Source: Pseudonocardia sp. SCN 73-27 | Lineage (GTDB): Bacteria; Actinomycetota; Actinomycetes; Mycobacteriales; Pseudonocardiaceae | Assembly: GCA_001725415.1 (NCBI GenBank) | Contig: MEGH01000026.1 | Span: 36,395 to 100,394 of the forward strand | Direction: 5' to 3' | DNA length: 64,000 nt | Shown here: piece after piece, positions 1 through 64,000 of the stretch | Layout: every line of letters starts with the position of its first letter | How positions within the stretch are numbered: position 1 is the first letter of the stretch | Notes under the pieces: model-generated | Told to the model about the DNA's origin: nothing | Database searches by the model: none | The model's input: the letters and a program-made list of their open reading frames with translations, nothing else | Translations under genes and position numbers: made by a program

Positions 1-567
1 CGCCACCGATGCGCGGAACCAGTCGTCGCTCGCCGCCGTCAGGAACGCGACCCCGTCCCGCGACGTCGACCACGCCTCCGCCTGCTGCGGGTCGACGCTC
101 GCGCCCGACGCCAGGTGCAGGGCCAACCCGTACAACCCCAGGTCCCAGCCCAGCCCCACCGCGCCCGGCCCGAACATCGCCCAGCGCTCGTCGTCGACGT
201 GCGCGATGTGGTCGATCGTGAGCCGCGCGTGCTCACCCTCCGCGTCGACCGCGACCTCGATCCAGCTCACCTCGCCGCCGTACTCCCACGTCGCGGCGAA
301 CGAACGCGGCGCGTCGCACCGCTCGATCGTGCCGTTCGCGTTGCCCTCCAGCCGGTAGCTGCCGCCGACCTCCAGCTCCCCGCTGACCGGCAGGAACCAC
401 CGCGGAATCCGCTCGATGCTGGTGCAGGCATCCCACAGGTCCCCGGCCGACGTCGCGTAGACCCGGCTGATCGTCACCACCCGTGCCTCACCCGCCTCCA
501 ACCTCCGCCCGCCGACCTCACGCCGCACCGCGCTCACCGCGTGCCGCACGTCCGTCGCGTCGCTCAC
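1..567 (-). CDS. SRPBCC (AHSA1-like) domain protein, 3' end cut by window edge
   Basis: The frame has 189 codons and runs off the left edge. It starts with a GTG whose last two bases form part of the TGA stop of the upstream ArsR gene (GTGA overlap), so the two are translationally coupled. The protein reads VTISRVYATSAGDLWDACT followed by IPRWFLPVSGELEVGGSYR and a later TWEYGGEVSW. That is the beta-strand, helix, strand order of the START/SRPBCC fold of Hsp90-activator-like (AHSA1) proteins, which hold hydrophobic ligands. ArsR-SRPBCC pairs are common in actinobacteria, where the small regulator controls its partner. The ligand is unknown. The C-terminus lies outside the window. Confidence 0.8.
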   Translation of the reverse strand, partial: MSDATDVRHAVSAVRREVGGRRLEAGEARVVTISRVYATSAGDLWDACTSIERIPRWFLPVSGELEVGGSYRLEGNANGTIERCDAPRSFAATWEYGGEVSWIEVAVDAEGEHARLTIDHIAHVDDERWAMFGPGAVGLGWDLGLYGLALHLASGASVDPQQAEAWSTSRDGVAFLTAASDDWFRASVA

Positions 568-896
568 CGCTGTCTCCGTTCACGTTTGCCGCGGGCGATC
601 TCCGTCGCCAGCGCGTCGAGATGGGGGGTCCAGAACCGGCGGAACCGGTCGAGCCACACGTCGACCTCCTGCAGCGCCTCGGGTCGGACGGCGTACAACC
701 GCCGGGTACCGACGGCCCGCACCGTCGCGAACCCGTTTTCCCGCAACACCTTCAGATGCTGCGACACCGCGGGCTGCGAGATGCCGAACTCCTCCCGGAC
801 CGTCGCCGTCACCTCCCCGGCGCTCAGCTCGCCGTCGGCGATGAGCTCGAGGATGCGCCGCCGGACCGGGTCGCCGAGGACGTCGAACGCATGCAC
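564..896 (-). CDS. ArsR/SmtB-family winged-helix transcriptional regulator
   Basis: A 110-residue protein of normal ArsR length. The HTH core is clear: VRRRILELIADGELSAGEV, then ISQPAVSQHLKVLRENGF as recognition helix and the wing VGTRRLYAV. No cysteine cluster is seen, so this is not a classical metal sensor. It belongs to the subgroup that pairs with SRPBCC proteins, and its stop overlaps the start of the SRPBCC gene just downstream. The start is GTG. A leaderless-type -10 (TAGAGT) lies 6 nt upstream at 903-908, and two perfect palindromes sit directly behind it, which suggests autorepression. Confidence 0.85.
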   Translation of the reverse strand: MHAFDVLGDPVRRRILELIADGELSAGEVTATVREEFGISQPAVSQHLKVLRENGFATVRAVGTRRLYAVRPEALQEVDVWLDRFRRFWTPHLDALATEIARGKRERRQR

Positions 897-902
897 GCCG
901 CG

Positions 903-928
903 ACTCTAACAGTGCGCACTTATATAAG
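903..928 (-). promoter_or_regulatory. Leaderless -10 plus double palindrome, ArsR promoter/operator
   Basis: On the minus strand TAGAGT (908-903) stands 6 nt before the ArsR GTG. Immediately upstream are two perfect 10-bp palindromes that share two bases: AGTGCGCACT at 911-920 and CTTATATAAG at 919-928. The AT-rich one is very unusual in this sequence. Placement between the -10 and the -35 position fits a repressor site; which protein binds is inferred. Confidence 0.5.
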
Positions 929-1216
929 CGAGAGACGATCGATTGCTCAGCGCGAGAGGGTTCGAGCGCTCGACGCGAAGGGTGGCGGAGCGCGGCCTGC
1001 GGCGTGCCGCAGCTCTGTGAGTGCTCCACGCACTTTCTTCGACCACCACGCAGTCTCCGAGGGCCTCGCCCACGCTGCAGGGCGCGCGTCGACGAGGAAC
1101 CCGCGCGGTGACGGGACAACCGGCGCGGCGGGAGCGGATGTGCACATGGCCCCGATCTGTCCACAGCGAGCGGGATCGGGCTGTCCGGCGGGTCGCGGAG
1201 TGGCCATCGTCGCGGG
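929..1216. other. Intergenic, no gene seen
   Basis: This 288-bp stretch separates the divergent ArsR operon and the AbiEi-like gene. Apart from the ArsR promoter at its left end and a short perfect hairpin (CTGCGGC, 997-1003, pairing with 1006-1012), nothing coding or clearly regulatory is visible. Confidence 0.4.
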
Positions 1217-2113
1217 GTGGACGTGTACGGACTGACCAGTAGAACCACCCTGCGGGCCGCGGGGATCTCCGACGACGAGTTGGCCCGGTGGTGCGCCCGG
1301 GGCGATCTCGTGCGGATCGCGCGCGGCTCCTACCTCCCGGCGGCCGCAGCCGACGGGCTCGACCCTGCTGCGCGGCACGCACTCGAGGTCCGGGCGGCCC
1401 TGGAGCGGCTGCGGGTCCCGGTCGCGGCGAGCCACGTCTCGGCCGCGGCGCTGCACTGTCTGCCCGTCTGGGACCTGCCCCTGGACCGGGCGCATCTGAT
1501 CCGGCTGGCTCCCGGCTCGGCCCGCCGCTCGGCACGACTGCACGTGCACGGGGCATCCCTCGCCGACGACGAGGTCGACCTGCTCGACGGCTGCCGGGTC
1601 ACCTCCGTCGCCCGGACCCTCGTCGACATCGCCCGGACGGTGCCGTTCGAACAGGCGATGGCCGTCACCGACGCTGCGCTGCGCGCCGGTCTCGTCGCGC
1701 CCGTCTCACTCGCCCACGCGCGGGAGAGGGCCCGGCATCGGGCCGGCGCGACGGCCGCGGGTCGTGTGATTGCGTTCGCCGACGGTCGTGCCGAGAGCGT
1801 GGGGGAGTCGCGCAGCCGAGTGGCGCTCCGACGGCACGGGCTGCCTGTGCCGGAACTTCAGTGGGACGTGCGCCGTGGCGGCCGGCGGATAGGGCGCGTC
1901 GACTTCGGCTGGCCGGCCCTGCGGACCGTCGGCGAGTTCGACGGTCGCACGAAGTACTCGGGTGCCGACGCCGCCGAGGTGGTGTGGGCGGAGAAGCGCC
2001 GCGAAGATGCGCTGCGTGCCGAGGGGCTTCGCGTCGTGCGCTGGACCTGGGCCGACCTCGCCGACTTCGACGCCATCGCCGCTCGCCTGCGCTCCGCGTT
2101 CGCGGCGTCCTGA
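1217..2113 (+). CDS. AbiEi-antitoxin-like protein with Vsr/DUF559-type C-terminal domain
   Basis: A 298-residue protein with GTG start. The N-terminus (TSRTTLRAAGISDDELARW, then GDLVRIARGSYL) is the winged-helix 'AbiEi antitoxin' domain found in many actinobacterial paralogues. The middle carries the SHVSAAALHCLP and VTSVARTLVDIART blocks typical of the family. The C-terminus (RVDFGWPALRTVGEFDG, then EKRREDALRAEGLRVVRWTW) resembles the PD-(D/E)XK nuclease fold of DUF559/Vsr proteins, with D and E at the expected acidic positions. No AbiEii-like toxin gene is adjacent, so this is an orphan. Actinobacteria carry many such orphans and their role is not known; a nuclease activity is only inferred from the fold. 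Confidence 0.75.
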   Translation: MDVYGLTSRTTLRAAGISDDELARWCARGDLVRIARGSYLPAAAADGLDPAARHALEVRAALERLRVPVAASHVSAAALHCLPVWDLPLDRAHLIRLAPGSARRSARLHVHGASLADDEVDLLDGCRVTSVARTLVDIARTVPFEQAMAVTDAALRAGLVAPVSLAHARERARHRAGATAAGRVIAFADGRAESVGESRSRVALRRHGLPVPELQWDVRRGGRRIGRVDFGWPALRTVGEFDGRTKYSGADAAEVVWAEKRREDALRAEGLRVVRWTWADLADFDAIAARLRSAFAAS

Positions 2114-2120
2114 CCGCGTG

Positions 2121-2220
2121 GGTTTCCCGGTCGCGGCCCAGGTTCCTCGGTCGCGGCCCAGGTTCCTCGGTCGCGGCCCAGGTTCCTCGGTCGCCGCGCA
2201 GGGCTACCCGTCGCCGCGCG
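2121..2220. repeat. 20-bp tandem repeat, five copies decaying rightward
   Basis: The period is exactly 20 bp. Copies at 2141-2160 and 2161-2180 are identical (GGTTCCTCGGTCGCGGCCCA). The copy at 2121-2140 differs at two bases, and 2181-2200 and 2201-2220 are progressively degenerate. It begins 7 bp after the stop codon of the upstream gene. Confidence 0.9.
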
Positions 2221-2815
2221 AGTTCGGCCGTCCGAGTCATGGCTGCAGGCCGTCGTTCGGCCGTGAAAGGTGCGCGGCGACGGCAGAAGCTGTGCACCGC
2301 CCGATCTCGGAGCCGGTCCGCGTCGGCTGTGCGGGCTCGTCGGTCGCCGCGCGGGTTTCCCGATCATCGTGCCATACGGAACGGCAGCGGCATCGCTGCA
2401 GACGGCCGTCCGGCCGGGGAATCTGCGCGGCGATGGGAGAAGCTGCGCGCTGCCCGGTAGGCGGTTCGTTGCGTCCGGCTCCGCATCGTCCGCGCGGGAG
2501 CGGTCGCGGGGGAGCCTTGGTCGCGCGGGGGCCTTGGTCGCTGCGCATGTTTCCTGGTCGCGCGCAGGTGTCCCGGCCGCCGCGCGAGTTCGGTAGTCGG
2601 CAGCGCGGCGACAGGCTGCTGTCCGACCGTGAAAGGCGCGCGGCGTGGGCTCGCCGGCCGCCGCGCAGGTTGAGGCTCAGCACCCCGGGCGGCGCCCGCG
2701 GGTCGGCGCAGGACAGGCACGGGTCCGGGCCGGGGAAGGGGTGCGGGCGGGCGTGAACGAACGGTCGATACGCTGATGGCTTCCTTATTCGGGACTCTTC
2801 CTGGAGATATCTGCC
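2221..2815. repeat. Degenerate repeat field between the AbiEi-like gene and glyS
   Basis: No convincing gene is present in this 595-bp stretch. Related segments recur: a GGTCGC(C/G)GCGCAGG-like word, and a module containing 'gccgtgaaaggtgcgcggcg' (around 2260-2280) that returns in altered form around 2400-2440 and again around 2620-2645. They look like diverged larger copies that contain the 20-bp unit. The last ~60 bp hold the glyS promoter and ribosome-binding site. Confidence 0.55.
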
Positions 2816-4213
2816 GTGGCCAGCAAGCCGACTTCCGCCAAGATCGAGACCATCGTCGCGCTCGCGAAGCGCCGCGGATTCGTCTTCGCCTCCGGTGAGA
2901 TCTACGGCGGTACCCGCTCGGCGTGGGACTACGGGCCCCTGGGCGTGGAGCTGAAGGAGAACATCAAGCGGCAGTGGTGGCGGTCGATGGTCACCGGCCG
3001 TGAGGACGTGGTGGGTCTCGACAGCTCGGTGATCCTGCCGCGTCAGGTGTGGGTGGCGTCGGGTCACGTGGGTGTGTTCAACGACCCGCTGGTGGAGTGC
3101 CTGAGCTGCCACAAGCGGTTCCGGGCCGACCAGCTGGCCGAGGAGTACGTCGAGCGCACGGGCAAGAACGCGACGGAGGACGACCTGTCCGACGTCCCGT
3201 GCCCCAACTGCGGCACCCGCGGCCAGTACACCCCGCCGCAGGATTTCAACATGATGCTGGAGACGCACCTCGGTCCGGTGAAGACCGAGGAGGGCCTGGC
3301 GTACCTGCGCCCGGAGACGGCTCAGGGCATCTTCGTGAACTTCCTGAACGTGCAGACGACGTCGCGGAAGAAGCCGCCGTTCGGCATCGGCCAGATGGGC
3401 AAGAGCTTCCGCAACGAGATCACGCCGGGCAACTTCATCTTCCGGACGCGTGAGTTCGAGCAGATGGAGATGGAGTACTTCGTCGAGCCGGGCACCGACG
3501 AGGAGCTGCACCAGTACTGGATCGACGAGCGCACGCGCTGGTACACGGACCTGGGTATCGACCGGGAGAACCTGCGGCACTACGAGCACCCGAAGGAGAA
3601 GCTGTCGCACTACTCGAAGCGGACGGTCGACATCGAGTACCGCTTCGAGTTCTCCGGCCAGGAGTGGGGCGAGCTCGAGGGCATCGCGAACCGGACGGAC
3701 TTCGACCTGACGACGCACTCGAACCACTCGGGTGTCGACCTGTCGTTCTACGACCAGGCGTCGGGCACCCGGTACCGGCCGTACGTGATCGAGCCGGCGG
3801 CGGGTGTGGGCCGGTCGATGATGGCGTTCCTCATCGAGGCCTACACCGAGGACGAGGCGCCGAACGCGAAGGGTGGCGTCGACAAGCGGGTCGTGCTGCG
3901 GCTCGACCGTCGGTTGGCGCCGATCAAGGCGGCGGTGCTCCCGTTGTCGCGGAACGCGGATCTGTCGCCGAAGGCGCGTGACCTGGCGGCGGCGCTGCGC
4001 AAGAACTGGAACGTGGAGTTCGACGACGCGGGCGCGATCGGGCGCCGTTACCGCCGGCAGGACGAGATCGGCACGCCGTTCTGCATCACGGTCGACTTCG
4101 ACACGCTGACCGACCAGGCGGTGACGATCCGCGAGCGGGACACGATGTCGCAGGAGCGGATCGCGCTGGACCAGGTCGAGGCCTACCTGGCGGCGCGCCT
4201 CCTCGGCTGCTGA
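2816..4213 (+). CDS. glyS: Glycyl-tRNA synthetase (alpha2 type, class II)
   Basis: A 465-residue enzyme that charges tRNA-Gly with glycine using ATP. The length fits the dimeric actinobacterial form. Visible landmarks are [13 protein letters not shown] near the N-terminus, the zinc pair CLSC (about residue 95) and CPNC (about 128), the class II motif [12 protein letters not shown], motif 2 ([19 protein letters not shown]), and motif 3 toward the end ([12 protein letters not shown]). The C-terminal anticodon-binding domain follows ([10 protein letters not shown] to [17 protein letters not shown]). The start is a GTG preceded by CTGGAG at a good distance. The gene stands alone after a repeat-rich leader and ends at a strong hairpin. 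No T-box-like leader is evident in the short upstream region. Confidence 0.97.
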
Positions 4214-4220
4214 CGGTTCT

Positions 4221-4245
4221 GGGGGGCCCGCCGAGCGGGCCCCCC
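4221..4245 (+). terminator. glyS terminator hairpin
   Basis: An 11-bp perfect stem (4221-4231 with 4235-4245, GGGGGGCCCGC arm) closes a 3-nt loop 7 bp after the glyS stop. There is no U tract, as is usual in high-GC actinobacteria. Confidence 0.8.
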
Positions 4246-4259
4246 AGGCCGAGGAGCGC

Positions 4260-4408
4260 GCTGAACAACTCGGACCTACTGGCGCAACGCCCAGGCGGCA
4301 CCCTCGCGGCGTTGGGCAGGTGCGCCGATGCAACAGCGGTATCGGCGCACCTGCCCGCCTTGCGATCGCACCATCTGGAGCCGCTCGCTACGGCCGGAGT
4401 TGTTCAGC
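4260..4408. repeat. 149-bp nested inverted repeat with central 16-bp hairpin
   Basis: The outer arms GCTGAACAACTC (4260-4271) and GAGTTGTTCAGC (4397-4408) are perfect 12-bp inverted copies. Inside them, 4314-4329 and 4341-4356 form a perfect 16-bp stem with an 11-nt loop. The element fills the gap between the convergent glyS and CNNM genes, so it can act as a bidirectional terminator. The long-range terminal repeats are more than a terminator needs and give it a MITE-like layout. Confidence 0.7.
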
Positions 4409-4414
4409 ACCCTC

Positions 4415-5416
4415 CTAGACGGCAGCCGGGAACAGCCGGTCGACGATGTCGCGCATCGTCACCAGCCCGACGGTCCCGTCGACGGACACGAGCGCGAGGT
4501 GCGCCCGCTTCTCCCGCATGGTGCCGAGCGCGGCGTGTGCGGTCTCGTCACCGGAGATCGTCAGCACCGGACGCATGAGCGTCCGGGCGGTGGAGCCCGC
4601 GGGCGCGGCGAGCGCGTCGCGGACGTGCACGACCCCGACGGCCGCCCCGTCGTCGAGCCCGCCGTCGCGGACGACGAGCCGTAGGTGCCCGCTCTCCCGG
4701 GAGACGGCGCGGATGCGGGCGGCGTCGTCGCCGGCGTCGACACCAGAGAGGCCGGTGCGCATGAGCTCGCGCAACGGCGTCCGGTAGATGTCGAGCGCGG
4801 TGACGATCTGGGCGCGGCGGTCCTCGTCGAGCGCCCCGGCGCGGGCGGAGTGGGTGACGAGCTCGCGCAGGTCGGCGGGGTCTCGGCCGGCCCCGACCTC
4901 GTCGACGGGGTCGACGCCGACGGCGCGCAGGCAGCGGTTGGCCAGCCCGTTGAGCACGATCAGGACGGGCCGGGTCACCCACATGAATGCGCGCATCGGA
5001 AGCGCGAGCAGCGTCGCGGAGCGTTCGGGGTGGGCGATGGCCCAGGACTTGGGCGCCATCTCGCCGACGACGAGGTGCAGGAACGTCACGATGATCAGTG
5101 ACAGCACGAACGCGAGGACGCCCGCGGTGGCCGAGGGCAGGCCCCAGCCGGCGAGGACGGGTTCGAGCGCCTCGTCGACGGCCGGTTTGGCGACGGCACC
5201 GAGCCCCAGCGTGCACAGGGTGATACCGAGCTGGGAGCCGGCGAGCAGCAGGGAGAGGTCCCGCGCGCTGCGCAGGGCGGCGCGGGCGGACGCGGACCGT
5301 TCCGCGGCCTCCTCGAGCCGGTAGCGGCGGGCCGCGACGAGCGCGAACTCGATCGCGACGAAGAACGCGGACAGGGCGATGAGTCCGATGGAGACGACGA
5401 TCGTCCAGGTACTCAT
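4415..5416 (-). CDS. CNNM/HlyC-type membrane protein with CBS domains (second gene of pair)
   Basis: A 333-residue integral membrane protein. It begins with a TM segment (TIVVSIGLIALSAFFVAIEF) and continues with the DUF21/CNNM helices (LSLLLAGSQLGITLCTLGLG, FVLSLIIVTFLHLVVGEMAPKSWAIAHPE). A cytoplasmic CBS pair follows (LMRTGLSGVDAGDD, then LMRPVLTISGDETAHAAL and TVGLVTMRDIVDRLF). The family is linked to magnesium and other divalent-ion homeostasis. No HlyC/CorC C-terminal domain follows, unlike its neighbour. The gene lies 73 bp downstream of a paralogue on the same strand, like the tandem pair Rv1842c-Rv1841c of mycobacteria. The specific ion is not evident. Confidence 0.88.
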   Translation of the reverse strand: MSTWTIVVSIGLIALSAFFVAIEFALVAARRYRLEEAAERSASARAALRSARDLSLLLAGSQLGITLCTLGLGAVAKPAVDEALEPVLAGWGLPSATAGVLAFVLSLIIVTFLHLVVGEMAPKSWAIAHPERSATLLALPMRAFMWVTRPVLIVLNGLANRCLRAVGVDPVDEVGAGRDPADLRELVTHSARAGALDEDRRAQIVTALDIYRTPLRELMRTGLSGVDAGDDAARIRAVSRESGHLRLVVRDGGLDDGAAVGVVHVRDALAAPAGSTARTLMRPVLTISGDETAHAALGTMREKRAHLALVSVDGTVGLVTMRDIVDRLFPAAV

Positions 5417-5489
5417 CGCCCGCCCTCGCTGACGCTCGGTCGGCGCTTCGCGCGGACGTTGTGCCGATGACCCGCGCGCTGACGCTCGC

Positions 5490-6887
5490 TCATCGCAGGC
5501 CCTCCTCGGCAGCGGAGGACACGGTGTGGTCGACGACGGACGAGCTCGACAGCCGGAGCCGGACCGAGGCCGGCACCCGCCGCTCCACCCGCTCGACGAC
5601 GGCGTGCAACGTCACGACGGGTTCGTCCTCCTCGGCGCCGGGCTCGTGCGGCAGGACGATCGCCACCTCGTCGCCGGTTTCGGGGAGCCGTTGCAACGCA
5701 GAGACGACGAGCCCGCCGACGGTCTGGTGGTCGCCCTCGGGCAGGGGGTGGTCGAGGAGGCGTTCGACCTCGTCGACGTGGAGCGCGCCGGGCACGGTCC
5801 AGACGCCCTCTCCCACGGTGGGGACGTCGATGCCGGCGGGGTCGTGCTCGTCGGTGATCTCCCCGACGAGCTCCTCGGCGACGTCCTCGACGGTGACGAC
5901 GCCGGCGAGGCCGCCGTACTCGTCGAGGACGCAGGCGAACTCCTCCCCGGCCGAGCGCAGCTCGGCGAGCACCGCGGGCAGCGGCAGCGAGTCGGGGACG
6001 AGCAGTGCGGGCCGCATGATCTCGGAGACGCGGACGGTGGTGGGGTCGCGGTCGGTGTCCTCGAGGGCGAGGACGTCGCGCAGGCAGACGACGCCGGCGA
6101 CGTCGTCGGGGTCGTCGCGCAGCACGGGCAGCCGGGAGTGGCCGGACGCCATGGTGGTGACGAGGTCGGCGACGGTGGCGTCGGCCTGCACGGTGGTGAC
6201 CCGCGGGCGCGGGATCATGGCGGCGAGGACGTGCCGGTCGGTGAAGTCGAGGACACGGTCGAGCATCGTCGAGAGGTCGACGGGCAGTGCTCCGCTGTCG
6301 CGGGACTCGTCGATGATCGCCTCGAGGTCGCGCGGGGTGGCCGCGTGCTCGACGTCGTGGACGGGTTCGATGCGCAGCAGCCGCAGGAGCAGCTCGGCGG
6401 CCTTGTCGAACAGGTGCACGAGCCAGCCGAAGACGGCGAGGTAGATCGACGTCGACAGGGCGAGGGCGCGGGCGACGGGTTCGGGCCGGGCGATGGCGAG
6501 GTTCTTGGGAAAGAGCTCGCCGAACACCATCTGCACGACGGTCGCGAAGAGCAGCGCGAACACGGTGCCGATGACGATGCCGACGCCGGTGGGGACGCCG
6601 ACGCCGCCGAGGAGCTCGCCGATGCCCTCACCGATGAGGGGTTCGGCGACGTAACCGACGAGCAGGCCGGTGACGGTGATGCCCAGCTGGGCGCCGGAGA
6701 GCATGAAGGAGGTGCGGCGGGTGATGCCGAGGGCGCGTTCGGCGCCGGTGTCGCCGGTGGCGGCGCGGGAGCGCAGCCGGGCCCGGTCGACGGCCATGTA
6801 GCCGAACTCCTGGGCGACGAACCAGCCGGTCGCGGCCGTGATGACCACGACGACGACGATGCCGAGGAGGATGGTGAGAACGGTCAT
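5490..6887 (-). CDS. CNNM/HlyC-type membrane protein with CBS and CorC_HlyC domains
   Basis: A 465-residue protein. The ATG at 6887 was chosen because it begins directly with the first TM helix (TVLTILLGIVVVVVITAAT); in-frame extension upstream has no membrane or domain logic. The order is CNNM transmembrane domain (SGAQLGITVTGLLVGYVAEP, VVQMVFGELFPKNLAIARPE), CBS pair (MIPRPRVTTVQADATVADLV, IMRPALLVPDSLPLPAVLAE and EYGGLAGVVTVEDVAEELVG), then the CorC_HlyC transporter-associated domain ending near VVERVERR. It is the first gene of a two-gene operon with the shorter CNNM paralogue. The family role is divalent cation transport or its control. Confidence 0.9.
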   Translation of the reverse strand: MTVLTILLGIVVVVVITAATGWFVAQEFGYMAVDRARLRSRAATGDTGAERALGITRRTSFMLSGAQLGITVTGLLVGYVAEPLIGEGIGELLGGVGVPTGVGIVIGTVFALLFATVVQMVFGELFPKNLAIARPEPVARALALSTSIYLAVFGWLVHLFDKAAELLLRLLRIEPVHDVEHAATPRDLEAIIDESRDSGALPVDLSTMLDRVLDFTDRHVLAAMIPRPRVTTVQADATVADLVTTMASGHSRLPVLRDDPDDVAGVVCLRDVLALEDTDRDPTTVRVSEIMRPALLVPDSLPLPAVLAELRSAGEEFACVLDEYGGLAGVVTVEDVAEELVGEITDEHDPAGIDVPTVGEGVWTVPGALHVDEVERLLDHPLPEGDHQTVGGLVVSALQRLPETGDEVAIVLPHEPGAEEDEPVVTLHAVVERVERRVPASVRLRLSSSSVVDHTVSSAAEEGLR

Positions 6888-7056
6888 CGGGGACCGTCCG
6901 GGCATGCGGGGGAGCGTGAGGGCAGACGCCTGCGGGCGCCGCCGGTACTTCGGGGAAGGTCCATGGTCCTGTCTGTCGGAAGCCGGGATCGGATGGGTCC
7001 GGCGAGGGCCGTCACAACGAGGACGAACTGGACAGCCCGCGAGTTCCCGAAGCGAT

Positions 7057-7072
7057 GATGACATCCGTCATC
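7057..7072. promoter_or_regulatory. Dyad operator upstream of ABC exporter/two-component operon
   Basis: GATGAC-ATCC-GTCATC is a perfect 6-bp inverted repeat with a 4-bp spacer, 58 bp before the first ATG. The TGAC-N4-GTCA layout resembles sites of NarL/DesR-type response regulators. The response regulator encoded at the end of this operon is the obvious candidate binder (inference). Confidence 0.5.
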
Positions 7073-7129
7073 GGTGGGGCGTGACGTCCGCTCCGGGAAT
7101 GCGCGGGGTTCACCCGCGAGAGTCGGGTC

Positions 7130-8053
7130 ATGACGACGACATTCGACGGGGCGGCGGTGCGGATCGCGGGCCTGGCGAAGAGCCACGGCCAGGTCCGCGC
7201 CGTCGACGGCCTCGACCTGACGATCGCGCCGGGCGAGGTCGTGGCGTTGCTGGGTCCGAACGGGGCCGGGAAGTCCACGACGATCGACGCCCTGCTGGGC
7301 CTGACCCGGCCGGATGCCGGTGAGGTGGCGTTGTTCGGCCGGTCGCCGCGGGAGGCGATGACCCGCGGGCTGGTGGGGGCGATGCTGCAGTCGGGCGGGT
7401 TCCCCGAGGACATCACGCCGGGTGAGCTGGTGCGGCTGTCGGTTGCGCTGTTCCCGGACCCGTTGTCGTCGGCGGAGGTGCTGCGCCGCACCGGGATCGC
7501 CGACGTCGCGAGGCAGCGGTTCGGGCGGTTGTCGGGTGGGCAGAAGCAGCGGGTGCGGTTCGCGGTCGCGTTGGCGTGCAACCCGGATCTGCTGGTGCTC
7601 GACGAGCCGACGGTCGCGATGGACGTGGCGGCGCGCCGGGAGTTCTGGGCGTCGATGCGCGAGTTCACCGCGGACGGCCGCACGGTGCTGTTCGCGACGC
7701 ACCACCTGGCGGAGGCGGAGGAGTTCGCCGACCGGGTCGTGCTGCTGCGGGCGGGCCGGGTGGTGGCCGACGGGTCGGTGGCGCAGGTGCGGGCGCTGGC
7801 ATCGGGGCGGGTGGTGTCGGCCGTCGTCCCGGGCGCCGACGCGGCCGATCTGGCCGCGCTGCCGGGCGTCACCGGCGTGGCCACGATCGGCCCGCGAACC
7901 CGGCTGACCTGCGACGACTCCGACGCCGCGCTGCGGGCGCTGCTCGCCTCCCACGCGGGCGCGCACGACGTCGAGGTCACCGCCCACGGCCTGGAGGACG
8001 CGTTCGTTGCCCTGACGGCCGAGAACGCCGACACCGTCCCCGAAGGAGTCTGA
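7130..8053 (+). CDS. ABC transporter ATP-binding protein (DrrA/YvfR type)
   Basis: A 307-residue cytoplasmic ATPase with one nucleotide-binding domain. Walker A is LLGPNGAGKSTT (about residue 40), the signature is LSGGQKQRVRFA, Walker B is LLVLDEPTVAMD, and the switch histidine is in FATHHLAEAE. The C-terminal extension of about 80 residues is typical of drug or lipid exporters of the DrrA/CcmA group. It leads a four-gene operon with a permease, a DesK-like histidine kinase and a NarL-type regulator. That arrangement is common in Gram-positive bacteria for systems that sense and export membrane-active compounds. The substrate is unknown. Confidence 0.93.
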   Translation: MTTTFDGAAVRIAGLAKSHGQVRAVDGLDLTIAPGEVVALLGPNGAGKSTTIDALLGLTRPDAGEVALFGRSPREAMTRGLVGAMLQSGGFPEDITPGELVRLSVALFPDPLSSAEVLRRTGIADVARQRFGRLSGGQKQRVRFAVALACNPDLLVLDEPTVAMDVAARREFWASMREFTADGRTVLFATHHLAEAEEFADRVVLLRAGRVVADGSVAQVRALASGRVVSAVVPGADAADLAALPGVTGVATIGPRTRLTCDDSDAALRALLASHAGAHDVEVTAHGLEDAFVALTAENADTVPEGV

Positions 8054-8058
8054 ACCGC

Positions 8059-8784
8059 ATGGGTGTCCTGCTCGCGTCCGAGGTGCGCCGGATCGTCCGC
8101 TCGCCGCGGTTCCTGATCTTCACGGTCGGCTTCCCGGTCGTGTACTTCCTGATCTTCTCCGGCCTCTACGCCACGGGCCCCGATGCCGCCGTGGTGACGG
8201 TCGTGCTCATGCTGAACATGGCCGCGTTCGGCGCGATCTCGGCGTCGATCAGCACGGGTGGGCGGGTCGCGGTGGAGCGGGCGGTCGGCTGGAACCGGCA
8301 GCTGCGGCTGACCCCGCTGCCCGGCTGGGCCTACCTCGTGGTGAAGGCCGGGGTGGCGATGCTCGTCGCGCTACCCGCGCTGGTCCTGACGTTCGCCGTC
8401 GCGGCAGCGTTCAAGCACGTCGATCTGTCGCTGGTGCAGTGGCTGCGGGTCTTCCTGGCCGCGTGGCTCGGGGTGCTGCCGTTCGCCGCGATCGGGCTGC
8501 TCGTCGGCACGATGGCGACGCAGGACTCGGCGCAGAGCATGTCGACGGTGACGATGCTGGTGTTCAGCCTGCTGGGCGGTGTGCTGATCCCGGCCCAGGT
8601 CCTGCCGGCCGCGATGGCGACCGTCGCGCACCTGCTGCCCAGCTATTGGCTCGCCGAGGCCGCGCGCGACCAGCTGTCCGGCGGCGGCGTCCCGTTGCAG
8701 GGGGTCGCGGTGATGCTGGTCTGGCTGCTCGTCACCGGTGGGTTGGTGGCCGTGCGGTACCGACGCGACGCGCTGCGGGTCTAG
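8059..8784 (+). CDS. ABC-2 type transporter permease
   Basis: A 241-residue membrane protein, starting 5 bp after the ATPase stop. About six hydrophobic segments are visible, for example FLIFTVGFPVVYFLIFSGLY, LVVKAGVAMLVALPALVLTF, VFLAAWLGVLPFAAIGLLVG and GVAVMLVWLLVTGGLVAV. The LPSYWLAEAARD block near the end is typical of ABC-2 permeases. It pairs with the upstream ATPase to form an exporter. An in-frame extension far upstream exists only because the ATPase gene is open in that frame; the ATG at 8059 matches the family N-terminus. Confidence 0.9.
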   Translation: MGVLLASEVRRIVRSPRFLIFTVGFPVVYFLIFSGLYATGPDAAVVTVVLMLNMAAFGAISASISTGGRVAVERAVGWNRQLRLTPLPGWAYLVVKAGVAMLVALPALVLTFAVAAAFKHVDLSLVQWLRVFLAAWLGVLPFAAIGLLVGTMATQDSAQSMSTVTMLVFSLLGGVLIPAQVLPAAMATVAHLLPSYWLAEAARDQLSGGGVPLQGVAVMLVWLLVTGGLVAVRYRRDALRV

Positions 8785-8787
8785 CGT
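8782..8787 (+). promoter_or_regulatory. Leaderless -10 for the histidine kinase gene
   Basis: TAGCGT overlaps the TAG stop of the permease and stands exactly 7 nt before the ATG at 8795. This spacing recurs before several genes of this window and supports an internal leaderless promoter. Confidence 0.5.
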
Positions 8788-8794
8788 GGACGAC

Positions 8795-9997
8795 ATGGCG
8801 GGGGACCGCAGCCGTTGGCCGAGCCTGCGGCGCTACGTCGGCGGGACCGACATCGCCGACCCGACCCGGTTGACCCTGCGGAAGTGGCTGCTGATGGCGG
8901 GCGGCTGGTCGTTGCTGTTGTTGCCGTGGGTCTACGCGGCCGCGGTGTCGGAGCACCCACCGGTCGTCCGGGTCCTGCTGACACTGAACGTGCTGGCCTA
9001 CGTCGCGGCCTACTGCGGCGCGCTGTACTACGCGATGTGGGCCGAGCGCAGGCTCGTGTCCCTCGGGACGGTCGCGCTGATGGCCGGGCTGTGGGTCGGC
9101 ATGGTGGTGGGGCTCGGCGCCGGCGGTACCGACGGCGGCGTCCTCTACACGATCAGCTTCCTCATCGTGACGGTGATCGCGCTGCTCCCGCGACGGGTCT
9201 CGGGGATCGTCGCGCTGGCGGTCGTCGCGGGCGGCATCCTGCTGTACCGCTGGCAGTTCGGCCCGGTCGACCTGGGCTCGCTCATCGGCATCGTCGCGAT
9301 GACGTTCGCGATGATCGGCATGTTCGGACTGATCAGGGCCAACTCCGAGCTGCGCAACGCCCGCGAGGAGCTGGCCAGGATGGCCGTCACCGAGGAGCGC
9401 GACCGGATGGCGCGCGACCTGCACGACGTCCTCGGGCACAGCCTGACGACGATCACCGTCAAGGCCGGGCTGGCGCGGCGGTTGCTGGAACGTGGCGACG
9501 ACGCGCGCGCCGCCGACGAGGTCGCCGACGTCGAGAGGCTCGGCCGGCAGGCGCTGGCCGACGTCCGCGCGACGATCTCGGCGAACCGGGTGGCGTCGCT
9601 GGCTGCGGAGCTGGCGGGCGCGCGGGAGGCGTTGCGGGCGGCGGACATCGAGGCCGACCTGCCCCGCGCCGTCGACGACGTGCCCGCCGACCGCCGGCAG
9701 GTCTTCGCCTACGTGCTGCGCGAGGGTGTCACCAACGCGATCCGCCACAGCGGCGCCGGCCGGGTCACGGTACGGCTCGCACCCGACTCGATCGAGGTCG
9801 CCGACGACGGTGTCGGCGCGCCGAGCGGCACCCCGGCGGGCAACGGGCTCACGGGGCTGGCCGAGCGGCTCGCCGCGATCGGGGGCTGGATCGACTCCGG
9901 CCCGGGGGAGCGCGGCGGCCGGCGTCTGGTGGCGACGTGCCCGCCCGCGCGGACGGGATCGGCGCCGACCCGCACGGACGACAGGGCGCCGCGATGA
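8795..9997 (+). CDS. Sensor histidine kinase, HisKA_3 (DesK/NarX-like)
   Basis: A 400-residue membrane kinase. After a short N-terminus come about five or six TM helices (WLLMAGGWSLLLLPWVYAAA, VLLTLNVLAYVAAYCGALYY, LGTVALMAGLWVGMVVGLG and others). The dimerisation helix follows with the phospho-acceptor histidine in ERDRMARDLHDVLGHSLTTI. The HATPase domain has N in REGVTNAIRHSGAG and the G1/G2 boxes VADDGVGAP and GNGLTGLAERL. It should phosphorylate the response regulator whose start overlaps its stop (ATGA). The ATG was preferred over an in-frame GTG 9 nt upstream because of the TAGCGT element 7 nt before it. Confidence 0.92.
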   Translation: MAGDRSRWPSLRRYVGGTDIADPTRLTLRKWLLMAGGWSLLLLPWVYAAAVSEHPPVVRVLLTLNVLAYVAAYCGALYYAMWAERRLVSLGTVALMAGLWVGMVVGLGAGGTDGGVLYTISFLIVTVIALLPRRVSGIVALAVVAGGILLYRWQFGPVDLGSLIGIVAMTFAMIGMFGLIRANSELRNAREELARMAVTEERDRMARDLHDVLGHSLTTITVKAGLARRLLERGDDARAADEVADVERLGRQALADVRATISANRVASLAAELAGAREALRAADIEADLPRAVDDVPADRRQVFAYVLREGVTNAIRHSGAGRVTVRLAPDSIEVADDGVGAPSGTPAGNGLTGLAERLAAIGGWIDSGPGERGGRRLVATCPPARTGSAPTRTDDRAPR

Positions 9998-10611
9998 ACG
10001 ACACCACGATCAAGGTCCTGCTCGCCGACGACCAGGCGATGGTCCGCGGCGCGCTGGCCGCGATGCTGGGCCTGGAACCCGACATCGAGGTCGTCGCGCA
10101 GGTCGGGACGGGCGACGACGTCGGCCCCGCCGCCGAGGCCACGATGCCCGACGTGGCGTTGCTCGACGTCCAGATGCCGGGCATCGACGGGCTCGCCGCC
10201 GCGGCGGCGCTGCGGGACTCGCTGCCGTCGTGCCGGGTCGTCGTGTTGACGACGTTCGGTCGTCCCGGCTACCTCGCGCGGGCGGTGCGGGCGGGGGCGG
10301 CGGGGTTCGTCGTCAAGGACAGCCCGCCGGAGCAGCTGGTCGAGGCGGTGCGGCGGGTCCACGCCGGGCTGCGGGTGGTCGACCCGGCGTTGGCGGCGGA
10401 GTCGTTGAGCACCGGTGCGAGCCCGCTCACCGAACGGGAGCGTGACGTGCTGGTCGCGGCCGCCGACGGCGCGACCGTCGCCGATATCGCGAAGCGGCTG
10501 CACCTGTCGGAGGGCACGGTGCGCAACCACCTGTCGTCGGCGATCGGGAAGACGGACTCCCGTACACGCGCCGAAGCCGTCCGCATCGCGGACGGCTTCG
10601 GCTGGTTGTAG
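9994..10611 (+). CDS. NarL/FixJ-family response regulator
   Basis: A 205-residue DNA-binding regulator. The receiver has the acidic pair in VLLADDQ, the phospho-acceptor Asp in VALLDVQMPG, the Thr of VVLTTFG and the Lys of FVVKDSPP. The LuxR-type HTH follows (LTERERDVLVAAADGATVAD, then LHLSEGTVRNHLS). The ATGA overlap with the kinase gene makes it the cognate partner. It probably binds the dyad in front of this operon at 7057-7072 and switches exporter synthesis (inference). Confidence 0.94.
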   Translation: MNDTTIKVLLADDQAMVRGALAAMLGLEPDIEVVAQVGTGDDVGPAAEATMPDVALLDVQMPGIDGLAAAAALRDSLPSCRVVVLTTFGRPGYLARAVRAGAAGFVVKDSPPEQLVEAVRRVHAGLRVVDPALAAESLSTGASPLTERERDVLVAAADGATVADIAKRLHLSEGTVRNHLSSAIGKTDSRTRAEAVRIADGFGWL

Positions 10612-10627
10612 CGCTCGCTGCTGGAGG

Positions 10628-10978
10628 TCAGCCCACGCGGTCGGCGCAGGCGTCGCGGTCCTCGGCGTACTCGGGGTTCAACGCCGCGGCCAGCCGCAGG
10701 TGGGGCAGGGCGTCGGCGTGGCGGCTCTGCCGCTGCAGCGCGCGGCCCAGCAAATAGCGGGCGTACGAGTCGGCGGGAGCGAGCTCGACAGCCCGTCCCA
10801 GCTCCTTTTCGGCCTTGCGCAGCTGGGCGGAACGGTAGTAGGCGCGACCGAGCAGCAGGGTGCCCGCGAAGCTCTCGCGCAGCTCGTCGGCGCGGGGCTC
10901 CAGCATCTCGAGAGCCTCCAGGGGTCGGCCCCCGTCGACCCAGGTCTCGGCCATTCGGTAGGTCAACGTGTCCATCAT
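10628..10978 (-). CDS. Tetratricopeptide-repeat protein
   Basis: A 116-residue soluble protein made of TPR-like helical pairs: TYRMAETWVDGGRPLEALEM, AGTLLLGRAYYRSAQLRKAE and SYARYLLGRALQRQSRHADA. These carry the usual small/aromatic TPR pattern, so it is probably a protein-protein adaptor. The ATG at 10978 gives two methionines; the longer upstream extension lacks TPR character and crosses a palindromic operator. It is divergent from a small membrane protein gene and the two share the 63-bp promoter region that holds this palindrome. The partner is unknown. Confidence 0.8.
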   Translation of the reverse strand: MMDTLTYRMAETWVDGGRPLEALEMLEPRADELRESFAGTLLLGRAYYRSAQLRKAEKELGRAVELAPADSYARYLLGRALQRQSRHADALPHLRLAAALNPEYAEDRDACADRVG

Positions 10979-10993
10979 GATCCGTCCAACCAC

Positions 10994-11010
10994 ATACCCC
11001 AGCGGGGTAT
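10994..11010. promoter_or_regulatory. CsoR-like palindrome between divergent genes
   Basis: ATACCCC-AGC-GGGGTAT is a perfect 7-bp inverted repeat with a 3-bp spacer. G/C-run sites flanked by TA resemble operators of CsoR/RcnR-type metal regulators. No such regulator gene lies in the window, so the assignment is tentative. Confidence 0.45.
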
Positions 11011-11041
11011 TCCGCCGGACGGGTGAGGGGAGACTGGCCGG

Positions 11042-11434
11042 GTGAACCGGCTGCGCTCGATCACCGCCCCGCAGTTCCTGCTCGTGCTGCTCGTGGCGTC
11101 GGCGGTCGTCCACGCGGTGCACGGCGTCCGGCTCTGGGACACCTCGCGCCTGGCGATCGTCGACGCCGTCCTCGTGGTCGCCGCGCTGGTCGTCGCGGGC
11201 ATGCTGGCGCGCACGCTGAAGACCCCGGCCGCCCAGCCGGTGCCGCTGCTGTCGGCCGCCGTCGTCGGTGCCGTCGGGGTGGCGACGTTCCTGCTGCCCA
11301 GCGTCCTCGCCCTCACCCAGGGCCGGCCGCTCGCCGGGCTGTTCGACGGCTGGGCGTTCGCCGCGCTGATCGTCGACGCGATCGTCGTCCGGATCGCGAT
11401 CTTCGCCCTCAAGCGCACCTTGCCCACCGGCTGA
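11042..11434 (+). CDS. Small four-helix membrane protein, function unknown
   Basis: 130 residues with a GTG start. Four hydrophobic segments cover most of the chain: FLLVLLVASAVVHAVHG, LAIVDAVLVVAALVVAGMLA, VPLLSAAVVGAVGVATFLLP and WAFAALIVDAIVVRIAIFAL, ending in a short basic tail. I do not recognise a family. It is divergent from the TPR gene and shares the ATACCCC palindrome region, so the two may be co-regulated. No catalytic or ligand motif is seen. Confidence 0.7.
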   Translation: MNRLRSITAPQFLLVLLVASAVVHAVHGVRLWDTSRLAIVDAVLVVAALVVAGMLARTLKTPAAQPVPLLSAAVVGAVGVATFLLPSVLALTQGRPLAGLFDGWAFAALIVDAIVVRIAIFALKRTLPTG

Positions 11435-11501
11435 GCGCTCGGTCGGCGCTCTGTCATGACGCGCCCGGCTCTCGGTCGCCGCCGTCGTCGGTCCCGGTCG
11501 C

Positions 11502-11507
11502 TACCCT
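11502..11507 (+). promoter_or_regulatory. Leaderless -10 for the XdhC-like gene
   Basis: TACCCT lies exactly 7 nt before the GTG at 11515 and no Shine-Dalgarno is visible. This fits a leaderless mRNA. Confidence 0.5.
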
Positions 11508-11514
11508 GGCCGAC

Positions 11515-12570
11515 GTGACCGCTGCGACCGTGCCGCCGTCCGGCTCGACCGACGCCACCGCCGATCCGCGCCGTGCCCTGGGCGCCGCGCTGCGGGCGTG
11601 GGCGGCGGGCGGGTCGGCCGAGATCGGCGTCGTCCGGGTGCTCGACCGGCACGGGTTCGGCACCGTCGAGTCGGGACAGCTCGTCGCGTCGACGGCGGCG
11701 GGGGAGTCGGCGGGCGTGCTCTACCTCGGAGCGCTCGACGACACGGCGCTCCCGCTCGCGGCGTCCGCGTCGGCGGGCCCGCGCACCGGTCGGGCTCACG
11801 TCTCGGAGGAGGCGGGCATCGCGGCCGGGCTGGCCTGCGCCGGCGGCGCCACGCTGCTCGGACACCCCCTGCCCGCCGCGCTCGCGGCGGCGCTGGGCGA
11901 CGCGCTCGAAGGCGGCGTCCCCGCCGCACTGCTCACGCCGGCCGACGGGTCGGCCGTCCTGGTCCTCACCGGGCCTGCGCTGGAGCAGGTCCACGGCTCG
12001 CTCGGATCCGCCGAGGTCGACGAGGCCGCCGCCGACACCGCCCGCAACCGGCTGCGTCGCGGCGGCACCACCACCGAACGCCTCGACGCCGCGGGCACCG
12101 ACGTGCTGCTCGACCTGTGGGTCCCCGTGCCCACGGTCGTCGTCGTCGGCGCCGGCGCGATCGGCGAGGCCCTGCTCGCGCAGGCCGCGTTGCTCGGCTG
12201 GGGCGGCCGCACGGTCGCCGAGCTCGACGAGGCCCGCGCGGTCGTCGCCGGGTTCTCCGACGCCGACGTCGTGGTCCTGCTCGACCACGCCCCACGCTTC
12301 GACGCGCTGCTCGTCGACGGGGTCCGCGGCGGCCGCGGGTTCATCGGCGCCCTCGGGTCGCGGCGCACCCAGGCCGCCCGCCGCGGCCGGCTGCAGGCCA
12401 AGGGCCTCACCGACGCCGAGATCGACTCCATCCACGGCCCCGTCGGGCTCGACCTCGGGGCGCGCACCCCGGCCGAGACGGCCGTGTCGATCGTCGCCCA
12501 GGTCATCGCCGCCCGCAGCGGGCGCGCCGCCACTGCACTCGCCGCCTCCGACAGCCGGATCGGCGGGTGA
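11515..12570 (+). CDS. XdhC/CoxF-family protein
   Basis: A 351-residue protein of the XdhC family, whose members mature molybdenum hydroxylases such as xanthine or CO dehydrogenases by handling the Moco sulfuration step. The N-terminal XdhC domain covers about residues 20-110. A Rossmann motif VVVVGAGAIGEALLAQAAL lies in the middle, and the XdhC_C signature FIGALGSRRTQAARRGRLQ with LTDAEIDSIHGPVGLDLGAR and PAETAVSIVAQVIAAR is at the end. No molybdenum hydroxylase gene is next to it, so its client must lie elsewhere. The GTG start is set by the TACCCT element 7 nt upstream. Confidence 0.85.
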   Translation: MTAATVPPSGSTDATADPRRALGAALRAWAAGGSAEIGVVRVLDRHGFGTVESGQLVASTAAGESAGVLYLGALDDTALPLAASASAGPRTGRAHVSEEAGIAAGLACAGGATLLGHPLPAALAAALGDALEGGVPAALLTPADGSAVLVLTGPALEQVHGSLGSAEVDEAAADTARNRLRRGGTTTERLDAAGTDVLLDLWVPVPTVVVVGAGAIGEALLAQAALLGWGGRTVAELDEARAVVAGFSDADVVVLLDHAPRFDALLVDGVRGGRGFIGALGSRRTQAARRGRLQAKGLTDAEIDSIHGPVGLDLGARTPAETAVSIVAQVIAARSGRAATALAASDSRIGG

Positions 12571-12582
12571 CCGGCCGACCCG

Positions 12583-13284
12583 GTGGCCGACGCACCCACG
12601 CGCAGGCTCGGTAACGGGCGGCGTCCGCGCGAGTCGGGTCCGCGCGTGCAGTACCCGCGGTCCGGGCTGCGCTGGCCCGCCCGGTTCCTCATCGGCGGGC
12701 TGCTGATCGGCGTGATCATCGTGTGCGGCACCGCGTTCCGGGTGTGGCAGACCGCGCGCACCGACACCGAGACCCCCGCCGACGCGGTGATCGTCCTGGG
12801 CGCGGCGCAGTACGACGGCAACCCCAGCCCGATCTTCGCGTCCCGGCTCGACCATGCAGCCGCCCTGTTCCGGGAGGGTGTGGCGCCGCGGATCGTGACC
12901 GTCGGCGGCAACCGGGCAGGCGACGAGTACACCGAGGCGTCCGCCGGGCGGCGCTACCTGCTGGCCAAGGGCGTCCCGGCGTCGGCGGTCGTCGCCGTCG
13001 GCGAAGGGTCCGACACCCTGGCCAGCCTGCAGGCCGTCGCCGCCGTCGCCCGCCGCGACGGCTGGAACAGCGCCATCCTCGTCAGCGACCCCTGGCACTC
13101 GCTGCGGGCACGCACCATGGCCGAGGACGCCGGGCTCGACGCCTGGACGTCGCCGACACGCAGCGGGCCCGTCGTGCAGAGCCGCGAGACCCAGGCCAAG
13201 TACATCGTGAGGGAGACGGCCGCGCTGTTGTACTACCGGATCACGAAGGCACCGGCCGAGACCGAGGACACCGGACTGGGATGA
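12583..13284 (+). CDS. YdcF/SanA-family (DUF218) membrane-anchored protein
   Basis: 233 residues with a GTG start. One TM anchor near residues 30-50 ([19 protein letters not shown]) precedes the DUF218 domain: [40 protein letters not shown], then the conserved [13 protein letters not shown] and [19 protein letters not shown]. The family (ElyC, SanA) is linked to cell envelope metabolism, but the reaction is not settled. The stop overlaps the dgt start (ATGA), so both are co-translated. It begins 12 bp after the XdhC-like gene and is likely in the same operon. Confidence 0.87.
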
Positions 13285-14591
13285 GCGGCCCGACCCCCCT
13301 GACCGTCGCGCACCACGACGACCAGGGTTACGACGACCACGCCCGCGCCCGGCTCCTCGCCGAGGACCCGAAGGCGGCCGGCGGCGGGCGGCCCGAGCGG
13401 CGCAGCCCGTTCGCGCGTGACCGCGCCCGGGTGCTGCACTCGGCCGCGCTGCGCCGGCTCGCGGGGAAGACGCAGGTCGTGGGCCCGGGGGAGGGCGCGG
13501 AGGTCACCGGTATCCCGCGCACGCGGCTGACGCACTCGCTGGAGGTCGCGCAGATCGGTCGCGGCATCGCCGAGGAGCTGGGCGCCGACCCCGACGTCGT
13601 CGACACCGCCGGGCTCGCCCACGACATCGGGCACCCGCCCTTCGGGCACAACGGCGAACGCGCCCTCGACGAGATCGCGCAGGCGTGCGGCGGGTTCGAG
13701 GGCAACGCCCAGACGTTGCGCATCCTCACCAGGCTCGAACCGAAGGTCGGCCACGGCGACCACGCGGGCGGGCTCAACCTCACCCGCGCGACGCTCGATG
13801 CGTCGGCCAAGTACCCGTGGGTCGTCGGGCCCGGGGTGCGCAAGTACGGCGCCTACGAGGCCGACGCCCCCGTCCTGGCCTGGGTCCGCGACGGCGCACC
13901 GGAACGCCGACGCTGCATCGAGGCGCAGATCATGGACTGGTCCGACGACGTCGCCTACTCGGTGCACGACGTCGAGGACGGCATCCTCGCCGGCCGCATC
14001 GACCTGGCGTCGCTGGGCCACCCGGAGGAGCGGGCCGCCCTGGCGGCGCTGGCCGTCGCCAACTTCGGGGCCGACGCCGACGCCGACGCCCTCGCCCACG
14101 CCGCCGACCAGCTGCTGGCCCTGCCCGCGGTCGCGGGCGTCGCCGGGTTCCACGGGCCCACCGCGACGGGCGGCGAGCACGTCGCGCTCAAGGTGCTCAC
14201 GAGCGAGCTGGTGGGCCGGTTCGTCCGCGCCGCCACCGACGCGACCCTCGACGCCCTTCCCGACCCCGACGCGCCGGTCACCCGCTACGCGGCCGACCTC
14301 GTCGTCCCACCCGGCGCCGCCGCCGAGGTGGCGCTGCTCAAGGCGGTCGCCGTCCGGTACGTGATGGCCGACCCGGCGCGGCTCGCGATGCAGGCGCGGC
14401 AGCGGGAGCTGCTGGCCGAGCTGGCGGCGTCGCTGCTCGCGGGTGCGCCCGGCGGCCTCGACCCGGTCCGGGCCGAGGACTGGGCCGTCGCCGCCGACGA
14501 CGCCGCCCGGTTGCGCGTCGTCGTCGACCAGATCGCGATGCTCACCGACCAGCAGGCGCTGACCTGGCACGCGCGTCTGCGCCGCGTCTGA
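13281..14591 (+). CDS. dgt: Deoxyguanosinetriphosphate triphosphohydrolase-like protein
   Basis: A 436-residue HD-domain enzyme that splits dNTPs (typically dGTP) to the nucleoside and triphosphate, moderating the dNTP pool. The metal-binding HD residues are visible: H in [15 protein letters not shown], the HD pair in [18 protein letters not shown], and a later D in [18 protein letters not shown]. The N-terminus [20 protein letters not shown] and GKTQV are typical. In actinobacteria dgt regularly lies just upstream of dnaG, and here dnaG begins about 4.5 kb downstream, separated by a cluster linked to an ECF41 sigma factor. Confidence 0.93.
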
Positions 14592-14598
14592 ACGTCCC

Positions 14599-14625
14599 TG
14601 TCACGAACGCGGGCGCTGTCCCGTC
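14599..14625 (+). promoter_or_regulatory. ECF41-type promoter (AhpD-like gene)
   Basis: TGTCACG (14599-14605), exactly 16 nt, then CGTC (14622-14625). The known ECF41 consensus is TGTCACA-N16-CGTC. It lies 36 nt before the AhpD-like start with GGAGGTCG in between. Confidence 0.75.
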
Positions 14626-14660
14626 CCACCTCCGACGGACGAGACGACGGAGGTCGACAG

Positions 14661-15218
14661 ATGGCACGGATTCCCGCGGTGGCCGAGCGTGACGCGGGCC
14701 TGGTGGGGCGGCTGGTGTATCGGATGGCGCGGCGCCGCTTCGGCGACGTGCCCGAGCCGTTCGCGGTCGCCCGTCACCACCGGAAGCTGTTCTGGGCGGG
14801 GCTGGTGTCGGAGGCGGCCTACCTGAAGGCGTCGACGCTGCTGCCCGGCGCGGTCCGCGAGATCGCGGTGTACCGGACGGCGACGCAGGTCGGCTGCTCG
14901 TGGTGCGTCGACTTCGGCACGATGCTGCAGCGCCTCGAGGGTCTCGACGTGGACCGCCTGCGCCACATCGACTCCTACGCCACCGACCCCCTTTACAGCC
15001 ACCACGAGCGGCTCGCGATCGCCTACGCCGACGCGATGACCTCGACCCCGACGACGGTCACCGACGAGCAGGTCGCGGAGTTGCAGCGCGAGTTCGGCCA
15101 CGCCGGCCTGGTGGAGCTCACCCATGCGGTCGCGCTGGAGAACATGCGCGCCCGCAGCAACCACGCCCTCGGCATCACCGCCCAGGGTTTCGACGCGGCC
15201 TGCAAGGTCCGTCTGTGA
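14661..15218 (+). CDS. Carboxymuconolactone decarboxylase/AhpD-like protein
   Basis: A 185-residue all-helical protein of the CMD superfamily. The redox pair is in VGCSWCVDFGTMLQR (CxxC), preceded by REIAVYRTATQ and followed by HERLAIAYADAMTSTP, as in AhpD-like peroxidase partners. Proteins of this kind are the commonest neighbours and targets of ECF41 sigma factors. An ECF41-type promoter stands directly upstream, and an ECF41 gene lies 1.7 kb away on the other strand. Start ATG is preceded by GGAGGTCGAC. Whether it acts as disulfide reductase or lactone enzyme cannot be told. Confidence 0.87.
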   Translation: MARIPAVAERDAGLVGRLVYRMARRRFGDVPEPFAVARHHRKLFWAGLVSEAAYLKASTLLPGAVREIAVYRTATQVGCSWCVDFGTMLQRLEGLDVDRLRHIDSYATDPLYSHHERLAIAYADAMTSTPTTVTDEQVAELQREFGHAGLVELTHAVALENMRARSNHALGITAQGFDAACKVRL

Positions 15219-15240
15219 CCGGAGCCTGTGAGCGCTGGGT

Positions 15241-15981
15241 TCAGCGTGTGATCGTGCTGTCCGCCGGCAGCGCCTGGCCGGGGCACTCGGCCAGGATGCG
15301 CGAGATCGCGTCGCGCTCGGCGGCGGTGACCCACAGCGTGTACTTCGTCTTCACCGCGACCTGGCGGGCGACGTAGTCGCAGCGGTAGGCCTTCGACGGC
15401 GGCAGCCACGTCGCGGCGTCGCCGTCGCCCTTGGACTGGTTCGTCGGCCCGTCGACGGCCAGCAGGTTGAGGGGGTCGTTGCCGAGCAGCTTGCGGGTCG
15501 GCGCGTCGAGCTGCTGGGCGCCCTTCTGCCAGGCGTCCGACAGCGCCACGACGTGGTCGATCTGGACCTTCTCGCTGGTGCCCTGGCCGCGCTGGAAGGC
15601 GATCGTCCTCCCGGTGTACGGGTCGGCCAGGGTGCCGGTGAGGACGACGCAGTCCTTGGTGCCGGGCTTGAACGTCTCGCCGGTCATGTCCCGGGCGAGG
15701 ACGTCGTTGCGCTGGTCGCAGCCGTTGCGATCGACGTCGGACCACGCCGGCCCGAACTGTTCGCGCTCGTAACCGGTCTTGGGGGCGCGGCCCTTCACGG
15801 GCAGCGCCGCGAGGGCGGTGGCGGCGTCACCGGTGGTGGTCGTACCTGCCGCGGGCACGTCGGCGGGCCCCACCTGGAACCCGGTGGTCTGCAGGGCGGC
15901 ACATCCCGACGCCCCCACGCTCAGGGCGGCCACCGCCGCCAGTACCGGAACCACCCGTCGCCACGCCCGTACCGTTCGCAC
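15241..15981 (-). CDS. Secreted lipoprotein with HNH nuclease domain (DUF1524 type)
   Basis: 246 residues. A basic N-terminus, hydrophobic stretch (VVPVLAAVAALSVG) and lipobox ASGC at about residue 27 show a lipoprotein signal. The exported domain carries the DUF1524/HNH pattern: YEREQFGPAWSDVDRNGCDQ, then VQIDHVVALSDAWQKGA with the key DH, N in LGNDPLNLLAVDGPTNQSKG, and PSKAYRCDYVARQVAVKTKY. Such proteins are widespread in actinobacteria as putative extracellular nucleases. The start is GTG with GAGG upstream. No partner gene is evident. Confidence 0.88.
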   Translation of the reverse strand: MRTVRAWRRVVPVLAAVAALSVGASGCAALQTTGFQVGPADVPAAGTTTTGDAATALAALPVKGRAPKTGYEREQFGPAWSDVDRNGCDQRNDVLARDMTGETFKPGTKDCVVLTGTLADPYTGRTIAFQRGQGTSEKVQIDHVVALSDAWQKGAQQLDAPTRKLLGNDPLNLLAVDGPTNQSKGDGDAATWLPPSKAYRCDYVARQVAVKTKYTLWVTAAERDAISRILAECPGQALPADSTITR

Positions 15982-16055
15982 CCGGGAATCCTCGCCTGAC
16001 GCTCACCCTGGGTGCCGGAGCGACACGGGGGAGTAGCCAGGAGATCCCGACCGGG

Positions 16056-16919
16056 TCATAGCTTGTCCGGGTTGACCACCTGGAACACACTTCGGATCCG
16101 CCCGTTCGTGATCGAGAGCACGGCGACCGACGCGGGCGCCTTGCCCACCGCCTCGGTCCGCACACCCAGCTCCCCGTTGACGACGACCGGCGTCCAGCCC
16201 GTCGCGAGCCCGTTGCCGTACTTGCGCAGCAGCCCGAGCAGCAGCCGGCTGACGTCCGCGGGGCCGACGATCGGGCGCCGCGCGGCGGAGGCCTTGCCGC
16301 CGCTGTCGGTGAGCATGACGACGTCGGGGTGCAGCAACGCGACGATCCGGTCGGTGTCGGCGCCGGCGAGAGCCTCGGCGAACGCGGCGAGGACGGTCTG
16401 CTGCTCGGCGTCGGTCGCGCGCGGCGGCACGTCGGCCTGGGCGACGATGCGGCGGGCCCGGCTGGCGTGCTGACGGGCCGTGGCCTCGGAGCAGTCGAGC
16501 ACCTCGGCGATGCGGCCGAACGGCAGGTCGAGGGCGTCGTGCAGCACGAACGAGACCCGCTGCGGCGGGCTCAGCCGCTCCAGCACGAGCATCGCGGCCA
16601 TTCGCACGCCCTCGTCGCGGACGACGACGGCGAGCGGGTCGTCGTCGCCGGGGGTGGTGACGAGGGGCTCGGGCAGCCAGGGGCCGACATAGCGTTCGCG
16701 CCGCACCGCCGCGGAGCGCAACCGGTCCAGGCACAGCCGTCCGACGACGGTGGTCAGCCATGCCCGGGGCTCGTCGATCACGTCGACGTCCTGTGCGGCG
16801 AACCGCAGCCACGCCTCCTGGACGGCGTCCTCGGCGTCGGCCAGGCTGCCGGTGATCCGGTAGCCGACGCCCAGCAGGTGCGCGCGGTAGGTCTCGAAGG
16901 CCACGGCGTCGGCGGTCAC
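16056..16919 (-). CDS. ECF41-family sigma factor (SigJ-like) with SnoaL-like C-terminal domain
   Basis: 287 residues from the GTG at 16919. Region 2 reads GVGYRITGSLADAEDAVQEA, the linker holds the ECF41 signature WLPEPL, and region 4 reads LSPPQRVSFVLHDALDLPFG with CSEATARQHASRARR. The C-terminal NTF2/SnoaL-like extension (about residues 170-287) carries DSGGK and ends in NPDKL, the two motifs of the fused regulatory domain of this group. No anti-sigma gene is needed or seen. The -10 TAGCGT lies 7 nt before the GTG (leaderless). Upstream, divergent, is an NmrA-like gene with an ECF41-type promoter, its probable target. Confidence 0.92.
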   Translation of the reverse strand: MTADAVAFETYRAHLLGVGYRITGSLADAEDAVQEAWLRFAAQDVDVIDEPRAWLTTVVGRLCLDRLRSAAVRRERYVGPWLPEPLVTTPGDDDPLAVVVRDEGVRMAAMLVLERLSPPQRVSFVLHDALDLPFGRIAEVLDCSEATARQHASRARRIVAQADVPPRATDAEQQTVLAAFAEALAGADTDRIVALLHPDVVMLTDSGGKASAARRPIVGPADVSRLLLGLLRKYGNGLATGWTPVVVNGELGVRTEAVGKAPASVAVLSITNGRIRSVFQVVNPDKL

Positions 16920-16926
16920 GGCGCGG

Positions 16927-16932
16927 ACGCTA
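16927..16932 (-). promoter_or_regulatory. Leaderless -10 for the ECF41 gene
   Basis: TAGCGT on the minus strand, exactly 7 nt before the GTG at 16919. It decides the start in favour of the inner GTG over one 33 nt upstream. Confidence 0.5.
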
Positions 16933-16962
16933 CCCGGCGCGACGCGCGTCACGTCCGCACAC

Positions 16963-16989
16963 CGTCACGATCCGGGCCCCGGCCCCGTC
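16963..16989 (+). promoter_or_regulatory. ECF41-type promoter (NmrA-like gene)
   Basis: CGTCACG (16963-16969), exactly 16 nt, CGTC (16986-16989), against the known TGTCACA-N16-CGTC. It is followed by a strong AAGGAGGAGG ribosome-binding site and the ATG at 17020. Confidence 0.65.
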
Positions 16990-17019
16990 CCACGGGAAAC
17001 CACCGAAGGAGGAGGACCG

Positions 17020-17751
17020 ATGGACATCCTCGTCACCGGGGGCACGGGCAAGCTGGGCCGTGCCCTCGTCGAGCGGCTCCGTGGCGACGGGCGCGCTCCG
17101 CGCGTGCTCAGCCGCACCGCGGGACAGGGCCGAGTCGTCGGCGACCTGCGCACCGGCGCCGGCATCGACGACGCCGTCCGCGGTGCCGACGTGATCGTGC
17201 ACTGCGCGACCGCGCCGCGCGGCGACGCCGACACCACCCGCACGCTCGTCGACGCGGCGGCCCGCGCAGGGAGCCCGCACCTGGTGTACGTGTCGATCGT
17301 CGGCATCGAGACGGTGCCGATGCCCTACTACCGCGCCAAGCTCGCCGCCGAGAAGATCGTGACCGGCAGCGGTCTGCCGTGGACGATCCTGCGCGCCACC
17401 CAGTTCCACGACCTGCTGGCGACGATGTTCTCGGCGGGCTCGCGCACCGGTGTGCTGCCGGTCCTGAAAGCCACTCCGTTCCAGCCCGTCGACGTCACCG
17501 ACGTCGCCGCCCGGCTGGCGAAGCTCGCACTGGAACCCGCGGCAGGCCGGGCCGACGACTTCGGCGGTCCCCAGGTGCGCGACATGGCCGACCTCGGCCG
17601 TGCCTGGCTCGCCGCGACCGGCACACGCCGCCGCGTCGTCGCGCTGCGGCTGCCCGGCGCGATCGCCCGCGGCTACCGGACGGGCGCGCACACCGCGCCC
17701 GAGCACACCGACGGCACGGTGACCTTCGAACAGTTCCTGGGGACGTCGTGA
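17020..17751 (+). CDS. NAD(P)-binding NmrA/SDR-like oxidoreductase
   Basis: 243 residues. The N-terminal dinucleotide motif is TGGTGKLGRALV, followed by VLSRTAG and GADVIVHCATAP. The active-site region is atypical: YYRAKLAAEKIVTGSGLPWT carries the YxxxK spacing of SDRs. The atypical-SDR trait LRATQFHDLL and the later PFQPVDVTDVAARL are typical of NmrA-like sugar-epimerase relatives. ECF41 genes are known to pair with such 'oxidoreductase/epimerase' partners, and the promoter here fits. Its stop overlaps the next gene (GTGA). Substrate unknown. Confidence 0.88.
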   Translation: MDILVTGGTGKLGRALVERLRGDGRAPRVLSRTAGQGRVVGDLRTGAGIDDAVRGADVIVHCATAPRGDADTTRTLVDAAARAGSPHLVYVSIVGIETVPMPYYRAKLAAEKIVTGSGLPWTILRATQFHDLLATMFSAGSRTGVLPVLKATPFQPVDVTDVAARLAKLALEPAAGRADDFGGPQVRDMADLGRAWLAATGTRRRVVALRLPGAIARGYRTGAHTAPEHTDGTVTFEQFLGTS

Positions 17752-18233
17752 ACACGCGCATCGTGCTCCGTGCCGGCCTGCTCGTGCTGGCCGCGACCCA
17801 GGCATTCGTCGGGCTCTGGGCGCTGCCCGCGCCGCGCTCGTTCTACGACGACTTCCCCACGCCCGGCCGCAGCTGGGTCTCGGCGCTGCCGCCCTACAAC
17901 GAGCACCTCGTCCGCGACGTCGGCGCGCTCAGCCTGGCGTTGACGGTCCTGCTCGTCGCCGCGGCGATCTGGCTCGACCGCAGGCTCGTCGCGATCACGC
18001 TCGTGGTGTTCGGCGTCTGGACGGTCCCGCACGTCGTCTTCCACAGCTTCCACCTGCACGGATTCAGTGCGTTGGACGCCACCCTGCAGACCATCGGCTT
18101 CGCGATCGAGGTCGTCGTCGCGCTCGCCCTCGCGGTGGTCCTCGCGAGATCGGGCGACGTCCTGAGCGCGCGCCCGTTCACTCGTCCGAATGACGTAGCA
18201 GCGACACGCCGGACACGCCGCCGAATGAGGTAA
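17748..18233 (+). CDS. Four-TM membrane protein, co-transcribed with the NmrA-like gene
   Basis: 161 residues from a GTG that overlaps the preceding TGA. Four hydrophobic helices are visible (IVLRAGLLVLAATQAFVGLW, LSLALTVLLVAAAIWL, LVAITLVVFGVWTVPHVVFH and IGFAIEVVVALALAVVLA) with HSFHLHGF between helices 3 and 4. The basic C-terminal tail is rich in arginine. It resembles small DoxX-like or DUF-type membrane proteins often following NmrA-like genes, but I cannot name the family. It probably belongs to the ECF41 response. Confidence 0.78.
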   Translation: MNTRIVLRAGLLVLAATQAFVGLWALPAPRSFYDDFPTPGRSWVSALPPYNEHLVRDVGALSLALTVLLVAAAIWLDRRLVAITLVVFGVWTVPHVVFHSFHLHGFSALDATLQTIGFAIEVVVALALAVVLARSGDVLSARPFTRPNDVAATRRTRRRMR

Positions 18234-18264
18234 CACACGGGCGCCGCGAAGAGATGTCGGGGGT

Positions 18265-18456
18265 ATGAACATGCTGTCCGACGTCCTGACCGTCCTCGCC
18301 GGCGGCGCCGGCATCGTCCTGCTGCTGGCCATGGCGGCCCTGCCGCTCTACGCCGACGCCGTCGGCCGCGTCGAGTCCGACGCCCCCCTCATCCCGCAGC
18401 CGCGTCGCGCGCCCGAGTCCCTCGACGCCGTCGTCCCCCGGTCCGTCGCCGCCTGA
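18265..18456 (+). CDS. Small single-TM protein (63 aa), paralogue of the next tiny gene
   Basis: 63 residues with ATG and GGGGG upstream. The first half, MLSDVLTVLAGGAGIVLLLA followed by MAALPLYADAVGR, is one TM helix with a short conserved exit motif. The second half is polar and proline-rich. The next tiny gene (18526-18657) shares the pattern DVLT, helix, A/V-PL, D, GR in the same positions. I do not recognise a family. Two adjacent related copies argue that both are real genes. Confidence 0.6.
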   Translation: MNMLSDVLTVLAGGAGIVLLLAMAALPLYADAVGRVESDAPLIPQPRRAPESLDAVVPRSVAA

Positions 18457-18468
18457 CCTGCTTCTCTC

Positions 18469-18487
18469 AGCGGGCTCCCAGCCCGCT
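18469..18487 (+). terminator. Small hairpin between the two tiny genes
   Basis: AGCGGGCT and AGCCCGCT form a perfect 8-bp stem with a 3-nt loop 13 bp after the first tiny gene. It could be a weak terminator or a processing site. Confidence 0.35.
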
Positions 18488-18525
18488 CGCAGCCGCGGCA
18501 CGGCCTGCGGGGCCACCGTGGAGCC

Positions 18526-18657
18526 ATGGTCCTTCACGATGTCCTGACCTGGTCCGCCCTCGTCGCCGCCGTCCTGCTCTTCGCCGTGATGACCGCGGTC
18601 CCGCTGCTGATCGACCACAGCGGACGCGCACCCGGGCGGCTACCGTCGCGACGATGA
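18526..18657 (+). CDS. Tiny single-TM protein (43 aa), paralogue of the preceding gene
   Basis: 43 codons from the ATG at 18526. The peptide begins MVLHDVLTWSALVAAVLLFA, continues with VMTAVPLLIDHSGR and ends with a short basic tail. It aligns without gaps to the start of the 63-residue protein upstream (DVLT, long apolar helix, APL/VPL, then a polar D..GR exit). Its TGA overlaps the ATG of the VOC-family gene (ATGA), so it is translationally coupled to it. Function unknown. GTGGAGCC just upstream may serve as ribosome-binding site. Confidence 0.55.
   Translation: MVLHDVLTWSALVAAVLLFAVMTAVPLLIDHSGRAPGRLPSRR
18641..18646 (+). promoter_or_regulatory. Leaderless -10 for the VOC-family gene
   Basis: TACCGT lies within the tail of the 43-aa gene, exactly 7 nt before the ATG at 18654. 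Confidence 0.45.
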
Positions 18658-19028
18658 CCCGCCCCACCCCGCGGCTGTCCGTCGTCGCGCTCGACTGCCC
18701 CGACCCCGACGCGCTGATCCGCTTCTACTCGGCGCTCACCGGTTGGCCCCTCGCCGAGGGCGACACCGACGACGACTGGCGTGAGCTCGTCGCCGACGGC
18801 CCCGTCACGATCGCCTGCCAACAGGTGAGCGACTACCGCCCGCCGCAGTGGCCGCTGCAGGAGCACCCGCAGCAGGCGCACCTCGATTTCGACGTCCCCG
18901 ACCTCGACGCCGGCGAGGGGTTCGTCCTCGGCATCGGCGCCACGAAGGCCGACGTCCAGCCCGGTGGGACGTTCCGCGTCTACATCGACCCCGTCGGTCA
19001 TCCGTTCTGCCTGGTCCTCGCGACCTGA
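18654..19028 (+). CDS. VOC-family (glyoxalase/bleomycin-resistance-like) protein
   Basis: 124 residues with one beta-alpha-beta-beta-beta pair. It begins PRLSVVALDCPDPDALIRFY, then LTGWPLAEGDTDDDWRELV; HLDFDVPDLDAGEGFVLGIG and the end VYIDPVGHPFCLVLAT follow. The metal-ligand positions of the fold are partly kept (H in QQAHLDFDV). The reaction is unknown; such single-domain proteins are abundant in soil actinobacteria. Its ATG overlaps the TGA of the tiny upstream gene and also has its own TACCGT at the leaderless distance. Confidence 0.82.
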   Translation: MTRPTPRLSVVALDCPDPDALIRFYSALTGWPLAEGDTDDDWRELVADGPVTIACQQVSDYRPPQWPLQEHPQQAHLDFDVPDLDAGEGFVLGIGATKADVQPGGTFRVYIDPVGHPFCLVLAT

Positions 19029-19043
19029 CACCCGGCCTCCGCC

Positions 19044-19049
19044 TAGACT
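19044..19049 (+). promoter_or_regulatory. Leaderless -10 for dnaG
   Basis: TAGACT stands exactly 7 nt before the GTG at 19057, with no Shine-Dalgarno. This sets the dnaG start. Confidence 0.55.
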
Positions 19050-19056
19050 CGGCGAC

Positions 19057-20955
19057 GTGGCAGGGCGTATCCGGGACAGCGACATCATGGAGGTCCGCGA
19101 CCGCGCCCGGATCGACGAGGTCATCGGCGAGTACGTCGCCCTGCGCCGCGCCGGTGCCGGCTCGCTGAAGGGCCTGTGCCCCTTCCACGACGAGAAGACG
19201 CCGTCGTTCAACGTCCGGCCCACGCACGGCACGTTCCACTGCTTCGGCTGCGGCGAGGGCGGCAGCGTCATCGACTTCGTCATGAAGATCGAAGTCGTCG
19301 GGTTCGTCGAGGCCGTCGAGCGGCTCGCGGAGAAGGTCGGCGTCCGGCTGACCTACGAGGGCGGCGGCAGCTCCGTCCAGCGCGACCGCGGGACCCGCTC
19401 GCGGCTGCTGGAGGCCAACCGCAAGGCCGCGGGGTTCTACACGGAGAAGCTGCGCGGCCCCGAGGCCGCCGCGGCCGTCGAATTCCTCGCCGCGCGCGGG
19501 TTCGACGCCGCCGCGGCCGCCCACTTCGGCTGCGGCTACGCCCCCGCCGGCTGGGACCTGCTCACCAAACACCTGCTGGCCAACGGGTTCACCCTCGACG
19601 AGCTCATGAAGGCCGGACTGTCCAAGGAGGGCAGGCGCGGCCCGATCGACCGGTTCCACCGCCGCCTGCTCTGGCCGATCCGCGACCTCGGCGGCGACGT
19701 CGTCGGCTTCGGCGCCCGCCGGCTCCACGACGACGACGGCATCGAGGCCAAGTACCTCAACACCACCGAGACGCCCGTCTACCGCAAGACCCACGTGCTG
19801 TTCGGGCTCGACCTCGCCAAGCGCGAGATCGCCAGGCGCCGGCAGGTCGTCGTCGTCGAGGGTTACACCGACGTCATGGCCATGCACCTCGCCGGCGTCC
19901 CCACCGCCGTCGCCTCCTGTGGGACGGCCTTCGGCGCCGAGCACGTGTCCGTGATCCGCCGGCTCATCGGCGACGACAGCTTCGACCTCGGCGAGGTCAT
20001 CTACACCTTCGACGGCGACGCCGCCGGCCAGGCCGCCGCGCTGAAGGCGTTCGAGGGCGACCAGAGCTTCGCCGCGCAGACGTTCGTCTCCATCGCCCCC
20101 GACGGCCAGGACCCCTGCGAGCTGCGCCAGTCCGGCGGCGACACCGCCGTGCGCGACCTCGTCGCCCGCCGCGAGCCGCTGTTCGAGTTCGCGATCCGCT
20201 CCATGCTGCGCGAGCACGACCTCGACACCGCCGAGGGCCGCGTCGCCGCCCTGCAACGCTGCGTCCCGCTGGTCGCGCGGATCCGCCGCGAGGATCTTCG
20301 CGACGAGTACGCCCGCCGCCTCGCCGGCTGGACCAGCTGGGACGACATCGCAATGGTCGTCCGCCGGGTCCGCGAGTCCGCGGGCGCACCCGCCGAGCCG
20401 TCCCGCGGCCGCCGGCCCGCGCCGCCCGTCGGCGCCCCGGCCAAGGACGACCCGCGCCTGCACCTGCAGCGCGAGGCCGTGAAGGCGGCGCTGCAGGAGC
20501 CCGCCGTCGCCGGCCCCGCCTACGACGAGCTGCCCGAGGCCGCGTTCACCCACCCCGCGTTCGCCGGGGTGCACCGGGCCGTCGCCGCGGCCGGCGGCGT
20601 GTGCGGCGGGGTGTCGGGCCAGGCGTGGATCGAGGCCGTCGGCGCCGAGTGCGTCCCCGAGTTCCGGGGGCTCGTCCACGAGCTCGCCGTCGAGCCGATG
20701 CAGCTGCCACGTCGGACCGCCCGCGGCGGCAACAACGGCAACGGCCTCACCGACGAGGCCCGCTACGTCAGCAGCGTCGTCGCCGGGGTGCGGCTCGCGC
20801 TCGTCGAGTCGCAGATCGCCGAGCTCAAGGCGCGGCTGCAGCGCACCAACCCCGTCGAGGAGGCCGACGCCTACCACCAGCTCTTCGGTGACCTCGTGCC
20901 GCTCGAGCAGTACCGGATCGCGTTGCGCGACAAGGCGATGGGAGCCGTCGTCTGA
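19057..20955 (+). CDS. dnaG: DNA primase
   Basis: 632 residues, normal for actinobacterial primase, which makes RNA primers at the replication fork. The CHC2 zinc finger uses C41, H44, C62 and C65 (GLCPFHDEKTPSFNV, HCFGCGEGGS). The catalytic core holds the Toprim motifs VVVVEGYTDVMAMHLAG and IYTFDGDAAGQAAA, with the basic LWPIRDLGGDVVGFGARR before them. The C-terminal part (from about residue 470) is the helicase-interacting domain. The GTG start agrees with the leaderless TAGACT. Its TGA overlaps the next ATG by one base. The dgt gene lies a few kb upstream as is usual. Confidence 0.97.
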   Translation: MAGRIRDSDIMEVRDRARIDEVIGEYVALRRAGAGSLKGLCPFHDEKTPSFNVRPTHGTFHCFGCGEGGSVIDFVMKIEVVGFVEAVERLAEKVGVRLTYEGGGSSVQRDRGTRSRLLEANRKAAGFYTEKLRGPEAAAAVEFLAARGFDAAAAAHFGCGYAPAGWDLLTKHLLANGFTLDELMKAGLSKEGRRGPIDRFHRRLLWPIRDLGGDVVGFGARRLHDDDGIEAKYLNTTETPVYRKTHVLFGLDLAKREIARRRQVVVVEGYTDVMAMHLAGVPTAVASCGTAFGAEHVSVIRRLIGDDSFDLGEVIYTFDGDAAGQAAALKAFEGDQSFAAQTFVSIAPDGQDPCELRQSGGDTAVRDLVARREPLFEFAIRSMLREHDLDTAEGRVAALQRCVPLVARIRREDLRDEYARRLAGWTSWDDIAMVVRRVRESAGAPAEPSRGRRPAPPVGAPAKDDPRLHLQREAVKAALQEPAVAGPAYDELPEAAFTHPAFAGVHRAVAAAGGVCGGVSGQAWIEAVGAECVPEFRGLVHELAVEPMQLPRRTARGGNNGNGLTDEARYVSSVVAGVRLALVESQIAELKARLQRTNPVEEADAYHQLFGDLVPLEQYRIALRDKAMGAVV

Positions 20956-21479
20956 TGGGTCTGATGAACCGCCTCACCCAGATCGTGACGGGCCGCGGTG
21001 AGCTGCCGGCGGGTTTCGACGCCTCCCTCGATCCCGACGAGCGGGTCCTCGCCGCTGCCCCGATCGTCGGCGGCAGCCATGTCGTCGCGACGTCGTGGGG
21101 CATCTGGCTGCCCGGCGACGCCCCGCGCCGCATCGGCTGGCACCTCGTCAGCAAGGCCGTCTGGGGTGAGGGCGCGCTCGTCGTCACGGAGGCCACCGCA
21201 TCGGTGGAGGACGGCGTCGTGCTGCTCACCGACCTCCCGCCGCGGCGCCTGCGCCTCGACGACCCGGGCAAGGTGCCGCAGATCGTGCACGAGCGTGTCA
21301 CCGGCTCGATCCGGTCGCGCCACCATCGCGACCTGCCCGGCGGCGGCGCGTGGTTCCTGCAGCGCAAGGTCGCGGGCTCCGACGGGTCGGTCCTGCAGGT
21401 CCGCCCCGACCCGGGAACCGACCCCGAGCTCGTGCGTCGCCTCGCCGTCGAGGTGGCGAGGAAGGCCCGGCAGGCATGA
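20955..21479 (+). CDS. Conserved protein downstream of dnaG, function unknown
   Basis: 174 residues, soluble, starting with an ATG that shares one base with the dnaG stop. The middle alternates short strands (HVVATSWGIWLP, RRIGWHLVSKAVWGEGALVV, VVLLTDLPPRRLRLDDPGKV) and ends in a helix (PELVRRLAVEVARKARQA). The pattern resembles a pleckstrin-like beta barrel, which I infer from strand order only. Tight coupling between dnaG and the methyltransferase gene (ATGA overlap at its end) points to one operon. No catalytic motif is visible. Confidence 0.75.
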   Translation: MGLMNRLTQIVTGRGELPAGFDASLDPDERVLAAAPIVGGSHVVATSWGIWLPGDAPRRIGWHLVSKAVWGEGALVVTEATASVEDGVVLLTDLPPRRLRLDDPGKVPQIVHERVTGSIRSRHHRDLPGGGAWFLQRKVAGSDGSVLQVRPDPGTDPELVRRLAVEVARKARQA

Positions 21480-22234
21480 CCGGCACCACCTGGGACCCCG
21501 CGCTCTACCTCCAGTTCGACGACGCCCGCTCCCGCCCGTTCCTCGACCTCGTCGCCCGCATCGGCGCCGACGCCCCGCGCCGTGTCGTCGACCTCGGCTG
21601 CGGGCCCGGCCACCTCACCGAGGTCCTCACCCGGCGCTGGCCCGACGCCGCCGTCGAGGCCCTGGACTCCTCGCCCGACATGGTCGAGGCCGCCCGGTCG
21701 CGCGGGATCGACGCGACGCTCGCGCCGGTCGAGACCTGGACGCCCGGCCCGGACGTCGACGTCGTCGTCACCAACGCCGTGCTGCAGTGGGTGCCCACGC
21801 ACCCGGAGCTGCTCGCCCGCTGGGTCGACGCGCTGCCGGCCGGCGGCTGGTTCGCGATGCAGGTGCCCGGCAACTTCGGCGCCCCCTCGCACGCGCTGTC
21901 CCGCGAGCTCGCGGCCCGCCGCGGCCTCACCCTGCGCGACGAGCTCGCGGTGCAGGAACCCGCCGACTACGCCTCGATCCTGGGCCGACCCGGCGTCGCC
22001 GTCGACGTCTGGGAGACGACCTACCTGCAGCGGCTCACCGGCGACGACCCCGTCCTCACCTGGATCAGCGCCACTGCGCTGCGCCCGGTCCGCGACGCGC
22101 TCGATCCTGCGGAGTACGACGACTTCCGCGCCGAGCTCGCCCCGCTGCTGCGCGAGGCCTACCCGATGCGCGCCGACGGCACGACCTGGCTCCCGTTCCG
22201 GCGCATCTTCGCGGTGGCGCACAAGCTCTCTTAG
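21476..22234 (+). CDS. tam: Trans-aconitate 2-methyltransferase-like SAM enzyme
   Basis: 252 residues, the usual length of Tam. It starts TTWDPALYLQFDDARSRPFL, the Tam-type N-terminus. The SAM site is RVVDLGCGPGHLTEVL with the acidic ribose-binding residue in VEALDSSPDMVEAAR, and VVTNAVLQWVPTHPELL is the post-motif of this family. Tam methylates trans-aconitate to remove an aconitase inhibitor. The start overlaps the previous stop (ATGA). The stop overlaps that of a convergent decayed ATPase gene. The substrate is inferred from family resemblance. Confidence 0.87.
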   Translation: MTGTTWDPALYLQFDDARSRPFLDLVARIGADAPRRVVDLGCGPGHLTEVLTRRWPDAAVEALDSSPDMVEAARSRGIDATLAPVETWTPGPDVDVVVTNAVLQWVPTHPELLARWVDALPAGGWFAMQVPGNFGAPSHALSRELAARRGLTLRDELAVQEPADYASILGRPGVAVDVWETTYLQRLTGDDPVLTWISATALRPVRDALDPAEYDDFRAELAPLLREAYPMRADGTTWLPFRRIFAVAHKLS

Positions 22235-22810
22235 GGCTTCAGCAGCTCTCGCACGTGTCGGGCGGGATCGGCGAGGAACGCGCGCGTCGTCACGACCGGC
22301 AGCGCGTCGTCGTGCTCGACGGTGCGCAGCCGTCCGTCGTCACCGATCTCCAGGATCCGCGCCCGCGGGACCGCCGCCAGGATCGGCGAGTGCGTCGCGA
22401 CGATGAATTGCGACCCCTGTCGCGCCGGCTCGTGGATACGCGCCAGTGCCGCCATGCAGCCCGTCACCGGCAGCGCCGCCTCCGGCTCGTCGAGCAGGTA
22501 GAGCCTGCCGGGCCGGAACCGGTGGTCGAGCAGGTCGAGGAACGACCACCCGCAGAGCCCCGCCCGACGCGGACTCGCTCGAGCGCGTCGTGAACCGGAA
22601 CGACCGCGACCCGCCCTCCGCGTTGAACCCCGCCGCGACCGCGATCGCCTCGACGAGCGTCGACTTCCCGGACCCGTTCTCGCCCACCAGGAACGTCACA
22701 CCCGGCCCGAGCTCCAACCGCCGGCCGCGCAGGGCGGCGACGACGGCGAGATCGAACGGGTAGCCGGGTTCCTCGGGGACCGCTGCCGCGTCGATCTCGA
22801 GGTGCCGCAG
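22231..22810 (-). pseudogene. AAA ATPase (SMC-like ABC type), decayed
   Basis: The N-terminal part reads [20 protein letters not shown], then Walker A in [17 protein letters not shown] and [20 protein letters not shown]. The frame opens with CTG directly after an in-frame TAA, so no normal start codon precedes this conserved part. After SSES the frame shifts and the text jumps to [18 protein letters not shown], the Walker B region, and [19 protein letters not shown]. Comparison with the family implies that about 60-70 residues of the middle (Q-loop and signature) were lost by deletion with a frameshift. The last ORF could still make a 78-residue fragment. Family: single-domain predicted ATPases near 240 residues. 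Confidence 0.75.
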
Positions 22811-22848
22811 TTAGACCGCCGGACCACCCGGCGCCCGCCGCCGAGAGG

Positions 22849-23058
22849 TCAGTGACCGCGCCCGTTCGACGACGAGTCCCCGTGCGGGTTGCCGGTGACG
22901 ACCTCCTCGACCCGTGCCCGCACCACCCCCGCCGCGCCCTGCACCGCAGGGTGGTCGGTGACGCGCTGGTAGGTCCGCACCAGCTGCTCGTAGCGCTCGT
23001 GCCCGGCCCGCGCCCCCAACACGTACCCGACGGCCGCACCCAACAAGAACTTCAGCAT
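22849..23058 (-). CDS. Small YtxH-like protein
   Basis: 69 residues beginning MLKFLLGAAVGYVLGARAGH followed by ERYEQLVRTYQRV. The glycine-zipper-like hydrophobic N-terminus and the GARAGxERYE motif are shared by short actinobacterial YtxH-like proteins. After them comes an amphipathic helix (VRARVEEVVTG) and a polar tail. It is probably membrane-associated. GGAGGCGAC precedes the ATG. It lies alone between the decayed ATPase and tRNA-Asn. Confidence 0.75.
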   Translation of the reverse strand: MLKFLLGAAVGYVLGARAGHERYEQLVRTYQRVTDHPAVQGAAGVVRARVEEVVTGNPHGDSSSNGRGH

Positions 23059-23211
23059 GTCGCCTCCGCAGGTCGTCCGTGTACGCGCCCCATCCTGCCC
23101 CAGCCGTCGGTCCGCCGGGTGCCCTGGAGGACAGGGCCCCCCGGACGATGCGGCCGAACGGGTGCGCTAAGGTTTGCGAGTCGGAAGGGCGGCGCCCGAC
23201 CGGCACAGCGG

Positions 23212-23284
23212 TCCTCCGTAGCTCAATTGGCAGAGCATGCGACTGTTAATCGCAGGGTTACTGGTTCGAGTCCAGTCGGAGGAG
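23212..23284 (+). tRNA. tRNA-Asn (anticodon GTT)
   Basis: A complete cloverleaf can be drawn. The acceptor stem TCCTCCG pairs with CGGAGGA and the discriminator is G. The D arm has GCTC/GAGC. The anticodon stem TGCGA/TCGCA has loop CTGTTAA with GTT at 23245-23247, and the T arm contains GGTTCGAGTCC. CCA is not encoded. A -10-like TAAGGT lies at 23168-23173. Coding relics follow directly downstream. Confidence 0.97.
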
Positions 23285-23304
23285 CTTTCTCCCAGCTCAG
23301 AGGC

Positions 23305-23463
23305 CTAACCCGAGCTGATTTCAAGATCACGCCGCTCTTTCACCCCCATCTTTGGTGGGGCGGCGACGGTCTTGCGGTGGACGTGGGACGTCACCCACTC
23401 GAAGCCGGCGGCCGCGACGATCACGCGCAGCTCTGCCTGCGTGTTCGACGGGTCGGTGGCCCC
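23305..23463 (-). pseudogene. Tyrosine integrase C-terminal relic downstream of tRNA-Asn
   Basis: A 52-codon segment between stops has no start codon. It reads DPSNTQAELRVIVAAAGFEW and then VTSHVHRKTVA, matching the region around the HxxR active-site motif of actinobacterial tyrosine recombinases. In intact enzymes 'SHVFRKTVAT' is followed by the helix with the GH motif and the catalytic Tyr. Here the sequence switches after KTVA to unrelated residues and ends, so the catalytic end is missing. Position next to a tRNA 3' end fits an old integration site. The segment is short, so the call rests on one motif. Confidence 0.55.
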
Positions 23464-23646
23464 TCAGGTGCGATCGGGCTGTGGCACAAGGCAAACGATC
23501 GCCGACCACGGTGCAGCATCGTCTTCACCGGCGCCAACGCCCCGACCACCGTCGAGCGGTTCCCACGCGGGGAGGCCGTTCAGTACCGCGAGCACGCGCG
23601 ACGAACGCCGTGTGATCTCGATGCCCGTCGGCGACACCCAACGCAT
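23464..23646 (-). pseudogene. Coding-like fragment in the tRNA-adjacent relic region
   Basis: An open segment in the same frame as the integrase relic, separated from it by one TGA. It contains RWVSPTGIEITRRSSRVLAV and NGLPAWEPL, which look like real protein, and the frame extends a few codons upstream without a start (PRWANPSM). I do not recognise the family. Together with the integrase piece it suggests leftovers of an excised or deleted mobile element covering roughly 23285-23720. The remainder of that stretch shows nothing I can name. Confidence 0.35.
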
Positions 23647-23723
23647 CGAGGGGTTCGCCCACCGAGGCTGCGCAGCCCCTCGAACTGGGGGCGGAGCCCA
23701 GCCTGGCGCCGGTTACTCTCAGC

Positions 23724-23906
23724 TCAGCCACGCAACAGGTTCTGATCGACCCAGGCACTGACGTCGATGTCGTGCCGGTCGGCTATCTCGATGAGGTCCT
23801 CGAGACGCGCGCGGTGCCGGGCAGCCTGGTTCGGCTCATCGGCTTCGACAGCGGCGACGATGCGCTCCTGGGCCGCCATGATCTGTGTCCGCAGCTCCTC
23901 GATCAC
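23724..23906 (-). CDS. Short helical protein, function unknown
   Basis: 60 residues from a GTG with AAGGAGACG upstream. It is almost entirely helical and charged: IEELRTQIMAAQERIVAAVE, then NQAARHRARLEDLIEIADRH and the end DVSAWVDQNLLRG. The first 40 residues could form a short coiled coil. The in-frame extension upstream of the GTG has no coherent sequence. No family recognised. It sits alone between the mobile-element relics and a two-domain ABM-like gene. Confidence 0.55.
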   Translation of the reverse strand: MIEELRTQIMAAQERIVAAVEADEPNQAARHRARLEDLIEIADRHDIDVSAWVDQNLLRG

Positions 23907-23968
23907 GAGGTTCGTCTCCTTCGCGCGTATTGTGCCGCAGTTGTCGGGCTGCGGCGGCGCCCCGCGAG

Positions 23969-24574
23969 TCAGTCGGAGCGCGCGGACTGCCGGACCAGCA
24001 CGTACGCCTCGGACCGGGGAAAGATTGTCCCGGCTTGCCTCGTGGCGGCGGCGGGCAGTTCCTCGAGGAGGGCGTCTGCGCGGCCTGCCGCATCCTGGTC
24101 CGTCCAGGTGGTCACGAGCAGCAGGCTGCCGTTCTTCTGATCGACGAGGACCTCGGAGCTGCACAGACCGGTGGCGGCGGACATGCGGTGCAGAAGCTCG
24201 TCGCGGACGAAGGCCAGCCCGGCGTCGATCCTCGATGGCTCGAGCTGCACCCGGGTCATCCGCACCGCCGCACCGGGATCGGGAACCGCGGGTCGTTCGG
24301 CGACGACGACCTCGAAGCTCTCGGCGACCAGCTCACCACCTGCGGCCACCGCGGCGTCCTCACGCGCGCGGGTCAGGACGGCCCCGGAGGAATGCTGCGG
24401 ATCGTCCCAGTAGGACATCGCGACGATGACGCCGGCCTCCGGATCGACGAGCGTGGTCAGGCCCCTGTTGCCGTCCGCCGACTCGACCGCATCTCGATCG
24501 CATTCCTCGATGTGGGCGACGCCGGAATCGACCTTGGCTCGCAGCCCGAATATGGTGTTGACCCGCGCGTACAT
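23969..24574 (-). CDS. Two-domain ABM-like (dimeric alpha-beta barrel) protein
   Basis: 201 residues from the ATG at 24574, preceded by GGAGGCTCC. The two halves look alike. The first has YARVNTIFGLRAKVDSGVAH, GNRGLTTLVDPEAGVIVAMS and YWDDPQH; the second has MTRVQLEPSRIDAGLAFVRD, GLCSSEVLVDQKNGSLLLVT and TWTDQDAAGRAD. This strand-helix-strand-strand order with a W(D/T)D motif is the antibiotic-biosynthesis-monooxygenase fold in tandem. Such proteins can be small oxygenases or just ligand-binding stress proteins; no cofactor site is visible. The 149 bp upstream to the TetR stop hold nothing obvious. Confidence 0.68.
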   Translation of the reverse strand: MYARVNTIFGLRAKVDSGVAHIEECDRDAVESADGNRGLTTLVDPEAGVIVAMSYWDDPQHSSGAVLTRAREDAAVAAGGELVAESFEVVVAERPAVPDPGAAVRMTRVQLEPSRIDAGLAFVRDELLHRMSAATGLCSSEVLVDQKNGSLLLVTTWTDQDAAGRADALLEELPAAATRQAGTIFPRSEAYVLVRQSARSD

Positions 24575-24723
24575 CGGGAGCCTCCTCAGTGCCCCACGGC
24601 GATGTGGGGCCCGCCCACTGTCGCGCGACGTGGGCGCCATCGACAGAAGGCGCTGGACCCTTGACGATGTGTCCTCCACCACAGGGAACGCAGCCCCGCG
24701 TCTCGAACTCGGCGGGGTCGTTC

Positions 24724-25326
24724 TCACGGGGCGCCGTCGCGCAGTGCTGTTCGCAGGATCGCGAGTCCGTTCCAATGCATCGTCGCCAGGGCGTCGTCGG
24801 GGGAGTAGCGGGCGACGTCGACCAGCCACACGAAGGCCTCGATGCCGGTCGCGGCGCGGATCGCGACGGCGAGCCGGTCCCGGTCGACCGCCGGGTGCGT
24901 CGTCGCGAGGGGTTCGAGCGCGTCGGCCAGCCAGCCGATCACCCGGCCCCGCCGCATCACCGGCTCCGTCGGGTCGGACCCGGGTTCCAACGACAGCCGT
25001 AGCGCCGCCCGCAGCTGCATCTCCCAGTCGCGGACGATCCGGTTGGTGGCGTGGAGCAGCAGGTCGAGGCGCTGCTCGGGGTCGTCGGGAGGGTTCTCCG
25101 GAAGCAGTGACGACTGGTCGACCTCGGGGTAGGCGGCCGCGACGAGGGCGCGCTGGTTCGGGAAGTAGCGGTAGGCCGTGGTGCGGGAGACCGCGGCGGC
25201 CTCGGCGGCGTCCTCGACCGTCGGCGTCGTCCCGCGGGACAGCAGCTCGCGGGCCGCGTCGACGAGCGCGGTGCGAGTGCGGGCCTTCTGGTTGCGCCGG
25301 CCGGTCAGTTCGTACGGGATGGCCAT
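24724..25326 (-). CDS. TetR-family transcriptional regulator
   Basis: 200 residues. The HTH is at residues 15-60: TRTALVDAARELLSRGTTPT, then VEDAAEAAAVSRTTAYRYFP. The C-terminal ligand domain follows with LRAALRLSLEPGSDPTEP and the helix GIEAFVWLVDVARYSPDDAL. It is divergent from a cupin-type gene, and the 72-bp gap holds an inverted repeat suited to TetR binding. Probably it represses itself and the cupin gene. Ligand unknown. Confidence 0.9.
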   Translation of the reverse strand: MAIPYELTGRRNQKARTRTALVDAARELLSRGTTPTVEDAAEAAAVSRTTAYRYFPNQRALVAAAYPEVDQSSLLPENPPDDPEQRLDLLLHATNRIVRDWEMQLRAALRLSLEPGSDPTEPVMRRGRVIGWLADALEPLATTHPAVDRDRLAVAIRAATGIEAFVWLVDVARYSPDDALATMHWNGLAILRTALRDGAP

Positions 25327-25337
25327 TGACGGCGACG

Positions 25338-25360
25338 GTACCGTAGTGCCTTCATGGTAC
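25338..25360. promoter_or_regulatory. Inverted repeat between TetR and cupin genes
   Basis: GTACC (25338-25342) and GGTAC (25356-25360) frame a 23-bp imperfect palindrome; the arms read TACCGTAG outward from one side and TACCATGA from the other. Size and place, 12 bp from the TetR start, fit a TetR operator. Confidence 0.5.
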
Positions 25361-25398
25361 TGAAGTCCCACGAACGTCCCACGACGTGGAGGTGTCGC

Positions 25399-25719
25399 AT
25401 GAGCACGGACACGACGAGCGCGGCGGCGAGCACGGACCCGGTCGTCACCGACCCGGGCCTGTACTCGGTGGTGTTCGAGAACGAGCGGGTGCGGGTGCTG
25501 GAGTACCGCGACGAGCCGGGCGACCGGACCTGCGAGCACGACCATCCCGACATGGTGATCATCCCGCTGGCCACGTTCCGGCGGCGGCTGACCGTCGGCG
25601 GGCGAGAGGTCGAGGTGGAGCAGACGCAGCACCAGGCCCGCTGGGTCGACGCGCAGACCCACATCGGCGAGAACATCGGCGACGTCCCGACGCACGCGCT
25701 GTTCGTCGAGCTCAAGTGA
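25399..25719 (+). CDS. Small cupin-like protein
   Basis: 106 residues from the ATG at 25399, which has GGAGGTG upstream. An earlier in-frame ATG overlaps the operator and is less likely. The fold is a short cupin barrel: LYSVVFENERVRVLEYRDEP, then CEHDHPDMVIIPLATFRRRL with the histidine pair expected for metal binding, and ARWVDAQTHIGENIGDVPTH toward the end. Proteins of this kind bind a small ligand or metal; an enzymatic role is not shown. Control by the divergent TetR is likely. Confidence 0.8.
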   Translation: MSTDTTSAAASTDPVVTDPGLYSVVFENERVRVLEYRDEPGDRTCEHDHPDMVIIPLATFRRRLTVGGREVEVEQTQHQARWVDAQTHIGENIGDVPTHALFVELK

Positions 25720-25733
25720 CACCCACGCACCCC

Positions 25734-26657
25734 TCAGGGTGCGAAGGCGTCGAGCACCTGCTCCGCCAGCGCGACCGACGATCCGGCATCCGCGGAGGGA
25801 GAGCCCACCCGCGGTAGGAGGTTGAGGTCGAGGAACACCTCGGTCGCGCCCTGGGTCCGGAGCGCGCGAAGGTCGTCGAGGATCTGCTCGCGGGTGCCCT
25901 GCAACGGACGTCGGCGACCTGAAGGCGGCGACGGTAGGAGATCGGCGACGCCCCGCACGACGATCCGCACCGCCGACGGATCGCGCCCGGACGCGGCCGC
26001 GCCCTCGCGCACCAGGTCCGCGCAGGTCCGGATGACGGAGAGGTCCTGGTGACTGCTCCCGATCCAGCCCTGCGCGAGCCGCCCGGCCCGGCGCAGCGCC
26101 GGCGGAGCAGTACCGCCGAGCAGCAGCGGCGGGTGCGGGCGTTGCACCGGTTCCGGGGCGACGTGGGAGCGCGGGACCGTGTAGAACTCGCCGTCGAACT
26201 CGACGGGGTCTCGCGTCCAGAGTGCCTGCAGGCAGCGCAGGTACTCCTCCATCCGGGCCCCGCGCCGGACGAACGGGATCCCGGCGGCGGTGTACTCCTG
26301 CGGCATCCAGCCGATCCCGAGCCCGACGGACAGCCGACCGCCGGACAGCACGTCGAGCGACGCCATCGTCTTGGCGAGCAGCGCAGGCGGGGTGAAGGGG
26401 GCGCAGAGGGTCGCGGTCCCGAGGCCGATCCGGGAGGTGCACCCGGCGACGTGCGCGAGCGCGACGACCGAGTCGAACACCGACCGGTGTGACTCGCCGA
26501 GGTCGGCGTCGACGGGGTCGAGGACACGCTGGAACGTCCACAGTGACGCGTAGCCGAGCTCCTCGGCGCGGCATGCGATGTGGCGCATCGTGTCCGGCGT
26601 GGCCCAGCTTCCCGACACGGGTAGGCCGAACCCGATCAGCGGGAGCGCGACGTCCAT
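25734..26657 (-). CDS. LLM-class F420-dependent oxidoreductase
   Basis: 307 residues, a single (beta/alpha)8 luciferase-like barrel. It opens VALPLIGFGLPVSGSWATPD, then ELGYASLWTFQRVLDP, IGLGTATLCAPFTPPALLAK and MASLDVLSGGRLSVGLGIGW followed by MPQEYTAAGIPFVRRG, as in many actinobacterial F420 enzymes. HPPLLLGGTAPPALRRAGRL closes the core. Substrate unknown. A CAGGGT stands 7 nt before the ATG, suggesting a leaderless transcript. Upstream lies a 40-bp palindrome and a divergent second LLM gene. Confidence 0.9.
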   Translation of the reverse strand: MDVALPLIGFGLPVSGSWATPDTMRHIACRAEELGYASLWTFQRVLDPVDADLGESHRSVFDSVVALAHVAGCTSRIGLGTATLCAPFTPPALLAKTMASLDVLSGGRLSVGLGIGWMPQEYTAAGIPFVRRGARMEEYLRCLQALWTRDPVEFDGEFYTVPRSHVAPEPVQRPHPPLLLGGTAPPALRRAGRLAQGWIGSSHQDLSVIRTCADLVREGAAASGRDPSAVRIVVRGVADLLPSPPSGRRRPLQGTREQILDDLRALRTQGATEVFLDLNLLPRVGSPSADAGSSVALAEQVLDAFAP

Positions 26658-26680
26658 ACGGCGGACCCTGCCAGACGGTC

Positions 26681-26720
26681 GTGAGTGGCGACAGTCGCCA
26701 TGGCGACTATCGCCACTCAC
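26681..26720. repeat. 40-bp palindromic repeat, copy A
   Basis: Two 20-nt arms with no spacer and 19 of 20 pairs: GTGAGTGGCGACAGTCGCCA, then its reverse complement with one mismatch, followed by AGGG. It lies between divergent LLM genes. A related copy at 48841-48880 keeps the pairing through compensatory base changes. Confidence 0.85.
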
Positions 26721-26757
26721 AGGGAATAGCGGCGTCGGGGCACCCGTTGGTGCGCCC

Positions 26758-27777
26758 GTGAAGAGGATCGGGTTCCTGTCCTTCGGGCACTGGGCGGACA
26801 CGCAGCATTCGAGGGTGCACTCGGCCGCCGACGCGCTGCTGCAGTCGATCGAGCTCGCGGTGGCCGCGGAGGAGCTGGGCGCCGACGGCGCCTACTTCCG
26901 CGTCCACCACTTCGCGCGGCAGCTCGGGTCGCCGTTCCCACTGCTCGCGGCGGCGGGCGCGCGCACGTCACGCATCGAGCTCGGCACCGGCATCATCGAC
27001 ATGCGCTACGAGAACCCGCTGTACATGGCCGAGGACGCCGGCGCCGCCGACCTCATCTCCGGCGGCCGTCTCCAGTTGGGCATCAGCCGCGGATCGCCCG
27101 AGCAGGTCGTCGACGGATACCGGTACTTCGGGCACATCCCGGCGGACGGCACGACCGACGCCGACATGGCCCGCGAGCACGCGCTGCGCTTCCTCGAGGT
27201 CATCGAGGGTGAGGGCTTCGCCGAGCCCGACCCGCGACCGATGTTCCCCAACCCGCCCGGGCTGCTGCGCGTCGAGCCGTACGCGCCGGGTCTGCGCAAC
27301 CGGATCTGGTGGGGCGCGGGGTCGCGCGCCACCGCCGAGTGGGCCGCCGAGCGGGGCATGAACCTGATGAGCTCGACGCTGCTCACCGAGGACACCGGCG
27401 TGCCGTTCCACCAGCTGCAGGCCGAGCAGATCCAGCGCTACCGCGACGCCTGGCACGTCGCCGGGCACGAGCGGGAGTCGCGGGTATCGGTGAGCCGCAG
27501 CATCTTCCCGATCGTGTCCGACCTCGACAAGGCGCTGTTCTGGCAGCAGCGCGACAGCACCGACCAGGTCGGCTGGATCGATGGCGGCAACGCCCGCTTC
27601 GGCAGGACGTACGCGGGTGAGCCCGACAAGCTCGTCGCCGCGCTCGCCGAGGACGAGGCGGTCGCCGCCGCCGACACGCTGCTGCTGACGGTGCCCAACC
27701 AGTTGGGTGTCGACTACAACGCGCACGTGATCGAGAGCGTGCTGATCCACCTGGCGCCGGAGCTGGGCTGGCGCTGA
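26758..27777 (+). CDS. LLM-class flavin-dependent oxidoreductase
   Basis: 339 residues from a GTG. It starts KRIGFLSFGHWADTQHSRVH, then AVAAEELGADGAYFRVHHFA, IELGTGIIDMRYENPLYMAE and DLISGGRLQLGISRGSPEQV, the pattern of bacterial-luciferase-like monooxygenases. Later blocks are RIWWGAGSRATAEWAAERGM and DTLLLTVPNQLGVDYNAHVI. The HH-pair near residue 50 and the MRYENP motif are typical of the flavin rather than the F420 branch. Substrate unknown. It stands alone, one base from the convergent AhpD-like gene. Confidence 0.88.
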   Translation: MKRIGFLSFGHWADTQHSRVHSAADALLQSIELAVAAEELGADGAYFRVHHFARQLGSPFPLLAAAGARTSRIELGTGIIDMRYENPLYMAEDAGAADLISGGRLQLGISRGSPEQVVDGYRYFGHIPADGTTDADMAREHALRFLEVIEGEGFAEPDPRPMFPNPPGLLRVEPYAPGLRNRIWWGAGSRATAEWAAERGMNLMSSTLLTEDTGVPFHQLQAEQIQRYRDAWHVAGHERESRVSVSRSIFPIVSDLDKALFWQQRDSTDQVGWIDGGNARFGRTYAGEPDKLVAALAEDEAVAAADTLLLTVPNQLGVDYNAHVIESVLIHLAPELGWR

Positions 27778-27778
27778 G

Positions 27779-28264
27779 TCACGCGGTCATCGCGGCGAAC
27801 ATGCCGGGCTGGTAGCCGCCGGCCGGGGTCCGCGCGATGACGTTCATCCGGTTCGCCGCGTTGACCAGCGCCAGCAGGCAGACGAGCGCGGCGGCCTGGT
27901 CGTCGTCGTAGTGCTCGCGGACCTGCGCCCACGTCTCGTCCGACACACCCTGGTGTGCGTCGGCGAGCCGGGTTCCCTCCTCGGCGAGGGCGAGTGCGGC
28001 GCGCTCGGCCTCGGTGAACAGCGTCGCCTCTCGCCAGGCGGCGACCATGTTCAGCCGCTCCTGGGTCTCGCCCGCCGCGGCGGCGTCCTTGGTGTGCATG
28101 TCGGTGCAGAATCCGCAGCCGTTGATCTGGCTGGCGCGCAACGACACCAGCTCCTGGGTCGCCGCCGGCAGCGACGACCGGTGGATCACCATGGCCGCGT
28201 TGGCGAACCGCTTGCCGAACGTGGCCGCGAGGTCGTTGCCGAACAGGTCGATGCGGGCGTCCAT
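27779..28264 (-). CDS. Carboxymuconolactone decarboxylase/AhpD-like protein (ECF41 partner)
   Basis: 161 residues. The redox centre is INGCGFCTDMHTKDAAAAGE (CxxC followed by H), preceded by ATQELVSLRASQ and followed by FTEAERAALALAEEGTRLAD, the classic alkylhydroperoxidase-like layout. It is divergent from an ECF41 sigma gene, the arrangement for which the ECF41 group was described. On the minus strand a TGTCACG-N16-CATC element precedes it. Role: probably peroxide or disulfide chemistry in a stress response. GGAAGGACGAG supplies the ribosome-binding site. Confidence 0.92.
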   Translation of the reverse strand: MDARIDLFGNDLAATFGKRFANAAMVIHRSSLPAATQELVSLRASQINGCGFCTDMHTKDAAAAGETQERLNMVAAWREATLFTEAERAALALAEEGTRLADAHQGVSDETWAQVREHYDDDQAAALVCLLALVNAANRMNVIARTPAGGYQPGMFAAMTA

Positions 28265-28301
28265 GATCTCGTCCTTCCGTGGGACTCGGTGACGGACACG
28301 A

Positions 28302-28328
28302 GATGCCGGTGGGCGGGCGCGCGTGACA
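28302..28328 (-). promoter_or_regulatory. ECF41-type promoter (AhpD-like gene)
   Basis: On the minus strand TGTCACG (28328-28322), exactly 16 nt, then CATC (28305-28302). One base in each box differs from TGTCACA-N16-CGTC. It lies 37 nt before the ATG. Confidence 0.6.
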
Positions 28329-28352
28329 GCGTGCGGGTGTGACGGGCCCCAC

Positions 28353-28379
28353 TGTCACAGGCGGCGCGGACGCGGCGTC
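28353..28379 (+). promoter_or_regulatory. ECF41-type autoregulatory promoter, perfect match
   Basis: TGTCACA (28353-28359), exactly 16 nt, CGTC (28376-28379). This is identical to the published ECF41 consensus and lies 25 nt before the GTG of the ECF41 gene, with AGGAGGA between. Confidence 0.88.
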
Positions 28380-28404
28380 TCATGGGCGTCGACAGGAGGA
28401 CCCC

Positions 28405-29280
28405 GTGACCGCCACCGCGTCGTTCGTCGCCCATCGCAACCTGCTCTTCACCGTCGCCTACGAGATGCTCGGCTCCGCCGCCGACGCGGAGGACGTCCTG
28501 CAGGAGACCTGGCTGCGCTGGGCCACCGTCGACCTCGCCGACATCCGCGACCACCGCGCCTACCTGGTGCGCATCACCACCCGCCAGGCCCTGACCCGGC
28601 TGCGGACCCTCGGCAGGCGCAAGGAGTCCTACGTCGGGTCATGGCTGCCCGAACCCCTGCTCACCACCCCCGACGTCGCCGACGACGTCGAGCTCGCCGA
28701 CAGCGTCTCGATGGCGATGCTGCTGGTCCTGGAGACCCTCGCGCCCCTCGAACGTGCTGTCTTCGTGCTGCGCGACGTGTTCGACGTGGGCTACGACGAG
28801 ATCGCCGAGGCCGTCGACAAGACCCCCGCGACCGTCCGGCAGATCGCCCACCGCGCCCGCGCGCACGTCGCCGCCCGCAGGCCTCGCGGCGTCGTCACCC
28901 AGGACGAGAGCCGCGGTGCCCTCGACGCCTTCCGCCGCGCCGTCGAGACCGGCGACCTGCAGGGACTGCTCGACGTCCTCGCCCCCGACGTCGTCCTCCT
29001 CGGCGACGGCGGCGGCATCAAGCAGGCGGTGCTGCGGCCCGTCGTCGGTGCCGACAAGGTCGGCCGGCTGCTCACCACCGGCTGGACCCGCGTCCCCGGG
29101 GAGGTCACCCTGGAACCGGTTCTGGTCAACGGCTACCCCGCGCTGGTGCTGCGTATCGACGGAGAGCTCGACAGCGTCGTCGCCCTGCGCATCGACGACG
29201 GCCGCGTCACCGGCCTCTACGCCGTCCGCAACCCGCAGAAGCTCTCGCACATGGACCGCGAGACCGCCCTGCGCCGCTGA
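28405..29280 (+). CDS. ECF41-family sigma factor with fused SnoaL-like domain
   Basis: 291 residues from the GTG at 28405, which follows CAGGAGGA and the perfect ECF41 promoter; a longer in-frame start would include the promoter. Region 2 is AYEMLGSAADAEDVLQETWL, the linker has WLPEPL, and region 4 is LAPLERAVFVLRDVFDVGYD with KTPATVRQIAHRAR. The C-terminal extension contains GDGGGIKQAVLRPVVG and RNPQKL, variants of the DGGGK and NPDKL motifs that tune activity in this group. The protein likely drives itself and the divergent AhpD-like gene. It is a paralogue of the sigma factor at 16056-16919. Confidence 0.93.
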   Translation: MTATASFVAHRNLLFTVAYEMLGSAADAEDVLQETWLRWATVDLADIRDHRAYLVRITTRQALTRLRTLGRRKESYVGSWLPEPLLTTPDVADDVELADSVSMAMLLVLETLAPLERAVFVLRDVFDVGYDEIAEAVDKTPATVRQIAHRARAHVAARRPRGVVTQDESRGALDAFRRAVETGDLQGLLDVLAPDVVLLGDGGGIKQAVLRPVVGADKVGRLLTTGWTRVPGEVTLEPVLVNGYPALVLRIDGELDSVVALRIDDGRVTGLYAVRNPQKLSHMDRETALRR

Positions 29281-29285
29281 GCGGT

Positions 29286-30029
29286 TCAGGCCGTGGGGGT
29301 GCGCGTCAGCTGCTCCGGGAGCGCGTTGATGAGGTCGGCGAAGACGCTGCGGATGTGCTCGCGACAGGCGGCCTCGGCCGCACCCGGGTCGCGCTTGGTG
29401 ATCGCGGTGACGATCTCCTCGTGCTGGCGCACGGATGCGTCGAGACGTCCCGGCACGCCGACCGTCAGGTTGCCCAGTCGTTCGAGGTGCAGGTCGAGCT
29501 CCACCAGCAGGCCGCCGATGCGGTGCCCGGCGGCCTGCCGGTAGAGGATGCGGTCGAACTCGTCGAAGAGGGCAGGAATCTCGTCGGTCGTGCCCTGGTC
29601 GAGGAGGGCGCGGCTACGCCGGACGTTGGCACGCAGGTCGGCCTCGTCGGACTCGTTGATCTGCATGGCGGCGCGCCGGGCGCAGAAGCCCTCGAGCAGT
29701 TCGCGCAGCTCGTAGATCTCGCGGACGTCGCCGTGGGAGTAGCCGCGAACGATCGCCCCCCGGTAGGGCGCGACGGTGACGAGCCCTTCCTTCTCCAGGC
29801 GCACGATGGCCTCGCGGATGGGTGTCTTGCTGACGCCCATCTGCTCTGCGAGCTGGCGTTCCCGCAACTGGCGGCCGGGTTCGAGCTCGAGCTCGACGAT
29901 GGCGCGCACGAGCCGCCGGTACACCACCTCCTTGATCTGGAGGTGGCTGTCCACGGAGGTGTCGAGCGGTGCGAGCCGCAGCCCCACGGACCCGTCGGGG
30001 GTCGGGGGCTCGAGTGCTGGCCTGGGCAT
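29286..30029 (-). CDS. GntR-family regulator, FCD type; candidate master of the 29-43 kb locus
   Basis: 247 residues. The winged helix reads LEPGRQLRERQLAEQMGVSK and TPIREAIVRLEKEGLVTVAP with wing YRGAIVRGYS. The FCD domain follows: REIYELRELLEGFCARRAAM, LFDEFDRILYRQAAGHRIGG, RQHEEIVTAI and ACREHIRSVF. FCD domains usually bind a metal through D and three H; the first H of the usual FH pair appears as D here, so metal binding may differ. It is 53 bp downstream of the amidase gene, probably the last gene of that operon and hence autoregulated. Four shared TTGAGATC[T/G]CA sites in the locus are its likely targets (inference). Confidence 0.9.
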   Translation of the reverse strand: MPRPALEPPTPDGSVGLRLAPLDTSVDSHLQIKEVVYRRLVRAIVELELEPGRQLRERQLAEQMGVSKTPIREAIVRLEKEGLVTVAPYRGAIVRGYSHGDVREIYELRELLEGFCARRAAMQINESDEADLRANVRRSRALLDQGTTDEIPALFDEFDRILYRQAAGHRIGGLLVELDLHLERLGNLTVGVPGRLDASVRQHEEIVTAITKRDPGAAEAACREHIRSVFADLINALPEQLTRTPTA

Positions 30030-30082
30030 GGATGCTCGTTCCTTCGCTCCGGCACGACGGGGTGCCGCCGGGTCGTGGGGTA

Positions 30083-31558
30083 CTACCTTGCACTCTCGGG
30101 TGCGTCCGGTCGCCCCCGGATCTCACCTGGTGGCCAGGCGACGGTGCGCAGGTTCGTGCGGACCAGCACGTCCTGGGCGTGTGCGGCGTAGCCGAGGACG
30201 CGCTCGTCGTGTCCCCACGGCCCGACGACCTGCACACCGGTGGGCATCGTCGGGCCCCCGAGACCGCAGGGCAGTGTGACGGCCGGCTGCCCGCTGATGT
30301 TGAACGGGTAGGTGTAGGGCGTCCAGGTGATCCACGGCAGCGGTGCGTCGCCCTCACCGCCCGGGGGGACCTCGGCGTCGGCCACGAACGCCGTGACCGG
30401 CATCGTCGGCATGACCAGCAGGTCCCATTCGTCGAGGAACCCGGCCATCGCGGCGTTGAACTCACGGCGCGCGGTGAGCGCCGCGTAGTAGTCGGCGAGG
30501 GAGTACTCCTCGGCGAGCGGGCCCAGCCGGACCAGCCCGGGGTCCATCTCGGACCCGCGCGAGCGGGCCAGCTCGCGGAAGCCCAGGCCGCGGCCGGTCA
30601 CCCACAGTGCCTCGAACACGCTGCGCGGCAGGTCTGCGGGCAGCGTGACCTCGTGGTGGTCGGCACGCCCGGACGCGACGAGCGCGTCGAGAGCGGGGTA
30701 CACGGACTCCGCGACGTCTCCGTCCGGGTCGATGCCGAAGGGGCTGCGGACGACGCCGATGCGCAGCCGGCGGCCACCGTCACCGGCCGGCGGGTTCGAC
30801 CAGTAGGACTGCGGGTCTCGCGCGTCGGGTCCGCGGGTCAGGGCGAGCACGGCGGCCGCGTCCCGGACGTCGCGCGTGATCGGTCCGGCGTGGGAGAGGT
30901 TCTCGTTCACGGTACCGGGCCAGACCGGGATGGCCCCGAGCGTCGGCTTGAGTCCGACGGCGCCGCAGAACGCCGCGGGGATGCGGACGGACCCGCCGGC
31001 GTCGGTCCCGGTGGCGATGGGCACGGCACCGCTGCCGACGGTGGCGCCCGACCCGGCGCTGGACCCGCCGGAGTTGCGGGCCGGGTCCCACGGGTTGCGG
31101 GTCACGCCCGTGCGCGGGGAGATGCCGGTGCCCTTCCAGCCGAACTCCGGTGTCGTGGTGCGGCCGATGACGACGGTGCCGGCCTCCAGCAGCCGTCCGA
31201 CCATCGGCGACGACGCCGCGGCGGGGGTGTCCGGGCTGGTCCGCGACCCCTTCCCGGCGGGCAGCCCCTCCTCGAGCATGTTGTCCTTCACCGCGATCGG
31301 GACACCGTGCAGGACGCTGCGGACCGTCCCGGCCCGGACCTCGGCCTCCCGCTCGACGGCGGCGGCGCGCGCCCGGTCGGGCAGCAATGTCGCGTAGGCG
31401 TTGATCGCGGGTTCGGCGTCGGCCGCGAGGTGCAGGGCCAGCTCGGCGAGGTGCACGGGGGAGAGCTCGCCGCCGGCCACCCGGCGGCCGAGTTCGAGGC
31501 CGCTCGCGGCGCGGTACTCGTCGACGGTGAGCTCGGTCAGCCGTGGGGAGGCGACCAT
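30083..31558 (-). CDS. Amidase-signature family hydrolase
   Basis: 491 residues from the ATG that overlaps the aminotransferase stop (ATGA). The Ser-cisSer-Lys triad is visible: Lys in PIAVKDNMLEEGLPAG, the Ser pair in ARNSGGSSAGSGATVGSG and TGTDAGGSVRIPAAFCGAVG followed by LKPTLG. The C-terminal half (PWITWTPYTYPFNISGQPAV) is typical of AtzF/GatA-like amidases. It should hydrolyse an amide or ureide to acid and ammonia in the cytoplasm. With the M20 hydrolase and the aminotransferase it forms one operon under the perfect TTTGAGATCTCAAA box. Substrate unknown. Confidence 0.93.
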   Translation of the reverse strand: MVASPRLTELTVDEYRAASGLELGRRVAGGELSPVHLAELALHLAADAEPAINAYATLLPDRARAAAVEREAEVRAGTVRSVLHGVPIAVKDNMLEEGLPAGKGSRTSPDTPAAASSPMVGRLLEAGTVVIGRTTTPEFGWKGTGISPRTGVTRNPWDPARNSGGSSAGSGATVGSGAVPIATGTDAGGSVRIPAAFCGAVGLKPTLGAIPVWPGTVNENLSHAGPITRDVRDAAAVLALTRGPDARDPQSYWSNPPAGDGGRRLRIGVVRSPFGIDPDGDVAESVYPALDALVASGRADHHEVTLPADLPRSVFEALWVTGRGLGFRELARSRGSEMDPGLVRLGPLAEEYSLADYYAALTARREFNAAMAGFLDEWDLLVMPTMPVTAFVADAEVPPGGEGDAPLPWITWTPYTYPFNISGQPAVTLPCGLGGPTMPTGVQVVGPWGHDERVLGYAAHAQDVLVRTNLRTVAWPPGEIRGRPDAPESAR

Positions 31559-32673
31559 CAGCGGGCCCCGGCGGGCGTCGACAGCGCGGACCAGGCCGCG
31601 GCGAAGCGCTCGGCCCACTCCTCCGGGACCGAGGTGCTGACCTTGACGAAACGTTCGCCGAAGCGTGGCGACTGGTAGGTGCCCGGCCGGATGAACACGT
31701 CGTGGTCGAGCATCGCGGCGCACAGGTCGTCGGCGGTCCAGCCGCTGTCGGCGACGTCGACGGCCACGAAGTTCCCGTGCGACGGCCACACGACCAGCCG
31801 CCCGAGGCCGCTGCGCTCGACCGCCGCGCGGACCGTCTCCTGGTTGCGGGTGTTGGTGGCACGCACCCGGGCGAGCCACTCGTCCTTCACGGTGAGCCCG
31901 GCGATCGCGGCGCGCTGAGCCGAGATGTTGGCGCCCAACGGGTTCGACGGCACCGCGGTCAGACGCCGGAGGAGCTCGGGCACGGCGACGACGGCTCCGA
32001 GCCGCAGTCCGGCCAGGCCGAGCCACTTGGAGAACGAGTAGGTGGTGAGCGTGCCCTCGGGGTACAGCTCGGCGGCCAGGGTGTGACCGGTCGCGAAGTG
32101 CCGGTAGGTGCAGTCGTGCACGACGAGCGACCCGGTCTCGCGGGCGAGGTCGGTGATGGCCGCGAGCTCGGCCCGGTCGTAGCGGCTGCCCAGCGGGTTG
32201 AGCGGATCGATGAGGTAGATCAGGGAGCGCGGCTCGATCACCGCGGCGATCTGGTCGGCGGTGACGCGGTAGCCCTGCTCGGCGGAGTACAGGTCCAGCG
32301 TCGTCGACGGCACGCCTTCGAGGCCGGCGAAGCGTGCGGGCCACGGCCAGCCCGGGTCGCTCGTGATGACCCGGGAGATCGAACCGGCCAACCCGGTGCA
32401 GATGTGGTGGAGCCCGCCGACGGCACCGTCGGTGATCCAGGCGTCGGCGCCGGTCAGCCCGAGATCCTCGACGATCATGCTGCGCAGCCGCTCGAAGCCG
32501 AGCGCGGGTGCGTAGAGCTGGAACTCGCGCCGTCGCGTGCTCTCCTCGAGTGCGGCGACGACCTCGGCGGGTGGTTCGAGGTGGGTGGTGTTCTGCCCCA
32601 TCCACGCCAGGTCGTCACGCGCGAGGAGGTGCTCGAACGAGGGAGCGGCGGTGCCGGTCGCCGGTGCGGTCAT
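31558..32673 (-). CDS. PLP-dependent aminotransferase class I/II
   Basis: 371 residues of the fold-type I aminotransferases. Landmarks: YAPALGFERLRSMI (arm), ITDGAVGGLHHICTGL, the NP motif in IDPLNPLGSRYD, the D...Y pair in VVHDCTYRHFA, and the Schiff-base Lys in YSFSKWLGLAGLRLGA. Near the end, where relatives keep an Arg for the substrate carboxylate, the text is FVKVSTSVPEEW, so that contact may be altered. It overlaps both neighbours by 4 nt (M20 upstream, amidase downstream), which gives fixed ratios. The amino donor and acceptor are not evident. Confidence 0.9.
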   Translation of the reverse strand: MTAPATGTAAPSFEHLLARDDLAWMGQNTTHLEPPAEVVAALEESTRRREFQLYAPALGFERLRSMIVEDLGLTGADAWITDGAVGGLHHICTGLAGSISRVITSDPGWPWPARFAGLEGVPSTTLDLYSAEQGYRVTADQIAAVIEPRSLIYLIDPLNPLGSRYDRAELAAITDLARETGSLVVHDCTYRHFATGHTLAAELYPEGTLTTYSFSKWLGLAGLRLGAVVAVPELLRRLTAVPSNPLGANISAQRAAIAGLTVKDEWLARVRATNTRNQETVRAAVERSGLGRLVVWPSHGNFVAVDVADSGWTADDLCAAMLDHDVFIRPGTYQSPRFGERFVKVSTSVPEEWAERFAAAWSALSTPAGAR

Positions 32674-33857
32674 CCCAGCAGCGCCAGGGTCGAGAACGCG
32701 GTGTAGACGCGGGTCGCCTCGACGATGTCGTCGACGGAGAGGTTCTCGTCGGGGCAGTACACGGGTTCGCCACCCGGACCGAAGATCACGGTGGGGATGC
32801 GGTCGCCGAAGCTCGCGGTGTCGCCGAGCCAGCCGGCGGCCTTCAGCGGGGGCTCGGTGCCGCGGACGTGGCGCACCGCGTCGACCATCGTCTGCACGAC
32901 CTGGCTGTGGGGGTCGGCGACGTAGGGCGACTTGACGTCGGCGAGCTCGACCGCGGCCTTGAACCGGGGGTCGGCACCGCGGACGGTGTCGAGGCACCGG
33001 TCCAGCTCGGCGCGCACCGTCTCGACGCTGACGCCGGGCTGTGGCCTGCAGTCGACGCGGATGACGCACTCGTCGGGAATCATCGACGGTCCGCCGGGCG
33101 GCAGCCCACCGTAGACGCGGCCGGGGGCCATGAAGGTCTCGTCCCCGAACAGGTCGCGCACCCATGGCTCGAGGTCCGGGGTGAGCCGGGAGGCGTCGAG
33201 CTCCAGGATCGCCTTGGCCGCCAGCATGTTCGCGTTGACGGCGATGGGTTTGTGGCAGGTGTGGGCGGACAGGCCCTGGGCGGTGACGTCGAAGTAGTAG
33301 CGGCCGCGGTGGCCGAGGTAGATCTCGTTGTCGGACAGCTCGCCGAGCACGCAGAGGTCGGCGGAGTACTCGTCGAAATAGCGGATCGACCCGATCTGGT
33401 CGCCCATGTGGTCGCTGACTCCGGCGAAGGCCAGCGTGCCGGCGACGGGGACGCCGGAGGCGCGGACGGCCTCGGCGGCCACGAGCTGGCAGACCAGCGC
33501 GGCCTTCATGTCCATGATCCCGTGGCCGTAGACGTGGCCGTCGATGAGCTCACCGCTGAACGGCTCGGTGACGGTCCAGCCGATCGAGGCGGGCTTGGTG
33601 TCGAGGTGCCCGGTCAGGACGACCCGGGGGCCGGCGCCGAAGTCGAGCTCGCCGATGGCGTTGGGGCGATCGGGCAGCACGTCCTGCAGGCGTACGTCGG
33701 TGAAGTCCGAGTCGTTCATGACGTCGACCAGGTACTTCGCGAACGCGAGCTCGTCGCCGAGGACGCTGGGGATGCGGCACACCTCCTGCACCAGGGACAC
33801 CACCCGGGCCTCGTCGATGCTCTCGAGGGCCTTGGCAACCGCGACTGACTTCTCCAT
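32670..33857 (-). CDS. M20-family amidohydrolase (ArgE/DapE-like) with unusual active-site segment
   Basis: 395 residues. The metal site starts well: VVLTGHLDTKPASIGWTVTE (H and D) and HVYGHGIMDMKAALVCQLVA (bridging Asp). At the place of the general-base and ligand Glu pair, normally xEE, the text is FAGVSDHMGDQIGSI, so both are replaced by D-H. The lid domain has LGHRGRYYFDVTAQGLSAHT, and the last ligand is near AAGWLGDTASFGDRIPTV. M20 enzymes cleave amide bonds of N-acyl amino acids, carbamoyl compounds or dipeptides. It is the first gene of the operon, after the perfect palindrome at 33873-33886. Confidence 0.9.
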   Translation of the reverse strand: MEKSVAVAKALESIDEARVVSLVQEVCRIPSVLGDELAFAKYLVDVMNDSDFTDVRLQDVLPDRPNAIGELDFGAGPRVVLTGHLDTKPASIGWTVTEPFSGELIDGHVYGHGIMDMKAALVCQLVAAEAVRASGVPVAGTLAFAGVSDHMGDQIGSIRYFDEYSADLCVLGELSDNEIYLGHRGRYYFDVTAQGLSAHTCHKPIAVNANMLAAKAILELDASRLTPDLEPWVRDLFGDETFMAPGRVYGGLPPGGPSMIPDECVIRVDCRPQPGVSVETVRAELDRCLDTVRGADPRFKAAVELADVKSPYVADPHSQVVQTMVDAVRHVRGTEPPLKAAGWLGDTASFGDRIPTVIFGPGGEPVYCPDENLSVDDIVEATRVYTAFSTLALLG

Positions 33858-33872
33858 TGCACCCCTACTCGA

Positions 33873-33886
33873 TTTGAGATCTCAAA
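33873..33886. promoter_or_regulatory. GntR-type operator, site 1
   Basis: TTTGAGATCTCAAA is a perfect 14-bp palindrome 15 bp before the M20 start. It shares TTGAGATCTCA with the site before the semialdehyde dehydrogenase. Confidence 0.75.
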
Positions 33887-34031
33887 GTTCAGTCCGTGCC
33901 CGCTCGCTTGTCAAGTGTGGAGTTCGCGCACGTCCTTGCACCTGAACAGAACAAATGTTGCGCGCCGGTTACACCACGACGGACGTCTTGACGTCCCGAT
34001 GCGACCTCCGACACGATCGTTCGACCAAGAA

Positions 34032-34050
34032 TGCGATCTCAAGATCTCAG
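34032..34050. promoter_or_regulatory. GntR-type operator, site 2
   Basis: TGCGATCTCAAGATCTCAG; read on the minus strand it is CTGAGATCTTGAGATCGCA. It matches site 4 at 17 of 19 positions and shares TTGAGATCGCA with site 3. It lies 41 bp before the importer lipoprotein. Confidence 0.7.
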
Positions 34051-34091
34051 CCGCCCCCGGCTGGGCTCGATCGCAGGTTGAGGAGAACCTG

Positions 34092-35120
34092 ATGATCCGA
34101 TCGGCCACTCGGCTGGCACGGCGCGGCGTACTCGCTCTTCCCGTCGCCGCCGCGGTCCTGGCGCTGAGCGCGTGCTCCGGTGGAGGTGGCGCCGACAGCG
34201 GCGGCACGGCCTCACCCGGCTCGTCCGCCGCACCCACGAAGGTCGGCGTGGTGCTCGCCGGGCCGCGCAACGACAAGGCCTTCTACCAGTCCTACCTGGA
34301 CGGGGTGCAGGCCGTGGCCGCCAAGGAGGGCATGACGGTGTCGGTGGTCGACAACGTCAACTCCCCGCAGGCGGCGATCGACGCGCTGACCAACCTCGCC
34401 GCGGACAACCAGCTGATCATCGCGGGCGGCAGCTCGCTCGTCTCCGCCGGCAACACGGTCGCTGCGCAGTTCCCCGACGTCACGTTCGTGATGTCCGGGG
34501 TGGTCCAGACGGGCGTCGCCAACCTGCACACCTACGCGACGAAGCAGGGCGTTCCCGCCTACGTCGCCGGCGTCGTCGCGGCGCAGGAGAGCGCCTCGGG
34601 CTCGATCGGCTACGTCGGCGGCACCGACATCCCGCCGAACTCGCAGTCGTCGATCGACTTCGCGGCCGGCGCCAAGTCGGTCAAGCCCGAGGTCAAGGTG
34701 GCGTCGGTGACGGTCGGGTCGCTCAGTGACGCGGCCAAGGCGAAGGAGGCGACGGCCGCGCAGATCGCGAACGGCGCCGACGTCATCTACGCCTTCCAGG
34801 ACGCGGGCCTGCCCGGTGTGCTCGACGCGGTCAAGGAGTCGGGCAAGACCGTGAAGGTCTTCAACCCGACGACCGACCGCTGCGACGAGTCACCGGCCCT
34901 GATCGGCTACGCGTTCCAGGACACCCGGGTGATGGTCGGGCACATCCTCGAGGACTACAAGGCGGACAAGCTCCCGGCCCAGCCGCGCTTCTACGCCCTC
35001 GACGACCCGTCGGTGCAGGCGCTCAAGCTCTGCCCGGGCAACGACAAGTACCAGGCCGTCGTCACCGAGACGACCAACAAGATCAACTCCGGCGCGATCA
35101 CGATGCCCCAGGGCGGGTGA
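34092..35120 (+). CDS. BMP-family ABC importer substrate-binding lipoprotein
   Basis: 342 residues. A signal of the lipoprotein type is clear (RRGVLALPVAAAVLALSAC, Cys at about 28), followed by a Gly/Ser linker. The binding domain is of the PnrA/BMP family: KVGVVLAGPRNDKAFYQSYL, DNQLIIAGGSSLVSAGNTVA, PDVTFVMSG, and QESASGSIGYVGGTDIPP. Members bind purine nucleosides or related molecules outside the membrane. The three next genes encode the matching ATPase and two permeases. The ATG is preceded by GAGGAGAA. The operon start carries operator site 2. Confidence 0.93.
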   Translation: MIRSATRLARRGVLALPVAAAVLALSACSGGGGADSGGTASPGSSAAPTKVGVVLAGPRNDKAFYQSYLDGVQAVAAKEGMTVSVVDNVNSPQAAIDALTNLAADNQLIIAGGSSLVSAGNTVAAQFPDVTFVMSGVVQTGVANLHTYATKQGVPAYVAGVVAAQESASGSIGYVGGTDIPPNSQSSIDFAAGAKSVKPEVKVASVTVGSLSDAAKAKEATAAQIANGADVIYAFQDAGLPGVLDAVKESGKTVKVFNPTTDRCDESPALIGYAFQDTRVMVGHILEDYKADKLPAQPRFYALDDPSVQALKLCPGNDKYQAVVTETTNKINSGAITMPQGG

Positions 35121-36670
35121 CGGTGTCGGCCGACACTCCGGGCGACGTCCCGGCCGACGGTGCCGCCGCGGCGGCGCTGTCGGTCCGGGGCGTGACCAAG
35201 ACCTACGGCGCCCTCGTCGCGAACGACGCGGTCGACCTCGACGTCCGGCCCGGCGAGATCCTCGCGCTGCTCGGCGAGAACGGCGCCGGCAAGTCGACGC
35301 TGGTCAAGGTGCTGTCGGGACTGGTGAACCCGGACGCCGGCGCGGTCGTCGTCGATGGCCGGACGCTGCCTCCCGGCGACCCGGAGGCGGCCCGGGCAGC
35401 CGGGGTGGGGGTCGTGCACCAGCACTTCATGCTCGTGCCGGACATGACCGCGACGGAGAACGTCGCGCTCTCGCAGGGCTCGCGCGCGGGTCGGCGGTTC
35501 GACGCCGCCGGCACCCGGGCCCGCCTGCTGGAGCTGAGCGAACGGCACAGCATGCCCGTGCGTCCGGACGTCCCGGTCGAGCTGCTGCCGGTGGGGGAAC
35601 GGCAGCGGATCGAGATCCTCAAGTGCCTGCTCGGCGACGCCAGGGTGCTCCTGCTCGACGAGCCGAGCGCCGTGCTGTCACCGGTCGAGTGGGACCGGCT
35701 CGCCGTCGTCCTGGAGGAGCTCGCTTCCCAGGGGCTGGCGATCGTGCTGATCACCCACAAGCTGGGTGAGATCGCCGCCGTCGCGGACCGGTGCACGGTC
35801 ATGCGCGGCGGAAAGGTCGTCGCCACCGTCCGGGTGGGGGACACCGCGCCGGAGGAGCTGGCCCGGATGATGGTCGGTCGCGACGTGGTGCTGCGGACCG
35901 AGCGGCCCGTCGTCGCGGCCGGTCCGGTCGTGCTCGAGGCGACGGGGCTGACGATGGCCGGCTACCGCGGCGACCGCGACCTCGGGCCCGTCGACCTCAC
36001 CGTTCGTGCGGGTGAGGTCCTGGGCGTGGCGGGTGTGGAGGGCAACGGCCAGAGCGAGCTCGCCGACCTGCTCGCGGGCGTCCGTACCCCGACCACCGGG
36101 TCGGTGCGGGTGACGGCCCGCGGCGGCGGGCCCGGACGGACCGGTGTGATCGCCGAGGACCGGCAGGCCGACGGCCTGGCGCTACCGCTCTCGGTGTCGG
36201 ACAACCTGATGATGCGGGTCGTCGGCGACGAGGAGTTCAGCCGTCGCGGGGTGCTGCGGCAGGGCCGGATCCGCCGGCACTGCACCGAACGTGTCGAGAG
36301 TTTCGGGGTCCGCACAGCGGGACTGGAGACGCCCGTCGAGAGCCTCTCGGGCGGCAACCAGCAGAAGATCGTCCTGGCCCGCGAGCTCTACGGGGACCCG
36401 GACCTGCTGATCGCGGCCCAGCCGACGCGGGGACTCGACGTCGGGGCGATCGAGTTCGTCCACGCCCAGATCAACGCGCACAAGACCGCGGGTGGGGCGA
36501 CCGTGCTGTTCTCCGCCGAGCTCGACGAGATCTTCGCACTGTCGGACCGGATCGCGGTGATGTCCGGCGGCCGGATCGTCGCGGTCCTCACCGCCGACGA
36601 GGCGACCCGCGACCGGGTCGGCGAGCTGATGACGGCGGTCAACGGTGCCCGAGAGCAGGTGCGACCATGA
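35117..36670 (+). CDS. Importer ATPase with two ABC domains (nucleoside/sugar type)
   Basis: 517 residues from a GTG overlapping the previous TGA. NBD1 has Walker A LLGENGAGKSTLVKVL, a weak signature LLPVGERQRIEILKCL and Walker B VLLLDEPSAVLSPVE. NBD2 has a degenerate P-loop VAGVEGNGQSELADLL and an intact signature LSGGNQQKIVLARELY with LLIAAQPTRGLDVG. One degenerate site is normal for RbsA/NupA-type fusions. It energises uptake through the two permeases that follow with 4-nt overlaps. Confidence 0.95.
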   Translation: MTVSADTPGDVPADGAAAAALSVRGVTKTYGALVANDAVDLDVRPGEILALLGENGAGKSTLVKVLSGLVNPDAGAVVVDGRTLPPGDPEAARAAGVGVVHQHFMLVPDMTATENVALSQGSRAGRRFDAAGTRARLLELSERHSMPVRPDVPVELLPVGERQRIEILKCLLGDARVLLLDEPSAVLSPVEWDRLAVVLEELASQGLAIVLITHKLGEIAAVADRCTVMRGGKVVATVRVGDTAPEELARMMVGRDVVLRTERPVVAAGPVVLEATGLTMAGYRGDRDLGPVDLTVRAGEVLGVAGVEGNGQSELADLLAGVRTPTTGSVRVTARGGGPGRTGVIAEDRQADGLALPLSVSDNLMMRVVGDEEFSRRGVLRQGRIRRHCTERVESFGVRTAGLETPVESLSGGNQQKIVLARELYGDPDLLIAAQPTRGLDVGAIEFVHAQINAHKTAGGATVLFSAELDEIFALSDRIAVMSGGRIVAVLTADEATRDRVGELMTAVNGAREQVRP

Positions 36671-37752
36671 ACCGACAGGCGCTTCGCGGCGCGGCGGTGA
36701 GCGTGCTGGCCGTCGTCCTGGCGCTGGCGGCGTCGCTGCTGGTCATCGCGCTCACCGGGGCCCCCATCGGCAAGGCCGCCGCCGCGATGTGGGACGGGGT
36801 GTTCGGCAGCCCGGCGCAGTTCGGGGCGACGCTGACCAAGTTCGTGCCGCTCGTGCTCGCGGCGATCGGCTGGGTGGTCGCATCCCGTGCGGGCCGGCTC
36901 AACGTCGGACTCGAGGGCCAGATCCTCGCCGGCGGGACGACCGCCGCCGTCGTCGGGCTCTACCTGACCGGCCTGCCGACGGTGCTGCACCTGACCATCG
37001 CCGTACTCGCGGGCGCGGTCGGCGGTGCGCTGCTCGGCGGGGTGGCCGCGTGGCTGTGGGCCCGTCGCGGCGTCAACGACTTCATCGCGACGCTGCTGCT
37101 CACGCTGATCATGACCCAGGTCGTGTCGTGGCTGGCCAACGGCCCGATGGAGGAACCGACCGGCACGCTGGGCCAGAGCTCGCCCGTCGCCGACACCGCC
37201 CGCTGGCCCGTGCTGCTGCCGAGGACGACGCTGCGCACCGACATCATCATGGTGATCATCATCGTCCTGCTCGCGGCATACGTGCTGCGCCGCACCGTCG
37301 TCGGTTACCGGCTGCGGCTGACCGGCGCGAACGCCGACGCCGCCCGGGCCACCGGTACGCGGACGACGGTCGTCGGTGTCGGTGCCCTGTGCGCGTCGGC
37401 CGCCATCGCCGGCATCGCCGGGTCCTCGTTGGTGCTGGCAGCACCGGCCGCCAACCTGGCGCCCGGCTTCTCCGCGGGCTACGGGTTCGACGGCATCGTC
37501 GTCGCGCTGCTCGCCCGCAACTCTCCGCTCGCCTGCATCCCGGCCGCACTGCTGCTCGCGGCGCTCCGGCAGGGAGGCGGTCTGCTCGAGGCCCGTGTCG
37601 GGATCTCGTCGGGGCTGGTGACGGCGACCCAGGCCGTCGTGATCCTGCTGGTCACCGGAACTGCCTGGTACGCGGAACGGCGCCGGTCGAGGCCACGGCC
37701 ACCCGGTACCTCCGATGTCCCCGCGCCGGTCGCGGAAGGGGTGCGCTCGTGA
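36667..37752 (+). CDS. ABC importer permease 1 (NupB/BmpC type)
   Basis: 361 residues with about nine or ten hydrophobic segments, starting GAAVSVLAVVLALAASLLVI. The family mark is the block WVVASRAGRLNVGLEGQILA, near residue 80, which contacts the ATPase. Later VNDFIATLLLTLIMTQVV and YGFDGIVVALLARNSPLACI are typical of nucleoside-type permeases. It forms a heterodimer with the permease encoded next, whose GTG overlaps its stop. The last 25 residues are a hydrophilic tail. Confidence 0.93.
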   Translation: MNRQALRGAAVSVLAVVLALAASLLVIALTGAPIGKAAAAMWDGVFGSPAQFGATLTKFVPLVLAAIGWVVASRAGRLNVGLEGQILAGGTTAAVVGLYLTGLPTVLHLTIAVLAGAVGGALLGGVAAWLWARRGVNDFIATLLLTLIMTQVVSWLANGPMEEPTGTLGQSSPVADTARWPVLLPRTTLRTDIIMVIIIVLLAAYVLRRTVVGYRLRLTGANADAARATGTRTTVVGVGALCASAAIAGIAGSSLVLAAPAANLAPGFSAGYGFDGIVVALLARNSPLACIPAALLLAALRQGGGLLEARVGISSGLVTATQAVVILLVTGTAWYAERRRSRPRPPGTSDVPAPVAEGVRS

Positions 37753-38831
37753 ACCCGTTCGACGTCGCGCTGTTCGCCGCCGCGATCCGGCTCTCGGTCC
37801 CGCTGCTGCTCGCCGCGCTCGGTGAGCTCATCTCCGAACGCGGCGGCGTGATCAACATCGGCCTCGAGGGCATGATGCTCTTCGGTGCCTACGGTGCGTT
37901 CATCACGGCGTGGGCCACCGGGAGCGTGAGCCTGGGGCTGGCCGCGGGGATCACGCTCGGCCTGCTGACCGCGTCGATCATGGCGCTGGTCTCCGTGACA
38001 CTGCGTGGCGACCAGATCGTCGTCGGTGTCGCGTTGAACCTGCTGGCCGCGGGCGTGACGATGTTCCTCTACCGCCTGCAGTTCCAGGGCACACAGCCCA
38101 CGACGGTCCGAATGGAGCCGTACGCGGTGCCGCTGCTCTCCGACATTCCGGGGATCGGCCCGGTGCTGTTCGACCAGCTCCCGCTCGTCTACTTCGCGTA
38201 CGTGCTCGGCCCGGTCGTGGCCTACATGCTGTTCCGGACCCGCGGGGGTCTGCGCGTGCGGTCGGCGGGAGAGAAGCCCGAGGTGCTCGACTCCACGGGT
38301 GTGAACGTCGTGCGCGTGCAGTGGAGCGGCGTGCTGGCCGCGGGCGGCCTGGCCGGGCTCGCGGGAGCGTTCCTGTCGGTCGGGCAGGTGGGGCTCTTCG
38401 CCGAGAACATGACGGCCGGGCGTGGCTTCCTCGCGCTGGCCGCGGTCGTGTTCGGCCAGTGGCGGCCCTACGGCGTCGTCGCGGCGTGTCTCGTCTTCGG
38501 GTTCACCGACGCCCTCCAGCTGCGCCTGCAGTCGATGGGCGAGGTGCCCCGCGAGGTGTGGATTTCGCTCGTCGTCGTCGGGGTGCTGGTCGCGGCGGCC
38601 GGGGTGTGGCGGGCCCGGCGGTCCGGATCGCCGCTGCGCTGGATGCTGCTCGGCGCGATGCTCTGCGTCGTCGCCGGCGGCCTCGGGACGGCGCTGCTGC
38701 CGAGCTTCGTGCTGCCGTCGCAGTTCTGGCTGAGCCTGCCCTATGTGCTCAGCCTGATCGCCCTGGCGACGTCCGCACGCGGTGTGCGCGCACCGGCGAT
38801 GGTCGGGCGACCGCTGCCCTCGCGCGGCTGA
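37749..38831 (+). CDS. ABC importer permease 2 (NupC/BmpD type)
   Basis: 360 residues from a GTG overlapping the previous TGA. It starts NPFDVALFAAAIRLSVPLLL and carries GELISERGGVINIGLEGMML, the ATPase-contact motif of this family, then DQIVVGVALNLLAAGVTMFL and AENMTAGRGFLALAAVVFGQ. Compared with usual members it has extra C-terminal TM segments (LRWMLLGAMLCVVAGGLG and QFWLSLPYVLSLIALATS). It ends the importer operon at a perfect 16-bp hairpin. Confidence 0.93.
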   Translation: MNPFDVALFAAAIRLSVPLLLAALGELISERGGVINIGLEGMMLFGAYGAFITAWATGSVSLGLAAGITLGLLTASIMALVSVTLRGDQIVVGVALNLLAAGVTMFLYRLQFQGTQPTTVRMEPYAVPLLSDIPGIGPVLFDQLPLVYFAYVLGPVVAYMLFRTRGGLRVRSAGEKPEVLDSTGVNVVRVQWSGVLAAGGLAGLAGAFLSVGQVGLFAENMTAGRGFLALAAVVFGQWRPYGVVAACLVFGFTDALQLRLQSMGEVPREVWISLVVVGVLVAAAGVWRARRSGSPLRWMLLGAMLCVVAGGLGTALLPSFVLPSQFWLSLPYVLSLIALATSARGVRAPAMVGRPLPSRG

Positions 38832-38840
38832 CGTCCACGA

Positions 38841-38875
38841 CAGAGGCCCCGCAGCCGACGGCTGCGGGGCCTCTG
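38841..38875. terminator. Bidirectional terminator, 16-bp perfect stem
   Basis: CAGAGGCCCCGCAGCC pairs fully with 38860-38875 around a 3-nt loop. It lies between the convergent permease gene (stop 38831) and the LLM gene (stop 38887). Confidence 0.9.
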
Positions 38876-38886
38876 CGTGTCGTGGG

Positions 38887-39894
38887 TCAGGGGGCGACGT
38901 GCCCCTCCTCCCGCAGGCACTCGGCGAACGCCGTGATCGTCGCGAGGCGGCTGTCCGCGTCCCCGCCGATCGGGAACACAGCCATGCTGTCGATGCCCAG
39001 CTTGTCGAGCGTGCGGATGTGCTCCCGCGTCGCAGCCCGGTTGCCCGACAACGACATCCGGCGCACGAAGTCGTCGGGGAGCAGCTCGGCCGCCTTCGCC
39101 GCCTCCTGGAACTCCCCGCCCGCGTACTGCGCGCGGACCTGCTCGACCAGCTCGGGGGACAGACCCGCCAGTCCGCAGTAGACCGGCGCGGTCATCGGGA
39201 ACCAGGCCGCGATGGTGCGGCCCGCCGCCAGGGCGACGTCCTCGTCCTCGTCGATGGCGCCGTAGGCGAACACGGTGATCGCGGGCCTGCTCGACCGGCC
39301 GGCCATGTCGACACCGCGGTCGATGTGCTCCAGGGCGTAGGTGAGCCCGTCCGGATGCAGGCCGGCCAGCAGGACGACACCGTCGGCGACCCGCCCGGCC
39401 AGCTCGAGCGTCTTCGGCCCGCTCGCCGAGATGTAGACGGGGATGTCGGGACGCGACGGGAACCGCAGGTGGGCGTCGTCGAGGGTGAACCCGCGGGCCT
39501 GCATGTCGACGGTCTCGCCCGTCCACAGCCGCCGCGCGGCGACGATCGAGTCCTCCAGCAGCGCGAGCTTTGCGGGCTTCAGACCGAGGGCGTCGAGCGG
39601 CCGGTCGCCGGCGCCGATGCCGTAGACCGCACGGCCACCGGAGATCTCGTCGATCGTCGAGATGCCGACGGCGGCCAGCGCAGGGTGGCGCGTCACCGGG
39701 TTGGTGACGGCCGTGCCCAGCCGCAGCCGCTCGGAGTTCACGGCGGCGAGGGTCAGGTAGGAGTAGCAGTAGCGGGAGTGCAGCGAGGAGTCGGTGAGCC
39801 ACAGGTCGGCGATGCCGACCCGCTCCACGTGCTCGACCATCGAGATGAACTGGTCCGGTGCGTAGACCGGCTGGAGGGCGACGCCGCCGTACAT
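38887..39894 (-). CDS. LLM-class oxidoreductase (F420 or flavin) of the GntR locus
   Basis: 335 residues of luciferase-like barrel. It starts YGGVALQPVYAPDQFISMVE and has GIADLWLTDSSLHSRYCYSY, RLGTAVTNPVTRHPALAAVG, STIDEISGGRAVYGIGAGDR and PVYISASGPKTLELAGRVAD. The ISGGR and GxGAGD segments are typical of F420-dependent methylene-H4MPT reductase-like enzymes. It lies 31 bp downstream of the amidohydrolase gene, so both are probably one transcript from site 3. In the pathway it would oxidise or reduce a ring or imine intermediate (inference). Confidence 0.88.
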   Translation of the reverse strand: MYGGVALQPVYAPDQFISMVEHVERVGIADLWLTDSSLHSRYCYSYLTLAAVNSERLRLGTAVTNPVTRHPALAAVGISTIDEISGGRAVYGIGAGDRPLDALGLKPAKLALLEDSIVAARRLWTGETVDMQARGFTLDDAHLRFPSRPDIPVYISASGPKTLELAGRVADGVVLLAGLHPDGLTYALEHIDRGVDMAGRSSRPAITVFAYGAIDEDEDVALAAGRTIAAWFPMTAPVYCGLAGLSPELVEQVRAQYAGGEFQEAAKAAELLPDDFVRRMSLSGNRAATREHIRTLDKLGIDSMAVFPIGGDADSRLATITAFAECLREEGHVAP

Positions 39895-39925
39895 GGCTTC
39901 GGGCCTTTCGTGGTCGGGGGCGGGC

Positions 39926-41341
39926 TCAGATGACGGGCCATGCCGGGCTCGGGTCGATGCCGATCTTGTTGAGGATGCGACGGTCGGTGGCCTCGACCTC
40001 CTCGCGCAGCGCGTCCTCGTCGAACACCGTGCTCTTCTTGTTCTCCAGTACGACCTCGCCGCCGATGAGGACGGTGTCGACGGAGTGCCCGGTGACGCCG
40101 TAGGCGAGGTTGGCGATCGGGTTGTGCAGCGGCCGCCAGTCGTAGTCGTCGGTGTCGAAGACGACGATGTCGGCCTGCTTGCCGGGCTCCAGCGAGCCGG
40201 TCACGTCGTCGAAGCGCAGCGCGCGGGCGCCTCCGAGGGTGCCCAGCTCGACCGCGGTCTCGGCGCTGACCGCGCCGGGGTCCTCGCGGGCGTCGCGGGG
40301 GAGCAGGGCCGCGAGGTAGATGGCGCGGCAGATGTCCTGGTGGTTGGAGCAGTTCTCCGCGTCGGTACCCAGACCCATCGGCACGCCGGCCGCGACGAGC
40401 TCGGGGAAGCGGCTGTGCTGGGTCGTGCCCTTGGCCAGCTTCAGCGCGGTGCTCGGGTTCCACGAGACGGTCGCGCCGCTGTCGGCGATGGCGGCGACGT
40501 CGTCGGCGTCCAGGCTCGTGACGTGGTTGAGCAGCGTGTACTCGTTGAGCGCCTTGATGCTCGCGGTGTGCTTGACGGGCCGCTCCCCGAACACCTTGAG
40601 CTCCAGCTCGACCTCGCGCTGGCTCGTCGACTTGTGCTGCACCGCCAGCGTCCGCGACTCCTCGGCGAGGCGCGCGGCGGCCACGGTGAGCTCGTCGGAG
40701 CACGTCGTGACGCCCTCGACGCACACAGCCGGTCGGATGCGCGCGTTGCCGAACGCCTGCACGGTCGCGAGGCCGTCCTCCAGCCGGCGGATCGCGGCCG
40801 CGGTGTCGAGCCGCAGCCAGTCGGGCAGCCCGTCGGACCCGCCCGACCCGCGCTGGTCCCACGTCCACAGGCCGATGCGCGCCCGCATGCCGGACTCGGC
40901 GATCGCGGGCAGCACGGCGTCGATGTGATTGCAGCCCGGCTCCTCGAACAGCGTGGTGCCGTTGCGGATCATCTCCGCGGTGGCGTGCCGGGCGTAGACG
41001 TTCATGTCCTCGGGCTCCAGCGAGGAGAACGAGGGATAGATGAAGCGCCGCAACGACTGCAGTGTCGTGCCGCCTTCGGGCATCGCACCCTTCGCGCAGC
41101 ACAGCAGGTGCCGGTGCCCGTTGGCCATGCCGGGCAGGACGACCGAGTCGGGCCGGTCGATGCGGCGGGCCGGGGTGAACTCGCGGTCGAGGTCGGCGGC
41201 CTTGCCGACGGCGACGATCGTGTCGCCGGTGACGGCAATGCCACCGTCGCGCAGGATCCTCCGGTCGGCGTCGACCGTGATCACCCACGCGGCCGTCACC
41301 AGGAGGTCGCAGGGACGAGCAGTTCCGGCGGGGTCGGTCAT
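39926..41341 (-). CDS. Amidohydrolase of the chlorohydrolase/guanine-SAH deaminase group
   Basis: 471 residues. The metal-dependent hydrolase signs are in order: LPGMANGHRHLLCC (HxH), LAVQHKSTSQREVELE (third His), LNHVTSLDADDVAAIADSG (fourth His region) and GLGTDAENCSNHQDICR (Asp). The C-terminal strand block is SLEPGKQADIVVFDTDDYDW. Relatives (AtzA/TrzN, MtaD, SsnA) remove ammonia or a halide from purine, triazine or pyrimidine rings. It starts 24 bp after operator site 3 and is followed by the LLM gene. A nitrogen-heterocycle substrate fits the nucleoside-type importer next door (inference). Confidence 0.9.
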   Translation of the reverse strand: MTDPAGTARPCDLLVTAAWVITVDADRRILRDGGIAVTGDTIVAVGKAADLDREFTPARRIDRPDSVVLPGMANGHRHLLCCAKGAMPEGGTTLQSLRRFIYPSFSSLEPEDMNVYARHATAEMIRNGTTLFEEPGCNHIDAVLPAIAESGMRARIGLWTWDQRGSGGSDGLPDWLRLDTAAAIRRLEDGLATVQAFGNARIRPAVCVEGVTTCSDELTVAAARLAEESRTLAVQHKSTSQREVELELKVFGERPVKHTASIKALNEYTLLNHVTSLDADDVAAIADSGATVSWNPSTALKLAKGTTQHSRFPELVAAGVPMGLGTDAENCSNHQDICRAIYLAALLPRDAREDPGAVSAETAVELGTLGGARALRFDDVTGSLEPGKQADIVVFDTDDYDWRPLHNPIANLAYGVTGHSVDTVLIGGEVVLENKKSTVFDEDALREEVEATDRRILNKIGIDPSPAWPVI

Positions 41342-41364
41342 GCGGTCTCCCTCGACGTCGAGAC

Positions 41365-41376
41365 TTGAGATCGCAA
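41365..41376. promoter_or_regulatory. GntR-type operator, site 3
   Basis: TTGAGATCGCAA, 24 bp upstream of the amidohydrolase ATG. It shares 11 bases (TTGAGATCGCA) with the minus strand of site 2. Confidence 0.65.
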
Positions 41377-41530
41377 ACCTGACTCACCAGCGGACCCCCT
41401 GTCAAGAGGCCATCCGCCACCGGTCGCACGGGACGGGCCAGTTCGCGTCGACGTCGCACGTTAAGAGCGTGTTACAGCAGCTCAGTGGCCCGATAGCCTG
41501 CCGGTTTGTTGTCAGGCGCACGTGAAAGAC

Positions 41531-41558
41531 CTAGATGAGATCTTGAGATCTCATCTAG
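41531..41558. promoter_or_regulatory. GntR-type operator, site 4 (28-bp palindrome)
   Basis: CTAGATGAGATCT and AGATCTCATCTAG are perfect 13-bp inverted arms around TG. The core TGAGATCTTGAGATCTCA matches site 2. It lies 43 bp before the semialdehyde dehydrogenase ATG. Confidence 0.8.
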
Positions 41559-41601
41559 GATCGACGAACTCGCACCCGCTCGCCATCGAGGAGAGTCGCG
41601 C

Positions 41602-43116
41602 ATGACCGTCACGACGCCCGCGCCCGCCGCCGCGCTCCACCACTGGGCCGGCGGAGCACCCGTGGACGGGGAGTCGGGCCGGTTCGCCGACGTCACCGAC
41701 CCCGCCACGGGCGCGACGACGGCGCGGGTGCCTCTCGCGTCCGCCGACGATGCCGCGCGCGTCATCGCGACCGCCCGTGCAGCGTTCCCCGCGTGGCGCG
41801 ACGCGTCCCTCGCCCGCCGCAGCAAGGTCCTCTTCGCGTTCCGCGCCCTCCTCGACGCCCGCGCCGACGAGCTCGCGCAGATCATCACGGCCGAGCACGG
41901 CAAGGTCCTCGCAGACGCGGCGGGGGAGGTCGCGCGCGGTCTCGAGGTCGTCGAGTTCGCATGCGGCATGCCGCACCTGCTCAAGGGGTCGGCGACCGAG
42001 AACGCCTCCACGAACGTCGACGTCGCCTCGATCCGGCAGCCGCTGGGCGTCGTCGCCGTCATCTCGCCGTTCAACTTCCCCGCGATGGTCCCGATGTGGT
42101 TCTTCCCCATCGCGATCGCCGCCGGCAACACGGTCGTGCTCAAGCCGTCGGAGAAGGTCCCCGGCGCGGCGCTCTGGCTCGCGCGGCTCTGGCAGGAGGC
42201 CGGGTTGCCGGACGGTGTGTTCAACGTGCTCAACGGGGACAAGGAGGCCGTCGACGCGCTGCTCACCAGCCCCGATGTGGCCGCGGTGTCCTTCGTCGGC
42301 TCGACGCCCGTCGCACAGTACGTCCACCGCACCGCGTCCGAGCACGGCAAGCGGGTCCAGGCGCTCGGCGGCGCGAAGAACCACATGGTCGTGCTGCCCG
42401 ACGCCGACCTCGACCTCGCCGCCGACCAGGCTGTGAACGCCGGCTTCGGCTCCGCGGGCGAGCGGTGCATGGCCATCTCCGCGGTCGTCGCCGTCGGCGA
42501 CGTCGCCGACCGGCTCGTCGCCGCGATCACCGACCGCGCCCGCGCCCTGCGCACCGGCGACGGCCGCCGCGGCACGGACATGGGTCCGCTCGTCACCCGC
42601 GCCGCGCTCGACCGCGTCACCAGTTACATCGAGGCAGGTCGACAGGCCGGGGCCACGCTCGCCCTCGACGGCCGGACCGCGCGCTACGACGCCGACGGAG
42701 ACGGATTCTTCGTCGGACCCACACTGTTCGACCACGTCACCACCGACATGTCGATCTACACCGACGAGATCTTCGGGCCTGTGCTGTCGGTGCTGCGCGT
42801 CGACACCTACGACGAGGCCCTCACCCTGGTCAACCGCAACCCGTACGGCAACGGCACCGCGATCTTCACCCATGACGGCGGCGCGGCCCGACGTTTCCAG
42901 AACGAGGTCGAGGTCGGCATGGTCGGCATCAACGTGCCGGTCCCCGTGCCCATGGCCTACTACTCGTTCGGCGGCTGGAAGAGCTCCCTGTTCGGCGACA
43001 CCCACGCCCACGGGACCGACGGCGTGCACTTCTACACCCGCACCAAGGTCGTGACGACGCGCTGGCCCGACCCCTCCCACCGCGGCGTCGACCTCGGCTT
43101 CCCGCGCAACGCCTGA
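41602..43116 (+). CDS. mmsA: CoA-acylating methylmalonate/malonate-semialdehyde dehydrogenase
   Basis: 504 residues, the MmsA length. The NAD site has GVVAVISPFNFPAMVPMWFF (the MmsA-typical PFNFPAMVP), VVLKPSEKVPGAA and VSFVGSTPVAQYVH. The catalytic Cys is in NAGFGSAGERCMAISAVVAV and the Glu of hydrolytic ALDHs is replaced by the MmsA pattern ALGGAKNHMVVLPDA. MmsA turns malonic or methylmalonic semialdehyde into acetyl- or propionyl-CoA with release of CO2. In this locus it is a plausible last step after the aminotransferase makes a semialdehyde. The gene begins after the 28-bp palindrome and GAGGAGAG. Confidence 0.93.
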   Translation: MTVTTPAPAAALHHWAGGAPVDGESGRFADVTDPATGATTARVPLASADDAARVIATARAAFPAWRDASLARRSKVLFAFRALLDARADELAQIITAEHGKVLADAAGEVARGLEVVEFACGMPHLLKGSATENASTNVDVASIRQPLGVVAVISPFNFPAMVPMWFFPIAIAAGNTVVLKPSEKVPGAALWLARLWQEAGLPDGVFNVLNGDKEAVDALLTSPDVAAVSFVGSTPVAQYVHRTASEHGKRVQALGGAKNHMVVLPDADLDLAADQAVNAGFGSAGERCMAISAVVAVGDVADRLVAAITDRARALRTGDGRRGTDMGPLVTRAALDRVTSYIEAGRQAGATLALDGRTARYDADGDGFFVGPTLFDHVTTDMSIYTDEIFGPVLSVLRVDTYDEALTLVNRNPYGNGTAIFTHDGGAARRFQNEVEVGMVGINVPVPVPMAYYSFGGWKSSLFGDTHAHGTDGVHFYTRTKVVTTRWPDPSHRGVDLGFPRNA

Positions 43117-43151
43117 CGCTGCGGCCTGCGGAACCGCCCGGGATCGCCACC

Positions 43152-43250
43152 GTGTCCGGCGTGGAGATCCGGTTCAGCGCCGGCGTGTTCGAATGGCGTG
43201 GTCCGGCCCCGGGCGGCCGGCAGGCCAACGGGACGGGACCCACGTTCTGA
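43152..43250 (+). pseudogene. Truncated DUF1905-like fragment
   Basis: A 32-codon frame from GTG: GVEIRFSAGVFEWRGPAPGG, then a short unrelated tail and TGA. The F.F.G.(L/V)(W/F)EWRGPAP pattern is the start of DUF1905 proteins (about 100-150 residues), which would continue with a (F/Y)HF segment. Only the first strand pair remains. The stretch from 43117 to 43445 otherwise shows only the leader of the next gene. Confidence 0.4.
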
Positions 43251-43445
43251 GGCCCTCGTTTCCCGCCGCGTCACCATCAACGGCGTCGATGACTGTCAGA
43301 AACAACAGTGCTTTCCGGTGTGCCCCGGGTCACCGCTAGCGTCGGCTTCGCGCTCGAAGCTCCGGTTCGGACCATCGCGTCCGTATCGCCGCCCTCCCGC
43401 GGCACCGGACGGACCGCCGACTCGACGACGAGTGAGGGGACCGCC

Positions 43446-45068
43446 TTGGCCACCACAACGACCCGCACGTTGCTCCTGAGATTCGTCGCAGTACTCGTCG
43501 GGTTGACGTTGGTGGCCGCGTGCGGGTCCGCCACCCCGTCCGGCACGAACAGCGCCGGGGGAGTGCAAGCGACCAATCCCAACGGTGGCGACCCGGCGAC
43601 CGAGGGAACGCCGAAGACCGGCGGGGTCCTGGTCATGGGTACCGACCGCGAGGCGGTGGGGTTCGACCCGACGATCCAGAACACCAACATGGCGGCGTTC
43701 GCGGTCTACGACTCGCTGATGAAGCTGACCCCCGACGGTGGGGCGGAGCCGTACCTGGCGAAGTCGATGGACTCGCCCGACGGCGGCACGACGTGGCGGC
43801 TCGGGCTGCGCGAGGGCGTCATGTTCTCCGACGGCACACCGCTGGACGCGGCGGCGGTCGTGACGAACGTGCAGCGCCACATCGACAAGAAGTCGTCGCC
43901 GGGGCACCGGTTCACCACGCCGATCAAGTCGATGCGCGCGATCGATCCGCTGACCGTCGAGTTCGGTCTCGACGGTCCGTTCGGCCTGTTCCCGGTGGCG
44001 TTCGCGGGCAACTTCACCGGCGGCAGCCTGGGATTGATCATCTCCCCGGCGGCGCTGCAGCGCTACGGCGCGCAGATCACGACGAACCCGGTAGGCGCGG
44101 GCCCGTTCGTGCTGAGCTCGTGGGTACGGGACTCGCGGATGACGTTGACCCGCAACCCGAACTACTGGCAGCAGGGCCTGCCCCGCCTGGACGGGCTGGA
44201 GTTCCGGCCGCTGCCCGACACCGAGAGCCGGTACGCGTCGATCGAGAACGGTGACGTCGACCTGATCTTCGGCGGCTACCACACGGAGCTGGTGCGGGGC
44301 ATGGCCAACCCGAACCTGCGCGTCTACTACGGGCCGGGTCACGGCGCGGAGTGGATCATCTTCAACCACACCGTCGCGCCGTTCGACGACCACCGGATGC
44401 GGGAGGCGCTGGTCCGCGGGATCGACCTGAACGCGCTGGCGGCGGTGCAGTTCCGTAACCAGATGGAGCGCGCGACGGGCTACTTCAGCGACTCCAGCGA
44501 GTATCAGACCCCGGAGGCCGCGGCGGCGTGGCCGACCTACGACGTCGAGCGCGCGAAGGCGCTGGTGCAGGAGTACGTGGCGGGTGGCGGGAACGCGACC
44601 GTCGTCTACAAGACGACGAACGCGCCCAACCGTGTCGAGTTCGCGGAGTTCCTCCAGGCGCAGATGGCGACGATCGGCATCACGCTGCAGCCGCAGTTCT
44701 ACGACCTCGCCCAGTACTCCTCGAGCGTCGTGCAGAGCCGGGACTTCCAGATCGCGGGCAACGTCGGCGGGCCGGTCGACGCGCCGTACCCGTCGTCGTC
44801 CAACGCGCTGCGCACCGGCGGCAGCCAGAACTACGGCGCGTACTCGAACCCGGAGGTCGACGCGATGCTCGACCGGGCGGCCCGCACGACCGACGAGGCC
44901 GAGCGCACGCGGCTCTACCAGCAGGTCCAGCTCGTCACCAACCAGGACCTGGCGATGGCCTACTACAGCCGCGGGTACCTGTCGACGATCGCGAAGCCCG
45001 AGGTCAAGGGCGTCGTCCGCTACCTGACGCGCGACATGTTCTACGCGACGGCCTGGCTCGACCGCTGA
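43446..45068 (+). CDS. Family 5 (oligopeptide/nickel type) ABC substrate-binding lipoprotein, orphan
   Basis: 540 residues from a TTG with GAGGGGACC upstream; earlier in-frame starts give a non-signal N-terminus. The signal is TLLLRFVAVLVGLTLVAAC with the lipid Cys at about 27. The SBP_bac_5 domain follows: PKTGGVLVMGTDREAVGFDP, WRLGLREGVMFSDGTPLDAA, TNPVGAGPFVLSSWVRDSRM and RNPNYWQQGLPRLDGLEF. Such proteins bind peptides, metals or other solutes for DppBCDF-like importers. No permease or ATPase of that type lies in the window, so it works with a system encoded elsewhere or was left behind. Confidence 0.9.
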   Translation: MATTTTRTLLLRFVAVLVGLTLVAACGSATPSGTNSAGGVQATNPNGGDPATEGTPKTGGVLVMGTDREAVGFDPTIQNTNMAAFAVYDSLMKLTPDGGAEPYLAKSMDSPDGGTTWRLGLREGVMFSDGTPLDAAAVVTNVQRHIDKKSSPGHRFTTPIKSMRAIDPLTVEFGLDGPFGLFPVAFAGNFTGGSLGLIISPAALQRYGAQITTNPVGAGPFVLSSWVRDSRMTLTRNPNYWQQGLPRLDGLEFRPLPDTESRYASIENGDVDLIFGGYHTELVRGMANPNLRVYYGPGHGAEWIIFNHTVAPFDDHRMREALVRGIDLNALAAVQFRNQMERATGYFSDSSEYQTPEAAAAWPTYDVERAKALVQEYVAGGGNATVVYKTTNAPNRVEFAEFLQAQMATIGITLQPQFYDLAQYSSSVVQSRDFQIAGNVGGPVDAPYPSSSNALRTGGSQNYGAYSNPEVDAMLDRAARTTDEAERTRLYQQVQLVTNQDLAMAYYSRGYLSTIAKPEVKGVVRYLTRDMFYATAWLDR

Positions 45069-45081
45069 CCCGCAGCGCGGC

Positions 45082-46293
45082 TCACCACGTCACCGGCAGT
45101 TCGGTCACGCCGCCGGTGACGTGGCCGACGCGGACGTCGATGGTGTCGAGGTCGCGGGCCAGGCGCAGGTCGGGAAGTCGGCGGGCGAGGGTCGCGAAGA
45201 CGGTCCGCAGCTCGACCCGGGCGAGGCTCGCCCCGATGCAGAAGTGCGGGCCGTGCCCGAACCCGAGGTGGACGTGCTCGTCGCGGTCGGGGTCGAAGGT
45301 CTCGGCGTCGGCGAAGGCGCCGGGGTCGCGGTTGGCGGCGTTGATCGAGAGGATGACGGCGTCGCCGCGGGCGATGGTGACGCCGGCGAGGTCGACGTCG
45401 GTGTGCGCGTAGCGGAGCAGGCCGAGGTCACCGGGGGCGCCGAGGCGCATGATCTCCTCGACGGTGGGGACGACGTGCGTGTCGGGGTCGGCGACGAGGG
45501 TGTCCCAGTGCTCGCGGCGGGTCATGAGGAACAGGGTGCCGAGGCCGATCCGGTTGACGGTGGTCTCGTGCCCTGCGAAAAGCAGACCGACGGCGAGGCG
45601 GATCATCTCGGGGGGATGGAAGTCCTGGTCGGCGGCCTGGGCGGCGACCAGGTCGCTGATGACGTCCTCACCGGGCTCGGCGCGCTTGGTCTCGGCGAGC
45701 CCGGCCATGTACCGGCCGAACTCGGTGCGGGCGCGGTGGGCGTCGCCGTCCTCGGACGTGGTGGCCATGCGGTCGGACAGTGCGCGGAAGGATTCGCTGT
45801 CGGCCTCGGGGACGCCGAGCAACCGGCAGATCACGGCGACGGGCAGCGGGAAGGCGAGCCCGGCGTGCATGTCCACGACGCCGTCGACCGCGGCCTCGCG
45901 TGCGGTCACGAGGTCGTCGACGTAGCCGTCGACGAGCTCCTGGACGTGGTCGGACAGTGCGAGCATCCGCTTGGCGGAGAACGCCGGGGTGAGGAGGCGG
46001 CGCATCCGGGTGTGGTCGGCCTCCTCGGTGTCGTAGCTGCCGGTGGGGCCGTCCTGGATGGCGGCGTTCGTGATCCGCGCGGCGTTCTCGGGTTCGGGGT
46101 GGGAGCGGCCGAAGCGCTTGTCGCCCAGCAGGTCGCGGACCTCGTCGAAGCGGGTCACGAGCCAGGCGGGGTCACCGGCGGGGGTGGTCACGGCGGCGGC
46201 GGGCGCCTCGCGGCGCAGGACGTCGTAGAGCGGTGCGAGGTCGAGGACGTTCGGCCGGTCGAACGGAAGTCGGCGGTCGGTGGCGGTGGTCAT
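45082..46293 (-). CDS. Cytochrome P450
   Basis: 403 residues, a soluble bacterial class I P450. The I helix has VGLLFAGHETTVNRIG with the oxygen-activating (A/G)G-E-T-T. The ExxR motif is EEIMRLGAPG, and the heme loop FGHGPHFCIGASLARVELR carries the axial Cys. HVHLGFGHG and NAANRDPGAFADAETFDPDR are the usual flanks. It should hydroxylate an unknown small molecule using ferredoxin partners that are not encoded here. The ATG at 46293 was chosen over an upstream extension that crosses the AT-rich promoter. Divergent is a TetR gene. Confidence 0.93.
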   Translation of the reverse strand: MTTATDRRLPFDRPNVLDLAPLYDVLRREAPAAAVTTPAGDPAWLVTRFDEVRDLLGDKRFGRSHPEPENAARITNAAIQDGPTGSYDTEEADHTRMRRLLTPAFSAKRMLALSDHVQELVDGYVDDLVTAREAAVDGVVDMHAGLAFPLPVAVICRLLGVPEADSESFRALSDRMATTSEDGDAHRARTEFGRYMAGLAETKRAEPGEDVISDLVAAQAADQDFHPPEMIRLAVGLLFAGHETTVNRIGLGTLFLMTRREHWDTLVADPDTHVVPTVEEIMRLGAPGDLGLLRYAHTDVDLAGVTIARGDAVILSINAANRDPGAFADAETFDPDRDEHVHLGFGHGPHFCIGASLARVELRTVFATLARRLPDLRLARDLDTIDVRVGHVTGGVTELPVTW

Positions 46294-46330
46294 CGGACTC
46301 CTTCCCGAGGCGCGGTCCCCCACCGTACGA

Positions 46331-46355
46331 TTTATTGTCACCGACTGCCAATTAA
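46331..46355. promoter_or_regulatory. AT-rich promoter/operator between P450 and TetR
   Basis: TTTATTGTCA and GCCAATTAAG form a loose inverted repeat (TTA-TTG against CAA-TTAA) in an otherwise GC-rich window. It lies 38 bp before the P450 gene. A plausible site for the divergent TetR; a -10-like TAAGCT for the TetR gene is at 46394. Confidence 0.4.
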
Positions 46356-46435
46356 GAGCGCAGCGCGCGGCCCGACGCCGATCGGGGCGCGCCTAAGCTG
46401 CTCCCGACGAATCGGGCACGCAACAGGGAGGTGCC

Positions 46436-47104
46436 GTGCAGGACCGGGGTGACACCGCGACCCGTCGTGGACGGCCGCCGATCAGCGACGCGCAGCGCCG
46501 CGAGCAGCGCCTCGCCATCTCCCGGCGGGCCGTGCGGCTGTTCCGGGAGCAGGGCGTCGCGGCCACGTCGGGGGAGCAGATCGCCCAGGCGGCGGGCGTC
46601 TCCGAGCGCACCCTGTGGCGCTGGTTCCGCACCAAGGAGAGCTGCGTCGAACCCTTGCTCTCGCGCGCGACCGACGGCTTCCAGACGGTCCTGCGCTCCT
46701 GGCCGCAGGGTGTCGACCTCGCCGAGCACCTGCGCGCCGAGTACGCCTTCCTCGCCGACCCGGCCGACGGCGACGTCGGTGACGTGCTCGCCGTCGTCCG
46801 CATGACCCGCGACGAGCCCGTCCTCCGCGCGGTGTGGCTGGTGCTGCACGAACGCGCCGAGGCCACGCTCGCGCAGGTCCTCGCCGAGCGCGCCGGTGTC
46901 CCCGCCGACGACCTGGGCATCCGGCTGCAGGCGGCGACCGTCAACGCCGCGCTGCGTGTCGCCACCGAGGACATCGCCGCGTCGGTGATCGCGGCCGCCG
47001 ATCCCGCTGCGGCGCATCGCAACCGCGCCCGGCTCGGGACGGCGCTGCGGTCGGCGCTGCACGCCTTCGACCCGGGCGACGACCTCGCCCCGCGCACCGT
47101 CTGA
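46436..47104 (+). CDS. TetR-family transcriptional regulator
   Basis: 222 residues from a GTG with GGGAGGTG upstream. HTH: RRAVRLFREQGVAATSGEQI, then AQAAGVSERTLWRWFRTKES. The ligand domain is helical with an odd FLADPADGDVGDVLAVVRMT segment. It is divergent from the P450 gene and likely represses it; the two share 142 bp with an AT-rich site. Ligand unknown, perhaps the P450 substrate. Confidence 0.9.
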   Translation: MQDRGDTATRRGRPPISDAQRREQRLAISRRAVRLFREQGVAATSGEQIAQAAGVSERTLWRWFRTKESCVEPLLSRATDGFQTVLRSWPQGVDLAEHLRAEYAFLADPADGDVGDVLAVVRMTRDEPVLRAVWLVLHERAEATLAQVLAERAGVPADDLGIRLQAATVNAALRVATEDIAASVIAAADPAAAHRNRARLGTALRSALHAFDPGDDLAPRTV

Positions 47105-47113
47105 GCGCCGGCG

Positions 47114-48019
47114 TCAGCCCGTCCGGCCCGCCTTGCGCCACGCCGCCGGCGGGACGCCGTGCTCGGCGCGGAACCGGCGCACGAAGTAGCCCGTCTCCCG
47201 GTAGCCCACGCGTCTGCCGATCTCTGCGACCGTCAGGTCCGACCCGGCCAGCAGCCGACGGGCCTCCCGCATCCGGCGCTCGGTGATCCACTGCTGCACG
47301 GTGCGGCCGGTCCGCCTGCCCACGACCGTCGTGACGTGCCCGGGTGTCAGCCCGACCGCGGACGCCACGTCGCGCAAGGAGATCGGCTCGTGGAACCGCG
47401 TCTCGACGACGTCGAGCACCGCGGCGAGCAACGGCTCGACACCCGGGTCCTCCGGCGGACCGGGCTGCAGCCGGCCCAACCGCACGAGCAGCAGCGTCAG
47501 GTGCGCGCGGACGGCGTCGGCGTACCCGTCGCGGCGGCCGCGCAGCTCGTCGTCGAGGTCGCGCAGGTGCGCGGTCCAGGCGGCGCGCTCCTCCTCGGGG
47601 ACGCGGAGCCGTTGCGCGCCACCACGTCGGTGCCCGCCGAACGCCGCCAACAGGGGATGGGAGCGCCACGAGGCGAGCGGGGCGGCCGCGGCGGGATCGA
47701 CGGCGTCGGCGGGGAAGAACACCGCCCACATGCGGGCGTGGCGGTCGGGGTCGGGGCGGCTGGTCACGACGGCTCCCGGCGCCATCACGAACGCGTCGCC
47801 CGCGTCGAGCGACCAGTCGTGGCCGTCGACGCACATGGAGTCGGTGCCCTCGACGACGTAGAGCAGGACGAGGAAGTCGTGCGCGTGCGCGCCCAGGACC
47901 ACGGTGTCGTGCGGCGTGCCGTCCCAGCTGCGGACGGTGACGGGCGGCACGCCCGCGCGCCGGTCGTAGCCGACCAGCTGGACGCCATCGGCATGCGTGT
48001 CCGAAGAAAGTCCCATCAT
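47114..48019 (-). CDS. AraC-family transcriptional regulator
   Basis: 301 residues. The N-terminal half is a cupin-like arm (VVLGAHAHDFLVLLYVVEGT, DWSLDAGDAFVMAPGAVV). The C-terminal double HTH reads PISLRDVASAVGLTPGHVTT, VGRRTGRTVQQWITERRMRE, LTVAEIGRRVGYRETGYFVR and RFRAEHGVPPAAWRK. It is divergent from a methyltransferase gene with a Gly-His repeat and probably governs it. The first of two adjacent ATGs was taken as start. Ligand unknown. Confidence 0.91.
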   Translation of the reverse strand: MMGLSSDTHADGVQLVGYDRRAGVPPVTVRSWDGTPHDTVVLGAHAHDFLVLLYVVEGTDSMCVDGHDWSLDAGDAFVMAPGAVVTSRPDPDRHARMWAVFFPADAVDPAAAAPLASWRSHPLLAAFGGHRRGGAQRLRVPEEERAAWTAHLRDLDDELRGRRDGYADAVRAHLTLLLVRLGRLQPGPPEDPGVEPLLAAVLDVVETRFHEPISLRDVASAVGLTPGHVTTVVGRRTGRTVQQWITERRMREARRLLAGSDLTVAEIGRRVGYRETGYFVRRFRAEHGVPPAAWRKAGRTG

Positions 48020-48101
48020 GTCCACACTTCGTTGCTTGTCCGCAGATCGGAGCATGCTCAGACTGGGGCAGGTAATCGAACTTCGTCTTCTGGAGTGAAC
48101 C

Positions 48102-48833
48102 ATGAGCACCGCCACCGCCGCCCGCGAGTACCTGCCGGCGCTGGTCAACCCGCACCTGCTGCCGTTCTACGACCGGTTCTCCCGGTTCCTCGGCGCGCGG
48201 GACGCGCACTGGCGGCTGCTCGTCCAGGCCGGGATCGAGCCGGGCACGCGGGTCCTCGAGATCGGCTGCGGCACCGGCAACCTCGTGATGCTGGCGGCGC
48301 ACGCGGAGCCGGCCGCGGTGATCACCGGGATCGACCCCGATCCGGAGGCGATCTCCTGGGCGCGCCGCAAGGCCGCGAAGGCCGGCGCCGCGGTGACACT
48401 GCTGGAGGGGTTCGCCGAGGAGAGCCCGCTGGCCGACGGCAGCGTCGACCGGGTGCTGTCGTCGTTCATGCTGCACCACGTGTCGGCGCCCGACCGCATC
48501 CTGGCGCTGCGGGAGGCCCGCCGCGTCCTGGCGCCCGGCGGGCGGCTGCACCTGGTCGACATCGACCGCGGCGAGGCGGTGCCGCTGGCCCGGGCGGTGT
48601 CGCGGATCGCGTCGACCCGGCTGCGGGCGGCGGCGCACGGCCACATCGGCCGCCACGACCACGGTGCGCAGGGCCACGGCCACGGCCACGGGCACGGGCA
48701 CGGTCACGGTCATGGGCACGAGGGTCCGGACGTCGCCGCGATGCTCGCCGAGGCCGGGTTCTCGACCGTCGTCAACCTGGGGACGGGCGACAGCAAGCTC
48801 GGCGGCTTCACCTTCTGGCGCGCGGAGGTCTGA
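48102..48833 (+). CDS. SAM-dependent methyltransferase with Gly-His repeat
   Basis: 243 residues. The class I methyltransferase core is clear: GTRVLEIGCGTGNLVMLAAH (SAM site), ITGIDPDPEAISWARRKAAK, LADGSVDRVLSSFMLHHVSA and RRVLAPGGRLHLVDIDRGEA. Between the core and the last strands (about residues 183-208) lies a run of alternating Gly and His, about nine HG pairs, encoded by six-base repeats at 48660-48722. Such runs bind Ni, Zn, Co or Cu ions in other proteins. The final part MLAEAGFSTVVNLGTGDSKL completes the fold. ATG with GGAGTGA upstream. Substrate unknown; control by the divergent AraC is likely. Confidence 0.88.
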   Translation: MSTATAAREYLPALVNPHLLPFYDRFSRFLGARDAHWRLLVQAGIEPGTRVLEIGCGTGNLVMLAAHAEPAAVITGIDPDPEAISWARRKAAKAGAAVTLLEGFAEESPLADGSVDRVLSSFMLHHVSAPDRILALREARRVLAPGGRLHLVDIDRGEAVPLARAVSRIASTRLRAAAHGHIGRHDHGAQGHGHGHGHGHGHGHGHEGPDVAAMLAEAGFSTVVNLGTGDSKLGGFTFWRAEV

Positions 48834-48840
48834 CCCGCTC

Positions 48841-48880
48841 GTGCGTGGCGATGGTCGTTGTAGCGACCATGGCCGCGCAC
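48841..48880. repeat. 40-bp palindromic repeat, copy B
   Basis: GTGCGTGGCGATGGTCGTTG followed by TAGCGACCATGGCCGCGCAC, then AGGG as in copy A (26681-26720). Pairing is kept along the stem with one mismatch and three G-T pairs. It lies 7 bp after the methyltransferase stop and 16 bp before the SnoaL-like start. Confidence 0.8.
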
Positions 48881-48896
48881 AGGGTTGACTGGGGTC

Positions 48897-49304
48897 ATGA
48901 GCACGTCCGAGGCGGCCGTCGACGTCGCCAACCGGTACCTGGCGCTGTGTTCCGACGGGCACACCGACGAGGCGGCCGCGCTGCTCGCGCCGGGCGCGTC
49001 GATCGTGTTCCCCGGCGGAGTCGCCTACAGCGGACCCGCCGACCAGGTCGAGCACGGCAGGATGCTGTACCGCCGCGTCGACAAGGACATCGAGCGCGTC
49101 GACGTCTACCGGTCGGCCGACGACACTCGCTGGTGCGTGATCATCAACGGCACCCTGAACGGCGAGGCGTCCGACGGCAGCGCGTTCGCCGGGGTGCGGT
49201 TCATCGACCGCTTCGGCGTGCGCGACGGCCTCATCGACGAGCACCACGTGTGGAACGACCTCGCCGCGGTCGGGGTCGTCGCCTCGTTCACGGTCGGTCG
49301 ATAG
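48897..49304 (+). CDS. SnoaL-like (NTF2-fold) protein
   Basis: 135 residues. AAVDVANRYLALCSDGHTDE is the first helix, then GASIVFPGGVAYSGPADQVE and the strands VYRSADDTRWCVIINGTLNG, GVRFIDRFGVRDGLIDEHHV and WNDLAAVG. This is the cone-shaped NTF2/SnoaL barrel used by polyketide cyclases, ketosteroid isomerases and many binding proteins. No Asp/His catalytic pair can be assigned with confidence. Its last 17 bases overlap the end of the convergent MFS gene. The palindromic repeat copy B is just upstream. Confidence 0.8.
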   Translation: MSTSEAAVDVANRYLALCSDGHTDEAAALLAPGASIVFPGGVAYSGPADQVEHGRMLYRRVDKDIERVDVYRSADDTRWCVIINGTLNGEASDGSAFAGVRFIDRFGVRDGLIDEHHVWNDLAAVGVVASFTVGR

Positions 49305-50670
49305 CGGCGCTGCCGACGCGGGCCAGCGAGCGGTCGGGCAGTGTCACGACCAGGCAGATCCCGCTGACGACCAGCAGGAACACCGCGAGCCGGTGCAGGC
49401 CGGGGGTGTCGGCGCCGTGGGCGAAGAACCCGCCGGTCGCGGCCGCGGCGACGATCGCGCCGAGGTAGGAGAACGTCCGCAGCAGCCCGGCCGACGACGC
49501 CGTGCGCTGCGGCTCGGACTGGTGGTAGACGGCGTTCTGGTTGCCGAGGCCGCCCAGCCCCATCCCGACGCCGCCCGCGACGGCGATCAGGACGAGCAGC
49601 CAGATGCCGCTCCCGGCGCCGAGCACCAGGAACAGCGCGACCTGTACGACCTGCGCCACGGCGGCCACGACGAGCTTCGCGCGCACCGCGCCCTGGCGGC
49701 CGGTGAGCGCGGTGACGACGATCGTCGTCAGGAACATCGGGAGCATGACGAGCCCGGCCTGCGTCGGGGTGAGCCCGCGCGTCTCCTGCAGCCACTGGGT
49801 GTAGCCGTAGATGAAGGCGTAGCCGATCGTGAACGTCAGGAGCGCGCGGACGTACGTCGCGACCAGTGCGGGGTTGCCGCCGAGCACCCGCAGGTCGACG
49901 AACGGGCTCGTGGTGCGCAGCTCACGCACCGCGAACACCGCGGCGGCCGCGGCGGCGGCGAGCACCAGGTACCAGTGCCCGGCCGAGGGCGACATGAGGA
50001 ACAACAGCAACGTCGTCAGGGTGACGGTGAACAGCACGATGCCGAGCAGGTCGATACGGGGTCGTGGGGCGTCGGCGTCGGGTGCGGTGTGGTGGGGGAG
50101 CCGCAGGGCGCCGAGTACGAGGCAGGCGACGGCCAGCGGGATGTTGACGGCGAAGACCGCGCGCCAGCCTCCGAGGCCGACGAGCACGCCGGCGATCGTC
50201 GGCCCCACGACGGCGACGGTCTGGCCGGCCATCGCCAGCAGGGCGAGGACGCTCGCCGGGCTCTCCTGCCCGGTCCGCTTGCCCTCGCTGCGGATCAGGT
50301 ACATCGCCGCGGGGTAGCCGGCGCACGTGCCGAAACCGAGCAGGACACGGGCGATCACCAGCACCCACAGCGACGGCGCGAGCATGCCGAGGATGCCGGC
50401 GAGCCCGGCCAGCGCGGTACCGACGAGGTAGAGCCGGCGCGGGCCGTGGACGTCGATCAGCCTGCCGACGACGGGCTGCCCGACGGCCGTCGCCAGGTAC
50501 AGCCCCGACACCAGCCACGCGGTCTCCGACGGTGGCGCCCCGAACGCCAGTCCGATCGGCACGAGCGACACCGCGATCATCGACGTGTTGACCGGGTTGA
50601 GCGTCGCGCCGAGCATCATCGGCGCGATCAGCCGCCGGTCGAACGCGTCGGTGACGCGGGTGCGGCTCAC
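49288..50670 (-). CDS. MFS transporter (14-TM drug:H+ antiporter type)
   Basis: 460 residues from a GTG overlapping the MarR stop. It has about 12-14 TM segments, beginning LIAPMMLGATLNPVNTSMIA. Motif A is GRLIDVHGPRRLYLVGTAL, and the antiporter motif C region is GQTVAVVGPTIAGVLVGLGG followed by WRAVFAVNIPLAVACLVLGA. The DHA2 style and a MarR regulator encoded upstream in the same operon suggest export of a toxic small molecule, with the MarR protein sensing it. The substrate is not evident. Confidence 0.9.
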   Translation of the reverse strand: MSRTRVTDAFDRRLIAPMMLGATLNPVNTSMIAVSLVPIGLAFGAPPSETAWLVSGLYLATAVGQPVVGRLIDVHGPRRLYLVGTALAGLAGILGMLAPSLWVLVIARVLLGFGTCAGYPAAMYLIRSEGKRTGQESPASVLALLAMAGQTVAVVGPTIAGVLVGLGGWRAVFAVNIPLAVACLVLGALRLPHHTAPDADAPRPRIDLLGIVLFTVTLTTLLLFLMSPSAGHWYLVLAAAAAAAVFAVRELRTTSPFVDLRVLGGNPALVATYVRALLTFTIGYAFIYGYTQWLQETRGLTPTQAGLVMLPMFLTTIVVTALTGRQGAVRAKLVVAAVAQVVQVALFLVLGAGSGIWLLVLIAVAGGVGMGLGGLGNQNAVYHQSEPQRTASSAGLLRTFSYLGAIVAAAATGGFFAHGADTPGLHRLAVFLLVVSGICLVVTLPDRSLARVGSAAIDRP

Positions 50671-51107
50671 GGTTCGGTGACCCGGTCGAGCAACGCCATG
50701 GCCTCGACGACGGTGCGCCGCTCGGCCTCGGTGAGCCGCTCCTGCAGGGCCCTGGCCAGCCATTCCTCGCCCGCGCGGCGGCCGTCCTCCAGCAGGGCGG
50801 TGCCGGCGGGGGTGAGGGTGAGCAGCCGACGACGACCGTCGCCGGGGTCGGGGCGGCGCTCGGTGAGGCCACGTTCCTCGAGCACGGCGAGGGTCGCGGC
50901 GATCGACTGCGGGCGGACGCGTTCGGCAGCGGCGAGGTCGCTCGCCGACAGCGGGCCCTCGCGGCCGATGCGGCTCAGCGCCGAGGTCTGCGACGGCGTG
51001 AGGTCGAGATGCCCGTAGGTCTCACGGAGGCGCCGGCGCAGCCGCCCGACGAGCACGCGGACGTCGCGTGCGGCGTGGGCGGCGGACTCGGACAGCACGG
51101 CGGGCAT
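50667..51107 (-). CDS. MarR-family transcriptional regulator
   Basis: 146 residues. The winged helix reads LTPSQTSALSRIGREGPLSA, SDLAAAERVRPQSIAATLAV and LEERGLTERRPDPGDGRRRL, with the wing D-R pair typical of MarR. It is the first gene of an operon with the MFS exporter (GTGA overlap). A TACCGT element 6 nt before the ATG lies in the 18-bp gap after the LacI gene, so MarR has its own leaderless promoter. It likely represses the exporter until a ligand binds. Confidence 0.9.
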   Translation of the reverse strand: MPAVLSESAAHAARDVRVLVGRLRRRLRETYGHLDLTPSQTSALSRIGREGPLSASDLAAAERVRPQSIAATLAVLEERGLTERRPDPGDGRRRLLTLTPAGTALLEDGRRAGEEWLARALQERLTEAERRTVVEAMALLDRVTEP

Positions 51108-51113
51108 GCACCG

Positions 51114-51119
51114 ACGGTA
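51114..51119 (-). promoter_or_regulatory. Leaderless -10 for the MarR gene
   Basis: TACCGT on the minus strand, 6 nt before the ATG at 51107, in the short gap after the LacI gene. Confidence 0.4.
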
Positions 51120-51125
51120 ATTTCT

Positions 51126-52136
51126 TCAGCCCAGACTGTCCAGTTGAACCTGTGCAGTTGTGCCCCGGACGACGAGCCGCGGCGCCAGGACGACCTCTCT
51201 GCGGTCGACGTCCGCGCCGTCGAGCCGTGCGATCACCCGGCCGAGGGCGAGCGCCGCGAGACCGTCGGTGTCCTGGGCGACCGTCGTGAGGTCGACGTGG
51301 GAGAGCCGGGCAAGGCGGCTGTCGTCGAAACCCACCACCGACATGTCGCCGGGCACATCGACGTGCGCGCGGCGCAGCCGGTCGAGCAGGCCGGTGGCGC
51401 AGCGGTCGTTGAAGGCGGCCACGGCGGTCGGCCGTGTGGGCGAAGTCAGCAGGGCGTCGGCCGCGGTGGCGCCGTCGTCCTCGGTGAGCCCGCCCGGCAC
51501 GACGCACGTGTGCGCGTCGAGTCCGTTGCGCGCCATCGCCTCGGCGTAGCCGCGGCGACGATCGGCGGCGCCGGGGGCGGACCCGCCGTCGACGTGCGCG
51601 ATCCGCCGGTGCCCCAGCCCCGCGAGATGGTCGACGGTGAGCCGCAGGCCGGCGGCGTCGTCGGTACGCACGACGTCGATCGCCTTGCTGCGCACCGCCC
51701 GCGCGACCACGACGACCGGCAGGTGCCGCGCCGCGGCGACGAGCTGCGCCGTGGGCAGCTGCGGGCCGAGCAGCACCATGCCCTCGCACCGGTCCTGCTG
51801 CAGCCCGGCCAGCGCGTCGGCCTCGCTGCGGCGCGCGGTGGTGGCCGACAGCGCCAGCTCGTAGCCGGCGTCGCGGGCCGCGACGTAGAGCCCGTCGACG
51901 AGGTCGCCGTGGAAGGCGTGCGCGACACCGAACGAGACGCCGATCAGTCGCGTGCGCGAGCGGCCGAGCATGCGGGCGCGGGCGTCGGGGCGGTAGCCGA
52001 GCTCGTCGGCGGCGGCGAGGACCCGGGCGCGGGTCTCGGCGCCGGCACCAGGTGCGTCGCGGATGACGATCGACACCAGCGCCCGCGAGACGCCCGCGAG
52101 CGCGGCGACGTCCTCGAGCGTGGGGCGGCGGTTCAT
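51126..52136 (-). CDS. LacI-family transcriptional regulator
   Basis: 336 residues. The HTH is TLEDVAALAGVSRALVSIVI, the hinge helix is near YRPDARARMLGRSRT, and the periplasmic-binding-like core runs from IGVSFGVAHAFHGDLVDGLY to DMSVVGFDDSRLARLSHVDL. The core is fully kept (GLGHRRIAHVDGG, PTAVAAFNDRCATGLLDRLR). It is divergent from a dehydrogenase-isomerase operon. Two mirrored operators in the gap, one next to each promoter, indicate control of both directions with a sugar-like inducer. Confidence 0.93.
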   Translation of the reverse strand: MNRRPTLEDVAALAGVSRALVSIVIRDAPGAGAETRARVLAAADELGYRPDARARMLGRSRTRLIGVSFGVAHAFHGDLVDGLYVAARDAGYELALSATTARRSEADALAGLQQDRCEGMVLLGPQLPTAQLVAAARHLPVVVVARAVRSKAIDVVRTDDAAGLRLTVDHLAGLGHRRIAHVDGGSAPGAADRRRGYAEAMARNGLDAHTCVVPGGLTEDDGATAADALLTSPTRPTAVAAFNDRCATGLLDRLRRAHVDVPGDMSVVGFDDSRLARLSHVDLTTVAQDTDGLAALALGRVIARLDGADVDRREVVLAPRLVVRGTTAQVQLDSLG

Positions 52137-52142
52137 GCGGCC

Positions 52143-52162
52143 AGGCTACTGGAGCGCTCTAG
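52143..52162 (-). promoter_or_regulatory. LacI leaderless -10 with adjoining operator
   Basis: TAGCCT (52148-52143, minus strand) stands 6 nt before the LacI ATG. Directly behind it is CTGGAGCGCTCTAG (52149-52162), a near-perfect LacI palindrome with the central CG. This is an autorepression layout. Confidence 0.7.
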
Positions 52163-52213
52163 CCCTTCACCCCTTGACGCGCCCGTCGGGTGCCGCCCAC
52201 ACTCGACAACCGA

Positions 52214-52227
52214 CTAGAGCGCTCCAG
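52214..52227 (+). promoter_or_regulatory. LacI operator before the dehydrogenase gene
   Basis: CTAGAGCGCTCCAG is the exact reverse complement of the operator at 52149-52162. It ends 12 bp before the dehydrogenase ATG; a -35-like TTGACG is at 52174. Confidence 0.75.
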
Positions 52228-52239
52228 AAGGAGGCTGCG

Positions 52240-53256
52240 ATGACGCGGGTGGCACTGATCGGGTCCGGGCGGATGGGGGCCTTCCACGGCGAGACCGTCG
52301 CCCAACGGGTTCCGGCGGCACGGCTGGTCGCCGTCGCCGATCCCCGGCCCGGCGCCGCCGACGCCCTCGCCGCCCGCCTCGGGGCCGCCGCCACCACCGA
52401 CCCCACCGCGGTCCTCGCCGACCCCGGTATCGACGCCGTCGTCATCGCCGCGCCCGCCCGGTTCCACGCCGACCTCGTCGTCGCCGCCGCGGAGTCCGGC
52501 ACACACGTGTTCTGCGAGAAGCCCATGGCCATGGAGGTCGCCGACGCCGTCCGCGCCACCGATGCCGCGCGCGCTGCCGGCGTCGTCCTGCAGGTCGGGT
52601 TCAACCGCCGCTTCGCCGCCGACTGGCGTGCCGCTCGCACCCTCGTCGACGGGGGGCTCGGCGCTCCCCGCACCATCCGCTCGCTCACCCGCGACCCCGG
52701 CGGCTTCGACCCCGCCCGCGTCGCCCCCGACACGATCTTCCGCGAGACGCTGATCCACGACATCGACACGCTGCGGTTCCTCAACCCCGGCGCCACCGCC
52801 GTCGAGGTCTACGCGGTCGCCGACGCCCTCGTCCGCCCCGACTGGCGCGACCGCGGGCTGCTCGACACCGCCGTCATGACCGTCAGGTTCGACAACGGCG
52901 CCACCGGGATCGCCGAGGCCTGCTTCGAGGCCGCCCACGGCTACGACGTCCGCGCCGAGTGGTTCGGCCCCGGCGCCATGCTGAGCATGGGCAGCACCCG
53001 GGCCGACGGGCTCGTCGTGCACGACGCGGCCGGCCTCTCCGCGGCGACCGTCCGCTACGACCAGGACCTGTTCCGCGACGCCTACACCGCGGAGCTGACG
53101 ACGTTCGTCGACGCGGTCGTGCACGGCGGCGGCGCTCCTGGGGGCCTCCCAGGGGGCGAGGACGCCGCCGCCGCGCTGGCCATCGCAGTGGCCGGTTCCG
53201 AGTCGGTGCGCGCCGGCCGTCCGGTGCCCGTCGCGCCCGTGGCGGTGTCGGCATGA
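52240..53256 (+). CDS. Gfo/Idh/MocA-family sugar or inositol dehydrogenase
   Basis: 338 residues. NAD site: TRVALIGSGRMGAFHGETVA. The EKP motif is HVFCEKPMAMEVADAVRATD, then VVLQVGFNRRFAADWRAART and RETLIHDIDTLRFLNPGATA with the H-D catalytic pair of inositol 2-dehydrogenases. The ATG follows AGAAGGAGG. It oxidises a cyclic or open polyol with NAD(P)+ in the cytoplasm; inositol-like substrates are typical but not proven. The isomerase gene overlaps its stop (ATGA). Confidence 0.9.
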   Translation: MTRVALIGSGRMGAFHGETVAQRVPAARLVAVADPRPGAADALAARLGAAATTDPTAVLADPGIDAVVIAAPARFHADLVVAAAESGTHVFCEKPMAMEVADAVRATDAARAAGVVLQVGFNRRFAADWRAARTLVDGGLGAPRTIRSLTRDPGGFDPARVAPDTIFRETLIHDIDTLRFLNPGATAVEVYAVADALVRPDWRDRGLLDTAVMTVRFDNGATGIAEACFEAAHGYDVRAEWFGPGAMLSMGSTRADGLVVHDAAGLSAATVRYDQDLFRDAYTAELTTFVDAVVHGGGAPGGLPGGEDAAAALAIAVAGSESVRAGRPVPVAPVAVSA

Positions 53257-54032
53257 GCTACCGCCTCGCCGTCAGCGCGGAGATGCAGTTCGTCGACCTG
53301 CCGTTCGTCGAGCGCGCCCGCCGCATCCACGACCTGGGGTTCCAGGTCGAGATCTGGGACTGGACCACCAAGGACCTCGACACCCTCGCCGCCACCGGGG
53401 CCACGTTCTCGTCGATGACCGGGTACGTCACCGGCACCCTGGCCGACCCCGACGGCGCCGAGGAGCTGCTGCGCACCGCCGCCGACTCGCTCGCCGCCGC
53501 CGACCGGCTCGGCTGTCCGCGGCTCAATGTCCACGGCACCGGTCTGGACAGCCGCGGCCTGCCCGTGCGGCCCGCCGACGTCGTCACGCCGACGATGTGG
53601 CTGACCGCGGCCCGCACACTGGGCCGGCTCGCCGAGCTGGGGGAGAAGGCCGGCCGGGTGTTCACGCTGGAGAACCTCAACACCGCCGTCGACCACCCCG
53701 GCACGCCGTTCGCGCGCGCCGCGGACACGTTCGCGCTGGTCGAGGCCGTCGGCAGCCCTCACCTGCGGATGAACCTCGACCTCTACCACGCCCAGATCGG
53801 CGAGGGGAACCTCATCGCGCTACTGGAGACGACGCTGCCCGCGGTCGGGGAGATCCAGGTCGCCGACGTCCCCGGCCGCTGTGAGCCCGGCACCGGGGAG
53901 ATCCACTACCCGGCGATCGCCGCCGCGCTGCGCCGGCTCGATTACGACGGCGTCGTCGCCCTGGAGGGCTGGGCCGCCGGCGACCCGGAACGTGCGCTGG
54001 CCGCGTTCCGGTCCGCCTTCGACGCGAACTGA
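53253..54032 (+). CDS. Hydroxypyruvate-isomerase/IolI-like TIM-barrel protein
   Basis: 259 residues of the xylose-isomerase-like barrel. RLAVSAEMQFVDLPFVERAR begins the chain, then LGFQVEIWDWTTKDLDTLAA, CPRLNVHGTGLDSRGLPV, FTLENLNTAVDHPGTPFARA (metal Glu), LRMNLDLYHAQIGEGNLIAL (Asp, His) and IQVADVPGRCEPGTGEIHYP. This order is that of Hyi. It probably isomerises the product of the dehydrogenase encoded just upstream. Its last 91 bases overlap the tail of the convergent GNAT gene. Confidence 0.88.
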   Translation: MSYRLAVSAEMQFVDLPFVERARRIHDLGFQVEIWDWTTKDLDTLAATGATFSSMTGYVTGTLADPDGAEELLRTAADSLAAADRLGCPRLNVHGTGLDSRGLPVRPADVVTPTMWLTAARTLGRLAELGEKAGRVFTLENLNTAVDHPGTPFARAADTFALVEAVGSPHLRMNLDLYHAQIGEGNLIALLETTLPAVGEIQVADVPGRCEPGTGEIHYPAIAAALRRLDYDGVVALEGWAAGDPERALAAFRSAFDAN

Positions 54033-55219
54033 GGCGGCCGCACGACCGCCGTCGCCTCCACCGCGTCGCGCTGCGCGGGCAGAGCTGTCGGCTCCGCGAC
54101 CCCGCCCCTGCGGGCGGAGGCGCGACGGGCGAGGAGCGCGCGGGCCCGGTCGCGCGCGTCGGTCGCGACCCGTTTGCCGAGGCCGGCGCCGCGCCGGGCG
54201 GTGCGCACCCCCAGGTCGGCGAGCAGGGTCGCACGGCCGGGAAGCGTCGCCGGGTGGACGTCGAGACGGTGGATGTCGCGCACGTCGTCGGCCCAGCGCA
54301 TCTTGTAGGGCTCGGCCGACCCCATGAACTCGTAGCTGCGCCCGCTCTCGACCGACGTCCGGATCTGCTCGAACAGCAGGATCAGCCCGGGCGAGTACGG
54401 CCGGTGGTCGGGCTCGTAGGAGGCCTTGAGCGGGTAGGTCGCGTACTCGTCCTCGAGGCACAGCTCACCCGCGATCGCCCTGCCGTCGAGCTCCAGGAAC
54501 GCCACCCGCAACAGTCCGGCCGCCCCGGCCCAGGCGGCGAGCCCGGCGTAGAAGGCGCGGGTGCGGGCGTCGGACAGGATCGCGGTTCCGGACTCGCCCT
54601 TCCAGCCGCTCGCCTCGATCTCCAGGAACCGGGCGACGGCCGCGTCGAGGTCGCCGCCGTCGGCGACATAGCGCACCGGGCCGAGCTTCTCCAGCTTGCG
54701 ACGGTTGCGCTGCAGCTGCCGCACCCGGCGTGCCTCCCGCCGGTCCACGTAGGACTCGAACGTCACGTCGCCCGGAACGTAGGGGGAGCGCTGGACGATC
54801 TCGCCGCGCACGTGGGCGCCTCGCCGGGTGAGCGTGTCCGTCGTCGACTCACTCACCGGCGTCGTGAGGTGGCTGAGCTCGACCCGCCGGCCGCTCGCCA
54901 GCACGTGCTCGAGCAGCAGGGTGCGGGCCGCGTCGTCGACCGCGACGGGGCCGGACACGAAGCTGTGCCAGTTGGTCGGGCTGCTCACGACGCCGCGGCG
55001 CTCCACCAGGGGCATCACGGCGACGAGCGCCTCGCCGCGGCGCACGGTGACGACGCGACGGCTGCCGGCGCCGAAGGCGTCCCACCAGGCGGTGAACCAG
55101 CCGGGCCGGTGGAAGGGTGTCGCCCCGGCCCGGTCGACGAGGTCGTCCCACTCGGCAGTGAGCTCGGGGGTCACGACGGGATGGCTGTGCACTGAGAGGG
55201 AGCCGGCTACTGCGGGCAT
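53942..55219 (-). CDS. GNAT-fold acyltransferase (CelD/FemAB-like, BioF2-type)
   Basis: 425 residues from the ATG at 55219. The first half reads ATPFHRPGWFTAWWDAFGAG and ALVAVMPLVERRGVVSSPTN. The core acetyltransferase part is FESYVDRREARRVRQLQRNR, FLEIEASGWKGESGTAILSD, LLRVAFLELDGRAIAGELCL and EPDHRPYSPGLILLFEQIRT, the layout of CelD/BcsL-like GNATs that act on cell-surface polymers. The last ~75 residues are basic and of low complexity, and 30 of them are encoded opposite the isomerase gene. Either the tail is dispensable or a stop was lost by mutation. Confidence 0.85.
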   Translation of the reverse strand: MPAVAGSLSVHSHPVVTPELTAEWDDLVDRAGATPFHRPGWFTAWWDAFGAGSRRVVTVRRGEALVAVMPLVERRGVVSSPTNWHSFVSGPVAVDDAARTLLLEHVLASGRRVELSHLTTPVSESTTDTLTRRGAHVRGEIVQRSPYVPGDVTFESYVDRREARRVRQLQRNRRKLEKLGPVRYVADGGDLDAAVARFLEIEASGWKGESGTAILSDARTRAFYAGLAAWAGAAGLLRVAFLELDGRAIAGELCLEDEYATYPLKASYEPDHRPYSPGLILLFEQIRTSVESGRSYEFMGSAEPYKMRWADDVRDIHRLDVHPATLPGRATLLADLGVRTARRGAGLGKRVATDARDRARALLARRASARRGGVAEPTALPAQRDAVEATAVVRPPQFASKADRNAASARSGSPAAQPSRATTPS

Positions 55220-55292
55220 GCGGGATCCTCGTGATGGGACGGGCATCGCGATGCGTGCCCGACGACGTCGGTGGAAGGCCTGAGGACGGGCC

Positions 55293-55862
55293 TCAGGGCG
55301 GTCCACGACGGTGCGGCACCACCCACGGCGACCACCCCGGCGCGACGACCGTGACGCCGGTGCGCACGCCTGCGCCCGTCGACCCGGCCGGCACCGGGGC
55401 ATACGCCGGGGCGGCGAGGCCTCGTGCCCGCCGCACCCATGTCCGCGCCGACCGCGTCAGCGCCGCGGCGACGCTCGCGTGCACCGCGACGCCGATCGCG
55501 AGCAACGCGGCCGGGGGAGCCGCGTGCCACACCGTCACGTACTCGACGCACTCGACCAGCAGGAACGCGAGGGGACCGAGGACGGCCCAGCCCGCTCCGC
55601 AGCGGGGCTCGTCGTGCTCGGCCGCCGAGGCCGGCCGTCCGGTGGTGGCGAGCGTGGCGACGGCGATCATCGCGACGGCCACCGTGACCGCGAGCGCGGC
55701 GGGGAGCCAGCGGCCCGCGTCGGCGAGCAGGCCGTCCGCGACCGCGTCGTCGGTGCATCCCGCATACGCGGCGAGCGTCAACGCCTGGCTCGCCAACCAG
55801 CCGGCCGCCCCGATCGCCGCGACCGTCAGGAGTGAGAACACCCCGGCCGAACGGTCGCGCAT
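55293..55862 (-). CDS. Membrane protein, function unknown
   Basis: 189 residues, four or five hydrophobic segments: VFSLLTVAAIGAAGWLASQA, PAALAVTVAVAMIAVATLA, WAVLGPLAFLLVECVEYVTV and AALLAIGVAVHASVAAALT, then a proline/glycine-rich tail. No family recognised. Upstream, between it and the glucoamylase-like gene, is a comparatively AT-rich patch (AAACCTTACGTAAAA around 55905-55920) that probably holds divergent promoters. It is likely a real but lineage-specific gene. Confidence 0.6.
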   Translation of the reverse strand: MRDRSAGVFSLLTVAAIGAAGWLASQALTLAAYAGCTDDAVADGLLADAGRWLPAALAVTVAVAMIAVATLATTGRPASAAEHDEPRCGAGWAVLGPLAFLLVECVEYVTVWHAAPPAALLAIGVAVHASVAAALTRSARTWVRRARGLAAPAYAPVPAGSTGAGVRTGVTVVAPGWSPWVVPHRRGPP

Positions 55863-56022
55863 GCGGGCGGCCCCCTCCCGGCGAATGACATTGCCTCGAA
55901 AGGGTAAACCTTACGTAAAAGACTGGTCCAACGAGGTGGCATCGGGTAGGTGGCTCGGCGCGTCCGCGTGGACGCATGCGGATGGCGGGGCGAGACTGCG
56001 ACCAGCGCGACGAGGGGGGCCG

Positions 56023-57369
56023 ATGACGCCGGGAAACACCACACCGCGGTACGCGATCGTGCAGTCCGCGGTCGGCGGCGCCGACCCCGACCTGATGGCA
56101 CAGATCATGCTGCCGCTCATGCTGCGCAACGTCTCGAGCGAGCTGTTCCGGTTCGAGGACCCCGCCGACCCGGCCAAGGAGTCGGCACCCGGCTGCGTCA
56201 TCGCGGCACCCTCGACCGGGACCAACCTCCCGTCCGTCAAGCAGGACTACGTCTACGCCTGGGTCCGCGACGCCGCCGTCGTCGCAGGAGAGATCGCGCT
56301 CGGCGACCCGCCCGGCCGCGACGACCGCCTCCGCGAGTACATCCGGTTCTCACGGCTCTGCCAGGCCAACGCCGAATCGGCAGGCCACGTCGCCCGCGCC
56401 GCGTTCACGATCGAGGGCGACCCCCGCGCCTGGTCCGACCAGTCCGACGGCGCCGCCCTCCAGACCCTCGCCGTCATGACCGCGTGGGACGACCTCGACG
56501 ACACCACCCGCGCCGTCGCCCGGGACCTCGTGGCGCGCAACGTCGCCTTCCTGCTCGACGCGCACGCCGGGCCCACCGTCGACCTCTGGGAGACCTGGCA
56601 CGGGTACTCCCTGTTCACCCGCAGCGTGCAGCTCCGGTGCCTGAAAGCCGTGCGCGGCACCGAGTTCGCCCCCGCCGACACCCCGCGGCTCGACGCCGCC
56701 ATCGCCGACCTCACCGGCGTCCTCACCGACGACGACCACTGGGACGCCGCCCGCAACCACCTGATCTCCATGATCGGCGACACCCAGCCCGGCTACGAGC
56801 CCAACATCTCCAGCGTCATGGCCGCGGTCTACGGCGCGCTGGAGGTGACCGACACCCGCGTCCTCGCGACCGTCGCCGCTCTGCGCGCCGCCTGGACCGG
56901 CGGCCCCGACGCCTACCCCGTCAACGCCGCCGACGCCGCGCTCGGCCTCGGCCCGATGTTCGGGCGCTTCCCCGGCGACACCTACGACGGCGACGACAAC
57001 GACAGCGGCACCGGCCACCCCTGGGCGCTGTGCACCGCCAACGTCGCCGAGGTGCACTACGACCTCGCCGCGGCCGTCGCGTCGACCGGGAGGATCCCGA
57101 TCGACGACCGGTCGCGGCTGTTCTTCGACCAGCTCGGCATCGGCGCGACCACGACGATCGCCGACGTCGCCGCCATCCTCTGCGACGCCGGCGACCGGAT
57201 GCTCGGCGCGCTGATCCGGCACAGCGACCACCTCGAGCTGTCCGAGCAGTTCGACGCAGCGACCGGGTACGAGAAGAGTGTCCGCAACCTGACCTGGAGC
57301 TACGCGGCCTACCTCTCGGCGGTCCGCGCCCGCCGCCGCGCCCTCTCGACACCCCTCCCGACCGTCTGA
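56023..57369 (+). CDS. GH15 glucoamylase-like glycoside hydrolase
   Basis: 448 residues from the ATG at 56023 after GAGGGGGG. The (alpha/alpha)6 barrel marks of GH15 are present: DYVYAWVRDAAVVAGEIAL, WSDQSDGAALQTLAVM, TVDLWETWHGYSLFTRSVQL (general acid in LWE), YEPNISSVMAAVYG and LSEQFDAATGYEKSVRN with the general-base Glu of SEQF, then LTWSYAAYLSAVRAR. There is no signal peptide, so it acts on intracellular glucans or oligosaccharides. It lacks starch-binding or N-terminal super-sandwich domains of larger bacterial relatives. No glycogen genes are adjacent. Confidence 0.87.
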   Translation: MTPGNTTPRYAIVQSAVGGADPDLMAQIMLPLMLRNVSSELFRFEDPADPAKESAPGCVIAAPSTGTNLPSVKQDYVYAWVRDAAVVAGEIALGDPPGRDDRLREYIRFSRLCQANAESAGHVARAAFTIEGDPRAWSDQSDGAALQTLAVMTAWDDLDDTTRAVARDLVARNVAFLLDAHAGPTVDLWETWHGYSLFTRSVQLRCLKAVRGTEFAPADTPRLDAAIADLTGVLTDDDHWDAARNHLISMIGDTQPGYEPNISSVMAAVYGALEVTDTRVLATVAALRAAWTGGPDAYPVNAADAALGLGPMFGRFPGDTYDGDDNDSGTGHPWALCTANVAEVHYDLAAAVASTGRIPIDDRSRLFFDQLGIGATTTIADVAAILCDAGDRMLGALIRHSDHLELSEQFDAATGYEKSVRNLTWSYAAYLSAVRARRRALSTPLPTV

Positions 57370-57378
57370 CACGACGAA

Positions 57379-57445
57379 CCCGCCGAGTCCGACGCGCCGC
57401 TGGTCCGGATCATGATCGAACCAGTCCGATGTCGAACCCGGCGGG
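57379..57445. terminator. Possible bidirectional terminator region
   Basis: CCCGCCG (57379-57385) and CGGCGGG (57439-57445) can pair around an inner TGGT/ACCA stem with GATCATGATC at its centre, between convergent genes. The stem is weak, so the call is tentative. Confidence 0.3.
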
Positions 57446-57460
57446 CCTCGGTGTGGGTCG

Positions 57461-57904
57461 TCAGGCGGTGCCTGTGAAGACGATCGGCGAGCCCAGCGCC
57501 GTCGGCGACAGCTCGACCTGGACGTCGCCCTTCTGCCGCGGCACGGAGAAGGCAACCGTGTAGGTCAGGCTCTTGCCCGGGAGGATCGTCGACGACGTCG
57601 TCACGCCGACCTTCTTCTGGATGTCGGTGATGTCCGGCGCGGAGGCACCGGCGGCGGTCGCCTTGGCGCCCACGGCGAACGGGTTGAAGGCGAACGGCGA
57701 GGTGCTGTTGTTGGTGATCGTCACGTCGAACTTGACCGCCCGCGCGATCTCGCCCCCCATCGCCGCCGCGCTCGGAGACGGCGTGTACGCGGTGGGCGTC
57801 GACACCGAGTAGGCGATGTCGGAGACCGTCACGGTCTGGCCGAACGAGATCGTGAGGGCCGCGATCGGGTCGTCGACGAGGGTGAAGTGGCGGTGCAGGA
57901 ACAC
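57461..57904 (-). CDS. DUF4352-like domain protein, apparently without signal peptide
   Basis: 147 residues from a GTG. The domain is an Ig-like beta sandwich: ALTISFGQTVTVSDIAYSVS, VKFDVTITNNSTSPFAFNPF, TILPGKSLTYTVAFSVPRQK and DVQVELSPTALGSPIVFTGT, as in DUF4352 lipoproteins. Those normally carry a secretion signal and a low-complexity linker. Here the frame continues upstream for about 25 codons (DSEDSSYRYLADGDP and others) without a start codon before a stop. The gene therefore looks 5'-truncated, or it is a cytosolic variant. Confidence 0.55.
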   Translation of the reverse strand: MFLHRHFTLVDDPIAALTISFGQTVTVSDIAYSVSTPTAYTPSPSAAAMGGEIARAVKFDVTITNNSTSPFAFNPFAVGAKATAAGASAPDITDIQKKVGVTTSSTILPGKSLTYTVAFSVPRQKGDVQVELSPTALGSPIVFTGTA

Positions 57905-58018
57905 CGGGTCGCCGTCGGCTAGGTACCGGTAGCTGCTGTCCTCAGAATCCGGCGATCGCCTGGTCGGGCTGGCTAGTCACTGTTAGCCTCGGATCTCGAG
58001 CGGAAGGACGGTGTCGAC

Positions 58019-59182
58019 GTGGACGCCACTGCCGAGCAGCAGCTGATCGCCGAGCTGACCGACCTGATCGAACGGCGCACCACCGCCATGGCGCCGGAGG
58101 TCCGGTACGAGCCGGCGAGGTCCTACACCGACCCCGGGCGGCACGCGGCCGAGCGCGCGTTGCTGTTCCGCGAGTACCCGCTGCCCGTCGCGACGAGCGC
58201 CGAGGTGCGCGACCCGGGCGCGTTCACGACGTCGCAGATCGGCGATCTCCCCGTGCTCACCGTCCGCGGGGACGACGGCGTGGCCCGCTGCCTGGTCAAC
58301 GTCTGCCGGCACCGCGGGAACGTCGTGTGCGCCGAGCCGTCGGGGAACAGACGGACCTTCAGCTGCGAGTACCACGCCTGGTCCTACGACCGGGCCGGGC
58401 GGCTGCGCTCGACTGTCGACCGCGAGGGGTTCACCGGTCTCGACCGCGACGCGCACGGCCTCGTCGAGCTGCCCACCGAGGAACGCCACGGCATCGTGTG
58501 GACGCTCCCGACGCCCGGCGGCGCGCTCGATCTCACCGCCCACCTCGGGGAGGCGTTCGGGTCCGAGATCGCCGACCTCGATCTGGCGTCGTTCACGCTG
58601 TGGGACCGCGTCGTCATGTCGCAGCCGTTCGACTGGAAGTGCGGCGTCGACACCTTCCTCGAGGTCTTCCACCTCGCCTACCTGCACAAGAAGACGGTCG
58701 GACCGTTCTTCGTCGGCAACGTCGGCGCGTACAGCGAGTACGGGCTGCACCACCGCTACTCCGCCGTACGCAACAGCTTCACGGAGATGGCGGCCGGGCC
58801 CGCCGAGGAGCGGACCGTCTACCCGCACAGCTCACTCGTGCACCTCGTCTTCCCCAACACGATCCTGACCTGGCAGATGGACCACATCGAGATGTGGCGC
58901 TTCTACCCCGGCGCGGGCGGCGACGGCACGTGCACCGCCGAAGGCCTCATGCTCATCCCGGGACCGGCGACGACCGACAGCGCGCGCCGGCACTGGGAAC
59001 GCAACTGGCGCATCCTGCTCGACACCATCCTCGACGAGGACTTCGCGACGATGGAACGCGTGCAGCGCAACCTCCGAACCGGCGCGGTGCCCGAGCTCGC
59101 GTTCGGCCGCAACGAGATCGCGCTGCAGCACTTCCACGAGGGTGTGCACGCGGAGCTGCGCCGCAACGGGGTCGGCCCGTGA
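58019..59182 (+). CDS. Rieske non-heme iron oxygenase, large subunit
   Basis: 387 residues from a GTG after GGAAGGAC. The Rieske cluster ligands are in VNVCRHRGNVVCAEPSG (C-x-H, about residues 97-99) and FSCEYHAWSYDRAGRL (C-x2-H, about 116-119). The mononuclear iron site is in CGVDTFLEVFHLAYLHKKTV with two His. The family hydroxylates or demethylates aromatic and other compounds with a reductase, which is not encoded here. The next gene, a TetR regulator, overlaps its stop (GTGA), so regulator and enzyme are made together. Substrate unknown. Confidence 0.92.
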   Translation: MDATAEQQLIAELTDLIERRTTAMAPEVRYEPARSYTDPGRHAAERALLFREYPLPVATSAEVRDPGAFTTSQIGDLPVLTVRGDDGVARCLVNVCRHRGNVVCAEPSGNRRTFSCEYHAWSYDRAGRLRSTVDREGFTGLDRDAHGLVELPTEERHGIVWTLPTPGGALDLTAHLGEAFGSEIADLDLASFTLWDRVVMSQPFDWKCGVDTFLEVFHLAYLHKKTVGPFFVGNVGAYSEYGLHHRYSAVRNSFTEMAAGPAEERTVYPHSSLVHLVFPNTILTWQMDHIEMWRFYPGAGGDGTCTAEGLMLIPGPATTDSARRHWERNWRILLDTILDEDFATMERVQRNLRTGAVPELAFGRNEIALQHFHEGVHAELRRNGVGP

Positions 59183-59772
59183 GCACCGCGGGCCTCGCGC
59201 GCACCCGGGTCCGGCGTGCCGACATCGTTGCCGCGGCCCTGGAGCTGTTCGCGGACAAGGGATACCTCGCGACGACGATGGACGACATAGGCCGCGCCGT
59301 GAACGTCCGCGGCCCCAGCCTCTACAAGCACGTGACGTCCAAACAGGACCTTCTCGTCGAGATCATGGAGTCCTCGATGGCGACGGTCCTGCGCGACCAC
59401 GCGGTCGCCGTGGGCTCGACCGACGACGTCGCCGACCAGCTGCGTCGCGCGGTCGAGGCCCACGTCCGGTTCCATGCGCGGCACCGGCTGGAGGCGTTCG
59501 TCGGCACCCGGGAGCTGCGGCACCTGTCCGACGGGAACCGGGCTGCGATGGCGGCCCGGCGTCGCGACTACGAGCGGGGGTTCCGGGTGCTCGTCGAGCG
59601 CGGCGTCGCCGAGGACCGGTTCCGGGTCGGCTCGGTGCGCCTCACGACGTACTCGTTGCTGGACATGGGCGTCGGTGTCTCGGTGTGGTTCCGCGAGGGC
59701 GAGGAGTTCTCGGTCGACGAGGTCGCCTACCGCTACGGGGACCTCGCGATGCGGCTGGTGGGCGCGGCCTGA
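59179..59772 (+). CDS. TetR-family regulator coupled to the Rieske oxygenase
   Basis: 197 residues from a GTG overlapping the oxygenase stop. HTH: ADIVAAALELFADKGYLATT, MDDIGRAVNVRGPSLYKHVT. The C-terminal domain (VEAHVRFHARHRLEAFVGTR, NRAAMAARRRDYERGFRVLV) is of the KstR2/AcrR-like group that often senses CoA-linked or lipid-like ligands. It probably controls the operon it belongs to. Its stop lies 3 bp from the convergent hydrolase stop. Confidence 0.9.
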   Translation: MSTAGLARTRVRRADIVAAALELFADKGYLATTMDDIGRAVNVRGPSLYKHVTSKQDLLVEIMESSMATVLRDHAVAVGSTDDVADQLRRAVEAHVRFHARHRLEAFVGTRELRHLSDGNRAAMAARRRDYERGFRVLVERGVAEDRFRVGSVRLTTYSLLDMGVGVSVWFREGEEFSVDEVAYRYGDLAMRLVGAA

Positions 59773-59775
59773 CCG

Positions 59776-60636
59776 TCAGCGGGCCGCGACACCGTCCAAC
59801 CAGGACACCAGGTCGGCGACGACCTCGTCGCGGTTGGTCTCGTTGAACACCTCGTGCCGCGCATCCTGGTAATAGTGCGTCGCGACGTCGGCGCCCGCGG
59901 TCCGGTAGCGCTCCACCAGCGGCTCCAGCGCGGTCAGGCCCGCGTTGACCGGGTCGGCGGTCCCGGCGAGGACCAGCAGCGGGAAACCGCTCGGTACCGA
60001 CGGCGTCGCCATCCGGTCGGCGGCGGCCCACATCCCGGCGGCGCTCTTCGCGTCGAGACCGAAGCCGCACAACGGTTCCGCCACGTAGGCGTCGACCTCG
60101 GCCTCGTCGCGGGAGAGCCAGTCGTAGTCGGTGCGGGCGGGGGCGAAGGGGGCGTTGAAGGCGCTGAGGTCGACGTCGGCGGACGGGTCGACGGCGGTGG
60201 CGAGCAGGTCGAGCGCGCCGGAGCCCGACAGCACGGCGCCGGTGACGTCGGCGGCGTGGTCGAGCAGGTACTGCTGCACGATCCAGGAGCCCATGGAGTG
60301 GCCGAGCGCGATGACGGGCAGGTCGGGGCGCTCGCCGATGGTGCTGCGGACGGTCAGCGCATAGTCCGCGACGACCCCGTCCCAGCCGGCGTCGCCGAAG
60401 TCGCCCAGCGCGGTCCCGGCGATGCCGGCGGTGCGGCCGTGGCCGCGGTGGTCGACGGCGAGCAGGTCGTAGCCCGCGGCCGACAGGTCCTTGCCGAGCG
60501 CGTCGTAGCGCAGCGAGTGCTCGCCCATGCCGTGCGCGAGGACGATCGCGGCTTTCGCGTCGCCGTCGGTGGTCCATCGCTGCCCGACGAGCCGGGTGCC
60601 GTCCGAGGTGCCGACCATGAGTGCGGAGCGCGCCAT
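59776..60636 (-). CDS. Alpha/beta hydrolase, monoacylglycerol-lipase-like
   Basis: 286 residues. The oxyanion region is AAIVLAHGMGEHSLRYDALG (the HGxGEHSxRY motif of monoglyceride lipases), LLAVDHRGHGRTAG follows, the nucleophile is in PVIALGHSMGSWIVQQYLLD, the Asp in LVLAGTADPVNAGLTA and the His in YYQDARHEVFNETNRDEV. It should cleave glycerol or other esters in the cytoplasm. The ATG has TAGGGT 6 nt upstream, indicating a leaderless message. Confidence 0.92.
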   Translation of the reverse strand: MARSALMVGTSDGTRLVGQRWTTDGDAKAAIVLAHGMGEHSLRYDALGKDLSAAGYDLLAVDHRGHGRTAGIAGTALGDFGDAGWDGVVADYALTVRSTIGERPDLPVIALGHSMGSWIVQQYLLDHAADVTGAVLSGSGALDLLATAVDPSADVDLSAFNAPFAPARTDYDWLSRDEAEVDAYVAEPLCGFGLDAKSAAGMWAAADRMATPSVPSGFPLLVLAGTADPVNAGLTALEPLVERYRTAGADVATHYYQDARHEVFNETNRDEVVADLVSWLDGVAAR

Positions 60637-60642
60637 CGTCGC

Positions 60643-60648
60643 ACCCTA
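60643..60648 (-). promoter_or_regulatory. Leaderless -10 for the hydrolase gene
   Basis: TAGGGT on the minus strand, 6 nt before the ATG at 60636. Confidence 0.4.
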
Positions 60649-60673
60649 TTGCCCTGGGGGACCGGCCGCCGTC

Positions 60674-61123
60674 TCACGACGAGACATGTTCGGCCAGCCG
60701 GTCGAGGAAGGCGAGCTGCCCCTTGACGATCTTCTCCCGCGCCTCGTCGAGGGCGAACCACGCGGCCCGGTCGATCTCGGGGAACTCCTGCATGCGCCCG
60801 GACCTCGGCGGCCACTCCAGCTCGAAGGTGTTGCTGACGACGGTGTCGGCGTCGAGATCCCCGGCCAGCGCGAACGCGGCGATCAGCTTGCCGGAGCCGC
60901 GGACGGTGCCGAGGTCGACGAGCTCGCCGTCGGGCGCGGGCGAGCCCATCTCCTCGGCGAACTCGCGGACCGCCGCCGCGCGGGGCTCCTCGTCGTCACC
61001 GTGCTCACCCTTGGGGATCGACCACGCGTGCGCGTCCTTGCGCACCCAGAACGGTCCGCCCATGTGCCCCAACAGGACCTCTGGGCCCGCCCGGTGGAGC
61101 AGGATTCCCGCGCTGCGCCGCAT
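60674..61123 (-). CDS. NUDIX hydrolase
   Basis: 149 residues. It begins RRSAGILLHRAGPEVLLGHM, then the NUDIX box GEHGDDEEPRAAAVREFAEE followed by MG, an exact GX5EX7REUXEEXG pattern. The PFWVRKDAHAWSIPKGE segment is typical of the group that handles diadenosine polyphosphates or mRNA-cap-like diphosphates. It removes a nucleoside-diphosphate-linked group using Mg2+. It lies 12 bp downstream of the lactone oxidase gene and probably shares its transcript. Confidence 0.92.
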   Translation of the reverse strand: MRRSAGILLHRAGPEVLLGHMGGPFWVRKDAHAWSIPKGEHGDDEEPRAAAVREFAEEMGSPAPDGELVDLGTVRGSGKLIAAFALAGDLDADTVVSNTFELEWPPRSGRMQEFPEIDRAAWFALDEAREKIVKGQLAFLDRLAEHVSS

Positions 61124-61135
61124 GACCCGATGCTG

Positions 61136-62425
61136 TCAGTCGCCCAGCACCCGTCGCAGGTAGGGGTTGGTGAACGTGCGGCCCGGGTCTAGACGGTCGC
61201 GGACGGCACGGAAGTCGTCGAAACGGGGATAGAGGACAGCCAGGTCGTGGGCGGTGAGCGAGTGCATCTTGCCCCAGTGCGGACGCCCACCGAGGCTGCG
61301 CAGGATCGACTCGGCCGCGTCGAAGTACCGGGTGTGGTCCACATCGACGTACTGGTGGACGGCGACGTACCCACTGTCGCGGCCGTACGCCGTGGACAGC
61401 CAGACGTCGTCGGCCGCGGCGACGCGCACCTCGATCGGGAACGCGACGCGTTCACCGCTGCGCCGCAGCCAGTCCTCGATCTCGGCGACGGCCCGGGGCA
61501 CGGCGTCGCGGGGCAGCGCGTACTCGGTCTCGCGGAACCGGACCCGCCGCGGCGTCGCGAACACCCGGTAGGACCGGTCGACGAACGTGCGGGCGCTCAG
61601 CGCCCGGGTGGCGATCGCGTTGACCCGCGGGATCAGCGACGGCCGTGCCGCACACGCCCGGTTGGACCACCCGAAGACGGTGTTGGACAACAGCTCGTCG
61701 TCGATGATGCGCCGCCGGCGCGGCAGCGGCCTGGGCTCCTCGGCGGTGCGGTCGTTGCGCTTGGTCAACAGCCGGCGGGTGTGCGGGAACCAGTAGAGTT
61801 CTGCGTGGTCGTGGGCCTTCGCGAACGCGCCGAACGTCCCGGCGTCGCGCAGGACCTCGTCGAACTCGGCGGGCGTCTCGTGCGCGTGCAGCAGGAACGC
61901 GGGCACGCAGCGCAGCGTCACCGTTGCGACGATGCCCAGCGCGCCGAGGCCGATCGCCGCGGCCGGGACGTCGTCGCCCGCGCAGTCGAGAAGGGTGCCG
62001 TCGGCCAGGACGAGCTGCATCCCGGCGACCTGCGTGGACAGCCCGCCCAGCGTCGCCCCGGTGCCGTGGGTGCCGGTCGCGAGCGCCCCCGCGACGGTCT
62101 GGACGTCGATGTCGCCGAGGTTGGGCATCGCGAGTCCGCGGTCCCACAGCGCCGGGCCCAGTTCGTGCAGGGTGGTGCCGGCGAGGACGGTGGCGAGACC
62201 CGTCGACGCATCGGCGGACACGATGCCGCGCAACCGGTCCAGGCGCAGGGCGAGGCCGTCGGTCACCGCGATCGGGGTGAACGAGTGCCCCGACCCGAGC
62301 GCCTTCACCCGCAGGCCGGACGCCGCCGCCCGCGCCACGACCCGCTGCAGCTCGTCGACGGTCGTGGGTTCCGCGACCTCGGCGGGACTCGCCGTCGCGG
62401 TGCCGGCCCAGTTGGTCCAGGACAT
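61136..62425 (-). CDS. FAD-linked aldonolactone oxidase (D-arabinono/L-gulono-1,4-lactone oxidase family)
   Basis: 429 residues from the ATG at 62425. The FAD_binding_4 domain has SGLRVKALGSGHSFTPIAVT with the flavin His region, NLGDIDVQTVAGALATGTHG and TGATLGGLS. The ALO domain ends with GGRPHWGKMHSLTAHDLA, the conserved HWGK motif, and LDPGRTFTNPYLRRVLGD. Members oxidise sugar lactones or alditols with oxygen or another acceptor. No signal peptide is present. A CATTCT 6 nt before the start suggests a leaderless transcript, and an 18-bp palindrome separates it from the divergent TetR gene. Confidence 0.92.
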   Translation of the reverse strand: MSWTNWAGTATASPAEVAEPTTVDELQRVVARAAASGLRVKALGSGHSFTPIAVTDGLALRLDRLRGIVSADASTGLATVLAGTTLHELGPALWDRGLAMPNLGDIDVQTVAGALATGTHGTGATLGGLSTQVAGMQLVLADGTLLDCAGDDVPAAAIGLGALGIVATVTLRCVPAFLLHAHETPAEFDEVLRDAGTFGAFAKAHDHAELYWFPHTRRLLTKRNDRTAEEPRPLPRRRRIIDDELLSNTVFGWSNRACAARPSLIPRVNAIATRALSARTFVDRSYRVFATPRRVRFRETEYALPRDAVPRAVAEIEDWLRRSGERVAFPIEVRVAAADDVWLSTAYGRDSGYVAVHQYVDVDHTRYFDAAESILRSLGGRPHWGKMHSLTAHDLAVLYPRFDDFRAVRDRLDPGRTFTNPYLRRVLGD

Positions 62426-62438
62426 TTCACGAGAATGG

Positions 62439-62456
62439 ACTGGACGCGCGTCCAGT
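62439..62456. promoter_or_regulatory. 18-bp perfect palindrome, TetR operator
   Basis: ACTGGACGCGCGTCCAGT lies in the 73-bp gap between the lactone oxidase and TetR genes, directly upstream of the oxidase -10. The TGGACGCGCGTCCA core is a typical TetR-type site. Confidence 0.75.
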
Positions 62457-62498
62457 TCAACCTTGACCCGCACCCGCGGCGCCGACGACGATGCCCGG

Positions 62499-63149
62499 AT
62501 GGCGTCACGTCGGATGGACAAGCTGGAGCGCCGCGAGCAGCTCGTCGACGCCGCCCTGCGGGTCGCCGAGAACGAGGGCATCCCGGCCATGAGCATCCGC
62601 CGGGTCGCCGAGGCCGCGGACGTCTCCCTCGGCCTCGTGCACTACTGCTTCCACGACAAGGACGACCTGGTCTCCGCGGTCGCCGCGCGCACCGTCGAGG
62701 AGCTCGAACGAGCCGGGATCGACGCGCTCGCCCAGGTCGGTGGCACCCTGCTCGACGCGCTGCGGTCCGGGGTCCGGGGCATGTGGGCGGCGTTCTCGTC
62801 GAGCCGCCAACGCCAGCTCGTCACCTACGAGATCACCACCCACTCGCTGCGCACCGAGGGGATGCGGCGGGTCGCCGTCGACCAGTACAAGGTCGGGCAG
62901 ATGGCCGTCGAACAGTTCCTGACCCAGGCCGCCGACGCCACCGGCCACCGGTGGACCCGGCCCGTCGAGCACCTCGCCGGCATGACCCTCGCGGTGATCG
63001 ACGGCGTCTGCCTGCGCTGGCTCGTCGACGGCGACCAGGACGGTGCGCTCGGCCGCCTCGACGGGCTCGCCGAGACCCTCGTGCGCGACGCCGAGCCCGT
63101 CGACGTCCGTCTTCCGGCCGACGACCAAGCCCGGGTCGAGGCGTCGTGA
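62499..63149 (+). CDS. TetR-family regulator (BetI-like C-terminal domain)
   Basis: 216 residues. HTH: REQLVDAALRVAENEGIPAM, SIRRVAEAADVSLGLVHYCF. The C-terminal part (MWAAFSSSRQRQLVTYEITT, HLAGMTLAVIDGVCLRWLVD) resembles TetR_C_6/BetI domains. A second ATG lies 15 nt inside and could also be used. It is divergent from the lactone oxidase and translationally coupled (GTGA) to an MFS gene, so it likely controls both through the palindrome upstream. Confidence 0.9.
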   Translation: MASRRMDKLERREQLVDAALRVAENEGIPAMSIRRVAEAADVSLGLVHYCFHDKDDLVSAVAARTVEELERAGIDALAQVGGTLLDALRSGVRGMWAAFSSSRQRQLVTYEITTHSLRTEGMRRVAVDQYKVGQMAVEQFLTQAADATGHRWTRPVEHLAGMTLAVIDGVCLRWLVDGDQDGALGRLDGLAETLVRDAEPVDVRLPADDQARVEAS

Positions 63150-64000
63150 CCATCGCGACCAGCCCCGGCCTCGTGACCCCACGGCTGCGGACGGCCCGCC
63201 GCGCCACCGCCGCCGCGTTCGCCGCCCAGGGGTTCCTCTTCGCCGTCCTGCTCACCCACCTGCCCCAGTTCGAGGAACGCCACGGCATCGACGACGGCAC
63301 CGTCACCCTCGTCGTCCTCGGGGTGTCGCTGCTCGCCGGCGTCGGCAGCGTCGTCGCCGAGGCGCCGGCCCGCCGCCGCGGCAGCTCCGTCGCGCTGACC
63401 TGCGGGCTCGTGACGATCGTCGCCGCTACCGTCGTCATCGCGCTCGCCCCCGACCTCCCGGTGCTGTTCGTCGGTTTCGGCTGCTACGGGCTCGGCGTCG
63501 GTGCCGTCGACGCCGGCAGCAACATGCAGGCCGTCGCCGTCCAACGGGGCTACGGCCGCAGCATCCTCACCTCGTTCCACGCGTGGTGGTCGGGCGCGGG
63601 GATCGTCGGTGCGCTGTGGGTCGCGCTGGGGGAGCGGATCGGGCTGTCGCTGCCCGCCGGGCTGCTGATCGCCGCCGCCGCGGCCGCGCTGCTCGCCGCC
63701 TTCGCGCGTCGCGGCATCCTGCCCGGCCGCGAGCTGCCCGTCCCCGCCGGCACCACCGAGACGATCTCCGTGCCGTGGCGGCCCGTCCTGCTGCTCGGAT
63801 CGGCGATGGCCTGCTTCTACGTCGCCGACGCCGGCGTCTCCAACTGGTCGGCCCTCTACCTGCACGACCTCCTCGGCGCCGCCGCCGGCACCGCCGCCCT
63901 CGGGTTCGCCGCCTATCAGGGCGCCGCCCTCACCTCCCGCGCGGCGGGCGACCAGCTCGTCCGCCGCATCGGCGCCGTCGCCACCGTGCGGATCGGCGCG
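63146..64000 (+). CDS. MFS transporter, 3' end beyond the window
   Basis: 285 codons are visible from a GTG overlapping the TetR stop. The chain shows TM helices at AAAFAAQGFLFAVLLTHLPQ, GTVTLVVLGVSLLAGVGSVV, LTCGLVTIVAATVVIALAP and PVLFVGFGCYGLGVGAVDAG followed by SNMQAVAVQRGYG, the pattern of YbjJ/FucP-like facilitators. FHAWWSGAGIVGALWVALGE is the next conserved block, and ADAGVSNWSALYLHDLLGA marks the second half. Being coupled to the TetR gene it may export or import a ligand of that regulator. The substrate is unknown and the C-terminus is missing. Confidence 0.88.
   Translation, partial: MTIATSPGLVTPRLRTARRATAAAFAAQGFLFAVLLTHLPQFEERHGIDDGTVTLVVLGVSLLAGVGSVVAEAPARRRGSSVALTCGLVTIVAATVVIALAPDLPVLFVGFGCYGLGVGAVDAGSNMQAVAVQRGYGRSILTSFHAWWSGAGIVGALWVALGERIGLSLPAGLLIAAAAAALLAAFARRGILPGRELPVPAGTTETISVPWRPVLLLGSAMACFYVADAGVSNWSALYLHDLLGAAAGTAALGFAAYQGAALTSRAAGDQLVRRIGAVATVRIGA

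Follow-up and report, generated by a model that had tools for sequence, protein, structure and literature searches.

Organisation of the locus

The window analysed here is a 64-kb stretch of DNA from the soil bacterium Pseudonocardia sp. SCN 73-27 (genome size 6.95 Mb), and all coordinates refer to this whole stretch. An operon on the minus strand is headed by an M20 (ArgE/DapE-like) deacylase (32670-33857; PF01546, E 1.5e-21; TIGR01910, under cut-off), followed by a PLP-dependent class I/II aminotransferase (31558-32694; NF004870, 392 bits for a cut-off of 351), an amidase-signature hydrolase (30083-31561; PF01425, E 1.4e-85) and, at its end, a gntR gene (29286-30029). Divergent from it, on the plus strand, is an importer operon which encodes a BMP-type substrate-binding lipoprotein (34092-35120; PF02608, E 1.2e-35), an ABC importer ATPase (35117-36670; PF00005, E 3.9e-44) and two permeases (36667-37752, NF047929, and 37749-38831, NF047928, both under cut-off). 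Among solved chains, the atrazine periplasmic binding protein 6pi5 (E 1.7e-21) comes closest to the BMP protein. A second divergent pair consists of a TRZ/ATZ-type, deaminase-like amidohydrolase (39926-41341; PF01979, E 3.6e-34) with an LLM-class flavin/F420-type oxidoreductase (38887-39894; PF00296, E 2.2e-48), both on the minus strand, and of mmsA, a (methyl)malonate-semialdehyde dehydrogenase gene on the plus strand (41602-43116; PF00171, E 1.1e-148; solved MMSDH 9q0d, E 3.5e-188). The top NCBIfam models for the amidohydrolase were 5'-deoxyadenosine deaminase, TRZ/ATZ hydrolase and 8-oxoguanine deaminase, all under cut-off. Because the best NCBIfam matches for the amidase, M20, importer, LLM and amidohydrolase proteins also fell under cut-off, these enzyme identities are given at family level only.

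The product of gntR (minus strand) has an N-terminal GntR winged helix (PF00392, E 2.5e-18, 65.9 bits, cut-off 27) and a C-terminal FCD effector domain (PF07729, E 7.7e-25, 88.2 bits, cut-off 24.3), the two domains by which the FadR subfamily is recognised; a putative palindromic operator near its own operon, a further mark of that subfamily, is also present. As the earlier note had claimed, no regulator gene other than gntR is among the genes identified from 29.3 to 43.1 kb.

Four related boxes precede the four transcription units

Direct reading of the sequence bore out the proposal of the earlier note that related boxes lie before the M20 operon, the BMP operon, the amidohydrolase-LLM pair and mmsA. 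Box 1, TTTGAGATCTCAAA (33873-33886, without strand), is a perfect 14-bp palindrome with the ATG of the M20 gene 15 bp downstream, and it would be the operator of the M20-aminotransferase-amidase-gntR operon, which would make GntR autoregulated. Box 2, TGAGATCTTGAGATCGCA (34032-34049, minus strand), is of a double type, with the BMP ATG 42 bp downstream, and is a putative double-type operator of the importer operon. Box 3, on the plus strand, reads TTGAGATCGCA at 41365-41375 and TTGAGATCGCAAA at 41365-41377, 23 bp upstream of the amidohydrolase ATG, and is the candidate operator of the amidohydrolase-LLM pair. Box 4, CCTAGATGAGATCT-TG-AGATCTCATCTAGG (without strand), placed 42 bp upstream of mmsA as its putative operator, is a perfect inverted repeat of 30 bp whose two AGATCT cores are separated by 8 bp; it extends 2 bp further than previously described (41530-41559). 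Sites 2 and 4 are indeed identical at 17 of 19 bases.

In the whole genome, TTGAGATCKCA has five exact strand matches, all at these four places and all within one 7.7-kb stretch, and the reversed pattern, used as a control, has no exact match genome-wide. The shorter TGAGATCKCA gave six strand matches at four places in the window, for a shuffle mean of 0.13, and none of 100 shuffles reached six. With two mismatches allowed there was no enrichment in the window (16 matches versus a shuffle mean of 12.24; 17 of 100 shuffles reached 16). Allowing one mismatch, we found 27 strand matches in the genome versus 11 in the control. Those outside the window occupy 18 places (19 strand matches), 14 of which are inside ORFs that pass a coding-composition filter, the four that failed this criterion being L079, L080, L088 and L089; a further one-mismatch match lies inside the window at 4360. 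Frequency throughout the genome was a point on which the earlier note had staked its proposal in advance, and the boxes are infrequent, with four exact places only.

Of 297 genomes in the family, 140 have at least one copy of TTGAGATCKCA, whereas a gntR orthologue was found in only 5, and therefore lone boxes carry no meaning. One genome of the family search (G117), which had no gntR match, has two boxes 3.9 kb apart among the box matches listed. Two box clusters in genomes without the gntR orthologue, considered as further regulons, were rejected. In G223, four boxes in 300 bp beside an FCD-like GntR gene (33% identity) were discarded by eye, because they look like members of an array of degenerate repeats, spaced twice by 74-75 bp and once by 135, between converging ORF ends. 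In G013, four palindromes have near-identical flanks and lie about 112 bp before 16S rRNA in the two loci scanned, and are therefore ribosomal leader elements.

Boxes and gntR recur together in related genomes

The FCD-type gntR gene and the boxes are found together again in six other genomes, namely those of Pseudonocardia N23, P. thermophila, P. autotrophica, P. halophobica, P. kujensis and Amycolatopsis acidicola, giving seven genomes with our own, although the loci of close Pseudonocardia are not independent events. Across these seven, 20 of 22 exact box locations fall in the present locus. Within both promoter spacers the boxes rank with the best-conserved stretches: in the M20/BMP spacer 30 of 32 columns are invariant in boxes versus 75 of 202 outside (four genomes), and in the amidohydrolase/mmsA spacer 22 of 31 versus 29 of 229 (six genomes). 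Box 1 is invariant at 14 of 14 columns in four genomes and at 13 of 14 once P. kujensis, with one base changed, is included; box 2 is invariant at 16 of 18 columns in five genomes. Box 3 has the same sequence in four of five other genomes, A. acidicola having ATGAGATCTCAAA. In box 4, TTGAGATCTCAT is retained in four of five other aligned genomes; P. thermophila has CTGAGATCTCAT, with the second half also degenerate, and no mmsA behind this site. The earlier note had put forward, as a check, whether the boxes persist in orthologous loci; alongside the genes and GntR they do so in all six other genomes, with P. kujensis site 1 and P. thermophila site 4 imperfect. The sequences of the boxes, their positions, uniqueness and conservation, and their co-occurrence with gntR are direct observations.

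One alternative is that the boxes are operators of another regulator encoded elsewhere, gntR being a mere passenger of the operon, and their core does depart from the common FadR-subfamily consensus. Nevertheless, gntR lies inside the cluster in seven of seven genomes, while an ECF sigma gene near it is present only in our own genome and in N23; in four of the six others (P. thermophila, P. autotrophica, P. halophobica and P. kujensis) it was not found near gntR, and in A. acidicola the contig stops too early to judge. (The A. acidicola match to gntR contains a TGA which, considered as a possible break, proved to be the end of the protein.) More distant relatives of the amidohydrolase, sought at strict E-values, were found in two of 348 genomes of the order, our own included, and in one of 396 of the phylum, again our own. 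Only one genome (G438) was new; it has both amidohydrolase and importer, but neither a gntR match nor a box in the surrounding 20 kb that were read. Moreover, hardly any exact boxes occur elsewhere in the gntR-bearing genomes, which fits a local rather than a global regulator, and PMC4494728 gives non-consensus sites in the subfamily, such as those of NanR and BioR. We therefore consider a regulator other than GntR unlikely.

Predicted promoters and GlnR-type boxes

Promoters were predicted from consensus and conservation. On the minus strand, the predicted M20 promoter (33886-33914; TTGACA, 17 nt, TGAACT) runs into box 1, and the predicted amidohydrolase promoter (41377-41405; TTGACA, 17 nt, TCAGGT) runs into box 3. 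The distance from TTGACA to the box is constant at 23 nt in 10 of 11 cases on these two sides. The predicted BMP promoter (33988-34016, plus strand; TTGACG, 17 nt, ACACGA) is followed by box 2, which starts 15 nt downstream. Since the M20 and amidohydrolase boxes follow the predicted -10 hexamer directly and at a constant distance, the boxes could be parts of the promoters themselves, such as an extended -10 element or a sigma-factor site, rather than operators. This seems very improbable, as the BMP box lies 14-15 nt past a separate conserved -35/-10 pair in five of five genomes, the boxes are palindromic, and most one-mismatch places outside the window are within ORFs. That the palindromes act in 5' leaders as RNA hairpins, either attenuators or stability elements, as the 30-bp inverted repeat of site 4 might suggest, is scarcely credible, given that the core is conserved in its primary sequence whereas site 4 has long arms that differ between species, and that one type of box is used for genes of either orientation and, on two sides, coincides with the predicted start.

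A second layer, absent from the earlier note, consists of GlnR-type boxes in both spacers. In the M20/BMP spacer GTAAC-n6-GCAAC (33957-33972, minus strand) has the exact M. smegmatis form, is one of six exact matches to this form in the genome, and occupies the same alignment position in five genomes, in four of them as an exact box. In the amidohydrolase/mmsA spacer GTAAC-n6-TTAAC (41460-41475, minus strand) has one mismatch; its alignment position is shared by six genomes, four of which have an exact box there. GTNAC-n6-GNAAC with at most one mismatch is present in all 11 spacers examined, eight times exactly; the stricter M. smegmatis form has no exact match in the spacers of P. thermophila and A. 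acidicola. The same motif retrieved glnA in our own genome, and two of the six genome-wide matches adjoin genes without an assignable nitrogen role.

A proposed local GntR regulon with probable nitrogen control

The boxes are very probably operators of the FCD-type GntR, in a local regulon of four units with GlnR as a probable co-activator, the explanation that best accounts for the observations overall. Binding by GntR and GlnR, repression, the promoters, the effector and the substrate are all inferred from sequence. GntR would most likely be a ligand-released repressor of a strictly local regulon. For the M20 operon and the amidohydrolase pair, the box would abut or overlap the predicted -10 hexamer and the start point, while at the BMP promoter, where it lies just downstream, GntR could act as a roadblock. 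GlnR would activate from the middle of each divergent spacer, with GntR adding substrate specificity; because a GlnR-type box lies mid-spacer in each divergon, nitrogen starvation probably activates both promoter pairs. The regulated genes look suited to take up and deaminate an aminated N-heterocycle and then to break ring fragments down to (methyl)malonate semialdehyde. In A. acidicola the box precedes a PF02133 permease (purine/cytosine-type, NCS1-type) that replaces the ABC importer, a swap by which the choice of substrate narrows to compounds that may be carried by BMP-type as well as NCS1-type transporters.

The proposed regulon is bounded, with one regulator and four operators in a 7-Mb genome plus a predicted nitrogen-control input, and the operator set delimits the genes of the pathway (three hydrolases, the aminotransferase, the LLM oxidoreductase, mmsA and the importer) better than gene order alone. 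A broader reading, which we regard as evenly balanced, is that Pseudonocardiaceae scavenge N-heterocycles by a hitherto undescribed pathway, whose two divergent promoter pairs would be under the joint control of GlnR and an FCD GntR repressor with the non-canonical operator TTGAGATCTCAA, the importer being exchangeable (BMP ABC versus NCS1-type permease) and the box standing before either. In open-licence literature, TTGAGATCTCAA searched alone had a sole match, concerning nematode drug resistance, and the box was absent among the matches listed when it was searched with GntR; TGAGATCTCA with regulator gave no bacterial-regulator title, and searches on Pseudonocardia GntR regulons, pyrimidine catabolism and GlnR-GntR-purine control gave no title describing the present system, in each case among the matches listed.

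Comparison with known systems

The locus is a well-supported addition to a known type of regulon. FadR-subfamily (FCD) local repressors, as described by Suvorova et al. 2015 (PMC4494728), are alike in having GntR and FCD domains and palindromic sites beside their own operon, in divergons with one site near each operon, and in additional half-sites lying 7-12 nt off the centre of the palindrome, with which sites 2 and 4 may be compared. They differ in consensus: most sites there read TKGT...ACMA with 2-3 nt between GT and AC, whereas the core here is TGAG-AT-CTCA. Because the same source itself names NanR and BioR as exceptions, TKGT/ACMA is a usual and not a necessary feature, and the non-canonical core contributes one more example to what is known of the operator code of FCD regulators. 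The nearest solved relative of the BMP protein, AtzT, is an atrazine binding protein found with guanine bound, according to PMC6834077; the amidohydrolase here is also of the TRZ/ATZ type known from such uptake and deamination, and the likeness to AtzT is one of sequence similarity alone, over part of the BMP protein. Finally, the 5+6+5 direct-repeat boxes resemble those of the actinobacterial GlnR regulon reviewed in PMC10704036, the M20/BMP spacer fitting the M. smegmatis form exactly, but here the sites are predicted and are joined to an uncharacterised catabolic cluster with a local GntR.

Results

Direct reading of the sequence confirmed the four boxes of the earlier note and their places. 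Box 1 (TTTGAGATCTCAAA, 33873-33886) lies 15 bp upstream of the M20 ATG, box 2 (TGAGATCTTGAGATCGCA, 34032-34049, minus strand) 42 bp upstream of the BMP ATG, box 3 (TTGAGATCGCA, 41365-41375) 23 bp upstream of the amidohydrolase ATG, and box 4, an inverted repeat CCTAGATGAGATCT-TG-AGATCTCATCTAGG (41530-41559), 42 bp upstream of the mmsA ATG. Exact TGAGATCKCA gave six strand matches at four places in the window (0.13 expected), and 16 matches against 12.24 expected when two mismatches were allowed; as the signal is then gone, its meaning is confined to the tight motif. The boxes also proved rare genome-wide, exact TTGAGATCKCA being found in 6,952,598 bases at just these four places (five strand matches; none for the reversed control).

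With one mismatch the genome held 27 strand matches, against 11 in the control. We fetched those outside the window (19 strand matches, 18 places): at 14 of the 18 places the match falls within an ORF passing a coding-composition filter, and at the remaining four loci (L079, L080, L088 and L089) it does not. At least one exact TTGAGATCKCA occurs in 140 of 297 genomes of the family, and single matches are therefore background. The matches listed for one genome lacking a gntR orthologue include a pair of exact TTGAGATCGCA boxes separated by 3.9 kb (G117:C1:3370621-3374541).

Box-like sequences were also seen in other settings. In genome G013, TTGAGATCTCAA occurs in rRNA operon leaders (L065:4026-4037 and L068:4002-4013); in both loci scanned it lies about 112 bp upstream of 16S rRNA. 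A related TTGAGTTCTCAA with similar flanks lies near a contig end of our own genome (C27:146). An apparent degenerate repeat array in genome G223 (L064:7650-8200), flanked by two converging ORFs, contains TGAGATCTCAA.

Orthologues of gntR (29286-30029, minus strand) are rare, being found in five of 297 family genomes (E 1e-40) and six of 62 genomes of the genus (E 1e-30), our own counted in both. The named records are Pseudonocardia sp. N23, P. kujensis, P. halophobica, P. autotrophica, P. thermophila and Amycolatopsis acidicola; ten additional distant matches were left out of the comparison. All six of these relatives, which have a full gntR, keep boxes upstream of the orthologous genes. The seven gntR-bearing genomes, our own included, hold 22 exact TTGAGATCKCA locations (overlapping strand matches counted once; the P. 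halophobica and P. autotrophica loci are nearly identical), 20 of them in this locus and two away from it (G270:C139 and G298:C78). An ECF sigma factor gene with a weak SnoaL-like C-terminal match (28339-29280) stands tail to tail with gntR, and one likewise adjoins gntR in N23; none above 35% identity was found near gntR in P. thermophila, P. autotrophica, P. halophobica or P. kujensis.

In the M20/BMP spacer aligned across four genomes (our own, N23, P. thermophila and P. autotrophica), 30 of 32 box columns are invariant versus 75 of 202 in the remainder, and 29 of 32 versus 75 of 202 once P. kujensis is added. Box 1 is equalled by one of 221 windows of the same length, namely itself, and box 2 by three of 217. 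The boxes are less prominent in the amidohydrolase/mmsA spacer (22/31 versus 29/229 invariant columns; six genomes, A. acidicola among them), where nine of 248 windows match or better box 3, 21 of 243 the full 18 bp of box 4, and six of 250 its 11-bp core.

Two loci of different content, those of A. acidicola and genome G438, favour a link between box and gntR. The A. acidicola cluster lacks the BMP importer; in its amidohydrolase spacer a second box faces a divergent gene (L060:8539-9948, minus strand) of the PF02133 family of cytosine/purine/uracil/thiamine/allantoin permeases (E 9.3e-43), a position held by other genes in Pseudonocardia. The operon running from amidohydrolase to gntR includes a GMC oxidoreductase and an aldehyde dehydrogenase (L060:12595-15504, plus strand). 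The more distant actinobacterium G438, of another family in the same order, has a reduced cluster made up of just an amidohydrolase of 64% identity and a complete BMP importer (46-58%; L098:676-7034); gntR, M20, aminotransferase and amidase all went unmatched in the 20 kb read there, which contained no box either. In P. sulfidoxydans, which has a C-terminal gntR fragment and one exact TTGAGATCKCA in its genome, everything from the gntR end to the mmsA start is gone from this locus, box 4 too; a single deletion appears to have joined the two ends (L016:9940-10180), removing importer, enzymes and boxes from there. The degenerate site 4 of P. thermophila, without mmsA downstream, counts mildly against a perfect box rule.

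In 10 of the 11 cases on the M20 side (five genomes) and the amidohydrolase side (six), all but that of A. acidicola, TTGACA stands 23 nt upstream of the base at which the box begins (TTG; in P. kujensis, TTA). The box therefore adjoins the predicted -10 hexamer or overlaps with it. The BMP side carries TTGACG-17-ACACGA (AGACGA in P. thermophila) with the box 14-15 nt further on in all five genomes, and on the mmsA side TTGAC precedes the box within the half-spacer in one of six, A. acidicola. As the -10 hexamers match weakly, we treat these promoters as predictions.

A further conserved island in each spacer (33957-33972 and 41460-41475, mid-spacer) matches the published GlnR box, given in the review PMC10704036 as gTnAc-n6-GaAAc in S. 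coelicolor and t/gTAAC-n6-Gc/aAAC in M. smegmatis. With at most one mismatch, GTNAC-n6-GNAAC is present at the same aligned place in all 11 spacers examined (5 + 6; eight exact), a count that is partly post hoc, since the motif was spotted in the alignment beforehand, and that compares with 22 matches in the 64-kb window on both strands. Our own genome has 89 strand matches to the looser form (27 in the control) and six to the M. smegmatis form (one in the control): these lie in the M20/BMP spacer, upstream of glnA, upstream of a Peripla_BP_6-family periplasmic binding protein, between an amidase and a GntR/FCD gene, and, in two cases, beside genes without assignable nitrogen role. Of these, the match beside the GntR/FCD gene (L130:2512-2527; G000:C16:50311-50326) lies elsewhere in the genome, where another such regulator and the amidase are transcribed divergently. 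The M. smegmatis form is exact in the M20/BMP spacer of N23 (four matches in the genome) and of genome G203 (nine); the eight exact matches of P. thermophila do not include this spacer, and in A. acidicola the match on the cluster contig falls within the permease ORF.

Discussion

These results support the earlier reading of boxes and genes as one regulon. It is almost certain that a single local regulator uses the boxes as operators, and the cluster's own GntR is the most likely one. A repressor would sit at the start point or act as a roadblock, and the box positions fit.

For the substrate our best guess, at roughly even chances, is an aminated N-heterocycle that would serve the cell as a source of nitrogen. 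This guess draws on the TRZ/ATZ type of the amidohydrolase, the clear (methyl)malonate-semialdehyde dehydrogenase encoded by mmsA, the NCS1-type permease of A. acidicola, the GlnR boxes, and the BMP protein, which among solved structures is closest to the atrazine binding protein, reported with guanine bound (PMC6834077).

Site 4 has two AGATCT cores 8 bp apart and site 2 is built alike, so that both resemble GntR-family sites in which additional half-sites are reported at 7-12 nt from the centre of the palindrome (survey by Suvorova et al., PMC4494728). Placed by our own count at the specificity positions of that survey, GntR residues R58, T69, P70 and Y89 are invariant in five orthologues. 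In the survey, Pro at position 40 is reported to avoid G/C at site position 6/14, with which the A/T of the box, when TGAG is laid on TKGT, would agree, if weakly. As a local FCD regulon the system is of an ordinary kind; its novelty lies in its bounded membership, its non-canonical core and a likely nitrogen layer.
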